From Isoetes taiwanensis (Eukaryota > Streptophyta > Lycopodiopsida > Isoetales > Isoetaceae): a stretch of DNA of 64,000 bases. The stretch covers positions 6,045,821 to 6,109,820 of the forward strand of contig JAJEKV010000057.1 in NCBI GenBank assembly GCA_021234155.1, read 5' to 3'. Made by a program: the position numbers and the translations under genes. A model generated the notes under the pieces. The model did not search any database and was not told where the DNA came from. It saw only the letters and a program-made list of their open reading frames with translations. How positions within the stretch are numbered: position 1 is the first letter of the stretch; every line of letters begins with the position of its first letter. Of the stretch, positions 1 to 64,000 are shown piece after piece.

Positions 1-82
1 AAACTTTGGCATAGCATTGATTTATACAGTATATGAAATGCCTTCAATTTACATATTGAAGAATTCTCTTAAATCGGCAATT

Positions 83-445
83 GTAGCAGCATGTACTTAA
101 TATGGTTAATATGGGGTGAAGGATCAAAGAAAAGGCTCACAAAATGCCTGCATTTGATGTGCAGCCTAAGCTTGAATATGTCTTTAATGCATTTTATATG
201 CCGGTCTGCCGTGGACGTTAAAATTTCTTCTTTCCTTCCTTCCATGCTGTTGTAAACATGTTAGAACTTCTCAACCATAGGTTTTGTAGCAGCATGTACT
301 TAGTATGGGGTGAAGGATCAAAGAAACGGCTCACAAAATGCCTGCATTTGATGTGCAGCCTAAGCTTGAATATATATTTGATGCATTTTATATGCCGGTC
401 TGCGCATGCTGTAAACATGTTAGAACTTCTCAACCATAGGTTTGT
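83..445. repeat. Two-copy direct tandem repeat
   Basis: The segment beginning GTAGCAGCATGTACTTA at 83 restarts at 286 and runs through the same landmarks (GGGGTGAAGGATCAAAGAAA, then TATGCCGGTCTGC, then AACATGTTAGAACTTCTCAACC). The first copy is about 203 bp and the second about 160 bp, the difference being a C/T-rich insertion near 225-245. Short frames on both strands here follow the repeat and look non-coding. Confidence 0.85.
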
Positions 446-587
446 TATGAAGCCATGAGGAAGGCAAAGCCGACGTTCTTCAATGAACCCTGTGTGATTA
501 AGGCAATGGAATTTAGAATGTGCTAAACAGGAACGCATGCAGTTTATTGACAAATTAGCAAAAGGTCTTAGCAGACTACTTGTACAA

Positions 588-2622
588 TTACATTAGGCAA
601 GTCAAAATTTTCAAAGAAATGAAAACTACAACGGGGTAAGACTGTGCAAACCTTTTCAGTCCTATGTTAAGAATTGTCACAGTAAGGTTAGGATCACCAT
701 GAATGTTTGGGTAAGTCAAGTAAACTCTGCAGTCCACCACACCATTAAAAATCAGGGCGCCAACTAAATGCAACCTCAAAAAATCCGCTTCCGGTAACTC
801 TTTAGGAACATTCACAAAGTGAGGCAGGTTTGTCTTTTTCTGGTCCATGCCATCAATCACAAATGACATATACCGTAATGGCTTCTCCATTGATTTTTTT
901 CGATGCTTCGCAAGTTTCCTTCTCTAAAGCCCGAGCCTCTCAGGCTTGTTTTGAGCTGCCGCGAAATTTGATTCTGCAACAAAATGAGAAGCTTTGTCGG
1001 GTTTTACTTAAACAGATCGCCAAAACCGTGGTCCTATGCTTATGCGCCGCATAGACACGACACTTTTGCTCGAAAGTGGACATGAAGACCAACCGGTGCA
1101 AACCTTGTTTTTTGCCCATGCACGCATAGACAAAAAACACTCTTCCCTATCGCGCCGCATAGGCAAGATTGATTTTGACTAAGCGCCGCATGATCGCTGA
1201 AAACATTGATTGTGCACGTGTAGGTAAACATGAACGTAGGGTACTTACTTCTCTCTCGGCAGAACCTTAGTCGAGATCTCTTTCTCCTTCAAAAGAGAAC
1301 AAAGTTGCGCAGACGAAAACCCGTGGTCTCTTCTAATCCTAACGAGGTTAAATTCCCCTTCCACAACCGGCGGAAGTAGGAGTAAGAAATGAACTTCCGT
1401 CCGGCCCGGAAGAGATCGTTGTACAAGGAATAGACCTCTTTCTTGCAAAAGCTATCCATTAGATGATAAACCGGACTGCTTGGCAACCTTTCGCCCATTA
1501 CCGTCAAAGAAATCCACAAGCCAAGCCTTCGCTTCTAAACGAAGACATGCCAACCGCTTTTTTTTTGACAAGAGTCATCAATACGCGGATTCAAATCCAA
1601 GCGTTTCTGCACTCTAGCCATTCGCCGGCTACCTAAGGCATGTATGCTTTTGAAAGCTAGTTGACAAACAGTTTTCCTCATCATGTAGTAAGAAAAGTTG
1701 TCTCCGTCTTCTGGCCTGACGTTAATAGCCAGGTAAGCTTCCTGGTCACCCCGGTCATTGATGAAAAGTCGCGGCCTTGGCGTTCCTTATGGCAGAAAAT
1801 GTGAAGGACCGCAAACATTTTGTCCGACAACGAGTTAGCCTCCTTAAAAGGCCTCGTGTATTTCAAGCCCATGAGCTTGTTCCGTAACACTGTACGAAAA
1901 ACTTTTTTTGAAGGATCCCTTTTAAATCTCTTCGCGCTGCTGTAGGGATTCTTAAAAGCTAGATCTTGCAAAGGAGGGCTCTCTTGTGGTACTCTGCTTG
2001 TTATGACAGCTGGTGGTGTCTGAACCTCGACGTCACTTAATTCCGGTTGAGCTGCAGTGGAGAATGACTGTGGAAATAGTGTCCTTGATTTTCTTCTCAA
2101 CGTGGAGATATCTTCCTCTTCAACCCTCTCTGCCAGAGAAGGTCCCTTACTTCGTTGTGGAATCTGCCTAGCGTAACGCGAAATATCCTCCAGTGTTTGT
2201 TCAAGCTCCTTAAAAGGAGAAGGTGTATCAAAAAGAGAAGGACCTCCCATTTTCAGTGCCTGCGATGAAGGAGATGGAGAATATTTGCCTTGGTGGAAAG
2301 TTACAGGCGAAGGAGTTCTAAATTTACACGACGTATTATGTGAGTGTGGGTGAAGGAGTGACAAATGTGGAAGAGGGGCGGATCAAATGTACGAGGGGGA
2401 CGGAGACTCCTCCATTTCTTCTTGAGGATTCTTGCCACGGTTTGTAATGTCTTGTGGAGGTGAGGGAGAGCGGGAACTTACCACCGTGTAACGAAAACAA
2501 AATGTCGGTGGACTTCCGGGCGAACATGGATCAACGTCGACATGTTTGCCGCAAGACAAAAGCAGCTTTGTGTAAGACTTACTTGTACGTAATAAAAACT
2601 TCGCACGGTTGCTAACAAGCAA
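588..2622 (-). pseudogene. DDE-type transposase-like gene, decayed
   Basis: Three blocks on the minus strand read as one gene. Block 1 (2622-1681) is one frame broken by a single TGA at 2385-2383; it is Ser/Pro-rich and probably disordered at first, then basic. Block 2 (about 1665-1245) begins VCQLAFKSIHALGSRR and includes MDSFCKKEVYSLYNDLF and FRRLWKGNL, a layout I associate with a repetitive transposase-like family of eukaryotes. Block 3 (890-588) carries SFVIDGMDQKKTNLPHF and GDPNLTVTILNIGLKRF, where the Asp residues of IDGMDQ would be a DDE-type active site. Blocks 2 and 3 are separated by a probable intron (donor near 1249) that holds palindromes. The rest of the catalytic core beyond 588 is missing. 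The family call rests on remembered motifs. Internal stops show it is a relic. It is divergent from the gene starting at 3155. Confidence 0.6.
1036..1200. repeat. Palindrome cluster in transposase-like gene intron
   Basis: Degenerate palindromes of the TATGCGCCGCATAG / TATGCGCGCATAG type occur near 1038-1054, 1117-1130 (CATGCACGCATAG) and 1149-1163. They belong to the same family as those inside the divergent gene at 3.2-6.0 kb. They lie between two coding blocks of the minus-strand gene, so they are probably intronic. Confidence 0.7.
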
Positions 2623-2703
2623 GTCCCTATGCGGCGCGCAGGCAAATCAACGTAAAAAGGCGGCAACCGACAATCCAATCGAGCAATCCCATACATTCCA
2701 CTT

Positions 2704-2915
2704 AACAAATCCTAAGCACTGGGATTAGCAAACAAATCTTCGTACGCGATAGGTTCAATAAATAAACATAAGTCTATTTCGGTTGCCTATGCGCGCGCAT
2801 AGTTGGCCTAAACAAATCCTAAGCACGCATGGGATTAGGGAAACAAATACTATGCACGCATAGGTTCAAGAAATAAACATAAGTCTACTCGGGTTGCCTA
2901 TGCGCCGCGATAGAT
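2704..2915. repeat. 107-bp tandem repeat between the divergent genes
   Basis: AACAAATCCTAAGCAC starts at 2704 and again at 2811. Both units share GGGATTAG, AATAAACATAAGTCTA and GGGTTGCCTATGCG, and each contains a degenerate TATGCGCGCATAG palindrome. The array sits in the space between the starts of the two divergent genes, so it is a candidate shared promoter region. Confidence 0.8.
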
Positions 2916-3006
2916 CGGCACTAGTACTATAAGCAACCCCATGGGAAAAAATATACTACGGTCCATGTATCTTTCCATACTGAAAACCGCAACTACGAAT
3001 CACGAG

Positions 3007-3014
3007 TATAAATA
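3007..3014 (+). promoter_or_regulatory. TATA box of the ParB-methyltransferase-like gene
   Basis: TATAAATA lies about 148 bp upstream of the ATG at 3155 in the context GAGTATAAATAGGCC. A pyrimidine-rich leader follows it. This is a good match to a plant RNA polymerase II TATA box and fits the exon model downstream. Confidence 0.6.
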
Positions 3015-3345
3015 GGCCGAACGGGCAAATCATTTCTCACATAGATACCTTGCTTCTAGGGAGCGCACGGTACCGGCCCTCGCCTCCGCCTTCGAGTTCT
3101 CTTCTCCCAAGTTTGCAGAACATCTCCATACAACTCTGTATAGCACTCGCTGAAATGGCAGGTTCAAGGTACGGTTTTCCTGCCTCTAGTGTAGTTATGG
3201 TGATTTTTAGAATTAGTTTGTTGCATTTTTTAGATGTTGTTAGCTTGTGTGGAAAATGAAAAATAGGTTAGTTGCACTACTTTTTAGATATTTGTTCGTA
3301 TATTTTTGTATTTTAGGCAAATATGTAGGTAGTTGCTAGTGTTGT

Positions 3346-3612
3346 GTCTATGCGCGCATAGACACAATGGCTTCTACTCCATGCGCGCATAGACACAACA
3401 CTAGTTTTTGTCCATGCACGCATGGAGTAGAAGCCCTTTTTTGTCCTTGCACGCAGAGACAAAAACTTAAGGTGTCTATGCTCGCATAGATACCCTAGGT
3501 TTTTGTCTATGCATGCATAGACAAAAACCATTTATGTCTATGCACGCATAGACACAATAGGTATTTTGTCTACTTGTCATTAGACAACAACCTAGTGTGT
3601 CTATGCGCGCAT
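3346..3612. repeat. Palindrome array in intron 1
   Basis: At least six palindromes built on CTATGCGCGCATAG or CTATGCATGCATAG occur here, for example the 18-base core at 3346-3363 and a perfect 32-base palindrome at 3498-3529. Flanks are palindromic beyond the core and differ from copy to copy. Neighbouring units also form nested inverted repeats: GGCTTCTACTCCATGC near 3369 pairs with GCATGGAGTAGAAGCC near 3420. Confidence 0.85.
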
Positions 3613-5776
3613 AGGTTTATTATTTTTTGTTTTCACTCTTTACTTAGTCTCAGTTTGTTTTTGTAGCATTCTTTATTTTTCTAACCTTGTTGTACTTTTA
3701 TATTTCACGTAGGAAGAAATCCAAAGCCGTAAAAGTCTTCTCGGGATGTGCCCGCTCCCCGAAGCTCCCCTACCTTTACCATCGCAAACGTGGACCCGTA
3801 ATGATGACGGTTCTCTCTTCGTAGGAACCGCCAATGGTTAATCATTAGAGGTGGTGAATATCCCGGCATTAACGCACTATGTGTATCTCAGACATTGCCA
3901 CGAAATCTTCCTTGCCAAAGTCGGTTGACCGGATCGATTTTTAAGAAGTGTGGCGTAATCACCGACATTCAACTTTTCGCATGGCTACAATAACGATCAC
4001 CACCACCGTAAAGGGAGAAGACACCACGCACTTAGTTGACCCGATGTTTTTAGACCGAAAGTATGTCCGCGAATGAGAACGCCAAGAATTCATACAGGCT
4101 TGTTTCAAGCAAGAAAAGGTAAGTACTTTTGTTTGTCTATGCGCCGCATAGGGTTTTTCTAACTTTTTTTTGCAGATCTTGTGGAAACACCAACCTGATG
4201 CTTAAGTGCAAGGATCCACTCTTGAACCCAATGGCGGTGGGTGAAGCGTAAATGGGAGAGCCGAGGTAGAGCCGAGGTAGATCCGATGTAGAGCAAGGGG
4301 TAGAGCCGAAGGGAGATGAACAAATGGATAAAGAGGTGGAAATGATCGGAGAGTTCTGAGGAGGAAGAACCGGGTTTTGCCAAAAAAGAAGGAAAAAGAC
4401 GACAAAGCAGATCAAGCGGAAAGCAAGCCTTGTGGACCTAACAGGGCCTGAATTCAAAGTCAAGGGGAAGAAGTCAGAAAAGGGGGAGTCTTCGAAGTGT
4501 AACTTGCCCCAAGGACCCGGCACGAAGATAGCCTCAAAGGGCAAGGACGAGGCCTCCAAAATGCTGGAGGACATTGAGAAGAGGTGCCGGGTGCCCCGCA
4601 TTATGCATTTACTGATTGATAGAGTGAAGTTGTGCCCAAAGGATCCTCGTGGTAACAGTCGCTCGCGGTGTAAGAAAGATTTATCCGAACCACCGGGCGC
4701 CCTTAAAAGAGAGAATCGTCGGCAGTCCGAATGCAATCGTGTCCCCACACATAGTGATTGTCGACCCTAAGTCTCGTAAAACCTTGGAAGAATTTAAGAA
4801 AGAAGAGGCTGACAATTACATGTACATTGTGATTGGTGGAACACACACATTTAAGGCAAAAAGGCAGAATTGGAAAGAACTCAAGCAAGAAATCTTCTCA
4901 TCTCTCTACCGCCGCCGCTCACGTTGGTGTAACCGACGACGCTGAAGCAAAACTCGGCTTGCTATGAGCCACAACGACAAACGACTACAGTTGAGCATGA
5001 GCTTGTCGATAAAATTAAATTTATGCACAGAGAATATGATAATTATAGGGCGTAGAAACCCCGGAAAGAAAGACATAAAGGATGATCCGGGACGCTTATC
5101 TCGCTTTAAAGGAGCAATGTGCAATTGAGTGTCGTTTGACTTACGATCAAAAAGATGCCGGGACTTCATTGATTAAATACGACAACTGCTTCAGCTAGCC
5201 TTCGTGCACGGGCCGGTAAGTTTCCCTAGTTGTTGTGTTTGAATCTCACCTTACTCCATGCCGCGATAGACACTCAATCTTTTTTTTGTGTGTGCACCAC
5301 GATTTGGGATCCGCAGGAGAAAATTTTTGATATGTTTTAAGGGACGGTACCTTGAAGACAAAGGGGAAGAAGCCTGAGACAAAAAGAAAAAGGGGAGAGC
5401 CCTCCAAACAAAAGGATATGAGTGTGATGCCTTGGAGGGAAATGCAGGGCCTCAAAAACATGGACAAAGTTTGCAGGGGGTTCGCAAAAAGTTGTCGACG
5501 TCGCAGTTCACCTTAGAAGAAATGCAAGACGAAGTTTAAACAAGAAGTACTCATCACTTCTGCCAGAGGTTTTGTCCTCAGACTTACATCAAGCATCGCA
5601 GCCAAAAGATTGTGCTACGTGTCGCCAACAACTAATGCTCCATTTAAATTGCGACACTTGGGAAAAAGTTCAGGAGCTGTACCCTATTTCCTCGTCCGAT
5701 GAGAAGATAAAACAATTTGCCTCAAATTTTACTAACTGGGTAAGTATTTGCTTGCTTTTTATCTTGCATCTTACCA

Positions 5777-5995
5777 TTTGTCTATGCGCGCATAGACAAA
5801 GCTGAGTCTTTGCTATGCACGCATAGCAAAGATTTAGTTTTGTCCATGCGGCAAGATAGACAAAGTTGAGGTTTTGCTATCGTGCATAGCAAAACCTCGC
5901 CTTTGTCTAGGCGCCAAGATGGACAAAACTAAATCTTTGTTGTGCGTGCACAGCAAACTTGATGCTGCCTTGCCATGCACGCATGGAGTTGCAGT
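5777..5995. repeat. Palindrome array in the intron between exons 4 and 5
   Basis: The array includes a perfect 24-base palindrome at 5777-5800 with TTTG/CAAA ends, TTTGCTATGCACGCATAGCA near 5809, and related units to 5990 (CCATGCACGCATGG). It lies wholly between the donor at 5740 and the acceptor at 6020-6021. Confidence 0.85.
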
Positions 5996-7406
5996 GTACT
6001 CACTTTCTTTTTATCTTGCAGAGAAAAAAAGACCCGGTACCACCAGGTTTCTTGACTTTGGTGAAGCAAGCAAAAGATGAAAGAGCCAAGTTGAAAAGGG
6101 TACAAGAGGCCGATCAGGCGATTGTACCGGGTGCTTTTGAGAATTTTGATGAATTTGGCCACCACTGTCTCTACCAAGTCTACCAGGGGGATTGTGTGAA
6201 GATAGACAGAGTGTTGAAACCTGGTGACTACTCCTTGATCATTGCTGACATACCCTATGGGTTTAAGTTGCCCGACAAAGAGGTGACGACGCCTTTTTTT
6301 GGCACGCAGGGGTTTGACTCTTTTGTCAAACGGCTGGTAAAGCTAAACACAGCACCTTTGTGGAGGATCGTTGTCTTTCACTCCACCAACCAAGCCGGCT
6401 TGGTTCAAGCAACGCTGAAGGAACACTGCAATGCTGGATTCGAGCCTGCGATATGGTAAGTCTGCATCTCTTTTAAACTTGGTATCCGTAATTGTCTCTG
6501 ACTTCTTTCATTTGTTTCATTGTGGTGAAGACCAACATCCGTGGGCCATGGTGGGGGTGCTAGACTTATAAATGTATTTGAACAGATTCACATCGGTTAC
6601 CACAAAGACACTAGGCACGGTGACCTTACAACACTACAACACACGGGGAATGGACTACTTCAAATGTCTTCCCGCCCCACTCGCAGTCAACCCCACACGG
6701 GTTGACCGATCCAACCCACTGGTGGTCATTTTTGTCAACCATTTCATGTGCGGAGGAAGGGCCCCATCGTATTGCTAATCAATTCCCGATAGTGTTGCGT
6801 CGAATATGTTTTTAATGAACCGTGAGAGAAACAATGGTTGTGGATGCATTTTTTAAGATTTTTTTGAAGATTTTTAAAATTTTTGGAAAAAATCCATTTC
6901 ATGTGCTTTGAGGAAGGGTCTTTAAAATCCTTAGTTTTTGTTTATCCAAATATAGTATGATTCTATATAGTGTTGCTTTCATTAAGTCCGTGATATGTTC
7001 TTTAAACTGAACTTGCCCGATGAGAAAAATGTGCATTTTAACCGTAGTGGGTGTGAAGGACGGTGGCGATCAAAGCTTTGAAATAAAAAACGGGTTTTTA
7101 ACAACATTGATGAGAAACCACAGATGCCCGCATCAGCAACACCGATCACCAAGCGGAGTATGTTGAGTTGATGCCAGGTAGATAAAGAACCCGAGGTGGA
7201 AAAACAACCTAAGAGGAAGAGGAAGAGGAGGAAGAAACGGATCCGAACAACCTTGAAGAACACAATGTTTCCGATGATGAACCCCTTAATGATAAGGAGG
7301 TCCCCCATGACATTTAAAATTGTGTGTCTGATTATAAACTGAAAAAAATAACATTTATTTTTAAATATTGACTTTGAAAAAGAAATCGTCTGTTAAAAAA
7401 GGGGAG

Positions 7407-7553
7407 CATGTCTATGCGCGCATAGACATGCCTTTCTTCTTTAAACTACACTTTGGATGAAAACGCCCTTGTATCATTATTTGCACTTAAATGATGACTT
7501 TTTTAAAATGTGGCTTGTTTAAACAGGGTGCATGTCTATGCGCGCATAGACAT
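7407..7553. repeat. Two 3'-flanking palindromes
   Basis: A perfect 24-base palindrome at 7407-7430 (core GTCTATGCGCGCATAGAC extended by CAT/ATG) recurs at 7531-7553 within otherwise similar AT-rich sequence. They lie just past the stop codon at 7315-7317 and could shape the 3' end or mark the edge of the mobile unit. Confidence 0.8.
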
Positions 7554-7847
7554 TCTTATCTATTTTACATCATATTTTGGCCTTGTATCATTTTTTGCAG
7601 TTTCTTTGATGCTTCTAACTGTTCTTAGTATTGTGTTTGTGTGTACGTGCGCCCAGGTCAAGTGCAAAAGCGTTTAAAATACTACCAAAAACAACCTCCT
7701 TTTAATTATAAATGTTGTACTTTGTTTGTTTGTTCTAAAAAATGCACTTTTTTTAAGGTCAAAGGACCGTTTATCTAAATGTTTTCTTAAGATATGCCAA
7801 AAGTACCAAATTTTGGGGTTTTTTGAAAAAGGAATCTTTTTTGGACG

Positions 7848-7877
7848 CAATCGCACTACAGGTCATTAGTGCGATTG
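7848..7877. repeat. 11-bp inverted repeat with 8-nt loop
   Basis: CAATCGCACTA (7848-7858) and TAGTGCGATTG (7867-7877) are exact reverse complements. The hairpin lies where the palindrome-rich unit gives way to ankyrin-type exons, so it may be a boundary. I found no matching copy near the left edge. Confidence 0.6.
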
Positions 7878-7933
7878 ATCCGTCACCTTGTTTACTAAAC
7901 AAAAAAACAAATGATTAAAGGCTTGAGAATTAC

Positions 7934-8440
7934 CTTCAATGCCTTTGTCACATCAGGAATGCTTGCGTCTGGAACTGTACCTTCTGCCTAGACACAAAGA
8001 CCTAATTGTTTCAACATAAATAATATAAAGAGGCCATTGAACTCAAGATATCTATGTAGTCAGAGATGAACCCCTACCTTGCAAGTTGCAGTTTGCTCCT
8101 CTTTCCAAAAGCAAACCAACACATTCATTTGATCCTTTTGTCAAAGCAACATGCAAAGCTGAAGAATTGTGGGAGCCACGAACATTAATATCAACCCCCG
8201 TGATCCGCAATTATCCGCAAGTTGAAGACAAAATTTAGACATTCATGACCGTAAACTTTCAATCTGGCTTTTACCTCATCTTCACCATATCAACATCATT
8301 ATAAATAGCGCCAGATGTAATGCAAAAGTGACCATGTTCGTTATCAATTGCATTTGATTTGCCCTCGCACCCAAAAGTGGTTGTACAAGCTTCCTTGCTT
8401 CAGAATTTGAAGAACCAAAACCACATAACGATATGCACTT
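7934..8440 (-). pseudogene. Ankyrin-repeat gene fragment
   Basis: The minus-strand exon from about 8206 to 8078 reads SSALHVALTKGSNECVGLLL then ERGANCNLQ, a clear ankyrin repeat, and ends at a donor (CAAG|GTAGGG). A further small exon, 7987-7934 (AEGTVPDASIPDVTKALK), has a good acceptor and a GTAATT donor. Weaker ankyrin-like residues (FCITSGAIYNDVDMV) continue to about 8300-8350 in another frame. Only part of the repeat array remains and no start is visible. Ankyrin repeats are protein-interaction modules, so no specific function can be given. Confidence 0.55.
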
Positions 8441-8486
8441 CTACAAGGCATTACCACAAGCACTAATTATTACCGTAAACGTGGCT

Positions 8487-9180
8487 CTATCCGGGTTTAA
8501 TCCCTTGTTTCAACATTTGATAAAATAATTGAAGCGCTTCATTGAGCATACCATGGTGTTTGTAGGTCAAATCATGGCGCTTGAAGTTGCAACACTTTTC
8601 TCGCACCCGCCTAAAGAGTCGCATAGCTTCTTCAAGTTTTCCATGTTGGGAAAATGCCGATATCATAACGTAACATGCAAATGCTGCTTTTCGTAGGCAT
8701 CCGATTAAACAAGGCAAGGGCTCTGTCAAGCCTTCCATGTCAGATATGCAAAGGATCATGGCATTCCATGAGGCAATCAAGTATGTTGAGGCATCCGGTA
8801 AAAGAGCCGAACCGCTTACGCAAATTTCCATGCCGATATAAGTCGGATCATGGTGTTCCATGAAACTACACTTCTCGCAGTATTCCATGGAACGTAAAAA
8901 CACGCCTCTTGTAAATTGCCATTCGGGCATAAGCCGTGATCATGGCATTCCGTGACACAACATTTAGCTCGTATCGACCCAAACAGACTGCAAATGCTTC
9001 AAAGCTGACCGCTTGGATATAAACAAGAAGCATGATATTCCAAGTGTAAATATTCCGGTCATGCATGTGATCAAACAACAAACATGCTTCTTTAAGAGCC
9101 CTACACTTGCCATACATCCGCACCAATAAGTTTCCTAGGTATCCGATGTCCGCAGAGCCCATTTTGCACAAGGGTTTCAT
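8487..9180 (-). pseudogene. PLS-type pentatricopeptide repeat (PPR) gene fragment
   Basis: Two overlapping minus-strand frames (9180-8866 and 8930-8487), offset by a frameshift, read as consecutive PPR motifs: GNLLVRMYGKCRALKEACLL, NIYTWNIMLLVYIQ, SRNAMITAYARM, ISAFSQHGKLEEAMRLF, and NEALQLFYQMLKQGIKPG. The order matches plant PLS-class PPR proteins, which are normally targeted to organelles for RNA editing or processing. No start, transit peptide or C-terminal E/DYW domain is visible. The frameshift and the short length (about 7 motifs instead of 10-20) indicate a pseudogene or exon relic. Confidence 0.75.
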
Positions 9181-9430
9181 GAATACGCCTTACCTTTTTA
9201 AATAGCCTTGCGTCTCCGCATCTTCGTGAACTCACCGCAATGCCGATACGCCCAAGCTTCAATTTTTCTCGCACATTCTCGCTTGCAAAGAAACGGGCCG
9301 TTCAACCCATCGCCTTGAGATCGGGTGCTTTTCCATCTTTGTTGGCGCCGCAAGCTATCCAAATGCAATCAAAAATATATGACTCGCTCCATGTGCCTTC
9401 TTAAGGCCGGTCGCTATATCTGTAAGAATC

Positions 9431-11818
9431 GTGGAAGTGGAAGAGAAAGAAACAGGTTCCTCGAAATCGAAAAACAGGGAAATTCTCCGTAATCAAGAAA
9501 CCAAATTGCGTAAAAGAATCGGGGCGATAACCGAACTCGATGTAACGGAATGGTGGATGGATCGTTCGTGCACCTTTCACATTGATTTCGGAGGCACCCC
9601 ATCGAATAAAACCGAAATAATCCAACGATTAAAATAGAAGTACCAAATTTAACGGCCGAAAATGCGCGCACAGATTATCATAAAACTCCTTTATTACTAT
9701 ATATAGATATTAATGAACCAGATCAGGATTCCTTAGTGGCAGGTAAGAATATTAGCTTATAAATCTTGTCCTCACATTTTTTTGGTCAAGTAATATTGGG
9801 TTCTTTCAAGCAAGCAAGTGTAGTTGATGCCAAGAGTAACATAATAGTTGTAGAATCTGAAGCTTATGCAGTGAGTGAAAAGGTGGGAGAAGATAGAAAG
9901 GAAAAGAACAAAGCTAATGAAATCAGAGAGCAGAAAGCATCAGGTTGGTGTTTGTGATTGCAGGCTGTCAATTTCTGTAACTATTTCAATATTTGAAAGT
10001 TTTTAACTGTTATATTTATGCAAGGATCTTTCTCTGTAACCTCCTTCAAAAGTGCAAGTTCCTGAAACAGAAGTGTCATCGAGCTCTGTGCCTCCACCTC
10101 TCGTTAGGAATACAAAGTCAACAAAATTTCTCATTATTTTTTACTTCAACGATATTGATGGTAGGTTGTATGATAAGAATGAGCTCATGCTATCAGCTAA
10201 GGAACATGATGTTGTCTTCTGGTGGTTGAACAAGCAGAAGACTATCATTCGACAACAGGTACAAGTCGTACTACAATGAGAAAAATACAATCATTTGTCC
10301 AAACACCTTCGATTCAAGTACAGTTGATGGTCAAATGTTGAATACTACATTAAAGAATTGGCTGGCCGAGTTACTTAGGGGGAACAATCCTAGCTATGTT
10401 GAGAGTAATCCAATGTATAATGTGTACGGCATAGAGACGTCTCAGAAAGCTTTAAAGCTGTTGGATAGATACATGAAAAAAAAAAGTGGTCAAAACATGA
10501 TTATGTAATATTGAGTGCAATGAATAAAACTTTGTTGTTAAGTTTTGGCTTTTTGGTACGGTTGTCTTCAAGTTCTTGTGCTACGGATGCTATTTGCGAA
10601 TACATGTTTGCTTTTGGCATATAGATCCAAGAAGATGGCATCGAGCGGGTTGTCATCAATGGTAAAGCTTCCTTTGATGTACTTGATGGTAGCGAAAAAC
10701 TTGTTACCATTGGAACATCGTAAGCAAGCATTCTCCTGCAAAGTTGATTCTGGGTATAATGATCAGCTGATCGATCTTTACATAGGATAGGTCCTCAAGT
10801 GCTAATTGCTCTTCATTTGAGTCCATTGACTTATATATAATTGCAGGTGCATGAATCAATTTATGGAGGCACATGAGATATCCACTCTCTGTTACTTCTT
10901 CGATCCACTCTTCTACTCGCTTTTGAAAATGAAAGAAGTAACAAAATAGTGGGATTCGTATCGGATATAGATTTTTAAGTCTGTGAATACTTGTTCATTC
11001 CTGCATGTCTTGGCCACCACTGGACTATGTATCTCATTGCTGGTGTTGGGGCAAGATTTGAAATATGTGAGCCAGGCATCTACTGTTTTGGTAGCATGGG
11101 CCTCTTTGCAGGGATAGAGCCGGTGCAAAGGTTTGTAGTTGTGTCTTAATATTTGCCCAACAGATTATTTTTTGCATGCTTAAGGATGTTGGTTTACCTC
11201 TGCAAGTTTGTGAAGAATCTACAAAACCACCTAAAGGTTGACAACAAACTAAAAGTAAAGAAAATCTGTAGAAGGCCAATACGCATGAGATATCCACTCT
11301 CTGTTACTTCTTCGATCCACTCTTCTACTCGTTTTGAACAGAAGAAGTAACAAAATAGTGGGATTCGTATCGGATATAGATTTTTAAGTCTGTGAATACT
11401 TGTTCATTCCTGCATGTCTTGGTCACCACTGGACTATGTATCTCATTGCTGGTGTTGGGGCAAGATCTGAAATATGTGAGCCAGGCATCTACTGTTTTGG
11501 TAGCATGGGCCTCTTTGCAGGGATAGAGCCGGTGCAAAGGTTTGTAGTTGTGTCTTAATATTTGCCCAACAGATTATTTTTTGCATGCTTAAGGATGTTG
11601 GTTTACCTCTGCAAGTTTGTGAAGAATCTACAAAACCACCTAAAGGTTGACAACAAACTAAAAGTAAAGAAAATCTGTAGAAGGCCAATACGTGTGGATG
11701 GATACTCGTGCGGGCCAACGGTCTGTTGCTTTATAAGCAAGTTTTTGGAAGGACTACACAATGGAGTAGACATTATGGCAACCAGAATTCAGCACCCTAT
11801 TTATTACCTTTAGGTGCA
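9431..11818 (+). pseudogene. Ulp1-like (C48) cysteine protease gene, broken
   Basis: Plus-strand pieces suggest a multi-exon gene. An acidic/basic N-terminal frame at 9431-9637 is followed by an exon ending at GTGGCAG|GTAAGAAT near 9743. A frame at 10052-10279 (YFNDIDGRLYDKNELMLSAK) shifts to one ending at TAA near 10508. Next come CEYLFIPACLGHHWTMYLI (about 10980-11045) and, after an insertion, VDGYSCGPTVCCFISKFLEG (about 11693-11755). The HHW motif and the YSCGP motif match the catalytic His and Cys regions of Ulp1/SUMO-type proteases. The Asp normally following HW in this fold is not obvious (EICEPG). In plants such domains often travel with Mutator-like elements. The HW region is present twice because of the 411-bp tandem duplication, which breaks the frame. 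Confidence 0.5.
10874..11695. repeat. 411-bp tandem duplication
   Basis: The block starting ATGAGATATCCACTCTCTG at 10874 restarts at 11285 and runs to about 11695 with only a few base differences. The junction lies at GGCCAATACG. It duplicates the His-motif region of the Ulp1-like protease. Near identity points to a recent event. Confidence 0.95.
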
Positions 11819-12279
11819 GCCACTGTAAAATTTTCTCGAACTCTAACTGCATCAGCTAAAACATTGGGATTGGTAGAATAAAGAGGTCGATCGGACTTGC
11901 GGACATTGCACTATCCACAGGCCCTTGAAAAGATGTTGATCATCAGGAGATTTACGAGTACATGGTCAAAACATTTTGACTTGCAAGGAAGTACTGCAAC
12001 ACTTTTACATACAAAGCAAGATGCTTGCATTACTTTTACTGGTAATGCTTCTACCATGCTGCTTGAGTTGGTTGTCCCTATTCATTTAGGTTTTGTTATG
12101 TCAATTTCAACCAAATATCTTATTCATCAAGCATCCTCCTGATCTCCAAAAATCTAAAAAGCATGTAATTCACCTACTTTTTTGTTCGTTATCTCATGAT
12201 CTTTAAAAATCTAACAAGCATGTTCTTGACTTTCATTATTTATAAGCGTCTCTTTTAGCTAGAGATTGGTCAACATGTA
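11819..12279. other. No gene seen
   Basis: AT-rich sequence following the protease relic. A short plus-strand frame at 11897-12142 has no recognisable motif. I see no RNA gene or element end. Confidence 0.5.
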
Positions 12280-12493
12280 TTGCAGAACATTTACTTGATG
12301 GTAGGATATTGCCTAGCATCTACTTAATGTTGGAATGGCAAACAATTGCATTGAACTGTTTATATGATGAAAATGTTCAGTTGAAGAATCACAAAGCCAA
12401 GCGTGTAATCCTACATGGAATGCTGTGCAAGTATTTTAGCATATTGCCTGGCATCTAATTAATGTTATGGGACAGCTAATTATTGCTTCAACT
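12280..12493. repeat. Degenerate minisatellite, left part
   Basis: Repeated phrases GCATCTACTTAATGTT, CAAGTATTTTAGCATATTG and GTGTAATCCTACATGGAATG recur here and again, in several units, just beyond the right LTR (29284-29740). The LTR retrotransposon therefore inserted into the middle of a tandem array. Confidence 0.7.
12489..12493. other. Target-site duplication, left copy (CAACT)
   Basis: CAACT directly precedes the left LTR start TGTGACG at 12494 and is repeated exactly at 29284-29288 after the right LTR. A 5-bp duplication is standard for Ty3-type integrases. Confidence 0.95.
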
Positions 12494-14078
12494 TGTGACG
12501 TTCCAAGTATTTATACGGTATACGCATAAATATATTGACACGTCACCCAGTAAAGGTACGCCACCATGGGGTATGGTAACCTAGGGGGTTGACCTAAAAG
12601 GGATTAATTTAGCTATGCTAAATTAATTATTAAAGGAATTAATACCAAATGGGTTTAATTAAGTTAATTGATTACTTGGGAAGGTGCCACCTGGCAAATT
12701 CGATTGGCCAGCATGGGAATGCTAACTTGGGCCCAAGGTGGATCGCTATCCCATTTGACCCCAAAATCGAGCCAGGAGGAGGAGCAGCTGAGCGCCCAAG
12801 TACCTGAAACTGTTGCTGAACACCCCAGTGTTGAAGTTGTTGCTGAAACACCCAGGTTACTGAGAGATGGAGGCGCCTCATGACAATGGATCAAGTAGAA
12901 ACTCGGGTTAGTAGATAATCTAGTTGATATCTCTAAGGCTAGCATTTCAGCTAAGTTCTTTGAGTCTTCCCTGGTTGTTCTTACCTAGGATTAACCCTTC
13001 TTTGATTCTTAGGACTACATTTCAATTATGGATTATGTTTATTATGGATGGATGAATCTATGAAAGTATCTCTGTTAGACTTCCGTAAAGCAGGGATTAG
13101 AGGGGGGTAGAGACCTCTGTGCCATATGCTTTAGTATGCTCCTAGTAGCTCCTTTAATTCCCAGTAGTTGTGGCCTGTGCACAAGAGCCCACCGAGTCAT
13201 GGATGCTTTGGAATTGCTCTGTCAGATAAGGGACGCAGTGGTGAAGTGGGGGTGGGGTCTTGCACGAATATACAAGGCTCCTGGGACTCCTACAGTGGGC
13301 TAGACCTGATAGCCCGTCACGTAGAGGGCCGGGTATGGGTCTGACACTCCCTGGGTGCAGAGGTGTGACCCGTATGGGGCACCCTGTGCTTTGAGTAGAA
13401 TTAGGGGAGTAAGTCAGGTAAGGATGCGGGGGTCACTGATGCGGCACGTATTCTCAAGCTCACCCATGGAACCGCTGCGATCCTGGAAGGGGACGCCTCC
13501 CCGACCTGCCTCATCGGACATGTCTTCATGAAACCTGGAGTAGGCTCGAAGGGTGATACCTTGAGTCTACGTCTCCGGAAAGCTATAGTGATGCCATAGC
13601 ATGATTCGACTCATCTGCAAAGTGTGCACAGGAGGGGCGGATGGAGTGGACAACCCTAGCCATTGTTCTATGCCAGCCAACGCCATGCCAAGATTCGGTC
13701 TGCTGATCTCTTGAGACTTAGCCGTCAGTCGATCCTCACTGGAGTCTGAGCCGGGGTAGAACCATGGGTTTGGGGTGTTTTCTCAAGTATTGAATGTATC
13801 TTCTTTGTTATAATTAGTTGGATAGATGTGCCACCCTTCGTGGTGGTATTTATGATATGATTATGTTGTATGCTAACCTTGTATTCATGCTTCCGCGACA
13901 TAGGAGCCCCATTGAAGGCGTGGGCCGAATGACCCCTCTGTGTCCTTCACTCGAGCATCTTTCCATAGATGGCCCGAGTTAGACGGAGGGCCCTGCTCAT
14001 GGCGAGATGGTTGCCATGGGAGGGGAAAGTCCCCGTATGTATATGGCCGAGTGCCGTATATGTTCTGGGAGCATCACA
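12494..14078 (+). repeat. Left LTR
   Basis: This 1585-bp repeat is matched by 27757-29283. It starts TGTGACGTTCCAAG and ends GGGAGCATCACA. Compared with the right LTR it shows scattered substitutions, many C/T or G/A, and retains about 50 bp near 13371-13425 that the right copy lacks. A short frame at 12668-12883 appears in both LTRs but has no recognisable product. Confidence 0.95.
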
Positions 14079-14079
14079 G

Positions 14080-14092
14080 TGGTATCAGAGCC
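14080..14092 (+). other. Primer binding site (initiator tRNA-Met type)
   Basis: TGGTATCAGAGCC lies one base after the left LTR. It is the standard plant LTR-retrotransposon sequence complementary to the 3' end of tRNA-Met(i). Confidence 0.95.
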
Positions 14093-14279
14093 GTGATTTC
14101 GGTTGCTCGAAATCATAGCACTGACCAAACCCTAACTCGTTAGTTCGGTAGTTAGCTGGGAGATTAAATTAGTGGGACTGTTTAACTTTTTGATGTTTGG
14201 TTTTGTGCTAGGTTGATGTAATACATTGTAAGTCTTAAACGTTTAGGGCGACTGGAGGACCCAAGTTTGGGAGGACTAT

Positions 14280-16387
14280 AACTTTTTGTGGTATCTATGG
14301 ATGAGAACTCCATTATGAATGTTCAGAGAATCCTTGGAGAATTTGGTGAGGCTTCAGGATGTAAAATAAACCATGCCAAGTCAGCAATTCAAGCAAGGGA
14401 TCAAGGAAAGGGAGAGGTGATGGCTGTAACCATGGGATGTAAGTATAACTCTCCTAACACTAGCTCAAAAATCCTGGGAATCCCATTTGCAATCAGAAGC
14501 AATGCTTCAGATTTATGGGGAAGTATAATTGAAAAATTCTACAAAAAGGTTGACACTCTGAACTCTAAATATCTCTCTAAGAATGGAAGGGCAGTCATAG
14601 CTAATTTTATGATTTCTTCTTCTCATGTGTATCAATCTTCAGTTATTCTTGCTCCAAAAAAGATTGCTAACAAATTGCAGGGTATTATTGGTAGATTTAT
14701 TGCCTGTGGGCAAAACAGGAGATGCTGGCACCCGGTCTCAATGAAAGAATGCTGCAAATCTAAGAGTAATGGAGGACTGGGAACAATCAATATTGAGAAG
14801 CAGGGGATGGCCTTGGCTACCAAGTACTTTTATAGGGCCTGTTATAATTCCATCAAGCACCCTATTTCCATCCTGATTAGGCATTATATTGGAAAATGCC
14901 ATCCTTATGGGTGGAGATCTTTAAAGATGGAGCTTCCCCATTCTATCTTTTTTCCATTTACTGTCCCTACATCCACTCCAGGTATTATCAAGAAGTGGAT
15001 CAAGGCTTGGGATCAAATTAAGGGAATGTATACTTGGAAAGAAGGGCTTTCCATGGATCAAACCATCTTCTGGAATCCAGCTGTCCTGCTCAACAATCCT
15101 AACCTCTGCCTGGCCTGCCACTTTCCTGATCAAGCCAAGTTATGGAAGAGTAAGGGAATCATTTTTATAAGGGATCTTTTTGATGCTAATGGAATTATAC
15201 CTTTTGACAGATCCACTTTGGTTAATGAAGGAGTGCAGACCAGAACCCTCTATGATAATGTTCTTAATGCCATCATGAATAATTACTGGACTCATGAGGA
15301 TAACTCTTGGATAAATGAAGGAAAGGAAGGTTATGCTGTTAGAAGAGCATATAAGTATCTCATGAGGGGAGAAGGAGTTACTATTCATATAAAATGGGAT
15401 GTTCAGCCGGAAAGATGCATCAGGAATTTGAATTTCATGTGGAAAAGTCCCATTAACCCGAAGATTAAGTCATTCATCTGGCAACTTTGGCATAGAGCCT
15501 TGGCTACTAACTCGAAAAGATATAAATTATCTATGGCCAATTCTGATATCTGTGAAAGATGCCTTGGAGCAAAGGAGGATGAAAATCATCTTTTTAGAGG
15601 ATGCCTTTGGTCAGAGTGGATTTTAGAGCTTGCCTCGGAAATTCTGGGATATGATCTCATTCATCTAAGTGAGAAGGATTTTTTCATGCCAGAGAATCCC
15701 AAGGATTGGAGAATCTTTGTCCTCCTCTGGAGGATATGGAAGGGCAAGAATTCTTTCATCTTTAATGGTGAAATTGTTCCTCCCGAAGGAATAATCAAAC
15801 AGTTCCAATTTGATGTTAAGTGGATTCAAGAGATTAATGGATGACTTCATTATTGCAGGTACTCTATTTCTGCTGGTGCGCAAACTCAAGTGGAGGAAGA
15901 TGGACCTGAATGCGAACAACGAATGGATCAAGATATTTGGAGCAGCCAGTGTTCTGGAGCACATGGAGAGATGCCAGTGTGGATGCTGCTGTGATCAGAA
16001 CTACAATATAAGGAGAGAGCTAATTTGTCAAGCAAAGGACAGCAGGGGCCGGTTCAACATGGCCAAGGCAAAAGCATGCATGTGCATCTACTGCACATTC
16101 CACGAGAAGACGAAGGGGAAGGCAAGGAAAACCAGGAACTATCACCTGAGATCCTATCACTGAACAATCTATCTATTCTGATGACAGAAACTTTTTTCAG
16201 CGAGATATTTTTAATATTTAGTTTGTCCTAATATAAACAAGTTTTAGGATGATCCTTGTTTTCTAAAACTGGATGTTTATGGATCTCCTTTCTTTTTTAG
16301 GGTTCCTTCTCCCTTGAAAAAGAAGTTTTTGTAAACCCCTTTTTAATATATATAGTAGCCTTCAATTAAAAAAAAAACTTTTTGTGG
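14280..16387 (+). mobile_element. Nested 5'-truncated L1-type LINE with 12-bp target duplication
   Basis: AACTTTTTGTGG occurs at 14280-14291 and again at 16376-16387, and the second copy is preceded by a run of A (16367-16376). Between them lies the 3' part of a LINE on the plus strand: the last part of reverse transcriptase, a zinc-binding C-terminal region, a 3' untranslated region and a poly(A) tail. The endonuclease and the catalytic reverse transcriptase block are missing, as in target-primed insertions that stop early. The insertion splits the untranslated leader of the LTR retrotransposon, so it is younger than that element. Confidence 0.9.
14297..15844 (+). CDS. LINE ORF2 C-terminal part (end of reverse transcriptase plus zf-RVT domain)
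   Basis: An open frame of about 515 codons to TGA at 15842-15844. It begins inside the reverse transcriptase (FGEASGCKINHAKS, then SKILGIPFA, and GRAVIANFMISSSHVYQSS), which is typical of plant L1-type elements just after the catalytic core. The C-terminal region carries PKIKSFIWQLWHRALATNS and CERCLGAKEDENHLFRGC, the zf-RVT-like Cys/His cluster. The first ATG is fortuitous because the LINE is 5'-truncated and the frame enters from the target duplication. No internal stop is present, so the insertion is young. A second frame, 15810-16163, overlaps its end and is Cys/Lys-rich (CQCGCCCDQN); it may be a shifted continuation. No functional protein is expected without the catalytic YxDD block. Confidence 0.85.
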   Translation: MDENSIMNVQRILGEFGEASGCKINHAKSAIQARDQGKGEVMAVTMGCKYNSPNTSSKILGIPFAIRSNASDLWGSIIEKFYKKVDTLNSKYLSKNGRAVIANFMISSSHVYQSSVILAPKKIANKLQGIIGRFIACGQNRRCWHPVSMKECCKSKSNGGLGTINIEKQGMALATKYFYRACYNSIKHPISILIRHYIGKCHPYGWRSLKMELPHSIFFPFTVPTSTPGIIKKWIKAWDQIKGMYTWKEGLSMDQTIFWNPAVLLNNPNLCLACHFPDQAKLWKSKGIIFIRDLFDANGIIPFDRSTLVNEGVQTRTLYDNVLNAIMNNYWTHEDNSWINEGKEGYAVRRAYKYLMRGEGVTIHIKWDVQPERCIRNLNFMWKSPINPKIKSFIWQLWHRALATNSKRYKLSMANSDICERCLGAKEDENHLFRGCLWSEWILELASEILGYDLIHLSEKDFFMPENPKDWRIFVLLWRIWKGKNSFIFNGEIVPPEGIIKQFQFDVKWIQEING

Positions 16388-16849
16388 GTAGCTCAGATGA
16401 AGGCGAAAGTGGTTCCAGTGGATCGGGCATACCCCAAATACCCTAGGAGGGTCATCAGCAGGCGGAAGGGGTCAAGGAGGGGCCCCGAAAGTCAACTCGG
16501 GCGCCGCTTGCTTTTCATCGGCTTAAAATTGTGGTAGGAACGCATATAATGCCGTCGGCGCCCGACCGTATAATCACGCATATTTCCGCCGTATAAATAT
16601 TAAAAAAAAAAAATTAACAAGAAATTTTTTAAAAATTTAAAGGTTAGGCGGCCGTTACTTTTTTTACTCCTCCCCTGTTTTACAGCGCCTCCGCCCGCTA
16701 GGTCTGACGTCCGCCATAGCTACCGGACCCGACCCTGCCCTTTCACCTTGGTTTTTCTCTACCGCCTTCTCTACCCCTAGCGCCTCCCCTATCGTCTTCC
16801 TAATCGCAAGCGCCCACTTCCTGCCGCCCTAGACCCCCGCGCCATAGTT
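16388..16849 (+). other. Retrotransposon leader, second part
   Basis: Untranslated sequence between the LINE insertion and the first accessory ORF. It becomes C-rich just before the ATG at 16850 (CTACCGCC, CGCCCACTTCC), like a plant 5' untranslated region. No other feature seen. Confidence 0.5.
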
Positions 16850-18098
16850 ATGGCCACCACTAAGAGTACCATGGACCCCACTACCCTCACCATAGCCCAG
16901 ATTTATGCCTTAATCGCACAGCATATGGCTACTGACCCTGCCTTGATTGATATACTTCTGGATGAGTTGGTACTCAGATTTGCTGACGACGTTAGGATAC
17001 CCTATCCAATATATCATTACTCGGAGCAGTTTTTGGTTAGGTTGAATCTCCGACAGCTTCCTTATACCATGGCCGAGCAACCTGACTTGGTCATGATGTT
17101 GATTAAATTTTACCCTCCTGAATGTGAGGAACACTCTGAGGAGGAGGCCATAAGAACAGAGGCCGACCGTATCCGGAACTTGGCCAAGGAGGATGACCGC
17201 AGGGAGTTAGAACGAGCCGATACGGCGGCTCGAGGACGAGAGTATAGGTATTTAGGAGATGGAGTCACCGTCATTGATGGCAGGGCAATCGAGCTTCCCC
17301 CATTTGAGTGGCATGAAGCTTCCCAGAGCTTCATGTGGGGAGAGATTCTTGACATCAGTCTGGATTATTTGACGACGATCCAGATTGATATGACCTAGCG
17401 ACCCAACCGATACCACGCTGAACTCCTTCGCCGCATTGTTGAACGACGGTACGCTGAGGTTGAAGCCAACCTCCAGAGAGCTCGAGAGTTCCGGGAGGAA
17501 CAAGAAAGACTCCAACGGGAATGAGAGGAAAAGGCCCGACAGGAACAGCAGGACCAGCAGGATAATGGGGGACCAGAGACTGAGCAGGGGCCAAACCAGA
17601 CGGACAGGACGCCCATTAAACACCGGAGAAAAGCCGTAGCCCATAAGTCCGGCAGCCAGTACAAGGAGAAGTTGAAGGTTGTCGGAGCTATTGGGAAGAA
17701 CGCGAGTTCCAGCCGGAGGCAGGAGCGGGTGGATGCTTCCCGGCCCCATCCTGTCGTAGGGGGCAAGACGATACCACCGCACAGGGGCCCGACTCCCAAA
17801 CCTGCTCCACCAAAGAAGCCCCACCGGTTCAGACCCGGCACCGTGGCCTTACGGGAGATCCGTAAGTTCTAGAAGACCACAGAACTTCTGATACGGAAGC
17901 TGCCTTTTCAAAGTTTGGTACGGGAGATAGCCCAAGAATTCAAAACCGACCTCCGCTTCTAGACTTTTGCCATTCTAGCACTTCAAGAGGCTGCAGAAGC
18001 CTACTTGGTGGCACTTTTTGGTGATGCAAATCTTTGCAGTCACTATAATGCCAAAGGATTTGGCCCTGGCCCGCAGGATTCGGGGAGAACGTCCTTAG
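16850..18098 (+). pseudogene. Accessory ORF 1: unknown N-terminal region fused in frame to a histone H3 core
   Basis: From the ATG at 16850 one frame is intact for 182 codons (MATTKSTMDPTTLTIAQIYA onward) to TAG 17396-17398. The same frame continues past it through a charged, coiled-coil-like segment (RAREFREEQERLQRE), a basic/proline-rich linker (PTPKPAPPKKPHRF), and the H3 core. Further stops lie at 17522-17524 (TGA), 17870-17872 and 17960-17962 (TAG), and a small deletion near 18045-18060 shifts the last H3 helix into another frame ending at TAG 18096-18098. The N-terminal part is acidic with predicted helices and matches no family I know; it is not an ordinary gag. The three TAGs could be decayed CAG codons and the TGA a decayed CGA. 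The position between primer site and gag indicates that the retrotransposon expressed it. Confidence 0.85.
17813..18098 (+). other. Histone H3 core domain inside accessory ORF 1
   Basis: The frame reads KKPHRFRPGTVALREIRKF, then KTTELLIRKLPFQSLVREI and AQEFKTDLRF, then FAILALQEAAEAYLVALFGD and ANLCSHYNAK, and in a shifted frame LALARRIRGERP before the stop. This covers H3 from about K36 to the C-terminus: alphaN, alpha1, loop 1, alpha2, loop 2 and alpha3. About 17 bp are missing around the RVTIMP segment, which causes the frameshift. Loop 1 has canonical length, so this is not a CENH3. Phe at the position of residue 41 matches plant H3.1; Leu at 90 matches H3.3. The N-terminal tail with K4, K9 and K27 is absent, replaced by the retrotransposon-specific region. 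Two in-frame TAGs interrupt it. Confidence 0.93.
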
Positions 18099-18300
18099 TG
18101 GGTTTTGAGAATGTCAGCGTTGTAACTATTTTTGTTATATTAAATAGAAATCTACATTTTGTCCTTGTGTTATGTACGAAAATGCTGACGTCAGCATAAA
18201 TAAATCACTTAAAAAAAAAAAGGGGTTAAAAGGATCTCTAGGGTTTCATTTTCAATTGTCCATATCTGTTTATCTTCGTCCCTCCTCTCTTCCAGCGCCC

Positions 18301-19697
18301 ATGGCCGCCATCAATCTACTTGCATGGTACCAGGATGGAGAGCATTGGGATCCACAGGTGCCCTTTGACCTTTTACAGCCCTTTCTATGCCAGCGCCTCG
18401 ACCTCATCTCTAATATGCAGTGGCACCCAGATTATGCCGGATTCCTACAGTTTTACACAGAGGAGATGCTCCCTCTGTGTATTCCTTTCGGGGAACCTCC
18501 CCAGCTGTACCTAGAACGGGATGTAGTCCGAGAAATGCTTGGGGGTGACACCCACGCATATGATGTGCTCAAGGGCAAACTTAGATGGAGTAAACAGCCG
18601 CCAGTTGTTCAGCACCAGGGGCGACAATATCTTGAAGTTGCCTTTGCCCTAGCCATCCTCATGGATCAGTATGTTGAGGATGAGACATTGCCGGCCGAGA
18701 AAGGCAAACTTCCCGAGTCCTCCGATGAGGAAGAAGATGAGCACATAGGCATGGGTGACTTCTTCCGTTGGAAGCAGTTGGCAGAGGAGATGCCACCATG
18801 TCGGGAACAAGCTGCACGCTTGTCCGGGTTAGATGCCCTTCCAGTTTTGTATCACCAAGGGCAAGAGTATCTTCTTTTGGATGATATCATCTGGACTTAT
18901 CACATGGTGGCCGGTTTAAGCGCCGACGCAAGGACCATGTGCTCTATGAGTTAGCGGAGTACTGTATGGATGATTTCATTGACTTTACTCCTATTGACCT
19001 TCCCCAGGAAGTATAGCAGCTACTCCAATTTCATCAGGAGACCATAGAGCCGGTCGAAACTTTGTTACGGCTTCGGGAACTGGTGTTACAGGATCTGCCA
19101 TCTCAGCCTTCACCGGATGCCTTTATAGCCATGGGGCCTCATGTCCCAAATATTAATATGATCGAAGTTCCCTCCGGTTCAGACGAGGAGGGAGAGGATC
19201 TATACCATAACCCTGCTCATTTGAAGGAAGAGCAGGAGGAACTCAAGGAAGAAGAAGTCCCTATGGACCTAGATAAGGAGGTTGCCACGTCGGAGACCCC
19301 CAGGGGAAGGTGTTGGGGAATCACCTCACCCTTCTTCCTATCAGCTTTTCGGCAGGGGCAGGTCCTTTTTGTAGCCCGGGACTTAGGGCCAGAGGCCGAG
19401 GCTTCATGGTGGAACCTCCGTGCTCTTTCCACATTGGCAGGGCACAAGAAGCTTCCCTACCGCATGCTTACTCACGTACTCGTTCGAAGGGAGCTTGCCC
19501 TCACTGCATTGGGGCAGGATATTGCACCATGGATGAGTATGAAACTCCTTACGGCGGCCCTATTGGCTGCCACCTACCCGCCAGAGGTTGTCTCCATTGC
19601 GGCCGCCACAGTAGACCCAGGGGTGACTTTGTTACGTCATCGACCGCCGCCCCCACCTCCTACGTCTATGGATCAGGATGCGGGGCCTACCTCCTAG
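18301..19697 (+). pseudogene. Accessory ORF 2 of the retrotransposon, unknown function
   Basis: ATG at 18301 (MAAINLLAWYQDGEHWDPQV) opens a frame to about 18912. A one-base shift near there moves to the frame that continues (RRRKDHVLYELAEYCMDDF) through one TAG at 19014-19016 to the stop at 19695-19697, about 465 codons in all. It is acidic, with Glu/Asp-rich stretches (SSDEEEDEH; EEEVPMDLDKEV) and a Pro run near the end (RPPPPPPTS). Two related internal segments are visible: PPVVQHQGRQYLEVAFALAI and LPVLYHQGQEYLLLDDIIW. No known domain is recognised. It lies between the histone-bearing ORF and ORF 3, all upstream of gag on the same strand, so it was probably carried as retrotransposon cargo or a structural accessory. 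Confidence 0.65.
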
Positions 19698-19936
19698 ACC
19701 TCCTAGTATATATTGTATGAGTATAGCCTTTGGGCAACTCAAGCATGTATAATTTTTGATTTGGCATTTTTCTTAGCCAGCATACCATATATGTGCCATT
19801 TTCTTATGATTTATGATTATTGTATCGATGAATACAATTAAATTGTTTTTTTTTCCCATGATACTTCCTTGTATCTTTTAGAGATTAGAGTATAAGAAAT
19901 TGTCCACCTTGTATATTTATTCTTGCCGTCTTGCAG

Positions 19937-20397
19937 ACGATGAGCTCGTAGAATTCGAGGAAAGAATCACCAATGACATACGAAGGGACGATCCAGGACC
20001 TCCCGACCAAGACTACGGCCAACGATATGGGGAGTACTCGGACCGGGATGAGGATTATGAAGCAGGGGAACCCGTGCAAGAGGGAGAACCCTATGACTCA
20101 GCTAAAGGCTTGGAGATAGTCAACATTCTCAGAGAATGGGCCTTTGAGCATTTAAAACAAACTCTTCGTCGAACCTGGGATTACTGGGAAATGACGAGGC
20201 ATGAAGCTTATGCCGACGCCAATGACCATTTATGGCAGATCTTTTATGCACTACGAGATCTCTTTAATCTACTCCTCATCAGTCCTACCTTAGACTACCA
20301 GCACGTTATTATCCAGGCATGGGCTCGCTACAAGGTAGTTAGGGCAGTACGGGAGAGCGTCCTCTACTCTATCCTGTACCCTTTTGCGCAGCCCTAG
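19937..20397 (+). CDS. Accessory ORF 3 of the retrotransposon, unknown function (possible spliced exon)
   Basis: An open frame of about 153 codons ending TAG 20395-20397. There is no early in-frame ATG. Instead the frame is preceded by a pyrimidine-rich TTCTTGCCGTCTTGCAG at 19920-19936, a good splice acceptor, so it may be an exon joined to an upstream ORF. The first third is very acidic (DDPGPPDQDYGQRYGEYSDR); the rest is helical and aromatic-rich (REWAFEHLKQTLRRTWDYW; DLFNLLLISPTLDYQHVII). No stop interrupts it, unlike its neighbours. I recognise no family. An AT-rich stretch with AATAATAAAG (20536-20545) follows before gag. Confidence 0.55.
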
Positions 20398-20654
20398 GCC
20401 TGACCTCCTCAGTTTCTTTTTGTGGTTAAGTATGAGTTGTTAAAGAATTGCCCAATGTATAGGCGCTACCTCTGTACTGTATAACCTTCCGTTTTGTTAA
20501 AGATATATGTCCGATGTAATAATGTACTTTGACTTAATAATAAAGCTCTTTTCTTTCATTCTCTTGTATAGTCTTTATTATTACTTCCTAGCACTACTTA
20601 AAATGATTTTCTCTGTGACACGTGGTATCACAATAATTCTCCTTATACCTTCTT

Positions 20655-21886
20655 ATGGTCAATATAGACGGTGCACATAACGCCTCATGGCAGACACCCT
20701 CGAATGCTAGCAGACTAACGCCTGAACAGGAACTCCTGTTGATCAAGCGGCAGTTAGTAGAGCTGCAAGCTTATGTGTTGAACGCCAACCCACCGCAGCA
20801 TATGCAGGAGGATGGGCCAGAGTTACCTCCGTTACCGCCAAGTCCACCACCACAGCAGCCACCTGCACCTGAACCAGGCCCTGTACCCGCACAAAGGAGG
20901 CACCGTTCCAAACGTCGTCGAAGTTCCTCTACGGATAGTGCCACATCCTCACAATCAGCCACTTCTGTGTCCTCTGAGTCGTCTGTATCATCTGGTGACC
21001 ATGTAAAGCGCCGGGACAAGGAGTACCATAAGACGGTTGATACGGCCATAACCAATATATGGAAAAATAGGAAATTGGCCCAGTTTGATGGGAAATCTAG
21101 AGGCGGGCTGAATGCAGAGTCCTGGTTGGACGAGATGAAGGAGTTTGGAAAATCCTATGGCATGACAGAAAAGGATACAGGAAAAGTTGCCACCACAAAC
21201 CTTCACAGAGCCGGCCATTATTTGGTGGAAGGGCTATGCCAGAGCCAAGCATCTGGACAGAAGCAGGTGCAAGTTCAAAAAGTTTGCCAAAGCTTTTAAG
21301 TCGCATTATGTGCCTCGTGCGCACAAATGCCAACAAATTGAGCTTTTTTACCGAGTGTTAGAGCGGAAGGGTATGTCGATTCAGGCCTACACCGATGAAT
21401 TCATAAACTTGAGGCTATATGTGCCGTGAATGAATGAAAAAGAGGGCGGTGGAGGGCTATATTGAAGGGTTGGCCCCATCAATTAAACGAATGGTTAAGG
21501 CCATAGACCAAATCGATTCTTTGAGGCTGAGGCTAAGGCATTGAGCCTTGAAGAGGGGCGCACCACGAAATTAGTACCGGCCCATGCCTCTTACTCGCAA
21601 ACCCACGCCCGTACACACACCTTACAAGGGCCGCTCACCGAAGTCCGGGCCCTCTCGTGAGAACTCTAACGACCGCCAGGAAAAGAAAGTCACCTTCAAC
21701 ATGCCCGACAAACCGAACAATGTCGGTAAGGAAGTTCGGAACCTCTTACAGTCCATTCCCAAAGAGGTCCGAGAGCAGCTCCGCAGAGATAAAGCATGTT
21801 ACAGGTGTATGCGGCCCGGGCACTTCATGCAGAATTGCCCTTATGTCACACAGACTGCCCAGCTGGCCATGGCCGACCTCGATTAG
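20655..21886 (+). pseudogene. gag: gag: capsid-like region and CCHC zinc knuckle
   Basis: ATG at 20655 (MVNIDGAHNASWQTPSNASR). A helical start is followed by a Pro-rich segment (LPPLPPSPPPQQPPAPEPG) and a Ser/Arg-rich basic patch. The Retrotrans_gag-like domain starts near FDGKSRGGLNAESWLDEM and continues, after a frameshift near 21200, as TEPAIIWWKGYARA and QQIELFYRVLERKGMSIQAY. It is interrupted by TGA at 21427-21429 and further shifts near 21430-21580. The zinc knuckle CYRCMRPGHFMQNCP (codons 21797-21838) is a perfect CX2CX4HX4C. The frame stops at TAG 21884-21886. Gag would package element RNA; this copy cannot make an intact one. Confidence 0.85.
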
Positions 21887-22416
21887 GACAATCTCGAGTC
21901 TACACCACCGGTCGAGGAGGAGGCTCCCGAGTATATTCACGGTGCGTCTCATATCCTTGCAGCCATAGAAACCGGCAATGCTGAAAGTCAGCCTGCTGTT
22001 ATCTCCACCATAGGTCAAGTAGACAGTAAGCCTTTCATAATTCTTATGGATACGGGAAGTACACATAATTTTGCTTCTCCTAGAATGGCCCATGTATTGC
22101 AGCTTGAGACTTTGAGGTCCCGACCGAAACCTGTCACTTTAGCCAGTGGAAAAATCAGACATACTCATGGCCGTCACGTTAACCTTAAAATGTAGCTGCC
22201 AAGTGCACCAGTTGCATTGGGTGCCGAGTTAATGGACATTGGCAAATATGATCTGATTGTTGGTATGGAATTCTTGGCATCTGCAAAAGCCAATATCGAC
22301 TGCGAAAAGCGGGAGGTTACCTTCAACGCAGCTAATGGAGCCCGCATAACTATAAAAGGTGATCCATTAAACCCGGTATTAATGGGCCCCGGTATTAATG
22401 GGCCCTTTTCCCCATT
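21887..22416 (+). pseudogene. pol: pol: aspartic protease region
   Basis: It continues the zinc-knuckle frame past a TAG. The active-site motif ILMDTGSTHNFASP has its DTGS codons at 22049-22060, and the flap/C-terminal signature YDLIVGMEFLA (about 22249-22281) fits retropepsins of Ty3 elements. A TAG at 22193-22195 interrupts it. A 16-bp tandem duplication (CCGGTATTAATGGGCC repeated near 22376-22407) shifts the frame just before reverse transcriptase. Confidence 0.9.
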
Positions 22417-23550
22417 ATGCAGTCTATGTCCATCAGGCAGTTAAGTAAGGCTATACGCAAGGATAAGCTACTTTGTGTCATCAGACTTGCATCCATTGAG
22501 TCAGATGCTAAACAGAAGCAAGTAGTCGATGCATTGCCAGAAAGCATTGCTAATCTTCTTAGGGAATTTAGTGATCTCTTTCCAGACGAGATCCAGAAAC
22601 TTCCTCCATTCAGAGGGGTAGAATGTGAGATAGCTTTGGAACCAGGTACTAAGCCTACCAGTAAGGCCCCATACCCTATGAGTCCCCCAGAATTGGCAGA
22701 GCTTAAGAAACAACTTCAGGAGCTATTAAACCTAGGCTTCATTCGGCCTAGTGTTTCACCGTTTGGCGCTCCTATCCTTTTTGTTAAGAAGAAGGATGGC
22801 TCCTTGAGGATGTGTATTGACTATCGCCAGCTCAATAAGCATACCATCAAGAATCGCTATGCGTTGCCCAGAGCAGACGACCTTATGGATCAGTTGCAAG
22901 GGGCCAGGTACTTCTCAAAGATTGACTTACGCTCTGGATATCATCAGATAAGAATTAAAGAGGAGGACATCCATAAATCTGCCTTTCGCACTAGGTATGG
23001 GCATTATGAATTTACCGTTATGCCTTTTGGATTAACTAATACCCCCACAACTTTCATGCGATTGATGAATGATGTCTTCCGACAATACTTGGATGATTTT
23101 GTTGTTATTTTCTTTGACGACATTCTCATCTATAGTAAGACTCTAGAGGAGCATGAGAAACATCTTCGGTTGGCCCTACAAAAGCTAAGACGTCACCAGC
23201 TCTTTGCCAAGTTCTCTAAGTGCAAGTTTGCCACTCCGAAGGTGGATTACTTGGGACATGTCATTTCAGCAGAGGGATTTGCTACAGATCCAGCAAAGAT
23301 AGAGGCAGTGAGAGATTGGCCCATTCCAGGTAATGTTTCAGAGGTCCGAAGTTTCTTAGGATTGGCAGGATATTATCGGAAATTTGTTAAAGATTTTGCA
23401 AAGATTGCAGCACCGCTCACTGATCTTACAAAGCATGAGAAAGTGAAGGATTGGATTGAGCATTGGAAAGCAAAGGTCCAGGGAAGTTTTCAGAAACTTA
23501 AGGATGCTTTAACGTCAGCACCAGTCCTCCCGAAAAGGATAAACTCATAG
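22417..23550 (+). pseudogene. pol: pol: reverse transcriptase
   Basis: An open frame of 377 codons. In order: [71 protein letters not shown], the catalytic block [12 protein letters not shown] (about 23101-23136), and [18 protein letters not shown] with [13 protein letters not shown]. All are in the standard Ty3 order. FFDD replaces the usual FIDD or YxDD; the two Asp remain. The frame ends at 23550 through a small frameshift, after which RNase H continues in another frame. The domain is nearly complete, but the polyprotein is broken on both sides. Confidence 0.93.
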
Positions 23551-23865
23551 CAACGGATGCCAGTAAGATTGCTACCGGTGGAGTCCTAATGTAAGAGGGG
23601 AGGGTTATTGCCTATGATTCGAAGAAAATGAACGAGACTAAGCAGTGATACCCTACCCATGACCAGGAGTTGTTAGCCATTGTCCGCGCTCTGCGTATAT
23701 GGAGACACTACCTTCTTGGTAGAAGATTTCAACTTGATACAGATCATCAGAGTCTCCATTATCTATCCACCCAGCCGAATATCAACCTCCGTCAGAGAAG
23801 ATGGATGGAATTTCTGGAAGAGTATGATTTAGATTATATATAAGCCTGGGAAGCACAATGTGGTT
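23530..23865 (+). pseudogene. pol: pol: RNase H region, broken
   Basis: Short frames read ATDASKIATGGVL (first catalytic Asp), [20 protein letters not shown] (Glu), and [16 protein letters not shown] (Asp), the Ty3-type RNase H order. A TAA near 23592, a TGA near 23647 and a shift near 23840 interrupt it. It joins the integrase frame at NVVADALSRHP. Confidence 0.85.
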
Positions 23866-25443
23866 GCGGATGCGTTGTCACGCCATCCCTTGGTAACCCG
23901 AACCCATTGTAATGCAATTTCCACACTCACTAGTGAGTTTGGGAAACAGATAGAACAGACCTTGGCCACAGATCCCGAGTTCCGTGATGTTTGGGATAGT
24001 TTGGCTAAGGAGGCACGCACAGATAAAGAACGTGAAGCTTTCCGTTCATATAAGAAAGAGGGCAACTTGTTATATTACAAGGATAAGTTGTGTGTACCTG
24101 AGACTTCAGGAGTACGTAAGCTAATTCTCCATGACACGCACAACAGCCCTATAGCTGGACATGCAGGTTTTATGAAGACCTACTTTAAGATCCGCTCCAG
24201 TTATTTTTGGCCTTCCATGAAGAAGGACATTGCCAGATACATTAAGCAGTGTCAAGTGTGTCAACAAACCAAGGCTGAGCAACTAAGGATTCCTGGAGAG
24301 TTGCAACCTCTGGATGTGCCCAACGCTAAGTGGGAAGTGATAACCATGGATTTCATTGTGGGCCTTCCACGTACTCTCCGTGGATATGATGCATTGATGG
24401 TAGTGGTTGACAAATTGTCGAAAATGGCTCATTTCTTGCCATGTCGTACCACGGATACAGCCTTCGATACCGCTTTGCTATTTGCAAAGGAAATCTTCAG
24501 ATTGCACGGAATGCCGCGAGTTATTGTATCCGACAGGGATCCCAAATTCGTCAGTGCATTCTGGAAAGATTTCTTTGCCACCATCCAAACCAAGCTTGCT
24601 ATGAGTACGGCATATCATCCTCAGACGGATGGTCAGACAGAGCGTACCAATCGGATTATAGAGGATATGCTACGAAGTTATGTGTGGAGCAAGCAATCAC
24701 AATGGGCTGACTATATTTATCTGGTCGAATTTGCCTATAACAGCATGAAACAGGAGTCTTCCAGAATGTCTCCCTTTATGATAAATTATGGTTATCAATG
24801 CCTTACTCCAGACACATGGCATAATCCCGTTTCTAAAGTGGAGGTCTCTCAACAACTCCTCTTGGAGATGCAAGCTTTGGTTGAAGAAGTTCGTGGTTAC
24901 TTATTGGCTGCACGCAGTCGTCAGAAGAGTGTAGCAGATAAGCACAGAACCCCACGAATCTTCCAGGTGGGCGAATCAGTTTGGCTTAAGATTAAGGTAA
25001 AACAAGCCAAGCTTAAGATTGGTAACTGCAAGAAGCTGGCACCCGGATGGGCTGGGCCGTTCAAAATCATTGAACGTGTTGGAGAACAGGCATATCGCTT
25101 GGATTTGCCACCCCGCTTGAAGATCCACAAGGTCTTCCACGTGAGTCTCTTGAAGCAACACACCCCGGATCCAGAGGAGATATTGGATATGCCCACCCTT
25201 CTTGAAATGACAGAAGAGCATCTAGATATAGTGCCTGAAGCTCTTCTTGATCGAGCCTATAAGCAGACCAGAAGGAGTCAAATGCTACAATACTCGGTTA
25301 AGTGGAAACACTTGCCAGCTGAGGATGCTACGTGGGTGATGAAGATAGACCTTGAGAAGCACTATCCGGACTTCATGCGAGAATCTCAGGGCCGCACCAT
25401 CAACGATGCTATCAACCCCGCTCACGTAAGCTTGAAGGCTTGA
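23860..25443 (+). CDS. pol: pol: integrase with C-terminal chromodomain (intact frame)
   Basis: An uninterrupted 527-codon frame; its first ATG is inside the end of RNase H and is not a natural start. The zinc-binding HHCC (LHDTHNSPIAGHAGF and CQVCQQTK) lies at residues about 91-134. The catalytic triad is Asp164 (TMDFIVGLP), Asp225 (VSDRDPKF) and Glu261 (TDGQTERTNR), with 35 residues between the last two. A GPY/F-type module (WAGPFKIIERVGEQAYRLDL) near 390-410 is followed by a chromodomain-like end (LLDRAYKQTRRS, YSVKWKHLPAEDATWV). Chromodomains steer integration toward modified histone H3, notable here because the same element encodes an H3 core. Being stop-free, it contrasts with the broken gag and accessory ORFs. 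Confidence 0.93.
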   Translation: MVADALSRHPLVTRTHCNAISTLTSEFGKQIEQTLATDPEFRDVWDSLAKEARTDKEREAFRSYKKEGNLLYYKDKLCVPETSGVRKLILHDTHNSPIAGHAGFMKTYFKIRSSYFWPSMKKDIARYIKQCQVCQQTKAEQLRIPGELQPLDVPNAKWEVITMDFIVGLPRTLRGYDALMVVVDKLSKMAHFLPCRTTDTAFDTALLFAKEIFRLHGMPRVIVSDRDPKFVSAFWKDFFATIQTKLAMSTAYHPQTDGQTERTNRIIEDMLRSYVWSKQSQWADYIYLVEFAYNSMKQESSRMSPFMINYGYQCLTPDTWHNPVSKVEVSQQLLLEMQALVEEVRGYLLAARSRQKSVADKHRTPRIFQVGESVWLKIKVKQAKLKIGNCKKLAPGWAGPFKIIERVGEQAYRLDLPPRLKIHKVFHVSLLKQHTPDPEEILDMPTLLEMTEEHLDIVPEALLDRAYKQTRRSQMLQYSVKWKHLPAEDATWVMKIDLEKHYPDFMRESQGRTINDAINPAHVSLKA

Positions 25444-25692
25444 TTCGCCGAGAATCATGCAGTAGAGGGATAGATGCATCGTGGTTGATAATAGTTACCG
25501 ATGATGAGATCACCTTCGTGTTCTCTAGGACGTGGTGTATTGTCAATGTGGGCATGACCGCGGATTGCTTGGAAAGCATGTAGTTGATAGGCCGCGTTCA
25601 TCTCGGCTACAATGGGAACTTGACCGGGTTTTTCTTTTATTTCTTATAGGGGGTGGTCCCTTCAACCACAACCTAATTATCTTATCTATATA
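25444..25692 (+). other. Retrotransposon 3' untranslated region, first part
   Basis: The sequence after the integrase stop, ending where the Helitron begins at 25693. No frame or signal recognised. Confidence 0.5.
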
Positions 25693-27429
25693 CTAGTAAT
25701 GGTGCCCAGCGTTGCTGGGCATAAATTAGGAATCTGTGCGGACAAAAACCTATTCATTCTACCATTTTTTCATTCTCTCTTTTTTTCTTTTTTTAATCCC
25801 CTTGTCCCTCCCTTTACCTTCCCTTTCCCCTTCCCCTTTTTCCCTTTCTCTTTTTTTTTTGATGGGCTTTTTTCCTTTCTTTTTTATCTTTCCTCAGCTC
25901 TTTCTATTTTTCCCTTTGTTTTTTCCCTTTTGCTCACCTTTTTATGTGCCCTTTTTCTTCCTTTCCCCACCCTCTTCCTCTTGATCACGTGCCCTTTTTT
26001 CCATCTCTTTTCCCATTTCCCTCTCCCCTTTTCCTCGTGCCCCTTTTCAACTTTACATTCCCTTTTCTGCTTCCCTTGTCCTTTCAACTTTACATTCCCT
26101 TTTCATCCTTTCCCCACCCTTTCGCTTTTCCCCGTGCCTTTTTTCCCTTTCCTTTCCCTTTATCCCTTTCCCTTTCCCTTTTCATATGCCTCTTTCTATT
26201 CCCTTTTCTCAACTTTTTTTATGTGCCTCTTTTCCTTCTTTCCCCATCCTCCTCCCCCTTTTTGCCTTTCCAATTTCTCCTTTCCTGTTTTTCTTGTTAC
26301 TTTTCCCTTTCCCATGCTCTTTTTCCCTTTCTTTTTCCCCTTTACTCACCCTTTTCTTCCTCCCTTTTGTCCCAGGCCCTTTTCCCCTTCCTCCTTTTCT
26401 GTTCCTTGTTCCTTACCCTTTGCCTCTTCTACTTTTCCACCACCCTTTTCCATTTTTTTCCTCTCCCTTTTTCTAGATGCTCTTTTTGCTTCACTTTTCC
26501 TCTTGCTTCACCCTTTCTCTCTTCCCGTTTTTTCCACGCCCTTTCCCTTTTCCTCTTTTCCTCGTGCCCATTTCCCAGATTCTCTTTTGCCCTTTCCTCC
26601 CTCTCTTTTTCTTTTTCCTTTCCATTTCACTTTTCCCATGCGCTTTGTTTGTCCCCTTCTTCCCACCTTTTCTTACCTTACTTTCTTACCCTTTTCTCGG
26701 TGCCCTTTTACCTCTCCTTTTCTGTCCCCTTTTCTATTTCCTTTGCCTTTCCTTTTCCCATCTTTCCTTTTTCATCCTTTCTAATTCCTTTTTCGTCCTT
26801 CCTTCCTTTACTTCTTTTCACTTCATTTCTTTTTCACTTTTACCCTTTTTACCTTTTTCCTTCTTTCCTTCTTTTTTTCATTTTCCCTCTTTCCTTTTCT
26901 ATTTTTCCTTTTCCATTTTTTTTCTTGTTTTTGTTTCCCTTTATCTTTATTTCCCTCTTCCTTTTTTCCCTTACCCTTTTCCTTTTTCCTTTTCCTATTT
27001 CCCTTTTTAACTATCGGATTGAGTGAATTTTGGCCATCGGTCATTTTATCTTCCCCTTTTCCCTTTTCTCCTTCTCTTTTTGTTTTCCCCTTCCTTACCC
27101 TTTTTTGTTCCTTTTCCTTCTTCCCCCTTTTTGTTTTCTATTTTTCCTTTTCCATTTTTTATTTTTTTATATTCTTATTTCTCCTTTTCCCTTTTCCCTT
27201 TTCCCTTTTGTCCTTCCTCTCTCACTTTTCCTTTTCCTTCTCTCCTTTTCCCTTCCCCTTTTCCTTATCGTTCGACTGTCGGATTGAGTTAATCATGTTG
27301 GAGCCATGGTCAAGATGAAACTTTAGTTGAAGACACGCACACATCATCTCCACCGTTGGTCAATCAAATCCTTGATCGTCCGATCTAGGGCTCCATTGAA
27401 GACACACGCTATAACATTATAATATAAGA
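25693..27429 (-). mobile_element. Non-autonomous Helitron nested in the retrotransposon
   Basis: Read on the minus strand, it begins TCTTATATTATAATG at 27429 (host A before it) and ends at 25693 with the hairpin GCCCAGCAACGCTGGGC, an ACCATTA spacer and CTAG, then host T. This is the Helitron pattern: 5' TC, 3' hairpin about 10 nt before CTRR, inserted between A and T without target duplication. The body has no Rep/helicase frame; it is almost entirely a purine-rich tract on this strand. Related 3' ends occur at 32113 and 46788. The 5' end is less certain than the 3' end. Confidence 0.75.
25760..27275. repeat. 1.5-kb polypyrimidine/polypurine tract
   Basis: The plus strand is almost pure T and C, in irregular CCCTTTTCC-like units with occasional GTGCCC interruptions and two breaks carrying a CGGATTGAGT phrase near 27015 and 27280. 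Long frames on the plus strand translate to Phe/Pro/Leu/Ser runs and are composition artefacts. Such tracts can form triplex DNA. Confidence 0.9.
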
Positions 27430-27743
27430 TACTGACGTATTGACATGTGCAGGCCAGTAAGCAGTACGTGACCTGCCCATGTATAGAGGGTTGCTGATGG
27501 CCCGACTTTTCCAGTTTTATCTTGTCTACATGTCTACCTTTTTGTTACTGTGATGTTGCGAATGGACTTCGGTCCTTAAACACTTTTCTTGTGATAATCA
27601 TGTGAAATGCACCTTCGTGCTTAAACTATCTTATCTTTTAAGTTGTAATGGTATTACCTTCGGAAATAAGGAATTACTTTACTCCTTTATGTATAATCGC
27701 TTACATTCTAACTAACCCTAATGCTGAGGACAGCATTGTTTCT
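27430..27743 (+). other. Retrotransposon 3' untranslated region, second part
   Basis: The sequence between the Helitron and the polypurine tract. It contains short AT-rich stretches and no frame of note. Confidence 0.5.
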
Positions 27744-27756
27744 AAGGAGGGGAGAA
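27744..27756 (+). other. Polypurine tract
   Basis: AAGGAGGGGAGAA directly precedes the right LTR start TGTGACG at 27757, the expected primer for plus-strand DNA synthesis. Confidence 0.9.
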
Positions 27757-29283
27757 TGTGACGTTCCAAGTATTTATACGGTATACATATAAATATATTG
27801 ATACGTCACCCAGTAAAGGTACGCTTACCATGGGGTATGGTAACCTAGGGGGTTGACCTAAAAGGGATTAATTTAGCTATGCTAAATTAATTATTAAAGG
27901 AATTAATACCAAATGGGGTTTAATTGATTACTTGGAAAAAGGTGCCACCTGGCCAAATTCGATTGGCCAGCATGGGAATGCTAACTTGGGCCATCAAGGT
28001 GGATCACTATCCCATTTGACCCCAAAATCGAGCCAGGAGGAGGAGCAGCTGAGCGCCCAAGTACCTGAAACTGTTGCTGAACACCCCAGTGTTGAAGTTG
28101 TTGCTGAAACACCCAGGTTACTGAGAGATGGAGGCGCCTCATGACAATGGATCAAGTAGAAACTCGGGTTAGTAGATAATCTAGTTGATATCTCTAAGGC
28201 TAGCATTTCAGTTAAGTTCTTTGAGTCTTCCCTGGTCGTTCTTACCTAGGATTAACCCTTCTTTGGTTCTTAGGACTACATTTCAATTATGGATTATGTT
28301 TATTATGGATGGATGAATCTATGAAAGTATCTCTGTTAGACTTCCGTAAAGCAATTAGAGGGGGGTAGAGACCTCTGTGCCATATGCTTTAGTATGCTCC
28401 TAGTAGCTCCTTTAATTCCCAGTAGTTGCGGCCTGTGCACAAGAGCCCACCGAGTCATGGATGCTTTGGAATTGCTCTGCATCAGATAAGGGACGCAGTG
28501 GTGAAGTGGGGGTGGGGTCTTGCACGAACATACAAGGCTCCTGGGACTCCTACAGTGGGCTAGACCTGATAGCCGGTCACGTAGAGGGCCGGGTATGGGT
28601 CTGATACTCCCTGGGTGCAGAGGTGTGATCGGGTAAGGATGCGGGGGTCGCTGATGCGGCACGTATTCTCTAGCTCACCCATGGAACCGCTACGATCCTG
28701 GAAGGGGACGCTTCCCCGACCTGCCTCATCGGACAGGTCTTCATGAAACCTGGAGTAGGCTCGAAGGGTGATACCTTGAGTCTACATCTCCGGAAGGCTA
28801 TAGTGATGCCATAGCATGATTCGACTCATCTGCAAAGTGTGCACAGGAGGGGCGGATGGAGTGGCAGCCATTGTTCTATGCCAGCCAACGCCATGCCAAG
28901 ATTCGGTCTGCTGATCTCTTGAGTAGCTGTCAGTCGATCCTCACTGGAGTCTGAGCCGGGGTAGAACCATGGGTTTGGGGTGTTTTCTCAAGTATTGAAT
29001 GTATCTTCTCTGTTATTATTAGTTGGATAGATGTGCCACCCTTCGTGGTGGTATTTATGATATGATTATGTTGTATGCTAACCTTGTATTCACGCTTCCG
29101 CGACATAGGAGCCCCATTGAAGGCATGGGCCGAATGACCCCTCTGTGTCCTTCACTCGAGCATCTTTCCATAGATGGCCCGAGTTAGACGGAGGGCCCTG
29201 CTCATGGCGAGATGGTTGCCATGGGAGGGGAAAGTCCCCGTATGTATACGGCCGAGTGCCGTATATGTTCTGGGAGCGTCACA
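27757..29283 (+). repeat. Right LTR
   Basis: This 1527-bp repeat is the partner of 12494-14078. It ends GGGAGCGTCACA, followed by the CAACT target duplication at 29284-29288. It lacks about 50 bp present in the left LTR near the GGTAAGGATGCGGG phrase. High similarity to the left LTR suggests a fairly recent insertion. Confidence 0.95.
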
Positions 29284-29740
29284 CAACTGTTCATATGATA
29301 TAAATGGATGGTTGAAAAATCGCAAAAGCAAGTGTGCCAAGAGCATCTACTTGATGTTGTGGGCAAATTATTGCTTCAACTGTTTACCTAATTTAAATGT
29401 TTAGTTAAAAATCACAGAGCCAAGTGTGTAATCGTGCATTGAATGTTGTGAAAGTATTTCAGCATATTATCTATGGAATGTTGTACAAGTATTTTAACAT
29501 ATTGCCCAGCATTTATTTGATGTCATGGATTGTATGGCCAACTGTTGACATTCAACAGTTTTTTATGTAAATGTTTAAACGTGGAATGTTGTGCAAGTAT
29601 TTTGGCATAGTGCCCAGTATCTATTTGATGTAGTATAACGGCCAACTATTCATTCAAGTGTTTGTGGTGTAAATGTTTGGTCAAAAAAATCATAGAGCTA
29701 AGTGCATAATCCTGCACGAACTGGTATGCAGTAGCATTCA
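29284..29740. repeat. Degenerate minisatellite, right part
   Basis: Several imperfect units share GGAATGTTGTGCAAGTATTTT, GCATATTGCCCAGCAT, TATTTGATGT and AATCACAGAGCCAAGTGTG, continuing the array interrupted at 12493. Unit length is roughly 110-150 bp with many indels. Confidence 0.7.
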
Positions 29741-30620
29741 TGGCATATATAGGATTTTTTCTATTGGGTTATATTAAAAGTTTCGAAAGCTAGAATTAGC
29801 AAACAAGTTGTAAGACATACACAATGTCAAAATTTGGGGAGACACGTCATCTGAATTTTGGATTTTTTTTTTTTTTAACTTATTCATGTCCTCTGCACTT
29901 TTTTATTTCAATGTCAATCTCCAATTTTCATGGACATTTCTGGTCTTTTTTGTGGTGGAAAAGGGCATTTAAATTGGCGATGTCCGAATCTTCTATATGA
30001 CCACAGTTTCGTAGTTGTGGAACTTGCTGATTCAAAACAATTTTTTAATATTGTCCTTTATAATTGTTAGATGTAAATTATTTGTCTTCTCCTTAAATCT
30101 AGGCGCCTCGGCGCCAGCCTAACAAGCAGCAGGAGAGGAGAAGCGTAGCCCCAGATCCCAGATTCCGGCCAAGCTTCAATTGTTGGCGAGGGCTTCGGCA
30201 AGCTTGGGGCCCAGATCGGCAGCATCCAGCCAGTCCGGGCATAGCCATATCCACCTGCTTGCTCTCTGCCTTTGGTTCTGATCCACCGGGATTTGCATCA
30301 GGTCGGCTCTGGCGTGAGATCGGTTATTGCATCATGTCGGTTCTTGCAACTTCTTCTGGTATGGTAGCACCTCTCTACTTAGGTTGGTTTGGCAATTTTA
30401 GCTCCTGGACCAACGGCCCAGCTCTTCTCCCAGCACGGCCCTATAGTCAGCACAACAGCTTGCAAGCTCATATACCTCAGGCTAGCTACTGATTTCCGGC
30501 CAGCTTCTAATTTCTGGCCCCCCCTTTTTCAATCCTCCTTGCCTTCGTCTGCTCCCACCTCGGTCTAGCTATCTATAACTCGCTCTTGTGGCCTCAGTTC
30601 CTGTTTCATAGAACCTCAAC
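29741..30620. other. No gene seen
   Basis: Low-complexity AT-rich sequence to about 30100, then a G/C-richer leader-like stretch (GGCGCCTCGGCGCC is a short palindrome near 30105) leading to the ORF at 30621. The frame 30259-30492 has no recognised motif. Confidence 0.4.
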
Positions 30621-31376
30621 ATGACCCGTACAATCAAACGTATGGCCAGAGAGACCCGCAAGGCAAAGAATCTTATTAAGGTGCCTGTGTCATCTGGTAA
30701 GCCCTATGACCCCATGATAGAGCCCTATCTCCAGGCAGCCCCTTCTTTTGGGCCCCAGCGTCCAGTCCTGGCACACTCTGCTCCCGATGCATCCTCAGTT
30801 GCAGCCTTGAATAGAATAACAGCTCGGATCCCTTGTTTGCCCCCAGACCTGTTGATCAAGCTTCGCACGGTCCAATCTGCCGTCACTCTCACAGACACAT
30901 TTGCCCAATTACCTTTAGAGAGCTGGGTACAGCTTTTGGAGATACTGCTGCAGTCGGCAGAGCGCAGTAATACTTCACCAGTGTCTATCGGAACACCAGC
31001 ACCTGACCATGTACATGCCATGCCCCAGGAAGGTGCTACAGTACCTGTGCCCACACAGCCACCGACACAGGATTGTCCACCTGCTGAGTAGGCGAAGGTC
31101 CCACGTTCGGAGCCGAGTATAGACACAGAGCACACGCCCGTTTTGAACCTACGCATCGTAGAACTGGAAGAGGCGAGTGACACTCCTGCTATAGTTGAGG
31201 TGGACCGGTTTTTCACTCAGATAATGCACATACAGGCAGATGACGTCCTTTCTGCACACAAATATGATCCCAGTGACGGTCGATATCACATGGAGCAATT
31301 GGTTGGGTCTGATCAACACAGGGTAGCATGTCCGGATGTATCTATTCTTAGAAAATTTACGTGTCACAAACATTAA
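30621..31376 (+). pseudogene. Unknown ORF with one in-frame stop
   Basis: ATG at 30621 (MTRTIKRMARETRKAKNLIK) opens 156 codons to TAG 31089-31091. The same frame then continues for about 95 codons (LNLRIVELEEASDTPAIVEV, then QIMHIQADDVLSAHKYDPSD) to TAA near 31376. The start is strongly basic; the middle is Pro/Ala-rich with a helical segment (LPLESWVQLLEILLQSAER); the end is acidic. The overall layout (basic start, proline-rich linker, GC-richer composition than its surroundings) resembles retroelement gag-type ORFs, including the accessory ORFs at 16.8-20.4 kb, but I see no sequence match and no LTR. Function unknown. Confidence 0.45.
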
Positions 31377-32079
31377 TGCACACCTTAACAAAATATAATA
31401 TTAACACTAGATAAAAAGAACTCCAAATAATAAACAACACAAGCGGAAGAAAAAATACATATGTCCCCACCCAAAACCACATGCTATTTATTCTAAATGT
31501 GAGTAGACCACCCTTCCATTACTAGATGGACCAATAAAATATAAATGGAGTGGTATCTATTTGACATGTCATTAGGAAATTTGGAAGGCACTAATCCTAG
31601 CTTAGACAACCATATGGAACTCTATGTTATTGGCATTTAGAGTGGCCTCTATGGTAAACTTACAAAACAAATGTTTCATGTAGCAGTCTTTATGGCACAC
31701 TCTCAATCATTTATACACACTCTCAATCATTTACATACTATAGATCCCAACCCATGTGATGAGGTCCTTCCTCCCAACTCACTTTTGCAACTCCAAATGA
31801 CAAGGAAAAAAAAAAAGTGCATTTAGCATGGCTATGAACTCCTTGCTCTCAGACTATTTACTTTTGTTCCACCATACATTTCAATACAAATTGCTCAAAG
31901 CCCCACTTCAACTTCATAGGGACTATTTCGAACTCACCTCGTCTTAATACCAATTTCAATATCAAATTATTTACTCCTATTTCACATTACATTTCAACAC
32001 AAATTGCCCCAAAACCCATTTCAATTTCATATGGACACATTAATATCAATTCGAATAGCCAATAGGCTATTGAACTTCT
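31377..32079. other. AT-rich sequence, probably the body of a Helitron
   Basis: No coding frame. A phrase with CATTTCAACACAAATTGC recurs imperfectly (near 31885 and 31995). It ends at a Helitron-type 3' terminus (32080-32113), so part or all of it may belong to that element; I could not place a 5' end. Confidence 0.4.
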
Positions 32080-32113
32080 TATAAAGCTAGGCAATGTTGG
32101 GCACCATAACTAG
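32080..32113 (+). mobile_element. Helitron 3' terminus
   Basis: GCTAGGCAATGTTGGGC then ACCATAACTAG followed by T. It matches the ends at 25693 (minus) and 46788 (plus) in spacing and sequence, with a degraded stem. Confidence 0.6.
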
Positions 32114-32209
32114 TATTTATGAAAACAAGTTGAACGTTGGACATTTATAAACAAATATAATATATAGAAAAAATCCAAATTACAAAACCAATAAAAAAAA
32201 AGACACTCA

Positions 32210-32405
32210 GGTAAGTACTCCCTTTGCAACAACCCAAAGGGCACATGTAGCTTAAGTCCCTTTGCAACAACCCAAAGAGCACATGTAGCTTAACTGGCTA
32301 GGACTAGGACTAGGACTAGGACTCATTATTATTATCTTGAGTCTCAATGGCTAGGACTAGGACTAGGATTAGGATTAGGACTCATTATTATTATCTTGAG
32401 TCTCA
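32210..32405. repeat. Short tandem repeats (TAGGAC and 38-bp units)
   Basis: CCCTTTGCAACAACCCAAAG is repeated at about 32219 and 32258. GGACTAGGACTAGGACT arrays are followed by the phrase CATTATTATTATCTTGAGTC, which occurs twice (32325 and 32383). The last copy leads directly into the duplicated virginiamycin-lyase-like segment. Confidence 0.8.
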
Positions 32406-34721
32406 ATGTTTAGAGTGTGGGAACACTCCATGCAGCCTCTGGGATGTATGTGAGGCTATCAGAATACATTCCTAAACCCCACAAGCTGAAACTATCGGAA
32501 GTTTCATTAGGAACTTCATGGACCTCACGAAGAGTGAGGCCAAGAGTACGGTCTTTAAGCTTAGCGCGTCCAACCGCAGATCCGGTGAGATAGGCAAGAA
32601 TGGACACCTTAAGCTCCATAACGAAAAACCCATTCCCGTGCGGAAGGATACAGTGAGTGCCGCAAGATTGGGTGGGGAGAAAGACAGTATCCTGCCGCAC
32701 AATTCTGTTGTCGGCAATTGAAACGCAAAACACCGCGTCCGGGGAATTCTGAGATATCATGCTGGAGCCCAGGAGCCATACGCCTTAGTATCTTGCTCTG
32801 CAAATCCAGACTTGCATACACCTCCTTGCTCGTCGGATGCACTGCCACAAAAATCGGCCTCCCAGCACAGGCATACGTCACACATTCATAATCTTTTATC
32901 TCCGGATTTTCGAAATTAAACTTCATCACTTTTACCAGATGCCCGCTGCCCTTGCACGTGGTCCATATGTTGCCTCCTTCCTCATCTTCAATTACAACAT
33001 GAGGGCCCCAAATAGATTGAGGGAGATCAATGCTCTGTTTTACCTCAGGCGCCGTGGCAAGATCATCTGCATGAGGATCGATGAAGAGAAGCTTGGACTC
33101 AAACTGCAGAGTTGCCCATAAGAACCCGGGCCTTTTTTTGGATGCAAACAATCCATGTAATCCAGCATATTTTGAGCTTCCCATTGGAAAGCGTTGCACT
33201 CCTATCGGCCTTCCGGAAGTTGTATCCAACTCTATCTTCAGCAGTCCACTACAATCTTGCTGAGAGATGATAAGAAATCTCTCGCCAATTGCCACAATCT
33301 CATGAGTTTGCCTCGTACCTGGAAGTGGGTATTCGATCACTGCTTTTGTGCCCGTACTTTATGAGATGGAGTGAGAAAATTCCCATTAGACTCTAGCGTT
33401 GCCATTCTGGGAGATGAAGTGAGAACATTCCCATCCATCTATGGAATTTATACAATTAGCAGTGCGCAATGTAAAACGGATGTTCTCAAGTTCAGCACAT
33501 TTCTCACGTTCAACTTAAACTGGGCCCAATGGGCCGACTTGACGTTGTCTCATTCTTTGGTAATTGATCAATGCGTTCGGTGCTCATGCTTGATGTGCCA
33601 TTCTGGGATGTGAAGTGAGAACATTCCCATCTATCTATGCAATTTATACAAGTTAATCGTCCTTGGTTAACAGCGTGCAATGTAAAACGTAGATTTCTCA
33701 CGTTCAGCCCATTTATCACGTTCAGTAAACTGGGCCCAATGGGCGGACTTGACTGAGTAGTCATGAGAATTTATGGGCCGAGGACTAGACTGAGCGGCGT
33801 TGTAATTTATACAAGTCAATCTCTTTTGGTATAACAGTGTGCAACATATATTGTCGTATATTGTCACGTTCACTAAACTGGCCCAATGGGCATATTTGTC
33901 ATGGAACAATTGAATTTGAAATTGAAAATATTCCGAATAAGTTAAGTGTCTTGCAAGAAATTTAGGATGTTATACAAATCCTCCATTCTATCATTACCTA
34001 ACCAAACAGCAAGGAATCATGTGATGATGCCTAAGAAGTTTTTGTAACATGTTCTAGATATTTTGTGGAGGTGTGGCCAAGATTAAAGGCCTATAATTCA
34101 ACTACTATGGTCGGCAATCAACTCGCATGTATAATTGTGGCGCCAAATGTGCCCATGCCCAAAAGCTCATTTTTTCATTGCATATTTAAAACCCTCTACT
34201 CGTGATCCTCATGCACCATTTTAGGAGAATACAAATACATGCATATGGCAATTGTGGTTACATAAAGTTTGGTTTGTTGCAATTCTGAAATATCCGCCAA
34301 TCCTAGACTGCCACGTGTACACATATCAATTCCGGAATTACAACTTAGTTACATTTTTTAAAGTTAGTTACATTCTTATGTTTCATTTTTTTTACTGAAC
34401 ATTCTGATGTTAGTTACTTACATTCTGATGTTTTAACTGAACATTATACAGTCTAATCAAAATTACAATGATCAAGAAATAGTTTATATACACAGATCAT
34501 GGAATTACATAGATGATCACAGATGATCATGAAATTACACAAAATATCAAAAGATCATGGAATTACAGAGAACTATAGGTGTCTTTACAAGCTGGAACAA
34601 AAAAAAAATCAACAAAAGCACGAGTTCTTCGCGATCTTTGGCCGATCTTGCAAAAACAGGAGGAAAAATCCAAAGTTAGTAGAAGAAAAAGAAAACAAAA
34701 ATGAGTCAGAGCCGTCCTAGG
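32385..34721. repeat. Segmental duplication, copy A
   Basis: Starts at TATTATTATCTTGAGTCT and ends at GAGCCGTCCTAGG (34721). It is collinear with 46790-49611 in the same orientation. The unit comprises a virginiamycin-lyase-like gene on the minus strand plus about 1.4 kb of sequence upstream of it. Copy A lacks 296 bp of the gene and two of the three short upstream repeats found in copy B. Confidence 0.9.
32410..33340 (-). pseudogene. Virginiamycin B lyase-like beta-propeller gene, copy A, with internal deletion
   Basis: The minus strand reads YPLPGTRQTHEIVAIGERFL, LLFIDPHADDLATAPEV, WGPHVVIEDEEGGNIWTTC and GRPIFVAVHPTSKEVYASLD, the repeated blades of a Vgb/streptogramin-lyase-like propeller. 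Relative to copy B, 296 bp are missing at 32782/32783 (not a multiple of three), which shifts the frame. The distal part (32760-32410) survives in another frame to its natural stop. A one-base loss just upstream of 33340 also breaks the N-terminus. Bacterial Vgb linearises streptogramin B antibiotics; plant homologues have no known role that I can cite. Closest neighbour genes are transposon relics. Confidence 0.75.
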
Positions 34722-35339
34722 AAAAACTCCTTCTCTCAGAAGAAGGAAGTGCGTAAACTAAGTATAGTACCAAAGAATGCTATAGATTCTCCTCCTGAGC
34801 AAGAGTTTTAATCTCTTATTATTGCTAACTAAGACTTTTTCTGTATTGCTTTTAAATTGGTTTTCTCTATTGTAGATTGATTTTCTTGAATATTTTGAAT
34901 CTGGAGCAAGCCTAACTACAATATCAAGTTTTGAATCCTTACCACCCACCAGATAAGATTTCATCTTTATATCCACATTGTTTGAGCATGAGATTTGCCT
35001 TTGCTTCTTTTGTATCAGAACTTACCAGAATTTAGGTTTAAATTTGCAGCACCTAAAGCATGAGATGGTTCTCGCATTTGAACTATAGTTGATGATGAAA
35101 ACTTTTCAAACTCTAATGTTTTGGAAGCAGTTCTCATGTTTTTGGAATTGAAAAAGCATCAGCTGAATGAGCTTAAGAATTAGGAGGAAAATAATGTTTC
35201 AGAGATCTTAATGTGTTAGATTGTTAGAGATAATGGTTCAGCAAAGGTTCGAATCCTCTGAGCTCCCTTTTGTTATTCAAAAAATTGTTGCACTTGAATT
35301 TTTGTATTTTAGAAAATGTCGCGCTGCCACATAGCATAA
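34722..35339. other. No gene seen
   Basis: AT-rich sequence with no substantial frame. GTTCGAATCC at about 35248 resembles a tRNA T-loop but has no surrounding tRNA structure. Confidence 0.5.
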
Positions 35340-35703
35340 GCAATAAATCACTGGTCATTTATAGTTTTCAACTTGTTAAGAAACCATTGCATTCTACTGG
35401 AAAACCCAACAATAAAACAATAGTGATTTATAGTTTTTAATTTTTGAAGAAACCATTGCATTCCCACTACATGCTAAGCAATAAAACACCAGTGATTTGT
35501 AGTTTTTAATTTGTTAAGAAACCATTGCATTCTACTAGAAAACTATTATGGTTTGACAATCACACGCTAGTGATTTATAGTTGTTTAACTTGTTAAAAAA
35601 CCATCGGAAAACCAAGCAATAAAACACCACTGATTTATAGTTTTTAATTTGTTAAGAAACCATTGCATTCTACTGGAAAACCATTATGGTTTGACAATAA
35701 CAT
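35340..35703. repeat. Five-unit tandem repeat of about 69 bp
   Basis: Units begin near 35341, 35410, 35479, 35557 and 35617, each reading CAATAAAACACCAGTGATTT (with variants), then ATAGTTTTTAATTTGTTAAG, then AAACCATTGCATTCTACTGG. The last unit abuts the end of the transposase-like relic at 35684. Confidence 0.85.
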
Positions 35704-35966
35704 GTAGCTCATGGTGATATCTTGGTAGGAAATAGAATGGCCGGGCAGATTTGAATTGGCTAGAACAACCATCTGACCAAACTATATGCCTGGAGAAATC
35801 TACACCATTTGATACAAGCCATGAATTGTGCGTTCTAAGACAGTGCTGCACAAAAAGAGTGTCATGAAGCTTGTCATCACTCAAGTAAAAATGGGTTTCC
35901 TTCAATAGCTTTCTGATCCCAGAACTGATGTCCATCCTGTACGTGATGTGGACGAGAATTGTTATC

Positions 35967-36514
35967 ATTAGGGATTTTTTGAGATCATAAAAGGGCCTTC
36001 TAAGAACTGCTGACTAAGCTATATGAACTACCAATCAGAAAACAGAACTGGTAATCCAGTCAGCAAAACAGTTATAACTAACTCAGTGGATCACATTTTC
36101 TAGCATAATTGTTGATAGAAAAGTCCAAATGAGCTCTTGTTTGGGGCAATAGATAGATCTCATTGAGATCTTTCCAACCTTAGGTGGTTTGCATATTTTT
36201 TAGCCCCGTAGGATAGTAAAAAATGGTAAAAACCATATTTGTTGGAGTTTTGACAATCATAAGTGGTTAAAATATGTGCAAAGCACCTAAGGTTGGAAAG
36301 ATCTCAACGAGATCTATCTATTGCACTAAACGAGAGTTCATTTGGACTTTTCTATCAATAGTTATGCTAGAAAATGTGATCCAGTGAGTTAGTTATAACA
36401 GTTTTGCTGACTGGACCCGTCAGGCTCTGATTTCTGATTGGTAGTTCATTTATCTTCATTTTGCTTAGTTGGCATGTTTTGAAGGCCCTTTTTTAATCTC
36501 AAAAAAACCCTAAT
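35967..36514. mobile_element. Foldback (long inverted repeat) element
   Basis: The first ~240 bases (from ATTAGGGATTTTTTGAGATC) are the imperfect reverse complement of the last ~265. Matching landmarks include GTGGATCACATTTTCTAGCA (left) with TGCTAGAAAATGTGATCC (right), and AGATCTTTCCAACCTTAGGT (left) with ACCTAAGGTTGGAAAGATCT (right). The loop is short. It sits inside the second transposase-like gene, between the sequences for HWHND and ITILVHI. Confidence 0.9.
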
Positions 36515-36561
36515 GCTGGTCATTGTGCCAATGCTGGCTTTGAACCTCCCTTTGTATTTTC

Positions 36562-39341
36562 ATTAGAGAAAATATGGGGTTTCATATGGTCCCAATATGA
36601 ATATTCAAAAAATCCACGTCAGACTTTTGCTCTAGCCAATAGGAGTTTAGACTCTTTGTTTCTAATGCATAATACGTGGCATAGAATTATATAGTTATTG
36701 TGAGGTAGCCTCCATATGTGCTTCTATAGTTTTTGAATGTTGGGCCATAAGATTGCCCCAAATCTAAGAAGCTCATTTTCCAAAATGTACATCTCTTTTC
36801 TCGAAAACTCTTTCAAAACCTTTTCGCGCGTTTTGCTTAGAATTAAATGCTGCTTATTTCGTTTAGGGCTTTGGAGGCAAGGTTGCCGAATGCCGATTTG
36901 AGGCAAATGTTGCCGCTTTGGAGGCAAGCTCTTGCGGATTCAACCATTTGAGTTGCCGTTTTGAAGGCAAGCTCTTGCCGATTCAACCATTTGAGCTAAT
37001 ATTTAAAGGTAATATGGTAGTGAAGCATTCATTTCTTCTTTCATTTCTTTTCAAATGTTATCTGAGTTTATCTTCTTCTGTAGAGACAATGGCCAATCTT
37101 AGAGCAGAGACAAAGGCTGCGGTTTTGAGAAATAAAAGCACTCCAAAATGCAAATCGATTGATTATGGTTTTGAGAAATAACATCACTCCAAAATGCAAA
37201 TCGATAATTCCTGATGGTTCATGATTACAACAGTCTTGAAGATTCGTGCTTAAAGGAGTTTGTTGGCAGACCTGGAGGTATCATAGTAATGGAGGTCTTT
37301 GTGAACCACACATATGATGCTCAAGCTATGGAAAGGGGAACAATATCTCAAATTGTTTACAATTAGCTCTTCTGTAAACAATATATTTGAGTTGTTGACA
37401 TGGGCTGTTGCAACCATCTAATTATGGCACGCAAGTTGAATCTCATTCTTGTGCTACAGAATATGAAGCAGAACTAAGACTGCAGAATATTATTTACTAC
37501 TTACAGGTGGTTTTGCAATGTTCGAGTAATATCTTGGTGTAAATATCTTCTTATACTATTTACAAGTGATTTTGCAGTGTATACTATTATCTTATTTGCA
37601 GAATGTATGGGCAATTGCAACTTCATTTAATCATGATAATACTAAGCTGATTCTTTGATCAGACCGCAAGCTAATTCTCATTCTTATGCTCTGAAATATT
37701 TTTTTTATGTCCATTTTATCTTTCTGCAAGCAGTAGATGATGAAATTGTCTGTCCAAAGATTAGATTTATCTATTGTGATGATAGCTACTTGATTCTGGA
37801 AATATGATAATTCATTCACAACGTTTTGTGTCAACTTGAAGTGGATTTTGTGTCATATTTTAAGTATTTTACAATATCGACTACAGATATCTGCTCATAC
37901 TTCCTCTTATTTGCAGAACAAGGTGAACTCAAATAACATTGGAACGAATGAAAGAAGGAATAAATCAACATGTTGTATTTCTATTTTGCTGCATGAACTA
38001 CTTGGATACTCCTTTGCTAATGTACATCCATCATCCTAATGACTTGGATTCCATGCCGATGAGCCATTTGCTGCCATTCATGTTCACATTAGGTCTGCCA
38101 AAGAGCCCACCTTGGCAGTGCATTGAACTGCAAATTACAACACCGTTTTAAGATCAAACTTTAAAATAGATTGAAAAGTGAACTCCTCAACAAACCTGAT
38201 GTTAGGATCAAATGTTAGATGGTTCATCATAAGATAGTTAGCACAGTACCAATATATCTCTTTGCAAATGAATGATCTTAATAATTTGCAAAAGTGTAAA
38301 AGAGATCTATAGATTTTTAATCTCCATGAAATAATGAACTGCAACTAATATTAGCAATGGGATTTGAACCCACAAAATCCTTGAATCTTTAAGCCATATA
38401 TTGCTTTTAAACACATCAGAGTAGATTGTAGGCTGAGATAAGAGATCTACAATGAGATTGCTTCAAATTTACATGTAAACTTCCAATACTCATCCAACAA
38501 GACCAGAATGATTCCTGCAAGAATGAAGAACTTGACGTGCAGATCGTTATTGGATCTGTCTTCCTTGTCAAGCAAATAAATCATGGGTCTGCCTTGTGTA
38601 TACATATTATCAATGGCACATATGATCGTGGCCATTACAACCACAAAAAAAGCCTGTAGGCAACTAAAAAAAGTAACATCACTGTAGGCTCAGACTTTAC
38701 CTCGTATTCAAACAATAGCAGTCTCATATCACGCTGAAAAGTACCGATATCAGAGGCAATCTCCATGACCGTTATATCAGAGGCAACCTCCACCACTGTT
38801 GTGTGAGAAGCCTTTCGAAACCTTAAAGGAAGAAACCCAAAGCCTAGAAACAACTAGTGAAAACCAGAGCTCTGCCATTGTTTCTAACTAGTATTTTAAG
38901 AATTCATCTCTTCTATGGCGGTGCGTATTCATCCCAGATGAGAAGACAGATGAGAAGAGACGGTTTGCCATTTGATAGACGGTGAATTGAATGCATTCGG
39001 TGGATTTGTGCGCGCTTTAATACTTTCACTTAAGTTACCAAAACTTTAATACAATCTTTCACACATTATTTGGTAAACCTCGGGAAGTGGCACATTTTGG
39101 GATGGAAAAGATTTACAACTTAAGATCTCCCCAATTAACTCACACGAATATGGCATCCACGTGGCAGCAAGGAAGTAGAAAAAGGAATAAAAGATTCGAA
39201 AGGGGGTGGAAAAGATCTTACGGATTTGCTATATTAATGCCAAAAATTGACCCATAGCCTCATATTATATTTTACCAAAAACTATAATAAAAATAATTTC
39301 TAATTTCTTAGGGGGCCCTTTGGAGACCCCATATTTTCTCT
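36562..39341. mobile_element. 2.8-kb TIR DNA transposon, no transposase seen
   Basis: CATTAGAGAAAATATGGGGT at 36562-36581 is exactly matched by ACCCCATATTTTCTCTAATG at its right end (about 39322-39341). The second transposase-like gene reads up to one terminus and resumes at the other, so this is an insertion. I could not resolve a clean target duplication. Inside are two local duplications (36911-36993; 37119-37206) and short frames with no recognised motif, for example 38635-38853 minus, which contains a repeated VEVASDI / MEIASDI phrase. The superfamily is undetermined. Confidence 0.75.
36911..37206. repeat. Two short local tandem duplications
   Basis: GGCAAGCTCTTGCGGATTCA is repeated about 48 bp later (36923 and 36967) with flanking CCATTTGAG. 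GGTTTTGAGAAATAA followed by CACTCCAAAATGCAAATCGA is repeated about 46 bp apart (37119 and 37165). Confidence 0.75.
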
Positions 39342-41156
39342 AATGTATGTTGTAATTCTCTGCAAAATCAATTACAGAAACAATGGTGCCATCTTGGATA
39401 TTGTCCAGGCAACTCCTGAATTGCATGGCCTGCCATCTAGCCCTGTAATTGTGTGGCACGAATATCTTCAATGTGGAACACAGATATGAAATGAAATCCT
39501 TCACTGCCGTTCTCTTGTAAGACAATCTAAGGACTGGCTTTGGTCCTTTCTTTTTTTTCCCCTTGCCATTTGAGGTCTCGTCTTGTCTTTGCCTTGACCA
39601 GGTCCCACCAGCTTCCTTGGATTTCTTACTTTTGTTTCCCTTCTTCTCAACTTGTGTTTGCGGCTTCAGTCGTGGTCCCACCAGCTACCTTTGGATTTCT
39701 TACTTTTGTTTCCATTCTTCTCAACTTGTGTTGCTGCAGCCTTCAGTCAGTGTCCCACCACTACCTTGGATTTCTTACTTTTTGTTTCCCTTCTTGGTGG
39801 CATTGGCTCTTTTCTTTTCTCTCGCCCACCACGGCACCTCCTTGGTAACGCTATCACGCAACTCCACCGGCTTTCTTCGTCTCCACTAGAATCAGAATAA
39901 GGTCTCAGAAAGTTGAAAGCACAAAAGCAAGATTCACCGGATGGCGGCATATATCGAGAATGTTTCAAAGATGCAATAAAGAGAGTATTACCTTTTCAAA
40001 CGTCTTCCATTCAAGCAAGAACTCATGATTCTCTCTTTCTCTTGGACATATAGGAAGACTTTTTATGCCACACTTCTGGCATGTCTGCATCAAGCAGTCA
40101 TGTTTATACCATTCTTCACCCTCGCTCTTGTTGCAAACCCACGGACCCTCCAGGCTCCTCACCGGTTGAGTCATACGTATGTTGGCTGGCCAGATACTTC
40201 TCACCAGGTCCACAGACCTCGCAGGTGCACTTGCACTCTTCACCATGAAATCCAGTTTTCGCTGACCTTAATGCATTCAGGGCTACCCTGGCATACTCCA
40301 ACTTCATATCGTATATACAACAACAGGTTTCCCTTTCTGATACTTTCTTTACATAAATAGGCTTCAACTTCTCGAAAGCCTTTAAGCAAACAGGGTGCCT
40401 TTTTGTATTGTTGAAATAGCTGCAGCTGAATGGTGGCCGTTGGTTAGAAATATTTATGCAATAATAGCAAAAAAAAATTTATATGGAAACTTATACCTGT
40501 GTGACCTCCATAAGGTGCAAGGGATAAGAGATAAGAAATTCGGAAGCCTGACTCTCCAACAGTGTTCACAACATCTTTCTTGCAAGGAGAGACTCTGCTA
40601 TTTTGTTTCCAGAATTCTGTTATGCTTTGCTTGCAAGCAGGGGTGAGAGAATCGCACCTCAACCTCCTTTGGAAGCAAGACCACGGACCATTTCCAAGGA
40701 CGGCTTCCGATTTTCTTAATGCAGCAGTTGCAATTGTTGACCTCATGCAACCTATCATAAGAAATATTGCACATTAATCAATGAACATATCCCAGCCAGC
40801 ATCACTCAGCAGATACAAGCACTTAAAAGCATTGTGAAGCACAGGCATGAAAGCAAGAATTAGATGTACCTAACAACCCTGCTATAGTGGAATTGCATCT
40901 CGATTTTGTGGAAGAAGCCATCACCAGTGTCGAGGTTCTGGCTCTCCAAATATCATGGTTCCTTTGCCTCTTTGTGGCTGCCATTATCTGTTTCAAGTTG
41001 TTGAGCAAAGATCCCCCACGCCTTGCACTCCTTTGGATTTGGCAAAATTCCGTGTTCGAGATTTCCATTTAGTGGTGATGAACCACCCTCTTCATCACAT
41101 CGGCCTTGAGTTCGGTGAATGCTTTTTGGTGAGCTTGTTGAAGTAATCAACCACAA

Positions 41157-41702
41157 GCTTGGCTATTTCTTTTGCCTCGTCTCGCGTGCTTTCGATCCTC
41201 CCCGCTCAACTGCCGCTTTCCTCATCTTATTCCGTGAATCAGTATTCTCTCTTTCTCTCGCATCCAATTTCTTGTAAATTGCGGAGGAAATTGGATCTTC
41301 ACGCCGATATTTCACGTGTTGCATTGACATCCAACAAATCTGGAACACTGTATTGGAATTCATCAGGCCGAAAGTCCAATGCTAAACGTGTGATTGCCTC
41401 CAGGCCGGTATCGGGGAGCCATGAAATTCCCCGAGAGAGGGGAATAAGTGAATTGGAGGGAGAATTTTCGCGCCATGAGGTCGGGTAGTTCTGGGCTCGA
41501 TCGAATTTGCAACGTACTACCACTCGCGCGAAAATCCAGCCAAAATCCCACAATCATTTTCCTAACGGTTCGTTGGTGAGGTGGACGTGCGAGTACATGA
41601 AGGGCGTCAAAAATATGACGGGCAGTTACGCCCACCAGCACCCAAATTAAGCAAAAGCAGGGGTGCTTTAAGCGGGCTAAAACCCTGCTATAAGCATGCT
41701 TC
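41157..41702. other. Upstream part of the second transposase-like gene; unresolved
   Basis: Both strands have open frames here (plus 41159-41488, starting MAISFASSRVLSILPAQLPL; minus 41553-41299), so the coding strand is unclear. The plus frame starts like an organellar targeting peptide (Ser/Leu-rich, few acids) but has no downstream domain. Confidence 0.3.
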
Positions 41703-41726
41703 AAGCATGCGTCCGGACGCATGCTT
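41703..41726. repeat. Perfect 24-bp palindrome
   Basis: AAGCATGCGTCC is followed immediately by its reverse complement GGACGCATGCTT. A partial copy, AAGCATGCTT, lies about 18 bases upstream (41685-41694). Its role is unknown. Confidence 0.9.
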
Positions 41727-43065
41727 TTGATACCCACCAGCATACTTTTACCCATATTCACCCCTTATTCCTTAATCTACATCGTACATAAAGTTCCTCG
41801 TTTGTGGGGTATGGATGTATGAAATTTGCTATACTGTATAATAAAATGCAAAATACTATAAGATTTGAGATAATATACTATATGATGTTGATTTTGTACG
41901 TGCACATCATATAAAAACCTTAGGAAAAAAAGTATAAAAATACAAAAACAACCCCCTCTTATAATGCGAGCTACACATGTAAAGCTCTTTCCTTCTCCAT
42001 TTGACCGTGTAGTGTGCCATAATGATTCTGTTTGTGACATTTATCATGGATCATGCATCAGCAACAAATTATCCTGTATCACCAAGAAACACAGACCTAC
42101 TCAGCAAGTGACCCAAGGGAAGAAATGAAGCAGATGATATCTTATAGTCTGTAATAGTATGATTGCTGCAAATAGTATGATTGCTCCAAGGTTGCTTTTT
42201 CTTCTGCTCCAGCACAGTAACATGCTAAACCAGAATGATCCTTAAGCTCTGGGTTTCCAGATATTGAAGGCACATATATCATAGTTGCTATTGTCTGTTT
42301 ATGCATCAATAGTCTTCAGCCGAACATGAATTCAATAGTCCATCATTTTAATCCATTCCTTCCGAATACTCACATTTAGATAATAAAAACAAATATAATG
42401 ATAGATTTTCATGATTGCACAAATTGTTCATCATTATGTGCATCGAACTCTATAGGGGTATTACTGTATAAAATGTATAACATCTCCTCACATCCTCTGT
42501 GCTTATCCGGATCAACTACTTAATGCCTTAGATGCTGTCACAGATTTGTGATTGCCATGTATTTAGGTTGTTCATCATTGACCAAACCCCTTCAAGCATT
42601 CCTGCAAGGAATTCATGCAAAGCCCATGAATCGATGATGATGTTATATAAAAGTATCCGTTCACATTTGAAATTTGTGTTTGCCTTTTAGAGACGCCATC
42701 AATCAGCCCATTGCAAGTTAGCACGTGGGTATAATTGCTTTCTAGCATACATTTTGGAATACATAAACTCATCCATTTTATTTGCATTGCACATGCCTGC
42801 ATCCGTGTTCTAGCAATATCCGCAACCCATTGCACTCTTCCCTTTTAGCAGTTTTCAAGTCTTCCACTTGATTTGCTTTACAGAAATCTTGAATCCGTAA
42901 AAAAAAACCAAAAATAGTGAATAGTGCATTGTTGGCCTATCAATTATGCACTATTATTGCATTCTAAAAGCATCTAGAAAATAAGTAGGCTCCGAAAAAT
43001 TGTTAGAGAATAAGTAGGCTCACCTTCTGAGTTGGGAGCATTGTTGGCCTATCAATTACACACTA
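41727..43065. other. No gene seen
   Basis: AT-rich. A phrase AGAATAAGTAGGCTCACCTT with TGAGTTGGGAGCATTG (about 43008-43040) recurs near 46700-46745, so the right end belongs to an interspersed repeat. Confidence 0.5.
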
Positions 43066-43103
43066 CAAGAAATTTATCGCGGCGGCCAAGGCCGCCGCAA
43101 ACA
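43066..43103. mobile_element. CACTA-type transposon terminus (single end)
   Basis: CACTACAAGAAA followed by a GC-rich palindrome (GCGGCGGCC, GGCCGCCGC) is the usual start of En/Spm (CACTA) elements. No partner end (TTTCTTGTAGTG) was found in the window, so this is a fragment, or its partner lies outside the window. Confidence 0.55.
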
Positions 43104-43781
43104 TTTCTTTAGTCCTAAGTCTGTAAAGTTGGCCCGAGTCTATATTCTAGTTTTGTATAGCAATGGATTTATTATAGTCCGCATTGGGACGTAGTTGATC
43201 ATACAACTTATCACAATCTTGTTACAAAGATCACACATGTCAAGAGGAGACTTTTCCTTAAGTACTATTAGGTGCATATTTTTCTATGATGTAATATTCG
43301 TCTTTTCAATCAAGCCTTTCATCAAAATCAAGCGTCGGAACAAACAGGTAAGAACTAACAAGAATTAGGTAATGAACTCGCCGAGTATTATTTTTTGCTG
43401 TGAGCATACAATACGCTCATTAGAAGTTTACTCAATAGTTTCGCCTTCCAAATACACCTGAATTTAGTATGTTGATAAGGCCTATGATGCGAATGTGGAA
43501 TAATCCTGGTAGGCAAGCCAAGGTTACAAGCAAAATGATTTTGAACACGAGTGCTGGTAATGAGCGACATGCGGAGCACATTTGCAGACATTAAAATTGC
43601 AAATTGCAGAGTACTTTTAGTAGACTCAAGATCCAAGGTTGCAACCAGAATGAGTGTTCTCACAGTGTTCTAATATGTGAGCACAATATTGAAGACTTGT
43701 AGTAGTTAAACCGCCAATTGTTGAGTTAGGAACTGTGAAATGGTTGAAAAAGTCCTTATGTGTCATTTTAGCACCAAATAT
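43104..43781. other. No gene seen
   Basis: AT-rich sequence after the CACTA end. The minus-strand frame 43663-43388 has no recognised motif. Confidence 0.45.
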
Positions 43782-44774
43782 AAGGGTGATTTTCTACTAT
43801 AGGTACATTTTAGGACTGTCATATAATTATATGACACCATTTTATGATGCCACATCATGTTTAAGACACGTCTTATTTTTATCATTTTTCTATTCTAACA
43901 AATAAGACATGTCTCAATAATATAAGACATGTCTTAAAAGTTTACATTTTCCACTAAGAATAAATGACATGGAACAAGCGGATAGTGAACAAGCGGAGGT
44001 GTTGGTTGGATGCTTGGAGGTGTTGGTTGGATGCTTGGCATGTCTGGAGAGGAATTCTCATCAATGCCTTGAGAAAGTGGAACGAAAGAGGAATAGCTTG
44101 ATTGGGACATCTAGCTATAAGGCTCAAATCCGGCCATGTTTGGAAAGAAGAGCAAAGCAAGAAGGAAGATTAAAAATTAAGAAAGATTAAAAACTCTACT
44201 TATACAGAGCTAAATTTTGTAGTAAAAATTCTATAAAATGTACAGCATTTTCTAACTTCTTTCAAGAACATCATTGTATCTGTTGCAAATCGATGATCAC
44301 TTAAATTACATGCATGAATTGAATATGGACAATCCAAACAAAATTAAAACTAAAGCTAATGTAAATTTGAATTGAACGTTCTCAGATTGGAAGCCTGAAA
44401 TTCGTAATAAGAAAATACTGACCTCTTTCACAAATCACTTGCAGAATGGCAAAGGCGCTTGTAAAATCGACCGTAGAGAAACAGAGGGGAGTTTTGATGG
44501 AGGGAAACTGCGTGCCCATTTTGGCAAGACTATCCCGCTTTGCAGGTTGCAAATTTCACGGACAGGAGCGTCTCCGATTGGCTGTATCTTTCGGTATTAT
44601 TCTGTTCCGGGGGATTTCCCCCGGAAGAAAATGGGACTACAAGTCTGTACGGAACGGATTTAGGACGTGTCCGATTTGATGTAGTAGAAAACCAGACTTT
44701 TTTTTTTTTCTGATGTGGCACGATGGTATTAGCTAAAAAATAAGACATTTAGGTAGTGGAAAATCACCCTAAAG
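43782..44774. mobile_element. About 1-kb non-autonomous TIR element
   Basis: Left end AGGGTGATTTTCTACTA (from 43782) and right end TAGTGGAAAATCACCCT (to 44774) are near-perfect inverted repeats, and the similarity extends loosely further in (ATAAGACATGTCTTA-like motifs at both sides). Short frames inside (43969-44190; 44439-44679) show nothing recognisable. One stretch duplicates GAGGTGTTGGTTGGATGCTT (44005/44024). Confidence 0.65.
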
Positions 44775-46759
44775 TGCTTGAGTGTATACCCCAATGTGTG
44801 AATTGCACAAAATCATCTGATGAAACTTTGAGTCTTTATCTAAGAGTTAAAATTTCAAAGTTGAAATATAAATCGGTCTCAAAGTATGGTTGTTGCCCCA
44901 TGTTGTTTATTTTGCATCGACCTCGGTTGAGGTGCAGAAATCTAATTTGCCTTAGGGCAAATTAAAATGATGTCTAATAGGCGTAAAAATAATTTAGCTT
45001 TTAAGGATTTAAATATCATAGAGTAAAAGTGTGAGCACCCGATAAGGGGGTGGCTTGTTCATCACACGATTTAAGGAGGAAAACATGCTGGAACGTAGTG
45101 TGTCTTGCCGATTTGGCAGCCTGCCTTGATTGACGCCTCGTCACTGCCACGTGGTCAGGTGAATCCGACACAGGAAGGCGGTCGTACAAATTCCATCTGT
45201 TCATCCAGAGGGTTTTTGAATCAAAAGATACCTCATCAGATTTGTCTATTTGCCCAGCAAGCAATAGAGGTTTTTTCCAACAATTAGTCCCTTCTGACAC
45301 AGCTTTGTCTCCAAGCTTCTTAGATCGCAGATTTATAGGCCCACCGGAATTTTTCCTAAACCTTCAAACCATCTTCTTTATTTAATTTCATTGTTGCCTC
45401 GTCAGAAGCAACTCCCTTGCTTGCCGAGAAAGGCCGAAATCGCAATCGTCAATCAGAAATAGATACTTTTTGTCTCGCCCTATTTTTGAATTTCACAGTG
45501 TAGAGTTTACAGAAGAACAAAAGGAAACACTGAAATATTTTGCCTATTGCTGGATGTCTGAAACCCAAGTGGTGAAGAATGCGGCTTTGGTGCATATGCT
45601 CTGCCACATTTGTTGAGCCAGCTCCAATCATGCTGAATACTGTATTCAAAGAAGCAGAGCGGATTTTATCCCTAAACCCGACTTGCAGCAGAGCCCCAAA
45701 TCACAGAGCAAGTTATCCCATCTCCTTTGTAGCATGGCACTATTATATGGCTACAGCTAGTTGCAGACTTCCTCAATGATCTTCTTTGAAGTTATAAAAA
45801 CAGAGTGAATCCTTCCTCTTTTTTATGTGCAGGGCCATTTCTCAAAAACAGAGTTGTCTATCTAATCCACTGGGCATGTTCCCTGCAAATAATTCCTAGA
45901 AGAGAATTACAGACGACATTTCTAAACAATGGGCTTTGAAACTGTGATACGATTTTATCCAATGGGGCTTTGCTGGAATTTAGAGATCCATCAAGAAGAA
46001 CAGAATACAGAGGTCGATTTTGAGGCCCATCAAGCTGAATTTGCGGCTACCAGACCCGATTTGGTGGTTTTTAGATTGTAGGCGCATCATGCAAGCTGTA
46101 ATAGCATGGCAAATAGCAAGCAAACTAGAGTTTAGAGACCGATTTTGAGGCCCATCAAGAAAAACAGGCTTCAAATGTCTGATTTGATGCCTCTAAGGCC
46201 CGATTTGTGGCAAGTAGACCTGATTTACTGCTTTCTAAACTGTGGGCGCATCCTGCAACTGTAATAAAATAACAAATAGCATTCTGGGAAGCTTTCCTCA
46301 TAGTTTTGTTGATTTGCAGCGTTTTTGAAGCGGCCCCAAGAGACCCATAGTGTGGGTTCTTCTCCTCGCCATTCTCCAGCTCCAGCTTCTTCAAATCCGG
46401 TGTGGCTGCTGTGCCCACATCTTTTTCTGCAAATGCAAGTGTATTAATGGCCGCAATAAATGCATGTGTCTGCCATAAATGCGATGGATGCAACGCGTCA
46501 TGTGTCTGCCATAAATGCGATGGATGCAACGCGTCATGCCACTGTAATAATTTTTAAGGAAGAAATTAATTGAAACTGCTTTACTATAGGAAGGATTATT
46601 GTATTCTACATATGATATTGCAGAATCTTTGAAAAATGAAGACTCACCTTCTGTGTTTGAAAAAATATCTAGCTTTAAAAGACCACCTCAATAAAAATTC
46701 TTAGACAGAAGATAAATAGGCTCATCTTCCGAGTTGGGAGCATTGAGGTACCCAACTTA
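44775..46759. other. No gene recognised
   Basis: Mixed sequence with short frames on both strands. A phrase AGACCGATTTTGAGGCCCATC recurs (46012 and 46136), as does GTCTGCCATAAATGCGATGG (46468 and 46503), a small tandem duplication. The right part probably belongs to the Helitron ending at 46788. Confidence 0.4.
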
Positions 46760-46788
46760 TACCCAGCAACGTTGGGCACCGTTACTAG
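46760..46788 (+). mobile_element. Helitron 3' terminus
   Basis: ACCCAGCAACGTTGGGC, then ACCGTTACTAG, then T. It has the same hairpin, spacer and CTAG as at 25693 (minus) and 32113 (plus). The duplicated virginiamycin-lyase segment B starts at the very next bases (TTATTATTATG). Confidence 0.7.
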
Positions 46789-46813
46789 TTATTATTATGT
46801 TGAGTCTGAATGT

Positions 46814-48140
46814 TTAGAGTGTGGGAACACTCCATGCAGCCTCTGGGATGTATGTGAGGCTATCAGAATACATTCCTAAACCCCACAAGCTGAAACTATC
46901 GGAAGTTTCATTAGGAACTTCATGGACCTCACGAAGAGTGAGGCCAAGAGTACGGTCTTTAAGCTTAGCGCGTCCAACCGCAGATCCGGTGAGATAGGCA
47001 AGAATGGACACCTTAAGCTCCGTAACGAAAAACCCATTCCCATGTGGAAGGATACGGTGAGTGCCGACAAGATTGGGTGGGGAGAAAGACAGTATCCTGG
47101 CGCACAATTCTGTTGTTGGCAATTGAAACGCAAAACACCGCATCGAGGGAATTCTGAGAGATCATGCTGGAGCCCAGGAGCCATACGCGCAGAACGGAAG
47201 GCTTAGCGGTGACAGATTGGGTGGATTCTCGAGTGTCGAACGCAAGGTGGATAAGCCCGTTGTTGCTTCCCAACGGAAGCTTGAACCACATGGGTACCCC
47301 GCTTTCGGGTATGCATGCAAACGTCCCCTTCCCTCCAGCGCTGTCACCAAGTAGTACAAACCAAACGTTCCCATCCGGCCCTGCTACCAGACCCACCAGA
47401 GTTTTTCCTTCCTCTTCCGGGATATCTATGTACGTTATCCCTTCCTCCGTTGGCTCCTCGCTCATTGCGGCCTTGCTGCCCATCCTTAGTATCTTGCTCT
47501 GCAAATCCAGACTTGCATACACCTCCTTGCTCGTCGGTTGCACTGCCACAAAAATCGGCCTCCCAGCACAGGCATACGTCACACATTCATAACCTTTTAT
47601 CTCCGGATTTTCGAAATTAAACTTCATCACTTTTACCAGATGCCCGCTGCCCTTGCACGTGGTCCATATGTTGCCTCCTTCCTCATCTTCAATTACAACA
47701 TGAGGGCCCCAAACAGATTGAGGGAGATCAATGCTCTGTTTTACCTCAGGCGCTGTGGCCAGATCATCTGCATGAGGATCGATGAAGAGAAGCTTGGACT
47801 CAAACTGCAGAGTTGCCCATAAGAACCCAGGCCTTTTTTTGGATGCAAACAATCCATGTAATCCAGCATATTTTGAGCTTCCCATTGGAAAGCGTTGCAC
47901 TCCTATCAGCCTTCCGGAAGTTGTATCCAACTCTATCTTCAGCAGTCCACTACAATCTTGCTGAGAGATGATAAGAAATCTCTCGCCAATTGCCACAATC
48001 TCATGAGTTTGCCTCGTACCTGGGAGTGGGTATTTGATCACTGCTTTCTGTGCCCGTGCTTTATGAGATGGAGTGAGAAAATTCCCATCAGACTCTAGCG
48101 TTGCCATTCTGGGAGATGAAGTGAGAACATTCCCATCCAT
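46814..48140 (-). pseudogene. Virginiamycin B lyase-like beta-propeller gene, copy B (single frameshift)
   Basis: A 375-codon minus-strand frame starts MDGNVLTSSPRMATLESDGN at 48140. Blade-like repeats include WGPHVVIEDEEGGNIWTTC, GRPIFVAVQPTSKEVYASLD, LVGLVAGPDGNVWFVLLGD and LPLGSNNGLIHLAFDTRES. The PHxxxEDxxGNIW and GPDGNVWF elements are the signature of Vgb/streptogramin-lyase-like propellers. An extra A near 47067 (GCCGACAAG here, GCCGCAAG in copy A) shifts the frame; the natural C-terminus (HGNGFFVTELKVSILAYL to WSVPTL) follows in the next frame to 46814. The whole would be about 440 residues, longer than bacterial Vgb (about 300). No signal peptide is obvious and no introns are visible. 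The homology call is by motif. Confidence 0.75.
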
Positions 48141-48189
48141 CTATGGAATTTATACAAGTTATTAATCATCCTTGGTTAGCAGTGCGCAA

Positions 48190-48475
48190 TGTAAAATGGA
48201 TGTTCTCAAGTTCAGCATATTTCTCACGTTCAGCTTAAACTGGCCGACTTGACGTTGTCTCATTCTTTGGTAATTTGATCACTATGTTCTCAAGTTCAGC
48301 ATATTTCTCACGTTCAGCTTAAACTGGGTCCAATGGGCCAACTTGACGTTGTCTCATTCTTTGGTAATTTGATCACTATGTTCTCAAGTTCAGCTTATTT
48401 CTCACGTTCAGCTTAAACTGGGCCCAATGGGCCGACTTGACGTTGTCTCATTCTTTGGTAATTTGATCACTGTGT
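48190..48475. repeat. Three tandem ~100-bp repeats upstream of Vgb-like copy B
   Basis: TTGACGTTGTCTCATTCTTT followed by GGTAATTTGATCACT occurs three times, each preceded by TTCTCACGTTCAGCTTAAAC. Copy A has one unit (about 33500-33575). The array lies in the presumed promoter region of the minus-strand gene. Confidence 0.9.
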
Positions 48476-49611
48476 TCGGTGCTCATGCTTGATGTGCCAT
48501 TCTGGGATGTGAAGTGAGAACATTCCCATCTATCTATGCAATTTATACAAGTTAATCGTCCTTGTGCAATTTATACAAGTTAATCGTCCTTAGTTCGTGC
48601 AATGTAAAACGTAGATTTCTCACGTTCAGCCCATTTATCACCTTCAGTAAACTGGGCCCAATGGGTGGACTTGACTGTGAGTAGTCATGAGAATTTATGG
48701 GCCCAGGACTAGACTGAGCGGCGTTGTAATTTATACAAGTCAATCTCTTTTGGTATAACAGTGTGCAACATATATTGTCACGTTCACTAAACTGGCCCAA
48801 TGGGCATATTTGTCACAGAACAATTGAATTTAAAATTGAAAATATTCCGAATAAGTTAAGTGTCTTGCAAGAAATTTAGGATGTTATACAAATCCTCTAC
48901 CTAAGCAAACAGCAAGGAATCATGTGATGATGCCTAAGAAGTTTTTGTAACATGTTCTAGATATTTTGCGGAGGTGTGGCCAAGATTAAAGGCCTATAAT
49001 TCAACTACTATGGTCGGCAATCAACTCGCATGTATAATTGTGGTGCCAAATGTGCCAATGCCCAAAAGCTCATTTTTTCATTGCATATTTAAAACCCTCT
49101 ACTCGTGATCCTCATGCACCATTTTAGGAACGTACAAATACATGCATATGGCAATTGTAGTTACGTAAAGTTTGGTTTGTTGCAATTCTGAAATATCCAG
49201 ACTGCCATGTATACACATATCAATTCCGGAATTACAACTTAGTTACATTTTTTAAAGTTAGTTACATTCTTATGTTTCATTTTTTTTACTAATTCTGATG
49301 TTAGTTACTTACATTGTGATGTTTTAACTGAACATTATACAGTCTAAACAAAATTACAATGATCAAGAAATAGTTCACATACACAGATCATGGAATTACA
49401 TAGATGATCACAGATGATCATGGAATTACACAAAATATCAAAAGATCATGGAATTACAGAGAATTATAGGCGTCTTTACAAGCTGGAACCAGAAAAAATC
49501 AACAAAAGCACGAGTTCTTGGCGATGTTTGGCCGATCTTGCAAAAACAGGAGTAAAAATCCAAAGTTAGTAGAAGAAAAAGAAAACAAAAATGAGTCAGA
49601 GCCGTCCTAGG

Positions 49612-50011
49612 CACCATACCTTAGAATGCCACCAGAAACACGAGCGCCAGCAAAAAACCTTCCGAATCCAGAATTATCAGCATCTATACAAGCCGGAAAC
49701 ATAAAAAAATGCAAACTGCAAAAACTGCAAATGTTCTGGCGATCCCTTTGTCGATCTTGCAAAAATAACAGTAAAATGCAAGGTTAATCGAAAAAATACA
49801 GAAAAAGTGAAGAAAAATCAATGACAGAGGTTAGGCGCCACCAGAAACACCTTAGAAGACCGCCAAGAACACGAGCGCCATCGCGGCGGCTAAGGCAACG
49901 CCATAGCCGGAAGGAAAAGAAGTCGGAAGGAAAGAGAAAAAAAAAATGAAAGTATTTTCCTTTTAAACCGCTACGTCAGAATTGCAACAAAACCCAACTT
50001 CACGTTACAAA
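49612..50011. other. No gene seen
   Basis: A-rich sequence with recurring CCAGAAACACGAGCGCCA-like phrases (49630, 49849). Nothing coding. Confidence 0.45.
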
Positions 50012-50094
50012 AATGTCCCTTTAGGGGATATTCTGGCGTGTCAACCACGCGCGGAGGCGTGGCTTCCAGCCGGAATGTCCCCTAAAGGGACATT
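50012..50094. repeat. 83-bp stem-loop with nested hairpin
   Basis: The left arm AATGTCCCTTTAGGGG and right arm CCCCTAAAGGGACATT are perfect complements; next to them GATATTCTGGC pairs imperfectly with its partner CCGGAATGTC. The centre contains a smaller hairpin (CCACGC / GCGTGG). It could be a miniature foldback element or an RNA hairpin. Confidence 0.85.
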
Positions 50095-50937
50095 CTTGTA
50101 TACAACAATACGACCATTTATGGGCACCTTGTTCCATCATTTAGGGAGAATAGACTCGTTTCCAAGCACCATTTACTGCATATGATTTTAGGGTCTTTGC
50201 ACAGCTTCGTAATGTTTTAGTTACCTCCAACTTAGAGATAGCCACAATTGTACGAAAGAAAAAAGATTGTCAAATGTTTAGGATCCTTGTACGTTTGCTT
50301 CAGAAATGACAAACACTAATTTGACATGCCAATCCACTATCAATTTATGACATTATTTGCCCTTCTGCACTGTGGCTAATATTGTTGGAAATTTGTGCAA
50401 AATGCCAACAATCATAAACACACTCATTAAGCATGCACACTCCATCCTTGGTTTCTACTTGCACAGTTTTCAACACAATCCTTATGCACCAATAACATGT
50501 AAGGAGCATATATTGAAAGTTAATATGGACACATGGTGTGGCATATGAGTGGCATGGCATTGTCGGGCACCCATTTGCTAAGGATGTCTTGCGTTCTCGA
50601 GCATAAATCTTATGGCGTTCAATGTTTTATCAAAAGTGCACACATACTTCAACCTATACAATCGGACATCTTACTACCAATCATATCAAATTAATGATTT
50701 GTATAGTCTTTGCATCTAATCAATGCATAACATATTCAACTATCAAATTGTCTGTCTTCTAGAGCCTTTCAAAATGTTGCCTTCCTAGGATGGGTCCTGA
50801 TTTACAAACAACTGGCAAAGTGAAGTGGTATTCTCATTGAGCTTTTGAAAAACCTTGAATACAAAGAGCCCCTATAGGGTGGATGAAAAAATGCTTAACA
50901 ATATATGCTCCGAAATATAGACAATTCTCGAGAGCAT
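50095..50937. other. No gene seen
   Basis: AT-rich sequence with overlapping short frames at 50345-50560 on both strands and no motif. Confidence 0.45.
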
Positions 50938-51930
50938 TTAATCTGTCAAACAATCCATGGATGCAAATAATCCATGGAATCCAGTATATTTTGAGTTTCC
51001 CATTGGAAAACGTTGCACTCCTATCGGTCTTCCGGAACTTGTATCCAATTCTATCTTCAGCAGTCCACTACAATCTTGCTGAGAGATGATAAGAAATTTG
51101 TTGCTAGTTTTCACAATTTCATGAGTTTGCCTCGTACCTGGAAGTGGGTATTTGATCACTGTTTTCTGTGCCCATGCTTGATGTGCCATTTTAGGAGATG
51201 AAGTGAGAAAATTACGATCAAACTCTAGCGTTGCCATTCTGGGAGATGAAATGAGAACATTCCCATGGGCCATCTATCTATGAAATTTATACAAGTTAAT
51301 CATCCTTGTTTAACAGTGCGCAATGTAAAACGAATATTCTCAGGTTCAGCACATTTCTCACGTTCAGTTAAACTGGGCCTAATGGGCCGACTTGACTCAG
51401 TGCTATGGGCATTTATGGGCCGATTAGAACTGAGCAGTGGAATTTATACAAGTCAATCTTCTCTTGTTATAACAATGTGCTCATTCTTTGGAAATCGATC
51501 ACTCCTTTCTGTGCTCATGCTTGATGTGCCATTCCGGGATGTGAAGAGAGAACACTCCCATCTATCTATGCAATTTATGCAAGTTAATCGTCCTTGGTTA
51601 ACAGCGTGCAATGTAAAATGTAGATTTCTCACGTTCGGCCCATTTTTCACGTTAAATAAACTGGGCCTAATGGGCGGACTTGACTGAGTAGTTATGAGAA
51701 TTTATGGGCCGACTAGACTGAGCAGCGTTGTAATTTATACAAGTCAATCTTTTGTGGTATAACAATGTGCAATATATTTGTCACGTTCACAAAACTGGGC
51801 CCAATGGGCATATTTGTCACGTTGCCCCAATGGCCCGACTAGACTAATTGTTGGGCAAAGTCAGAGGAACGAAACCCATTTAGATTTCTTTGATAAGTCC
51901 GGAGAGAACAATTGAAATTGAAAAATTTTC
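50938..51930. repeat. Third, partial copy (C) of the Vgb-like segment
   Basis: It has the 5' third of the gene on the minus strand (51273-50950; YPLPGTRQTHEIVKTSNKFL, then SGRPIGVQRFPMGNSKYTGF). Upstream sequence matches copies A and B (GTTCAGTTAAACTGGGCC, GTGCAATGTAAAACG). The gene stops abruptly near 50950 at a repeated AATCCATGGA. It is more diverged than A and B are from each other. Confidence 0.85.
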
Positions 51931-52039
51931 GAATAAGCAGGATCTGTGTACATGGCATCCATATCATCAGAATAGTCGTGACCATGCTAAAGAGGCGTGA
52001 TGTATGTCAACCTATATGTAACTTCTTTATTCTATAATA

Positions 52040-52575
52040 TATTATATTACTCTCTTTTGTTCATTACCAAAACCCTTGTTTCGTATATGGTATCACAACA
52101 TAAGATCCCATGGGCAAAAAAGCACAACAACGAAAACTATTGATTGCTTTGAGGATGCAAGGAGCAATCCAGAGGGTTTCTCAGAAGATAAGGTGTCGGA
52201 GGACCTCTTGTAGAAGAATCGGTGGTGGTGGCTGCAGAAACGTTGGAGGCCAGAGAATTTTTATGTTCCAGAGGCTAAACTAATCTGCTCCATTCCTCAG
52301 AAGGCATTTCAATGGAACAGCTCGCAGCAGGAAGGTATGTTATTGAGAATTTCAATCGGAAGACTTTTCATACTTGGCAAGTAAAGCTTAAATTCCACTT
52401 GATCAAAAAAGACATATTTGGAGTAATAGATGGGACAGACCCAAAGCCAGCAGCAGGGGCAGAATTAGATAAATGGTCAATTAAGGATCACAGAGCATTA
52501 GCAATGATTGGTCTTGGATTACTCCAAACAGTTTTAGTTTTTGTATTTCACCCCTTGTTTTTATACATCACATAA
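52040..52575 (+). pseudogene. Ty1/copia gag fragment with degenerate primer site
   Basis: ATG at 52312 opens 87 codons with FNRKTFHTWQVKLKFHLIKK, DIFGVIDGTDPKP and DKWSIKDHRALAMIGLGLL, the N-terminal pattern of copia gag polyproteins. About 220 bp upstream, TGGTATCACAACA at 52088-52100 looks like a decayed Met-type primer site following LTR-like AT-rich sequence. The frame then runs into unrelated sequence and stops. No pol domains follow, so this is a truncated relic. Confidence 0.65.
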
Positions 52576-54110
52576 TTTTTTATGATTACACGTGTGCACA
52601 GAACTTGTATCAATCAGTAGACTAACACAGATTAAGATATATATACTGTACTGATTTCCAATTCACAGCAGGTGGCAAGGAAAAATTGCTGGGCTTTCTT
52701 ACACAGATGGTCCTGAAATACCATGTAGAACTGCAGAATGCGCTTGGAAGATCAGAGTGGAATCAGCTTGCCATGTGTCTCAACTTGTTGTACAGGTAAT
52801 GGATATTCTGTTATGCTGGTGTTAATTCCATACTTTGCCTTATTGCTCAGTCTCTTTGATGCTCAGATCCGTACTTTGGATAGCATAATAAAATGGAAAA
52901 AACTCCTTCTCTCAGAAGAAACAGTAAGCTACCTAACAAGTATCAAATACCACTAACAAGAAATAGAATTTCAACTCTTAAAATATGCTCAAAACGTGCC
53001 AAAACAACAACACCAATTGAAACCAAAACTCCACTTGTAACCAGACTTCCCCAACTCTATTTGGAAACCAAACCTCTACATGACTATGTCACCAAATACC
53101 TAACATTGAAATTCGCGAGCACATGCAACTTTAGCAAGCAAAACCCTTGGAAATGTCACGCCCCAACTCTTGAATCTTGCATGGAAAACATAAGACCAAA
53201 GCACACATTTAGCCTCATGACAGCTCGATGCAATGTTGTGCATGGGCGTGAGATTCCACTATGTCCTTAGGTCGGCTAATAATGCAAGGTCATCTACTAA
53301 TATCTTATGCTCAAGTCCAAAAAATCGTTTGTTAAAATATGCAGTATAGACTACTTATGCTTATGCCTTGGGTAGGGCTGCTTTTGGTGTTGTCTATACA
53401 GGCATCTTAGATTTTACCTTTAAAAGTCCATTTTTATTATTGCTTGCTTGTGGTTATGTATTAAATTTATGTAGCAAGTATTTTATCTGCACTCATGTTA
53501 CATTTCACTCATTAACTATGCTCAACTCAACTATGCTCTAATGACTTCTTAGTTAGGTTATAAGATTATCCCACTTCCAAACAAGGTGCTGCGCACGGAG
53601 GGTTGCCCTCCAATTTCTCGAGGGTGAAGTGGCCTAAATCAAACCGCGAAGTCATGTTTTCACAATATCCACGTTAGAGTTTTAGACAAAACTGGAAGTC
53701 AAAGCACTTGGATGTTTGTGTTATCAAAAATTTGTCGAGGAAACAATTCCCCTTGTTGGCTTACAGAATCTTTAAAGAAAATTTCATGAAGCTGATGTCT
53801 ATTGCTTTCGGAATTATGAACTCCAATGGATCTAATATTTAAGAATACCTTTGCATGTAATGGCTCCAGGGGGGGCAGTGTCTGTGGTATCCAATGCTTG
53901 ATACATATTTCAAATTACATATATGCACATACATTTATAGTATTTAAAGCATTTCAAAAACTTTAGTGTATACTAAGAAGTCAAGAAGAAATACCATAAA
54001 GGTAATTGGAGTCCTTTTCTAAAGCAAGTAATTCCTTCATTCAGTATAACAAGAAAACATGGCATTCCGATAAAGAACAGCCATTGCAGCGAAAAGATTT
54101 ATTATAACTG
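52576..54110. other. No gene recognised
   Basis: The plus frame 52893-53270 (125 codons; Thr/Pro/Lys-rich) has no known motif. The remainder is AT-rich. Confidence 0.4.
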
Positions 54111-56739
<2,629 letters not shown>

Positions 56740-56945
56740 GGTGAATCCATGGCTCCTTGAAGGCTTCATTCCGGTTAGGCGGTTCGAACACCACCATCTG
56801 GCAACAGGGCTGACTGCCAGTTTACTGGCAACAGCCAGTTTTGAGCAGGCACAAGAATATCTTAGGCATATGCTAGCATATACCTGGATATTCCACAAAC
56901 CCACATAAACAAGGGTTTGCCCCCCTAGGGGCAACCCAAAAAATA
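56740..56945 (+). repeat. Short interspersed repeat, copy 1
   Basis: It contains GGCGGTTCGAACACC (like a pol III B box), ACTGCCAGTTTACTGGCAAC, GCATATGCTAGCATATACCT, and ends GAGGGTTTGCCCCCCTAGGGG-type sequence plus CAACCCAAAAAA. Matching copies occur at 57020-57237 and 60880-61056 in the same orientation. Confidence 0.7.
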
Positions 56946-57019
56946 CCTGTTGGGTTATGCCTCAGAATCCTTGCCAACAACGTAGCCAAAAATACTATCT
57001 CTAGGGTACTCGAACCAAG

Positions 57020-57237
57020 ATGGTACTCAGATTCATCAAATTCGAGCTTCTGTCTGCCATGCCGATTAACCGGTTGGACCATCCTCGATTTAGAACGCAA
57101 ATGACCGCCAGTTTACAGGGTACAATCGATTTGGAGCAGTCATCAACATATTCTGAGTATATTCCAACATATACTCAAGATATGCCACAACCCCATACAA
57201 ACGAGGGTTTGCCCCCCTAGGGGCAACCCAAAAAATA
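57020..57237 (+). repeat. Short interspersed repeat, copy 2
   Basis: Same order as copy 1: CCGCCAGTTTACAGGGTACA, GAGCAGTCATCAACATAT, ACGAGGGTTTGCCCCCCTAG, GGGCAACCCAAAAAA. Upstream similarity to copy 1 is weak (CGGTTGGACCATCC). Confidence 0.7.
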
Positions 57238-57618
57238 AGTATCACATAAATACCCTATTGTGGATAAGGTTGAACCCACTTTTCTCGGCCACTTCATTCA
57301 ATAGTTTAAATTGAAACAATAAACTATTAAAAAGTTAAATCATTTTACCATGGTCCACAATTGGATCATAGTTCACTATTGGTGATCCTCTATTAATTCC
57401 ATTGGTGACAAACATGTGAAATTTTTTTATAATGAAATCTGGCCCTAAGAATCCACACAAACCAATGACTCAAACCCACACAAACCGATAATCAAGTCAG
57501 CCAAATTCTTTTAAGGATTTTAAACCATAACCAAATATTTTAGAACGCAATGTCTAGTAAAGCACAACCAATTTTTGCACAAAAGCTAAATAGTGTCTTT
57601 TACACACAACTCTTTTCT
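57238..57618. other. No gene seen
   Basis: AT-rich sequence between the interspersed repeat and the last threonine deaminase exon. Confidence 0.45.
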
Positions 57619-60600
57619 TTACTTGAAACAAAGGAATGATCCAGAACTATGACGAAATAACCTATTATGGTTATTTATTAGCTTGTTGGCTTCATTACTA
57701 GTTTCTTCTTGAAATTCATAACCAAGTGCAATGGCACATTCCACAAAACGTTCTTTTTCCTCCTTTTGAACTTGAATTTCAATAAGCACATTACCCCCTT
57801 CTTCACCCTGCAACATGTTATGTGTTAACCTTCTTGAAGAAAATATTAGCAAAAATTTATGATTAGTCTTTGGTCTAAATATGTGATAATCGAGGTAATT
57901 GTATATTTCTTCACCTAAGCACTTTACCATGGGGCTTGAAACCTCACCTTATTAACAGAAAAGAAAAGTGTTTGAAGTAAATACGTGGTCTCCAAAGACA
58001 GCGCCGTATGTAAGGCATGAGGAAAAAGAGCACAATGTCTTACCCTTTCACATGCAATCAAAGGATCTTTGAGGGTTTATTTGTTCGGTGACAAAGGGAA
58101 AGAACACTACAACCTACTCTACCATCATCTTTTTTGATCATTACTCTCCCAACGTAAAATGATAATTGTTTGCTTTGCGAGGTGGCTACGCTCTTTTCGG
58201 AAGTGCGGTTGCTCAACATCGTTCTAAGATCACAATATGATCTACCACTAGACAATAGCAAGGTGCTCGGGCTTGGCTTAATGGGTGCTCAAGTTAAGCT
58301 TAGATAGCTCCTTTCCAAAAGCATAGCATATTGGATATCATAACATAGTTAGAAAATGTGCATAACAAAAGTTCGACGACCTTGTGACTGTAATGGAACA
58401 ATTGATATATTCCAATGTGGTGTGAATGTGTCCGAAACTTCTTAAGAGCACCGGGCTTTTCCGAAATATAAATCTGCATAGAATTTCATCCTTAACAAAT
58501 GCACGCCTCCCATCCGCAAATGAGAATTGAATGTGAACAAAGACTAGAAATTTTCATATAATACCAAACTTTAGCTCTATAAGATATTACCAGTGCTTGA
58601 GATGGTCTTTGACTCAATCATTTTCTCATCATATCTAGAACTTGCAACCCGTAAGCAACTATCCGCTTTATCGGATCCCGGACTTCCTCTTCCTTGAGAT
58701 AACACCGCAAAAAGAGAGTTGAAGGTCATCTTATCTATGTTACGAGAGACATGATAAAGATCAAAACTTATGTGGTAACGACATGGAGTTGTACTTATAA
58801 AAGTTAGTTCAACAAAACCATTACCTTACCTACATAAAACAAGGGCATTTTGGTCATCGAATATCGATATTTCAATTACAGAATGTTGACATGTCCAATC
58901 TGAAAGTATAGTGACCCAACCGCCCGGACCCCAAAATTTGGTTGTGAAAAAGCAAAATGAAAGCTCATAACATAAAAATTTACCAGGTCAACCAGCTTTT
59001 TAAATGTTCCTGGTTTCTCCGACATAGTTATTGCAAGAACAACCTCTTTCCTAGCGCCAACATTCGCTAGTTCCGTGACAAGTCGCAAGCGATCAAAATT
59101 CATATTGGCCCCACTAGTAATAGCTACAACAGTTTCGCCTTGCAGTCCATAATATTTGCAGTAAGCTTTTGCTCCAGCCAATGCAAGAGCTCCTGCAGGC
59201 ACAAGAATACTTCTTTTCTCCTCAAACATGTCCTACCTTGCAATTAACAGGGGAAGTGTGAAGTTAAGCATGACATGTCTCACAACATAAAGTTAACAGC
59301 ACAAGCTATAGAAAATGTTTCATTTTGTTTCTACTGTTGTATATTGTTTCTACTAGGGTAAAAGCATGTTAGGGTGTCCCTTAAAAAGTATTATTTAGTG
59401 ACCAAAAAAGTACCTAAAAAGGTACCCAAGACTGGGTACTGGGTACCTGTGTAATATCTCAATAAAAAGTACACTCTAGAACTTTTATATATATTTTGGT
59501 CTCCAGTAGCATTATCTTTATCTTAACTTTGAATATTAATGCGTCCTTGACTTTTATTTTGGACTTTCGTACTAGTTTTAATGAAAATAAAAATGAGAAA
59601 GTACCCAGTTTTGAAGTACCTAGTGTATGTACTTTTGCAGGTTCCAAAAGTGGTACACCCTAACATGCTTTTACCCACTATTGTGTAATGACGGAAACAC
59701 ACCAAGGCAATGCTGGAAAGTTCCAAATGCTTGCAGTACGCATTGAATGTCCTAGGAATAGTAAACTGAATACCTTTATAGCAGCACAAACTGCATCACG
59801 GTTAACAAGAACAATTCCATCAATCACTCCCCGCATAGGCTAAAATGTCTCTTCACCAACTTGTTTCACGCCTTCGCCATCGGCAAAAACCACCACGTGC
59901 TCAAGTAACACACACATTCACCATGATACAAAGAGAGCCCATTGCATTTGCATCAATGGGCTCTACTCCAATAATTTTAACCTGTGGAATTCAATGTCTC
60001 GCACCATATATATCAATTCATCAAAGAAATGTTGGAATCATGCATGGCTACCTCTCGGTCGAATACGCTTTTATGTAAGCCGCAATGCCCGCAATAAGAC
60101 CTCCACCGCCAACCGGAACAAAGACAACATGTAATGGGCCTCCATGTTGGCGAATAATTTCCATCCCAACTGTCCCTTGTCCCGCAATGATCTCTGGATT
60201 GTCGAATGGTGGTATAAAAACTCTACCTTCCTGCTTGCTGCGTTTTTTCGCGTAAGATTGGGCTTCATCATATGAATCACCAACTAATACCACAGTTGCG
60301 CCCAGCCTTTCTACAGACATCCAGAGACTATAAGAGTATAGCTAGTATAGAAAGTACATACAAAATAAGGCATATGAATGTGAAATATGAATGTGAATTG
60401 AATATGCTACCATACCTTAATTTCAGGGGTAGTGATACGGCATAGCTATGATCGCATCACGCCCAAGCCGACGCCAAGCAAGCCGATTACAACGCCTTTG
60501 GGCATGGTTACCAGCAGATGAACATATTACCCCCTTGCTCCTCGTATTGCAACGATTCAGGCAAAGCTTTCAACAAAGGAGCTTCCTGTTCCTGTTGCTC

Positions 60601-60640
60601 AACTGCAGCAGATTGTTCGTTGTCAGTATTATTATCTACC
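57619..60640 (-). pseudogene. Threonine deaminase (threonine dehydratase, biosynthetic), broken multi-exon gene
   Basis: Minus-strand pieces in the right order: about 60640-60420 (LLKALPESLQY, then in another frame KGVICSSAGNHAQ), about 60330-60052 (SVERLGATVVLVGDSYDEAQ; VPVGGGGLIAGIAAYIK), 59981-59774 (VKIIGVEPIDANAM; DGIVLVNRDAVCAAIK), 59232-58984 (DMFEEKRSILVPAGALALAG; ITSGANMNFDRLRLVTELAN), and 57807-57619 (EEGGNVLIEIQVQKEEKERF), the end of the regulatory ACT-like domain. This PLP enzyme commits threonine to isoleucine synthesis in plastids. The exon with the PLP lysine is missing, LQYEE runs straight into the GVICSSAGNHAQ exon, and frameshift/stop damage is visible at about 59890-59810 and 60470-60430. 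The intervening ACT-domain exons are not found. A MITE lies in one intron. Confidence 0.8.
59356..59676. mobile_element. MITE, copy 1 (complete)
   Basis: Ends are perfect 21-bp inverted repeats: GGGTAAAAGCATGTTAGGG... at 59356 and ...CCCTAACATGCTTTTACCC ending 59676. ACTA flanks both sides (59352-59355; 59677-59680), a possible 4-bp target duplication. There is no coding capacity. It lies within an intron of the threonine deaminase pseudogene. A second copy is at 63748. Confidence 0.9.
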
Positions 60641-60879
60641 TAAATAAATGTAAGCCACAACTACAGGCCATTTTGGCGTTTGGAGGAGGCAAGACATGGG
60701 ATATGGGAGGAAGGTCCGCAAGGGGTATAGCAAGTGGACGATTTCGCAACACGCTTAGAAGACAGGCATAGGAATACCCGAAACCGCATTAACGGCCGAT
60801 TTGGCAGAGGAGTACAGAGGACTCCATCGATGCTAAGGTCTGATTGAAGAAAGAAGTATTCGGTCTGCTTGCCAGCTAC

Positions 60880-61056
60880 CCAAATACGCCATAGCCACGC
60901 CTGCGAAGGAACGGGGCTGGATGACCGAGCATTTACAGGCAGCAGCCAGTTTTTAGCAGTCATCAGCATATGCTAGGTATATGCCGGCATATACCTGGAT
61001 ATGCCCACATACCCACATAAACGAGGGTTTGCCCCCCTAGGGGCAACCCAAAAATG
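60880..61056 (+). repeat. Short interspersed repeat, copy 3
   Basis: CAGGCAGCAGCCAGTTTTTA, GCATATGCTAGGTATATGCC, ACGAGGGTTTGCCCCCCTAG and GGGCAACCCAAAAA match copies 1 and 2. Confidence 0.75.
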
Positions 61057-61509
61057 CTGGTTGCTTGCCAAATGTTACGTTTCACTCATTCCTCGATGTT
61101 ACTTCAGTAACCAAAAACAAATCCAATGCATAACCTGCCCTATATAGTGCTCTGTGAAGACAAATTTAACATTAGCATTTATAGAAAGAAGGTCCCGTTA
61201 GTACTTTTCTCCTGGCTATTTTGTTACTGGGGACTAAACATACTATTACCATGATCTCAGGTGGTAAAAAATGTCATTGCCTTGCTTTGGGGTTGATTAC
61301 CTGGATGTCCAGATAACTATTGTTTAGGCATTGAGATATGGCAGCAGACAGGAGGCATTTTCATTTCACAAAAAAAGGACATTAAAGACTTACTACAGCA
61401 CACAAGGCTCCCAAAAATGAACTTGCATAAAAAATCAACATGAAAACCAGTATGTATGTGGTTTTTTTCTATAACAACAGATAATGTCAACAAAAACCAT
61501 GTGTCCTTC
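61057..61509. other. No gene seen
   Basis: AT-rich sequence. The minus frame 61538-61317 has no motif. Confidence 0.45.
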
Positions 61510-61830
61510 ATGGTTTTGCAAAACCATTGATAGTTCATATCATATTTTTTGTACTAATTCTAAATTGTACACGAGTTTCTAAAAACCATCATTAGTTTGT
61601 AAGATGGTTTTTTGACGTACATTGATTCTCCAAAATCATTTCTACTTCATATCATGTTTAATTACATGAATTCTACATCGTACAGTGGTTTTCCGAAATT
61701 ATTATTGGTTTGGAAGATGTATTTTAAATATATCTTGATTTTGCAAGACCATTGCTAGTTCATATCATATTTAATTATATGTATTCTAGAATTTACAATG
61801 ATTTCTCTAAATCATCATTAATTTATGGGA
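61510..61830. repeat. Three-unit imperfect tandem repeat of about 113 bp
   Basis: TTTGCAAAACCATTGATAGT with TTCATATCAT (61514), CTCCAAAATCATTTCTACTT with CATATCAT (61629) and TTTGCAAGACCATTGCTAGT with TCATATCAT (61740) head successive units that also share TGTATTCTA- and TCTAAATCATCATTA-like phrases. Confidence 0.75.
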
Positions 61831-62121
61831 TGCTTTGTACTTATACTTTTTTCAATATTACAATTTTGGATGTTTTCACATTCTAGATGTATTTATACTA
61901 TCGAGTTTTTCTTGTTAGTTCAAAAATCATGTCGAATTTCACAAAGAAGCTACGATTTTTTGATGTGGTTAATCATTGTGCTTGAAGATGTAAAACTTCT
62001 AAAGTAGGAAGCACACGTTGTAGTGCTTCATAAAATTAAATTAACGTTATCAATAGATTTTAGTAAAAAAAAAGACATAGATTTAAATCAAATTCTTGCC
62101 TAGCAATGTGAAAAAACTGAT

Positions 62122-62176
62122 AATAGAATAGAATAGAATAGAATAGAATAGAATAGAATAGAATAGAATAGAATAG
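62122..62176. repeat. (AGAAT)n microsatellite
   Basis: About ten uninterrupted copies of a five-base unit, AGAAT. Confidence 0.97.
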
Positions 62177-63747
62177 GTTTTTTAGCGTCCATGGAGACCG
62201 ACTGGCCTATGGGACCCAAACAAAAAGAGAGCAGCAAGCGTATTACTGACAGGATTAAAAAACCCCCTCCCCGAAGGGTTTTCGAGGGAAAAACCTTAGC
62301 ATTTGGTGTTTAACTCTTCACCTCATAGCAATGTAGGAAACCTTATAACGAATGCAAATTGTTATTTTGAATGTTGTGAGAAATTTTATGATGAATAGGG
62401 GTGAACCATGGAAGGTACCTAGATCATCTGCACACTTGCTAGCTGACAACACTTCTTGTGCTACGCTAATTTCAATTTGGGATGCTTGTTGTGATAATTC
62501 CATGGCACAACGGGATCTTTGTGTTTGGCACATTTAACATGCTTCAAGTAACCGTCTCTGATTACGAGCACACCAGAACTGCCTTGACATAGACAATACA
62601 ACATTTGCAAATAATCCGATCTTCATCTTGTAGCTGATTTGCAAGGACTTTGCTTTGGTCCTGCCTCGGTTCATTGTGATATCGATATCGCTATCTGCTC
62701 AATATAACACTTTTTGGATTAGCTCTTGTACAAACAACATACTTGCACAAGTGTGGCAGAAGTCGATCTCCCTTTCATGCAAAGCCAATTCCTAATCCCA
62801 AAAAAGTCTATGGTATATCAAATGCATTAGGGAATTGCATATCAATCAAAAAGTACAATGGAGAATTACCTTACCATTTGTGAATCTGTTCTCTTCACCT
62901 AAGAATAGCCTGGACATAAAAAAAAAATGATCTATGAGGCAAGCTTCACAGTGCCTCTCACAAACTCATAAGTATTAATTTATGTGCATATAGACTACAA
63001 ATTTCAATCTTAGATGATTCTGTTTGAAGACCTACTATAAAATGTACACAACAATCACCGGGTCTAGGATGGAAGGCTTGGATGGCGATGGTAAAATATA
63101 TCGTCCTTTACCTGTTTGGGGTTTACATTAATCTAGACAGTGTAAATCCTCATTCGAGGCTTTCCTAGGACCTAGATTTTGCAAGTTTAAAATAGAATAT
63201 GGAGTTGGGACGTACCTAAGCCACTTACAAAGAAGACTGGATTCATTCCATTGCCTGCAGAATGTTAGAAAAAAATTTAGAATGAGAATCTCGCTGAATC
63301 CCTCTATCGAAATCTCCTAGTCATATTGTCATGTACTTTATCGTATTATTGAATTGGCTCAAAATTATCGAATTGATCCGACTTTTCATGTACGTAGGGT
63401 AGATTGTTGAATTGGTCCAATGATACATTGGCTGAACTACTATTGCACATTATTGGAGTTGTGGTTTCTCTAGACTTATAAGGCTTTGCTATAGATTTAC
63501 CTTCGAGATTGAGTTGTGACTTCATCTCGTACATGTCCATGATTACAAAAGGGCATAGCTCCCGACAATCTCAGTTTAAGCATTAATATATCTGCCAAAC
63601 ACCTGGAAATATATAGAGAAGCCATTGTTAACCATTTTGCAATCCAAACACTCAGGGCCAACCCAAAAATCTTTCCCATATTTAGCTTTTGTAGGAAAAT
63701 TCTATAAAATATGGTGGCAATGTCAATGTTGGCGTTATTTGTTTGAA
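62177..63747. other. No gene recognised
   Basis: Short frames only (62352-62537 plus; 63540-63346 minus). No RNA gene or element terminus identified. Confidence 0.4.
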
Positions 63748-64000
63748 GGGTAAAAGCATGTTAACACCTTAAAAATATTATTTAGTGACCAAAAGGTATT
63801 AAAAGGTACCCGTTAACCATTTAATATCTCAATAAAAGGTACATTCTAGGACTTTTATATATATTTTGATCTCCGGTAGCATTATCCTTATCTTAACTTT
63901 CAATATTAATGTGTCCTTGACTTTTATTTTGAACTTTTGTACTAGTTTTAATGAAAATAAAAATGAGAAAGTACCCAGTTCTGAAGTACCTAGTGTATGT
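63748..64000. mobile_element. MITE, copy 2 (cut by the window end)
   Basis: GGGTAAAAGCATGTTA followed by ATTATTTAGTGACCAAAA, ATCTCAATAAAA and GAGAAAGTACCCAGT, collinear with 59356-59620. Its right terminus lies beyond the window. Confidence 0.9.

What the first reader, a model, noticed from the sequence alone, without database searches (positions are those of the whole stretch)
16850..18098. A Ty3 chromovirus encodes a protein with a histone H3 core
Seen: one frame from ATG 16850, on the strand and in the position of a retrotransposon gene (after the primer site, before gag), ends in KKPHRFRPGTVALREIRKF, LLIRKLPFQSLVREI, ALQEAAEAYLVALF and RRIRGERP. That is H3 from about residue 36 to the end. 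The N-terminal region and the H3 part share the same frame despite later stops, so they were one protein. Known: chromoviruses carry chromodomains that bind modified H3. I know of no described plant LTR retrotransposon that carries H3 itself. Inference: the element captured a host H3 and used it for targeting, chromatin disguise or packaging.
Basis: partly seen in the sequence, partly recalled or inferred. Interest (0 to 1): 0.95.

Follow-up and report, generated by a model that had tools for sequence, protein, structure and literature searches.

The report
Retrotransposon carrying its own histone H3
A high-copy plant jumping gene encodes its own tail-swapped version of histone H3, and natural selection has kept that histone intact, so this parasite apparently makes a chromatin protein of its own; how it uses it is not yet known.

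Summary
Window 12494-29283 is an LTR-bounded Ty3 element (TSD CAACT, PBS, gag-like region, RT, integrase with chromodomain). Before gag, ORF-A (16850-18098) joins an acidic ~180-aa N-terminal domain and a basic linker to the H3 core (K36 to the C-terminus). This copy is dead: four stops and a 17-nt deletion. The host genome (1.66 Gb, unnamed) holds many more: 5930 first-look candidates for the H3 part, and all 150 scored match at E<1e-36. Of 40 copies fetched first, 38 have the 5' LTR end just upstream and 34 (chosen for it) have one open frame. Two were traced to both LTRs, with TSDs GCTGT and TAAGG. Across 33 open copies the H3 part has dN/dS 0.03, against 0.07 for the N-domain; RT gives 0.065 (7 copies). 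A sample that excluded the best H3 matches gives 0.10-0.14 (0.26 with two badly frameshifted copies). Nine substitutions fixed in all 33, with chaperone site FAIL for SAVL, point to one old capture. A one-off H3 retrocopy is refuted. Entry into nucleosomes and escape from tail-based silencing are inferred. No earlier report was found in the searches made.

The parts
12494..14078 (+). 5' LTR, preceded by TSD CAACT (12489-12493)
   Evidence: self-BLAST; flanks; 1489 identical positions, 30 substitutions, 74 gap columns against the 3' LTR
14079..14291 (+). primer binding site TGGTATCAGAGC (14080) and start of the 5' leader
   Evidence: exact motif within 1 kb upstream of ORF-A in 32 of 40 other copies; naming it an initiator-tRNA-Met PBS is recalled
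16388..16849 (+). rest of the leader before ORF-A, beyond a nested LINE
   Evidence: match in 38 of 40 copies (segment 16389-16849)
16850..17395 (+). ORF-A acidic N-terminal domain, open in this copy
   Evidence: 3299 first-look candidates in the host genome, 150 scored and listed at 75-100% identity; no Pfam match and no homolog at E<=0.01 for residues 1-215 among database proteins of 229-728 aa
17396..17812 (+). ORF-A basic linker, with stops at 17396 and 17522 in this copy
   Evidence: least constrained part; net charge of the linker from residue 226 on is +9 to +16 in 32 of 33 copies; in L030 the script misplaced the H3 start and gave no value
17813..18098 (+). ORF-A histone H3 core, K36 to C-terminus; stops at 17870 and 17960 and 17 nt missing after C110 in this copy
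   Evidence: Pfam Histone E 1.7e-40 in open copy L021
18099..18300 (+). spacer with conserved palindrome GCTGACGTCAGC (18184); its A11 run (18211-18221) is not a retrocopy tail
   Evidence: palindrome in 27 of 40 copies
18301..19694 (+). ORF-B, unknown protein of about 466 aa where open; frameshifted here
   Evidence: (36 of 40 copies); no Pfam match for the open L023 and L028 copies, no PDB match for L023
19900..20397 (+). ORF-C, unknown
20655..21886 (+). gag-like region with a zinc-knuckle-like motif, frameshifted
   Evidence: the name gag rests on position and motif, no Pfam gag match for 20655-21299
21887..23550 (+). protease-like stretch and reverse transcriptase
   Evidence: RVT_1 E 2.2e-38 in 22417-23550; the protease reading is by motif only
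23860..25443 (+). integrase (H2C2, rve, SH3) with C-terminal chromodomain
   Evidence: Integrase_H2C2 1.4e-20, SH3_Tf2-1 8.2e-21, Chromo 5.6e-7 (29.8 bits, cut-off 25.1); rve 32.4 bits, just under its cut-off of 32.6
27757..29283 (+). 3' LTR, followed by TSD CAACT (29284-29288)

Best explanation
ORF-A is a genuine gene of this Ty3 chromovirus family. It encodes an H3-variant-like protein of about 410-420 aa: an acidic N-terminal domain, a basic linker, and a complete H3 core at the C-terminus. Shown: the fusion, its place inside LTR-bounded elements, its presence in several subfamilies, and strong purifying selection. Inferred: the core pairs with host H4 and is put into nucleosomes by host chaperones, through an altered alpha-2 recognition site. 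Most likely purpose (about 0.4, inferred): nucleosomes on element DNA, either new cDNA or fresh insertions, then carry an H3 whose normal tail, with K4, K9 and K27, has been swapped for the element's own domain. H3K9- and H3K27-based silencing would have less to write on. The stated confidence is for 'element-encoded H3-like histone that works by entering chromatin'.
For: The H3 part gave 5930 first-look candidates in the host genome and 150 scored hits (the window among them) at E<1e-36, 144 of them without stops (counted by eye). By coordinates, 34 of these also appear in the N-domain list in one open frame. LTR end, PBS leader and ORF-B flank ORF-A in 38, 37 and 36 of 40 fetched copies. Two open copies have both LTRs and TSDs. 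NG86 ratio over 33 copies: H3 0.028, N-domain 0.072, linker 0.26. Benchmark: RT 0.065 in the 7 of 12 copies where it was found; H3 0.032 in 11 of those 12 copies. In 33 of 33 copies Y54F, S86T, S87F, V89I, G102A, E105G, T107A, I124L and Q125A are fixed against fern H3, while R42, T45, R49, R63, K64, R69, R72, R83, H113, K115, R116, D123, L126 and R129 do not vary; that these are DNA and H3-H3' contacts is recalled. The chaperone site reads FAIL against fern SAVL; three named single viral H3s read SAIL or TAIL (PMC9145170 section 9). Unintegrated retroviral DNA is loaded with nucleosomes and marked H3K9me3 (PMC8621569 passages), so a target exists for such a protein.
Against: No expression, protein or chromatin data exist here. 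Residues 86, 87 and 89 changed at or next to the chaperone site, which might block rather than redirect deposition. Eight of 33 open copies have an ARKS motif upstream of the core, so the new tail is not plainly unmodifiable. The 33 copies were chosen for open frames and high similarity, which lowers dN; 20 copies absent from the top H3 hits gave 0.10 (8 clean copies), 0.14 (12) and 0.26 (14, with two badly frameshifted ones). Host H3 genes were not retrieved, so the donor and the date of capture are unknown. RT was not found at the expected place in 5 of 12 copies, so some H3-bearing copies may not be whole.
Confidence: 0.7

Rival explanations
1. Targeting: the H3 core anchors the protein in host nucleosomes, and the N-terminal domain recruits the pre-integration complex (or a host factor) to that chromatin, beside or instead of the integrase chromodomain.
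For: The N-domain is itself under strong constraint (ratio 0.072) and fused to H3 in all 34 open copies (picked for that). The integrase carries a chromodomain, so chromatin targeting is this family's habit.
Against: No known domain in the N-part; its structure prediction failed (pLDDT 38.7). The H3 tail that chromodomains read is absent from ORF-A.
Confidence: 0.25
2. Interference: ORF-A protein ties up H4 or H3-H4 chaperones as a dominant-negative, so host heterochromatin assembly is weakened generally.
For: The acidic N-domain (net -11 to -19) beside a histone core resembles a chaperone-substrate pair (inference); 7 of the 10 positions changed in all 33 copies lie at residues 77-107, the loop 1 to alpha-2 region that governs chaperone choice (recalled; alpha-2 site in PMC9145170).
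Against: The DNA-contact residues (recalled) are preserved as strictly as the rest, which sequestration would not need.
Confidence: 0.15
3. Packaging: the H3 core helps to condense or protect element cDNA or RNA inside virus-like particles.
For: It is encoded upstream of the gag-like region of the same element; marseillevirus histones are discussed as packaging proteins of the viral genome (PMC9145170 passages).
Against: A single H3 without H4, H2A and H2B cannot make a nucleosome, and the H3 core is conserved almost throughout, which points to pairing with host H4.
Confidence: 0.1
4. A one-off H3 retrocopy landed in one element and is meaningless.
For: An A11 run begins 112 nt after the H3 stop, with AATAAA starting 12 nt before it.
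Against: No convincing target duplication (best exact match 7 nt); the spacer is shared by other copies with varying A length; the fusion occurs in many copies and in all groups of the tree under purifying selection.
Confidence: 0.01

Closest known systems
Ty3 chromoviruses of non-seed plants (Galahad, Mordred and other clades; PMC2864245, passages seen)
   Same: LTRs, PBS, RT before integrase, integrase with chromodomain; the general features of the group are recalled
   Different: Here about 4 kb of extra sequence with three further ORFs lies before the gag-like region, one of them a histone H3 fusion. Clade not assigned.
Single H3 genes of DNA viruses: Manila clam xenomavirus, DSLPV1, sylvanvirus and others (PMC9145170 section 9, read in full)
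   Same: H3 fold 73-87% identical to a eukaryotic H3; three of six with extended tails; V-to-I change in the alpha-2 chaperone site of the three named
   Different: The carrier is a reverse-transcribing, chromosomal element; the normal tail is wholly replaced; its many copies allow selection to be measured
Bracovirus H4 (CvBV-H4; PMC9145170 passages, PMC5423620 start of abstract in a listing)
   Same: Parasite-encoded core histone with an extended N-terminus, reported there to join host nucleosomes
   Different: H4, in wasp-borne particles; its effect was shown by experiment, ours was not
Bs1 of maize (PMC13317346, passages)
   Same: Plant LTR element with captured host gene segments
   Different: Bs1's segments are parts of ATPase, xylan endohydrolase and glucanase genes, none full-length; here a complete histone core is conserved across subfamilies

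Membership tests
Ty3 chromovirus (Metaviridae with chromodomain) | Two LTRs with short TSD | tested here: met
   also L021 and L028 copies
Ty3 chromovirus (Metaviridae with chromodomain) | RT followed by integrase | tested here: met
   coordinates
Ty3 chromovirus (Metaviridae with chromodomain) | Chromodomain at the integrase C-terminus | tested here: met
   PF00385 29.8 bits, cut-off 25.1
Ty3 chromovirus (Metaviridae with chromodomain) | RT falls in a named chromovirus clade | not tested
   no RT tree was built
Core histone H3 | Histone fold matching H3 rather than other histones | tested here: met
   PF00125 1.7e-40; best PDB match H3.3, 6.8e-52
Core histone H3 | Conserved N-terminal tail (residues 1-35) | tested here: not met
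   clear homology starts at about K36; the aligned residues before it are mostly unlike H3 (alignment)
Core histone H3 | Incorporation into nucleosomes | not testable with these tools
   needs protein
CenH3 | Lengthened loop 1 (recalled criterion) | tested here: not met
   gapless alignment to H3 through loop 1
CenH3 | Threonine 107 replaced (recalled criterion) | tested here: met
   T107A in 33 of 33 copies; not enough on its own

The most novel reading that the evidence does not exclude
A reverse-transcribing element makes its own chromatin. It builds its DNA, or the sites that it enters, into nucleosomes carrying a private H3 with the silencing tail removed, so that H3K9- and H3K27-based defence has nothing to write on. 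To my knowledge it would be the first histone known to be encoded by a transposable element and, with thousands of candidate copies, could shape the chromatin of a whole plant genome.
Probability: 0.35. Interest if true: 0.97.

Novelty: new variant of a known kind. Interest (0 to 1): 0.9.

Why it matters
Transposons are kept silent in large part by marks on the H3 tail. An element that encodes, and is selected to keep, an H3 core with another tail suggests a direct counter-measure at the nucleosome itself. It gives a natural, tractable system for asking how parasites and hosts contest chromatin, and adds reverse-transcribing elements to the parasites that carry core histones, so far DNA viruses in the review consulted (PMC9145170).

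Tried and rejected
One-off retrocopy with poly(A): looked likely, rejected. Chance resemblance: rejected. Host gene family unrelated to transposons: rejected by LTR end and PBS leader in 38 and 37 of 40 copies. CenH3: rejected for want of a longer loop 1. Viral contig scans for the N-domain and RT confirmed no relative. The protein database gave no relative of residues 1-215 within its length limits. In the search with all of ORF-A none of the 120 listed hits covers more than 39% of the query (3284 passed the limit, so most were not seen). The H3-part search lists ordinary, tandem or odd H3s (9 sequences read). Structure prediction of the N-domain alone failed. At the expected place 5 of 12 copies gave no RT match, and 2 of 4 gave no 3' LTR in the 4 kb fetched; these may be shifted, rearranged or deleted copies. 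Dropped before the dN/dS counts: L049 (missed by a script pattern); pairs with dS not above 0.1 or saturated (N-domain 374, linker 521 and H3 499 of 528 pairs used); L084 and L088 (several frameshifts in H3; one search includes them).

Not achieved: host H3 genes, an RT-ranked sample and an ORF-B-ranked sample of copies, because the genome search was busy; the host species.

Changed on re-checking: the RT benchmark and the H3 figure rest on different subsets (7 and 11 of 12 copies); the pyrimidine tract is 88%, not nearly pure; position 105 is G in 11 of 12 in the second sample and position 77 is not fixed there.

Full report
What is there. The window lies in an unnamed 1.66-Gb genome (G000:C1064:6045821-6109820). 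Window 12494-29283 is one LTR element. Its LTRs run 12494-14078 and 27757-29283 and are flanked by the 5-bp duplication CAACT. They differ at 30 of 1519 ungapped positions, 25 of them transitions, with 74 gap columns, so this copy is fairly recent. The primer site TGGTATCAGAGC follows the 5' LTR at 14080. RT, integrase and chromodomain are recognised by Pfam. Fern H3 from Adiantum (P0217, P0225) has F41, S87 and L90; the element's H3 has F or Y at 41, F87 and L90.

The H3 frame. ORF-A (16850-18098) begins about 0.7 kb after the LTR once a nested LINE is set aside (about 14292-16377, with an A-run and the direct repeat AACTTTTTGTGG at 14280 and 16376). In this copy it is broken by four stops and by 17 missing nucleotides in the H3 part. 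Its 75-aa core piece matches solved H3 chains at E 1.8e-36. The clear homology starts at about K36; the normal tail is absent.

Is it the element's own gene? The H3 piece has 5930 first-look candidates in the genome; the 150 scored, the window among them, all match at E<1e-36, 144 without stops (counted by eye). The N-domain has 3299 candidates, 150 scored and listed at 75-100% identity. First-look counts are not verified copies. I fetched 40 copies: L017-L050 picked because one open frame spanned both parts in the two lists, and L051-L056 not picked for that. 34 of 40 have a single open frame through the N-domain and the H3 core. In L034 the first ATG taken lies within the N-domain, and in L026 the frame runs past the usual H3 C-terminus. 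With window pieces as probes, 38 of 40 have the 3' end of the 5' LTR, 37 the PBS and leader, 40 the N-domain, 40 H3 and 36 ORF-B, in the same order. Two open copies, L021 and L028, have the second LTR and TSDs GCTGT and TAAGG. For two others, L018 and L036, the second LTR was not in the 4 kb fetched.

Is it kept by selection? Nei-Gojobori ratios over 33 open copies: H3 part mean dN 0.018, dS 0.757, ratio 0.028 (499 of 528 pairs); N-domain 0.072 (374 pairs); linker 0.26 (521 pairs). As a benchmark, RT was found at the expected place in 7 of 12 copies; its ratio is 0.065 over 21 pairs. For 11 of those 12 copies H3 is 0.032 (55 pairs), the N-domain 0.074 (42) and the linker 0.30 (53). The copies were ranked by protein similarity, which lowers dN. 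So I took 20 copies ranked by the N-domain that were missing from the top 150 H3 hits. Of these, 8 have full-length H3 in one frame (L080 with one stop), 6 have it broken by frameshifts or a short deletion, 5 keep only a piece or an inverted piece after deletion, insertion or rearrangement, and 1 is interrupted before H3. Their H3 ratio is 0.10 (8 copies, 24 pairs), 0.14 (12 copies, 62 pairs), or 0.26 if two badly frameshifted copies are kept (14 copies, 87 pairs). None of these 60 copies looked like an ancestor that never had H3; but all were found through ORF-A.

What changed. Against fern H3 every one of 33 copies has Y54F, S86T, S87F, V89I, G102A, E105G, T107A, I124L and Q125A; D77 is E or Q in all; A135 is P in 31. 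In the second sample (L084 and L088 left out) 54, 86, 87, 89, 102, 107, 124, 125 and 135 show the same residue in all 12-14 readable copies, 105 in 11 of 12, and 77 is E in 11 of 13. The ORF-A tree separates L017-L019 and L034 from the rest with support 100, and a fourth group (L027-L032, L038-L048, L050) on a branch of 0.25 with support 100; the nodes among the remaining copies are weak. All carry H3 with the same changes, so one old capture is the simplest reading. The alpha-2 chaperone site reads FAIL where fern H3 has SAVL. Three named single H3s of DNA viruses read SAIL or TAIL (PMC9145170 section 9), so V89I recurs. Residues that I recall as DNA and H3-H3' contacts do not vary in the 33; the window copy has one private change, R69S.

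How it may work. The N-domain is acidic (net -11 to -19), the linker basic (net +9 to +16 in 32 of 33 copies). A basic block around VA.K.GSQYK, as in KHRRKSVARKSGSQYKEKL, is recognised by one pattern in 23 of 33 copies and may be a nuclear signal (inference). I think that the core pairs with host H4 and enters nucleosomes, and that its likeliest benefit is to put an H3 without the host's tail on element DNA. Unintegrated retroviral DNA is loaded with nucleosomes and marked H3K9me3 (PMC8621569 passages); whether plant retrotransposon DNA is treated alike is inference. Against an unmodifiable tail, 8 of 33 copies have ARKS upstream of the core. Rivals are targeting, interference with chaperones, and packaging. 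None was tested.

The retrocopy rival. An A11 run with AATAAA starting 12 nt before it lies after the H3 stop, and A-runs of 10 or more are rare (8 on this strand of 64 kb). But the same spacer occurs in other copies with A-runs of different length or none, beside the conserved palindrome GCTGACGTCAGC (27 of 40 copies). It is a spacer of the element, not a tail.

Literature. In the searches for retrotransposon-encoded histones and related words no title or abstract start listed describes one; two of them returned no paper. The 2026 review of gene capture by plant transposons does not contain the word histone (PMC13317346, word search). The 2022 review of viral histones does not contain retrotransposon (PMC9145170, word search). 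Most subscription papers are not in this library.

Verdict.

Noticed in passing
window 18301-19694 and 19900-20397: Two further unknown accessory ORFs before gag; ORF-B (about 466 aa where open) is found in 36 of 40 copies and has no Pfam or PDB match.
   Followed up: partly
window 18184-18233 and related copies: Palindrome GCTGACGTCAGC (27 of 40 copies) followed by TTAAAAGG or TTTAAAAG about 75-115 nt before ORF-B; it may be an internal promoter.
   Followed up: partly
window 14292-16377: 5'-truncated LINE (zf-RVT domain) nested in the element, with an A-run and a 12-nt direct repeat.
   Followed up: partly
window 25800-27290: About 1.5 kb that is 88% pyrimidine between the integrase and the 3' LTR.
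   Followed up: no
loci L020, L021, L022, L024, L025, L033, L034, L037: ARKS motif upstream of the H3 core in 8 of 33 copies, like the context of H3 K9 and K27; 18 of 33 have AHKS or AHKA instead.
   Followed up: no
loci L089 and L090 (C1063, about 5 kb apart): Neighbouring rearranged copies with an LTR end and an inverted H3 piece at the start of the H3 part.
   Followed up: partly
locus L091: A deletion joins the first 27 residues of the H3 part directly to ORF-B.
   Followed up: no
window 32385-34721 and 46789-49611: Large duplicated segment, 92-97% identical in pieces, with an ORF on the minus strand; a third partial copy near 50958-51820.
   Followed up: no
window 10872-11692: Tandem duplication of about 410 bp, 98% identical.
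   Followed up: no
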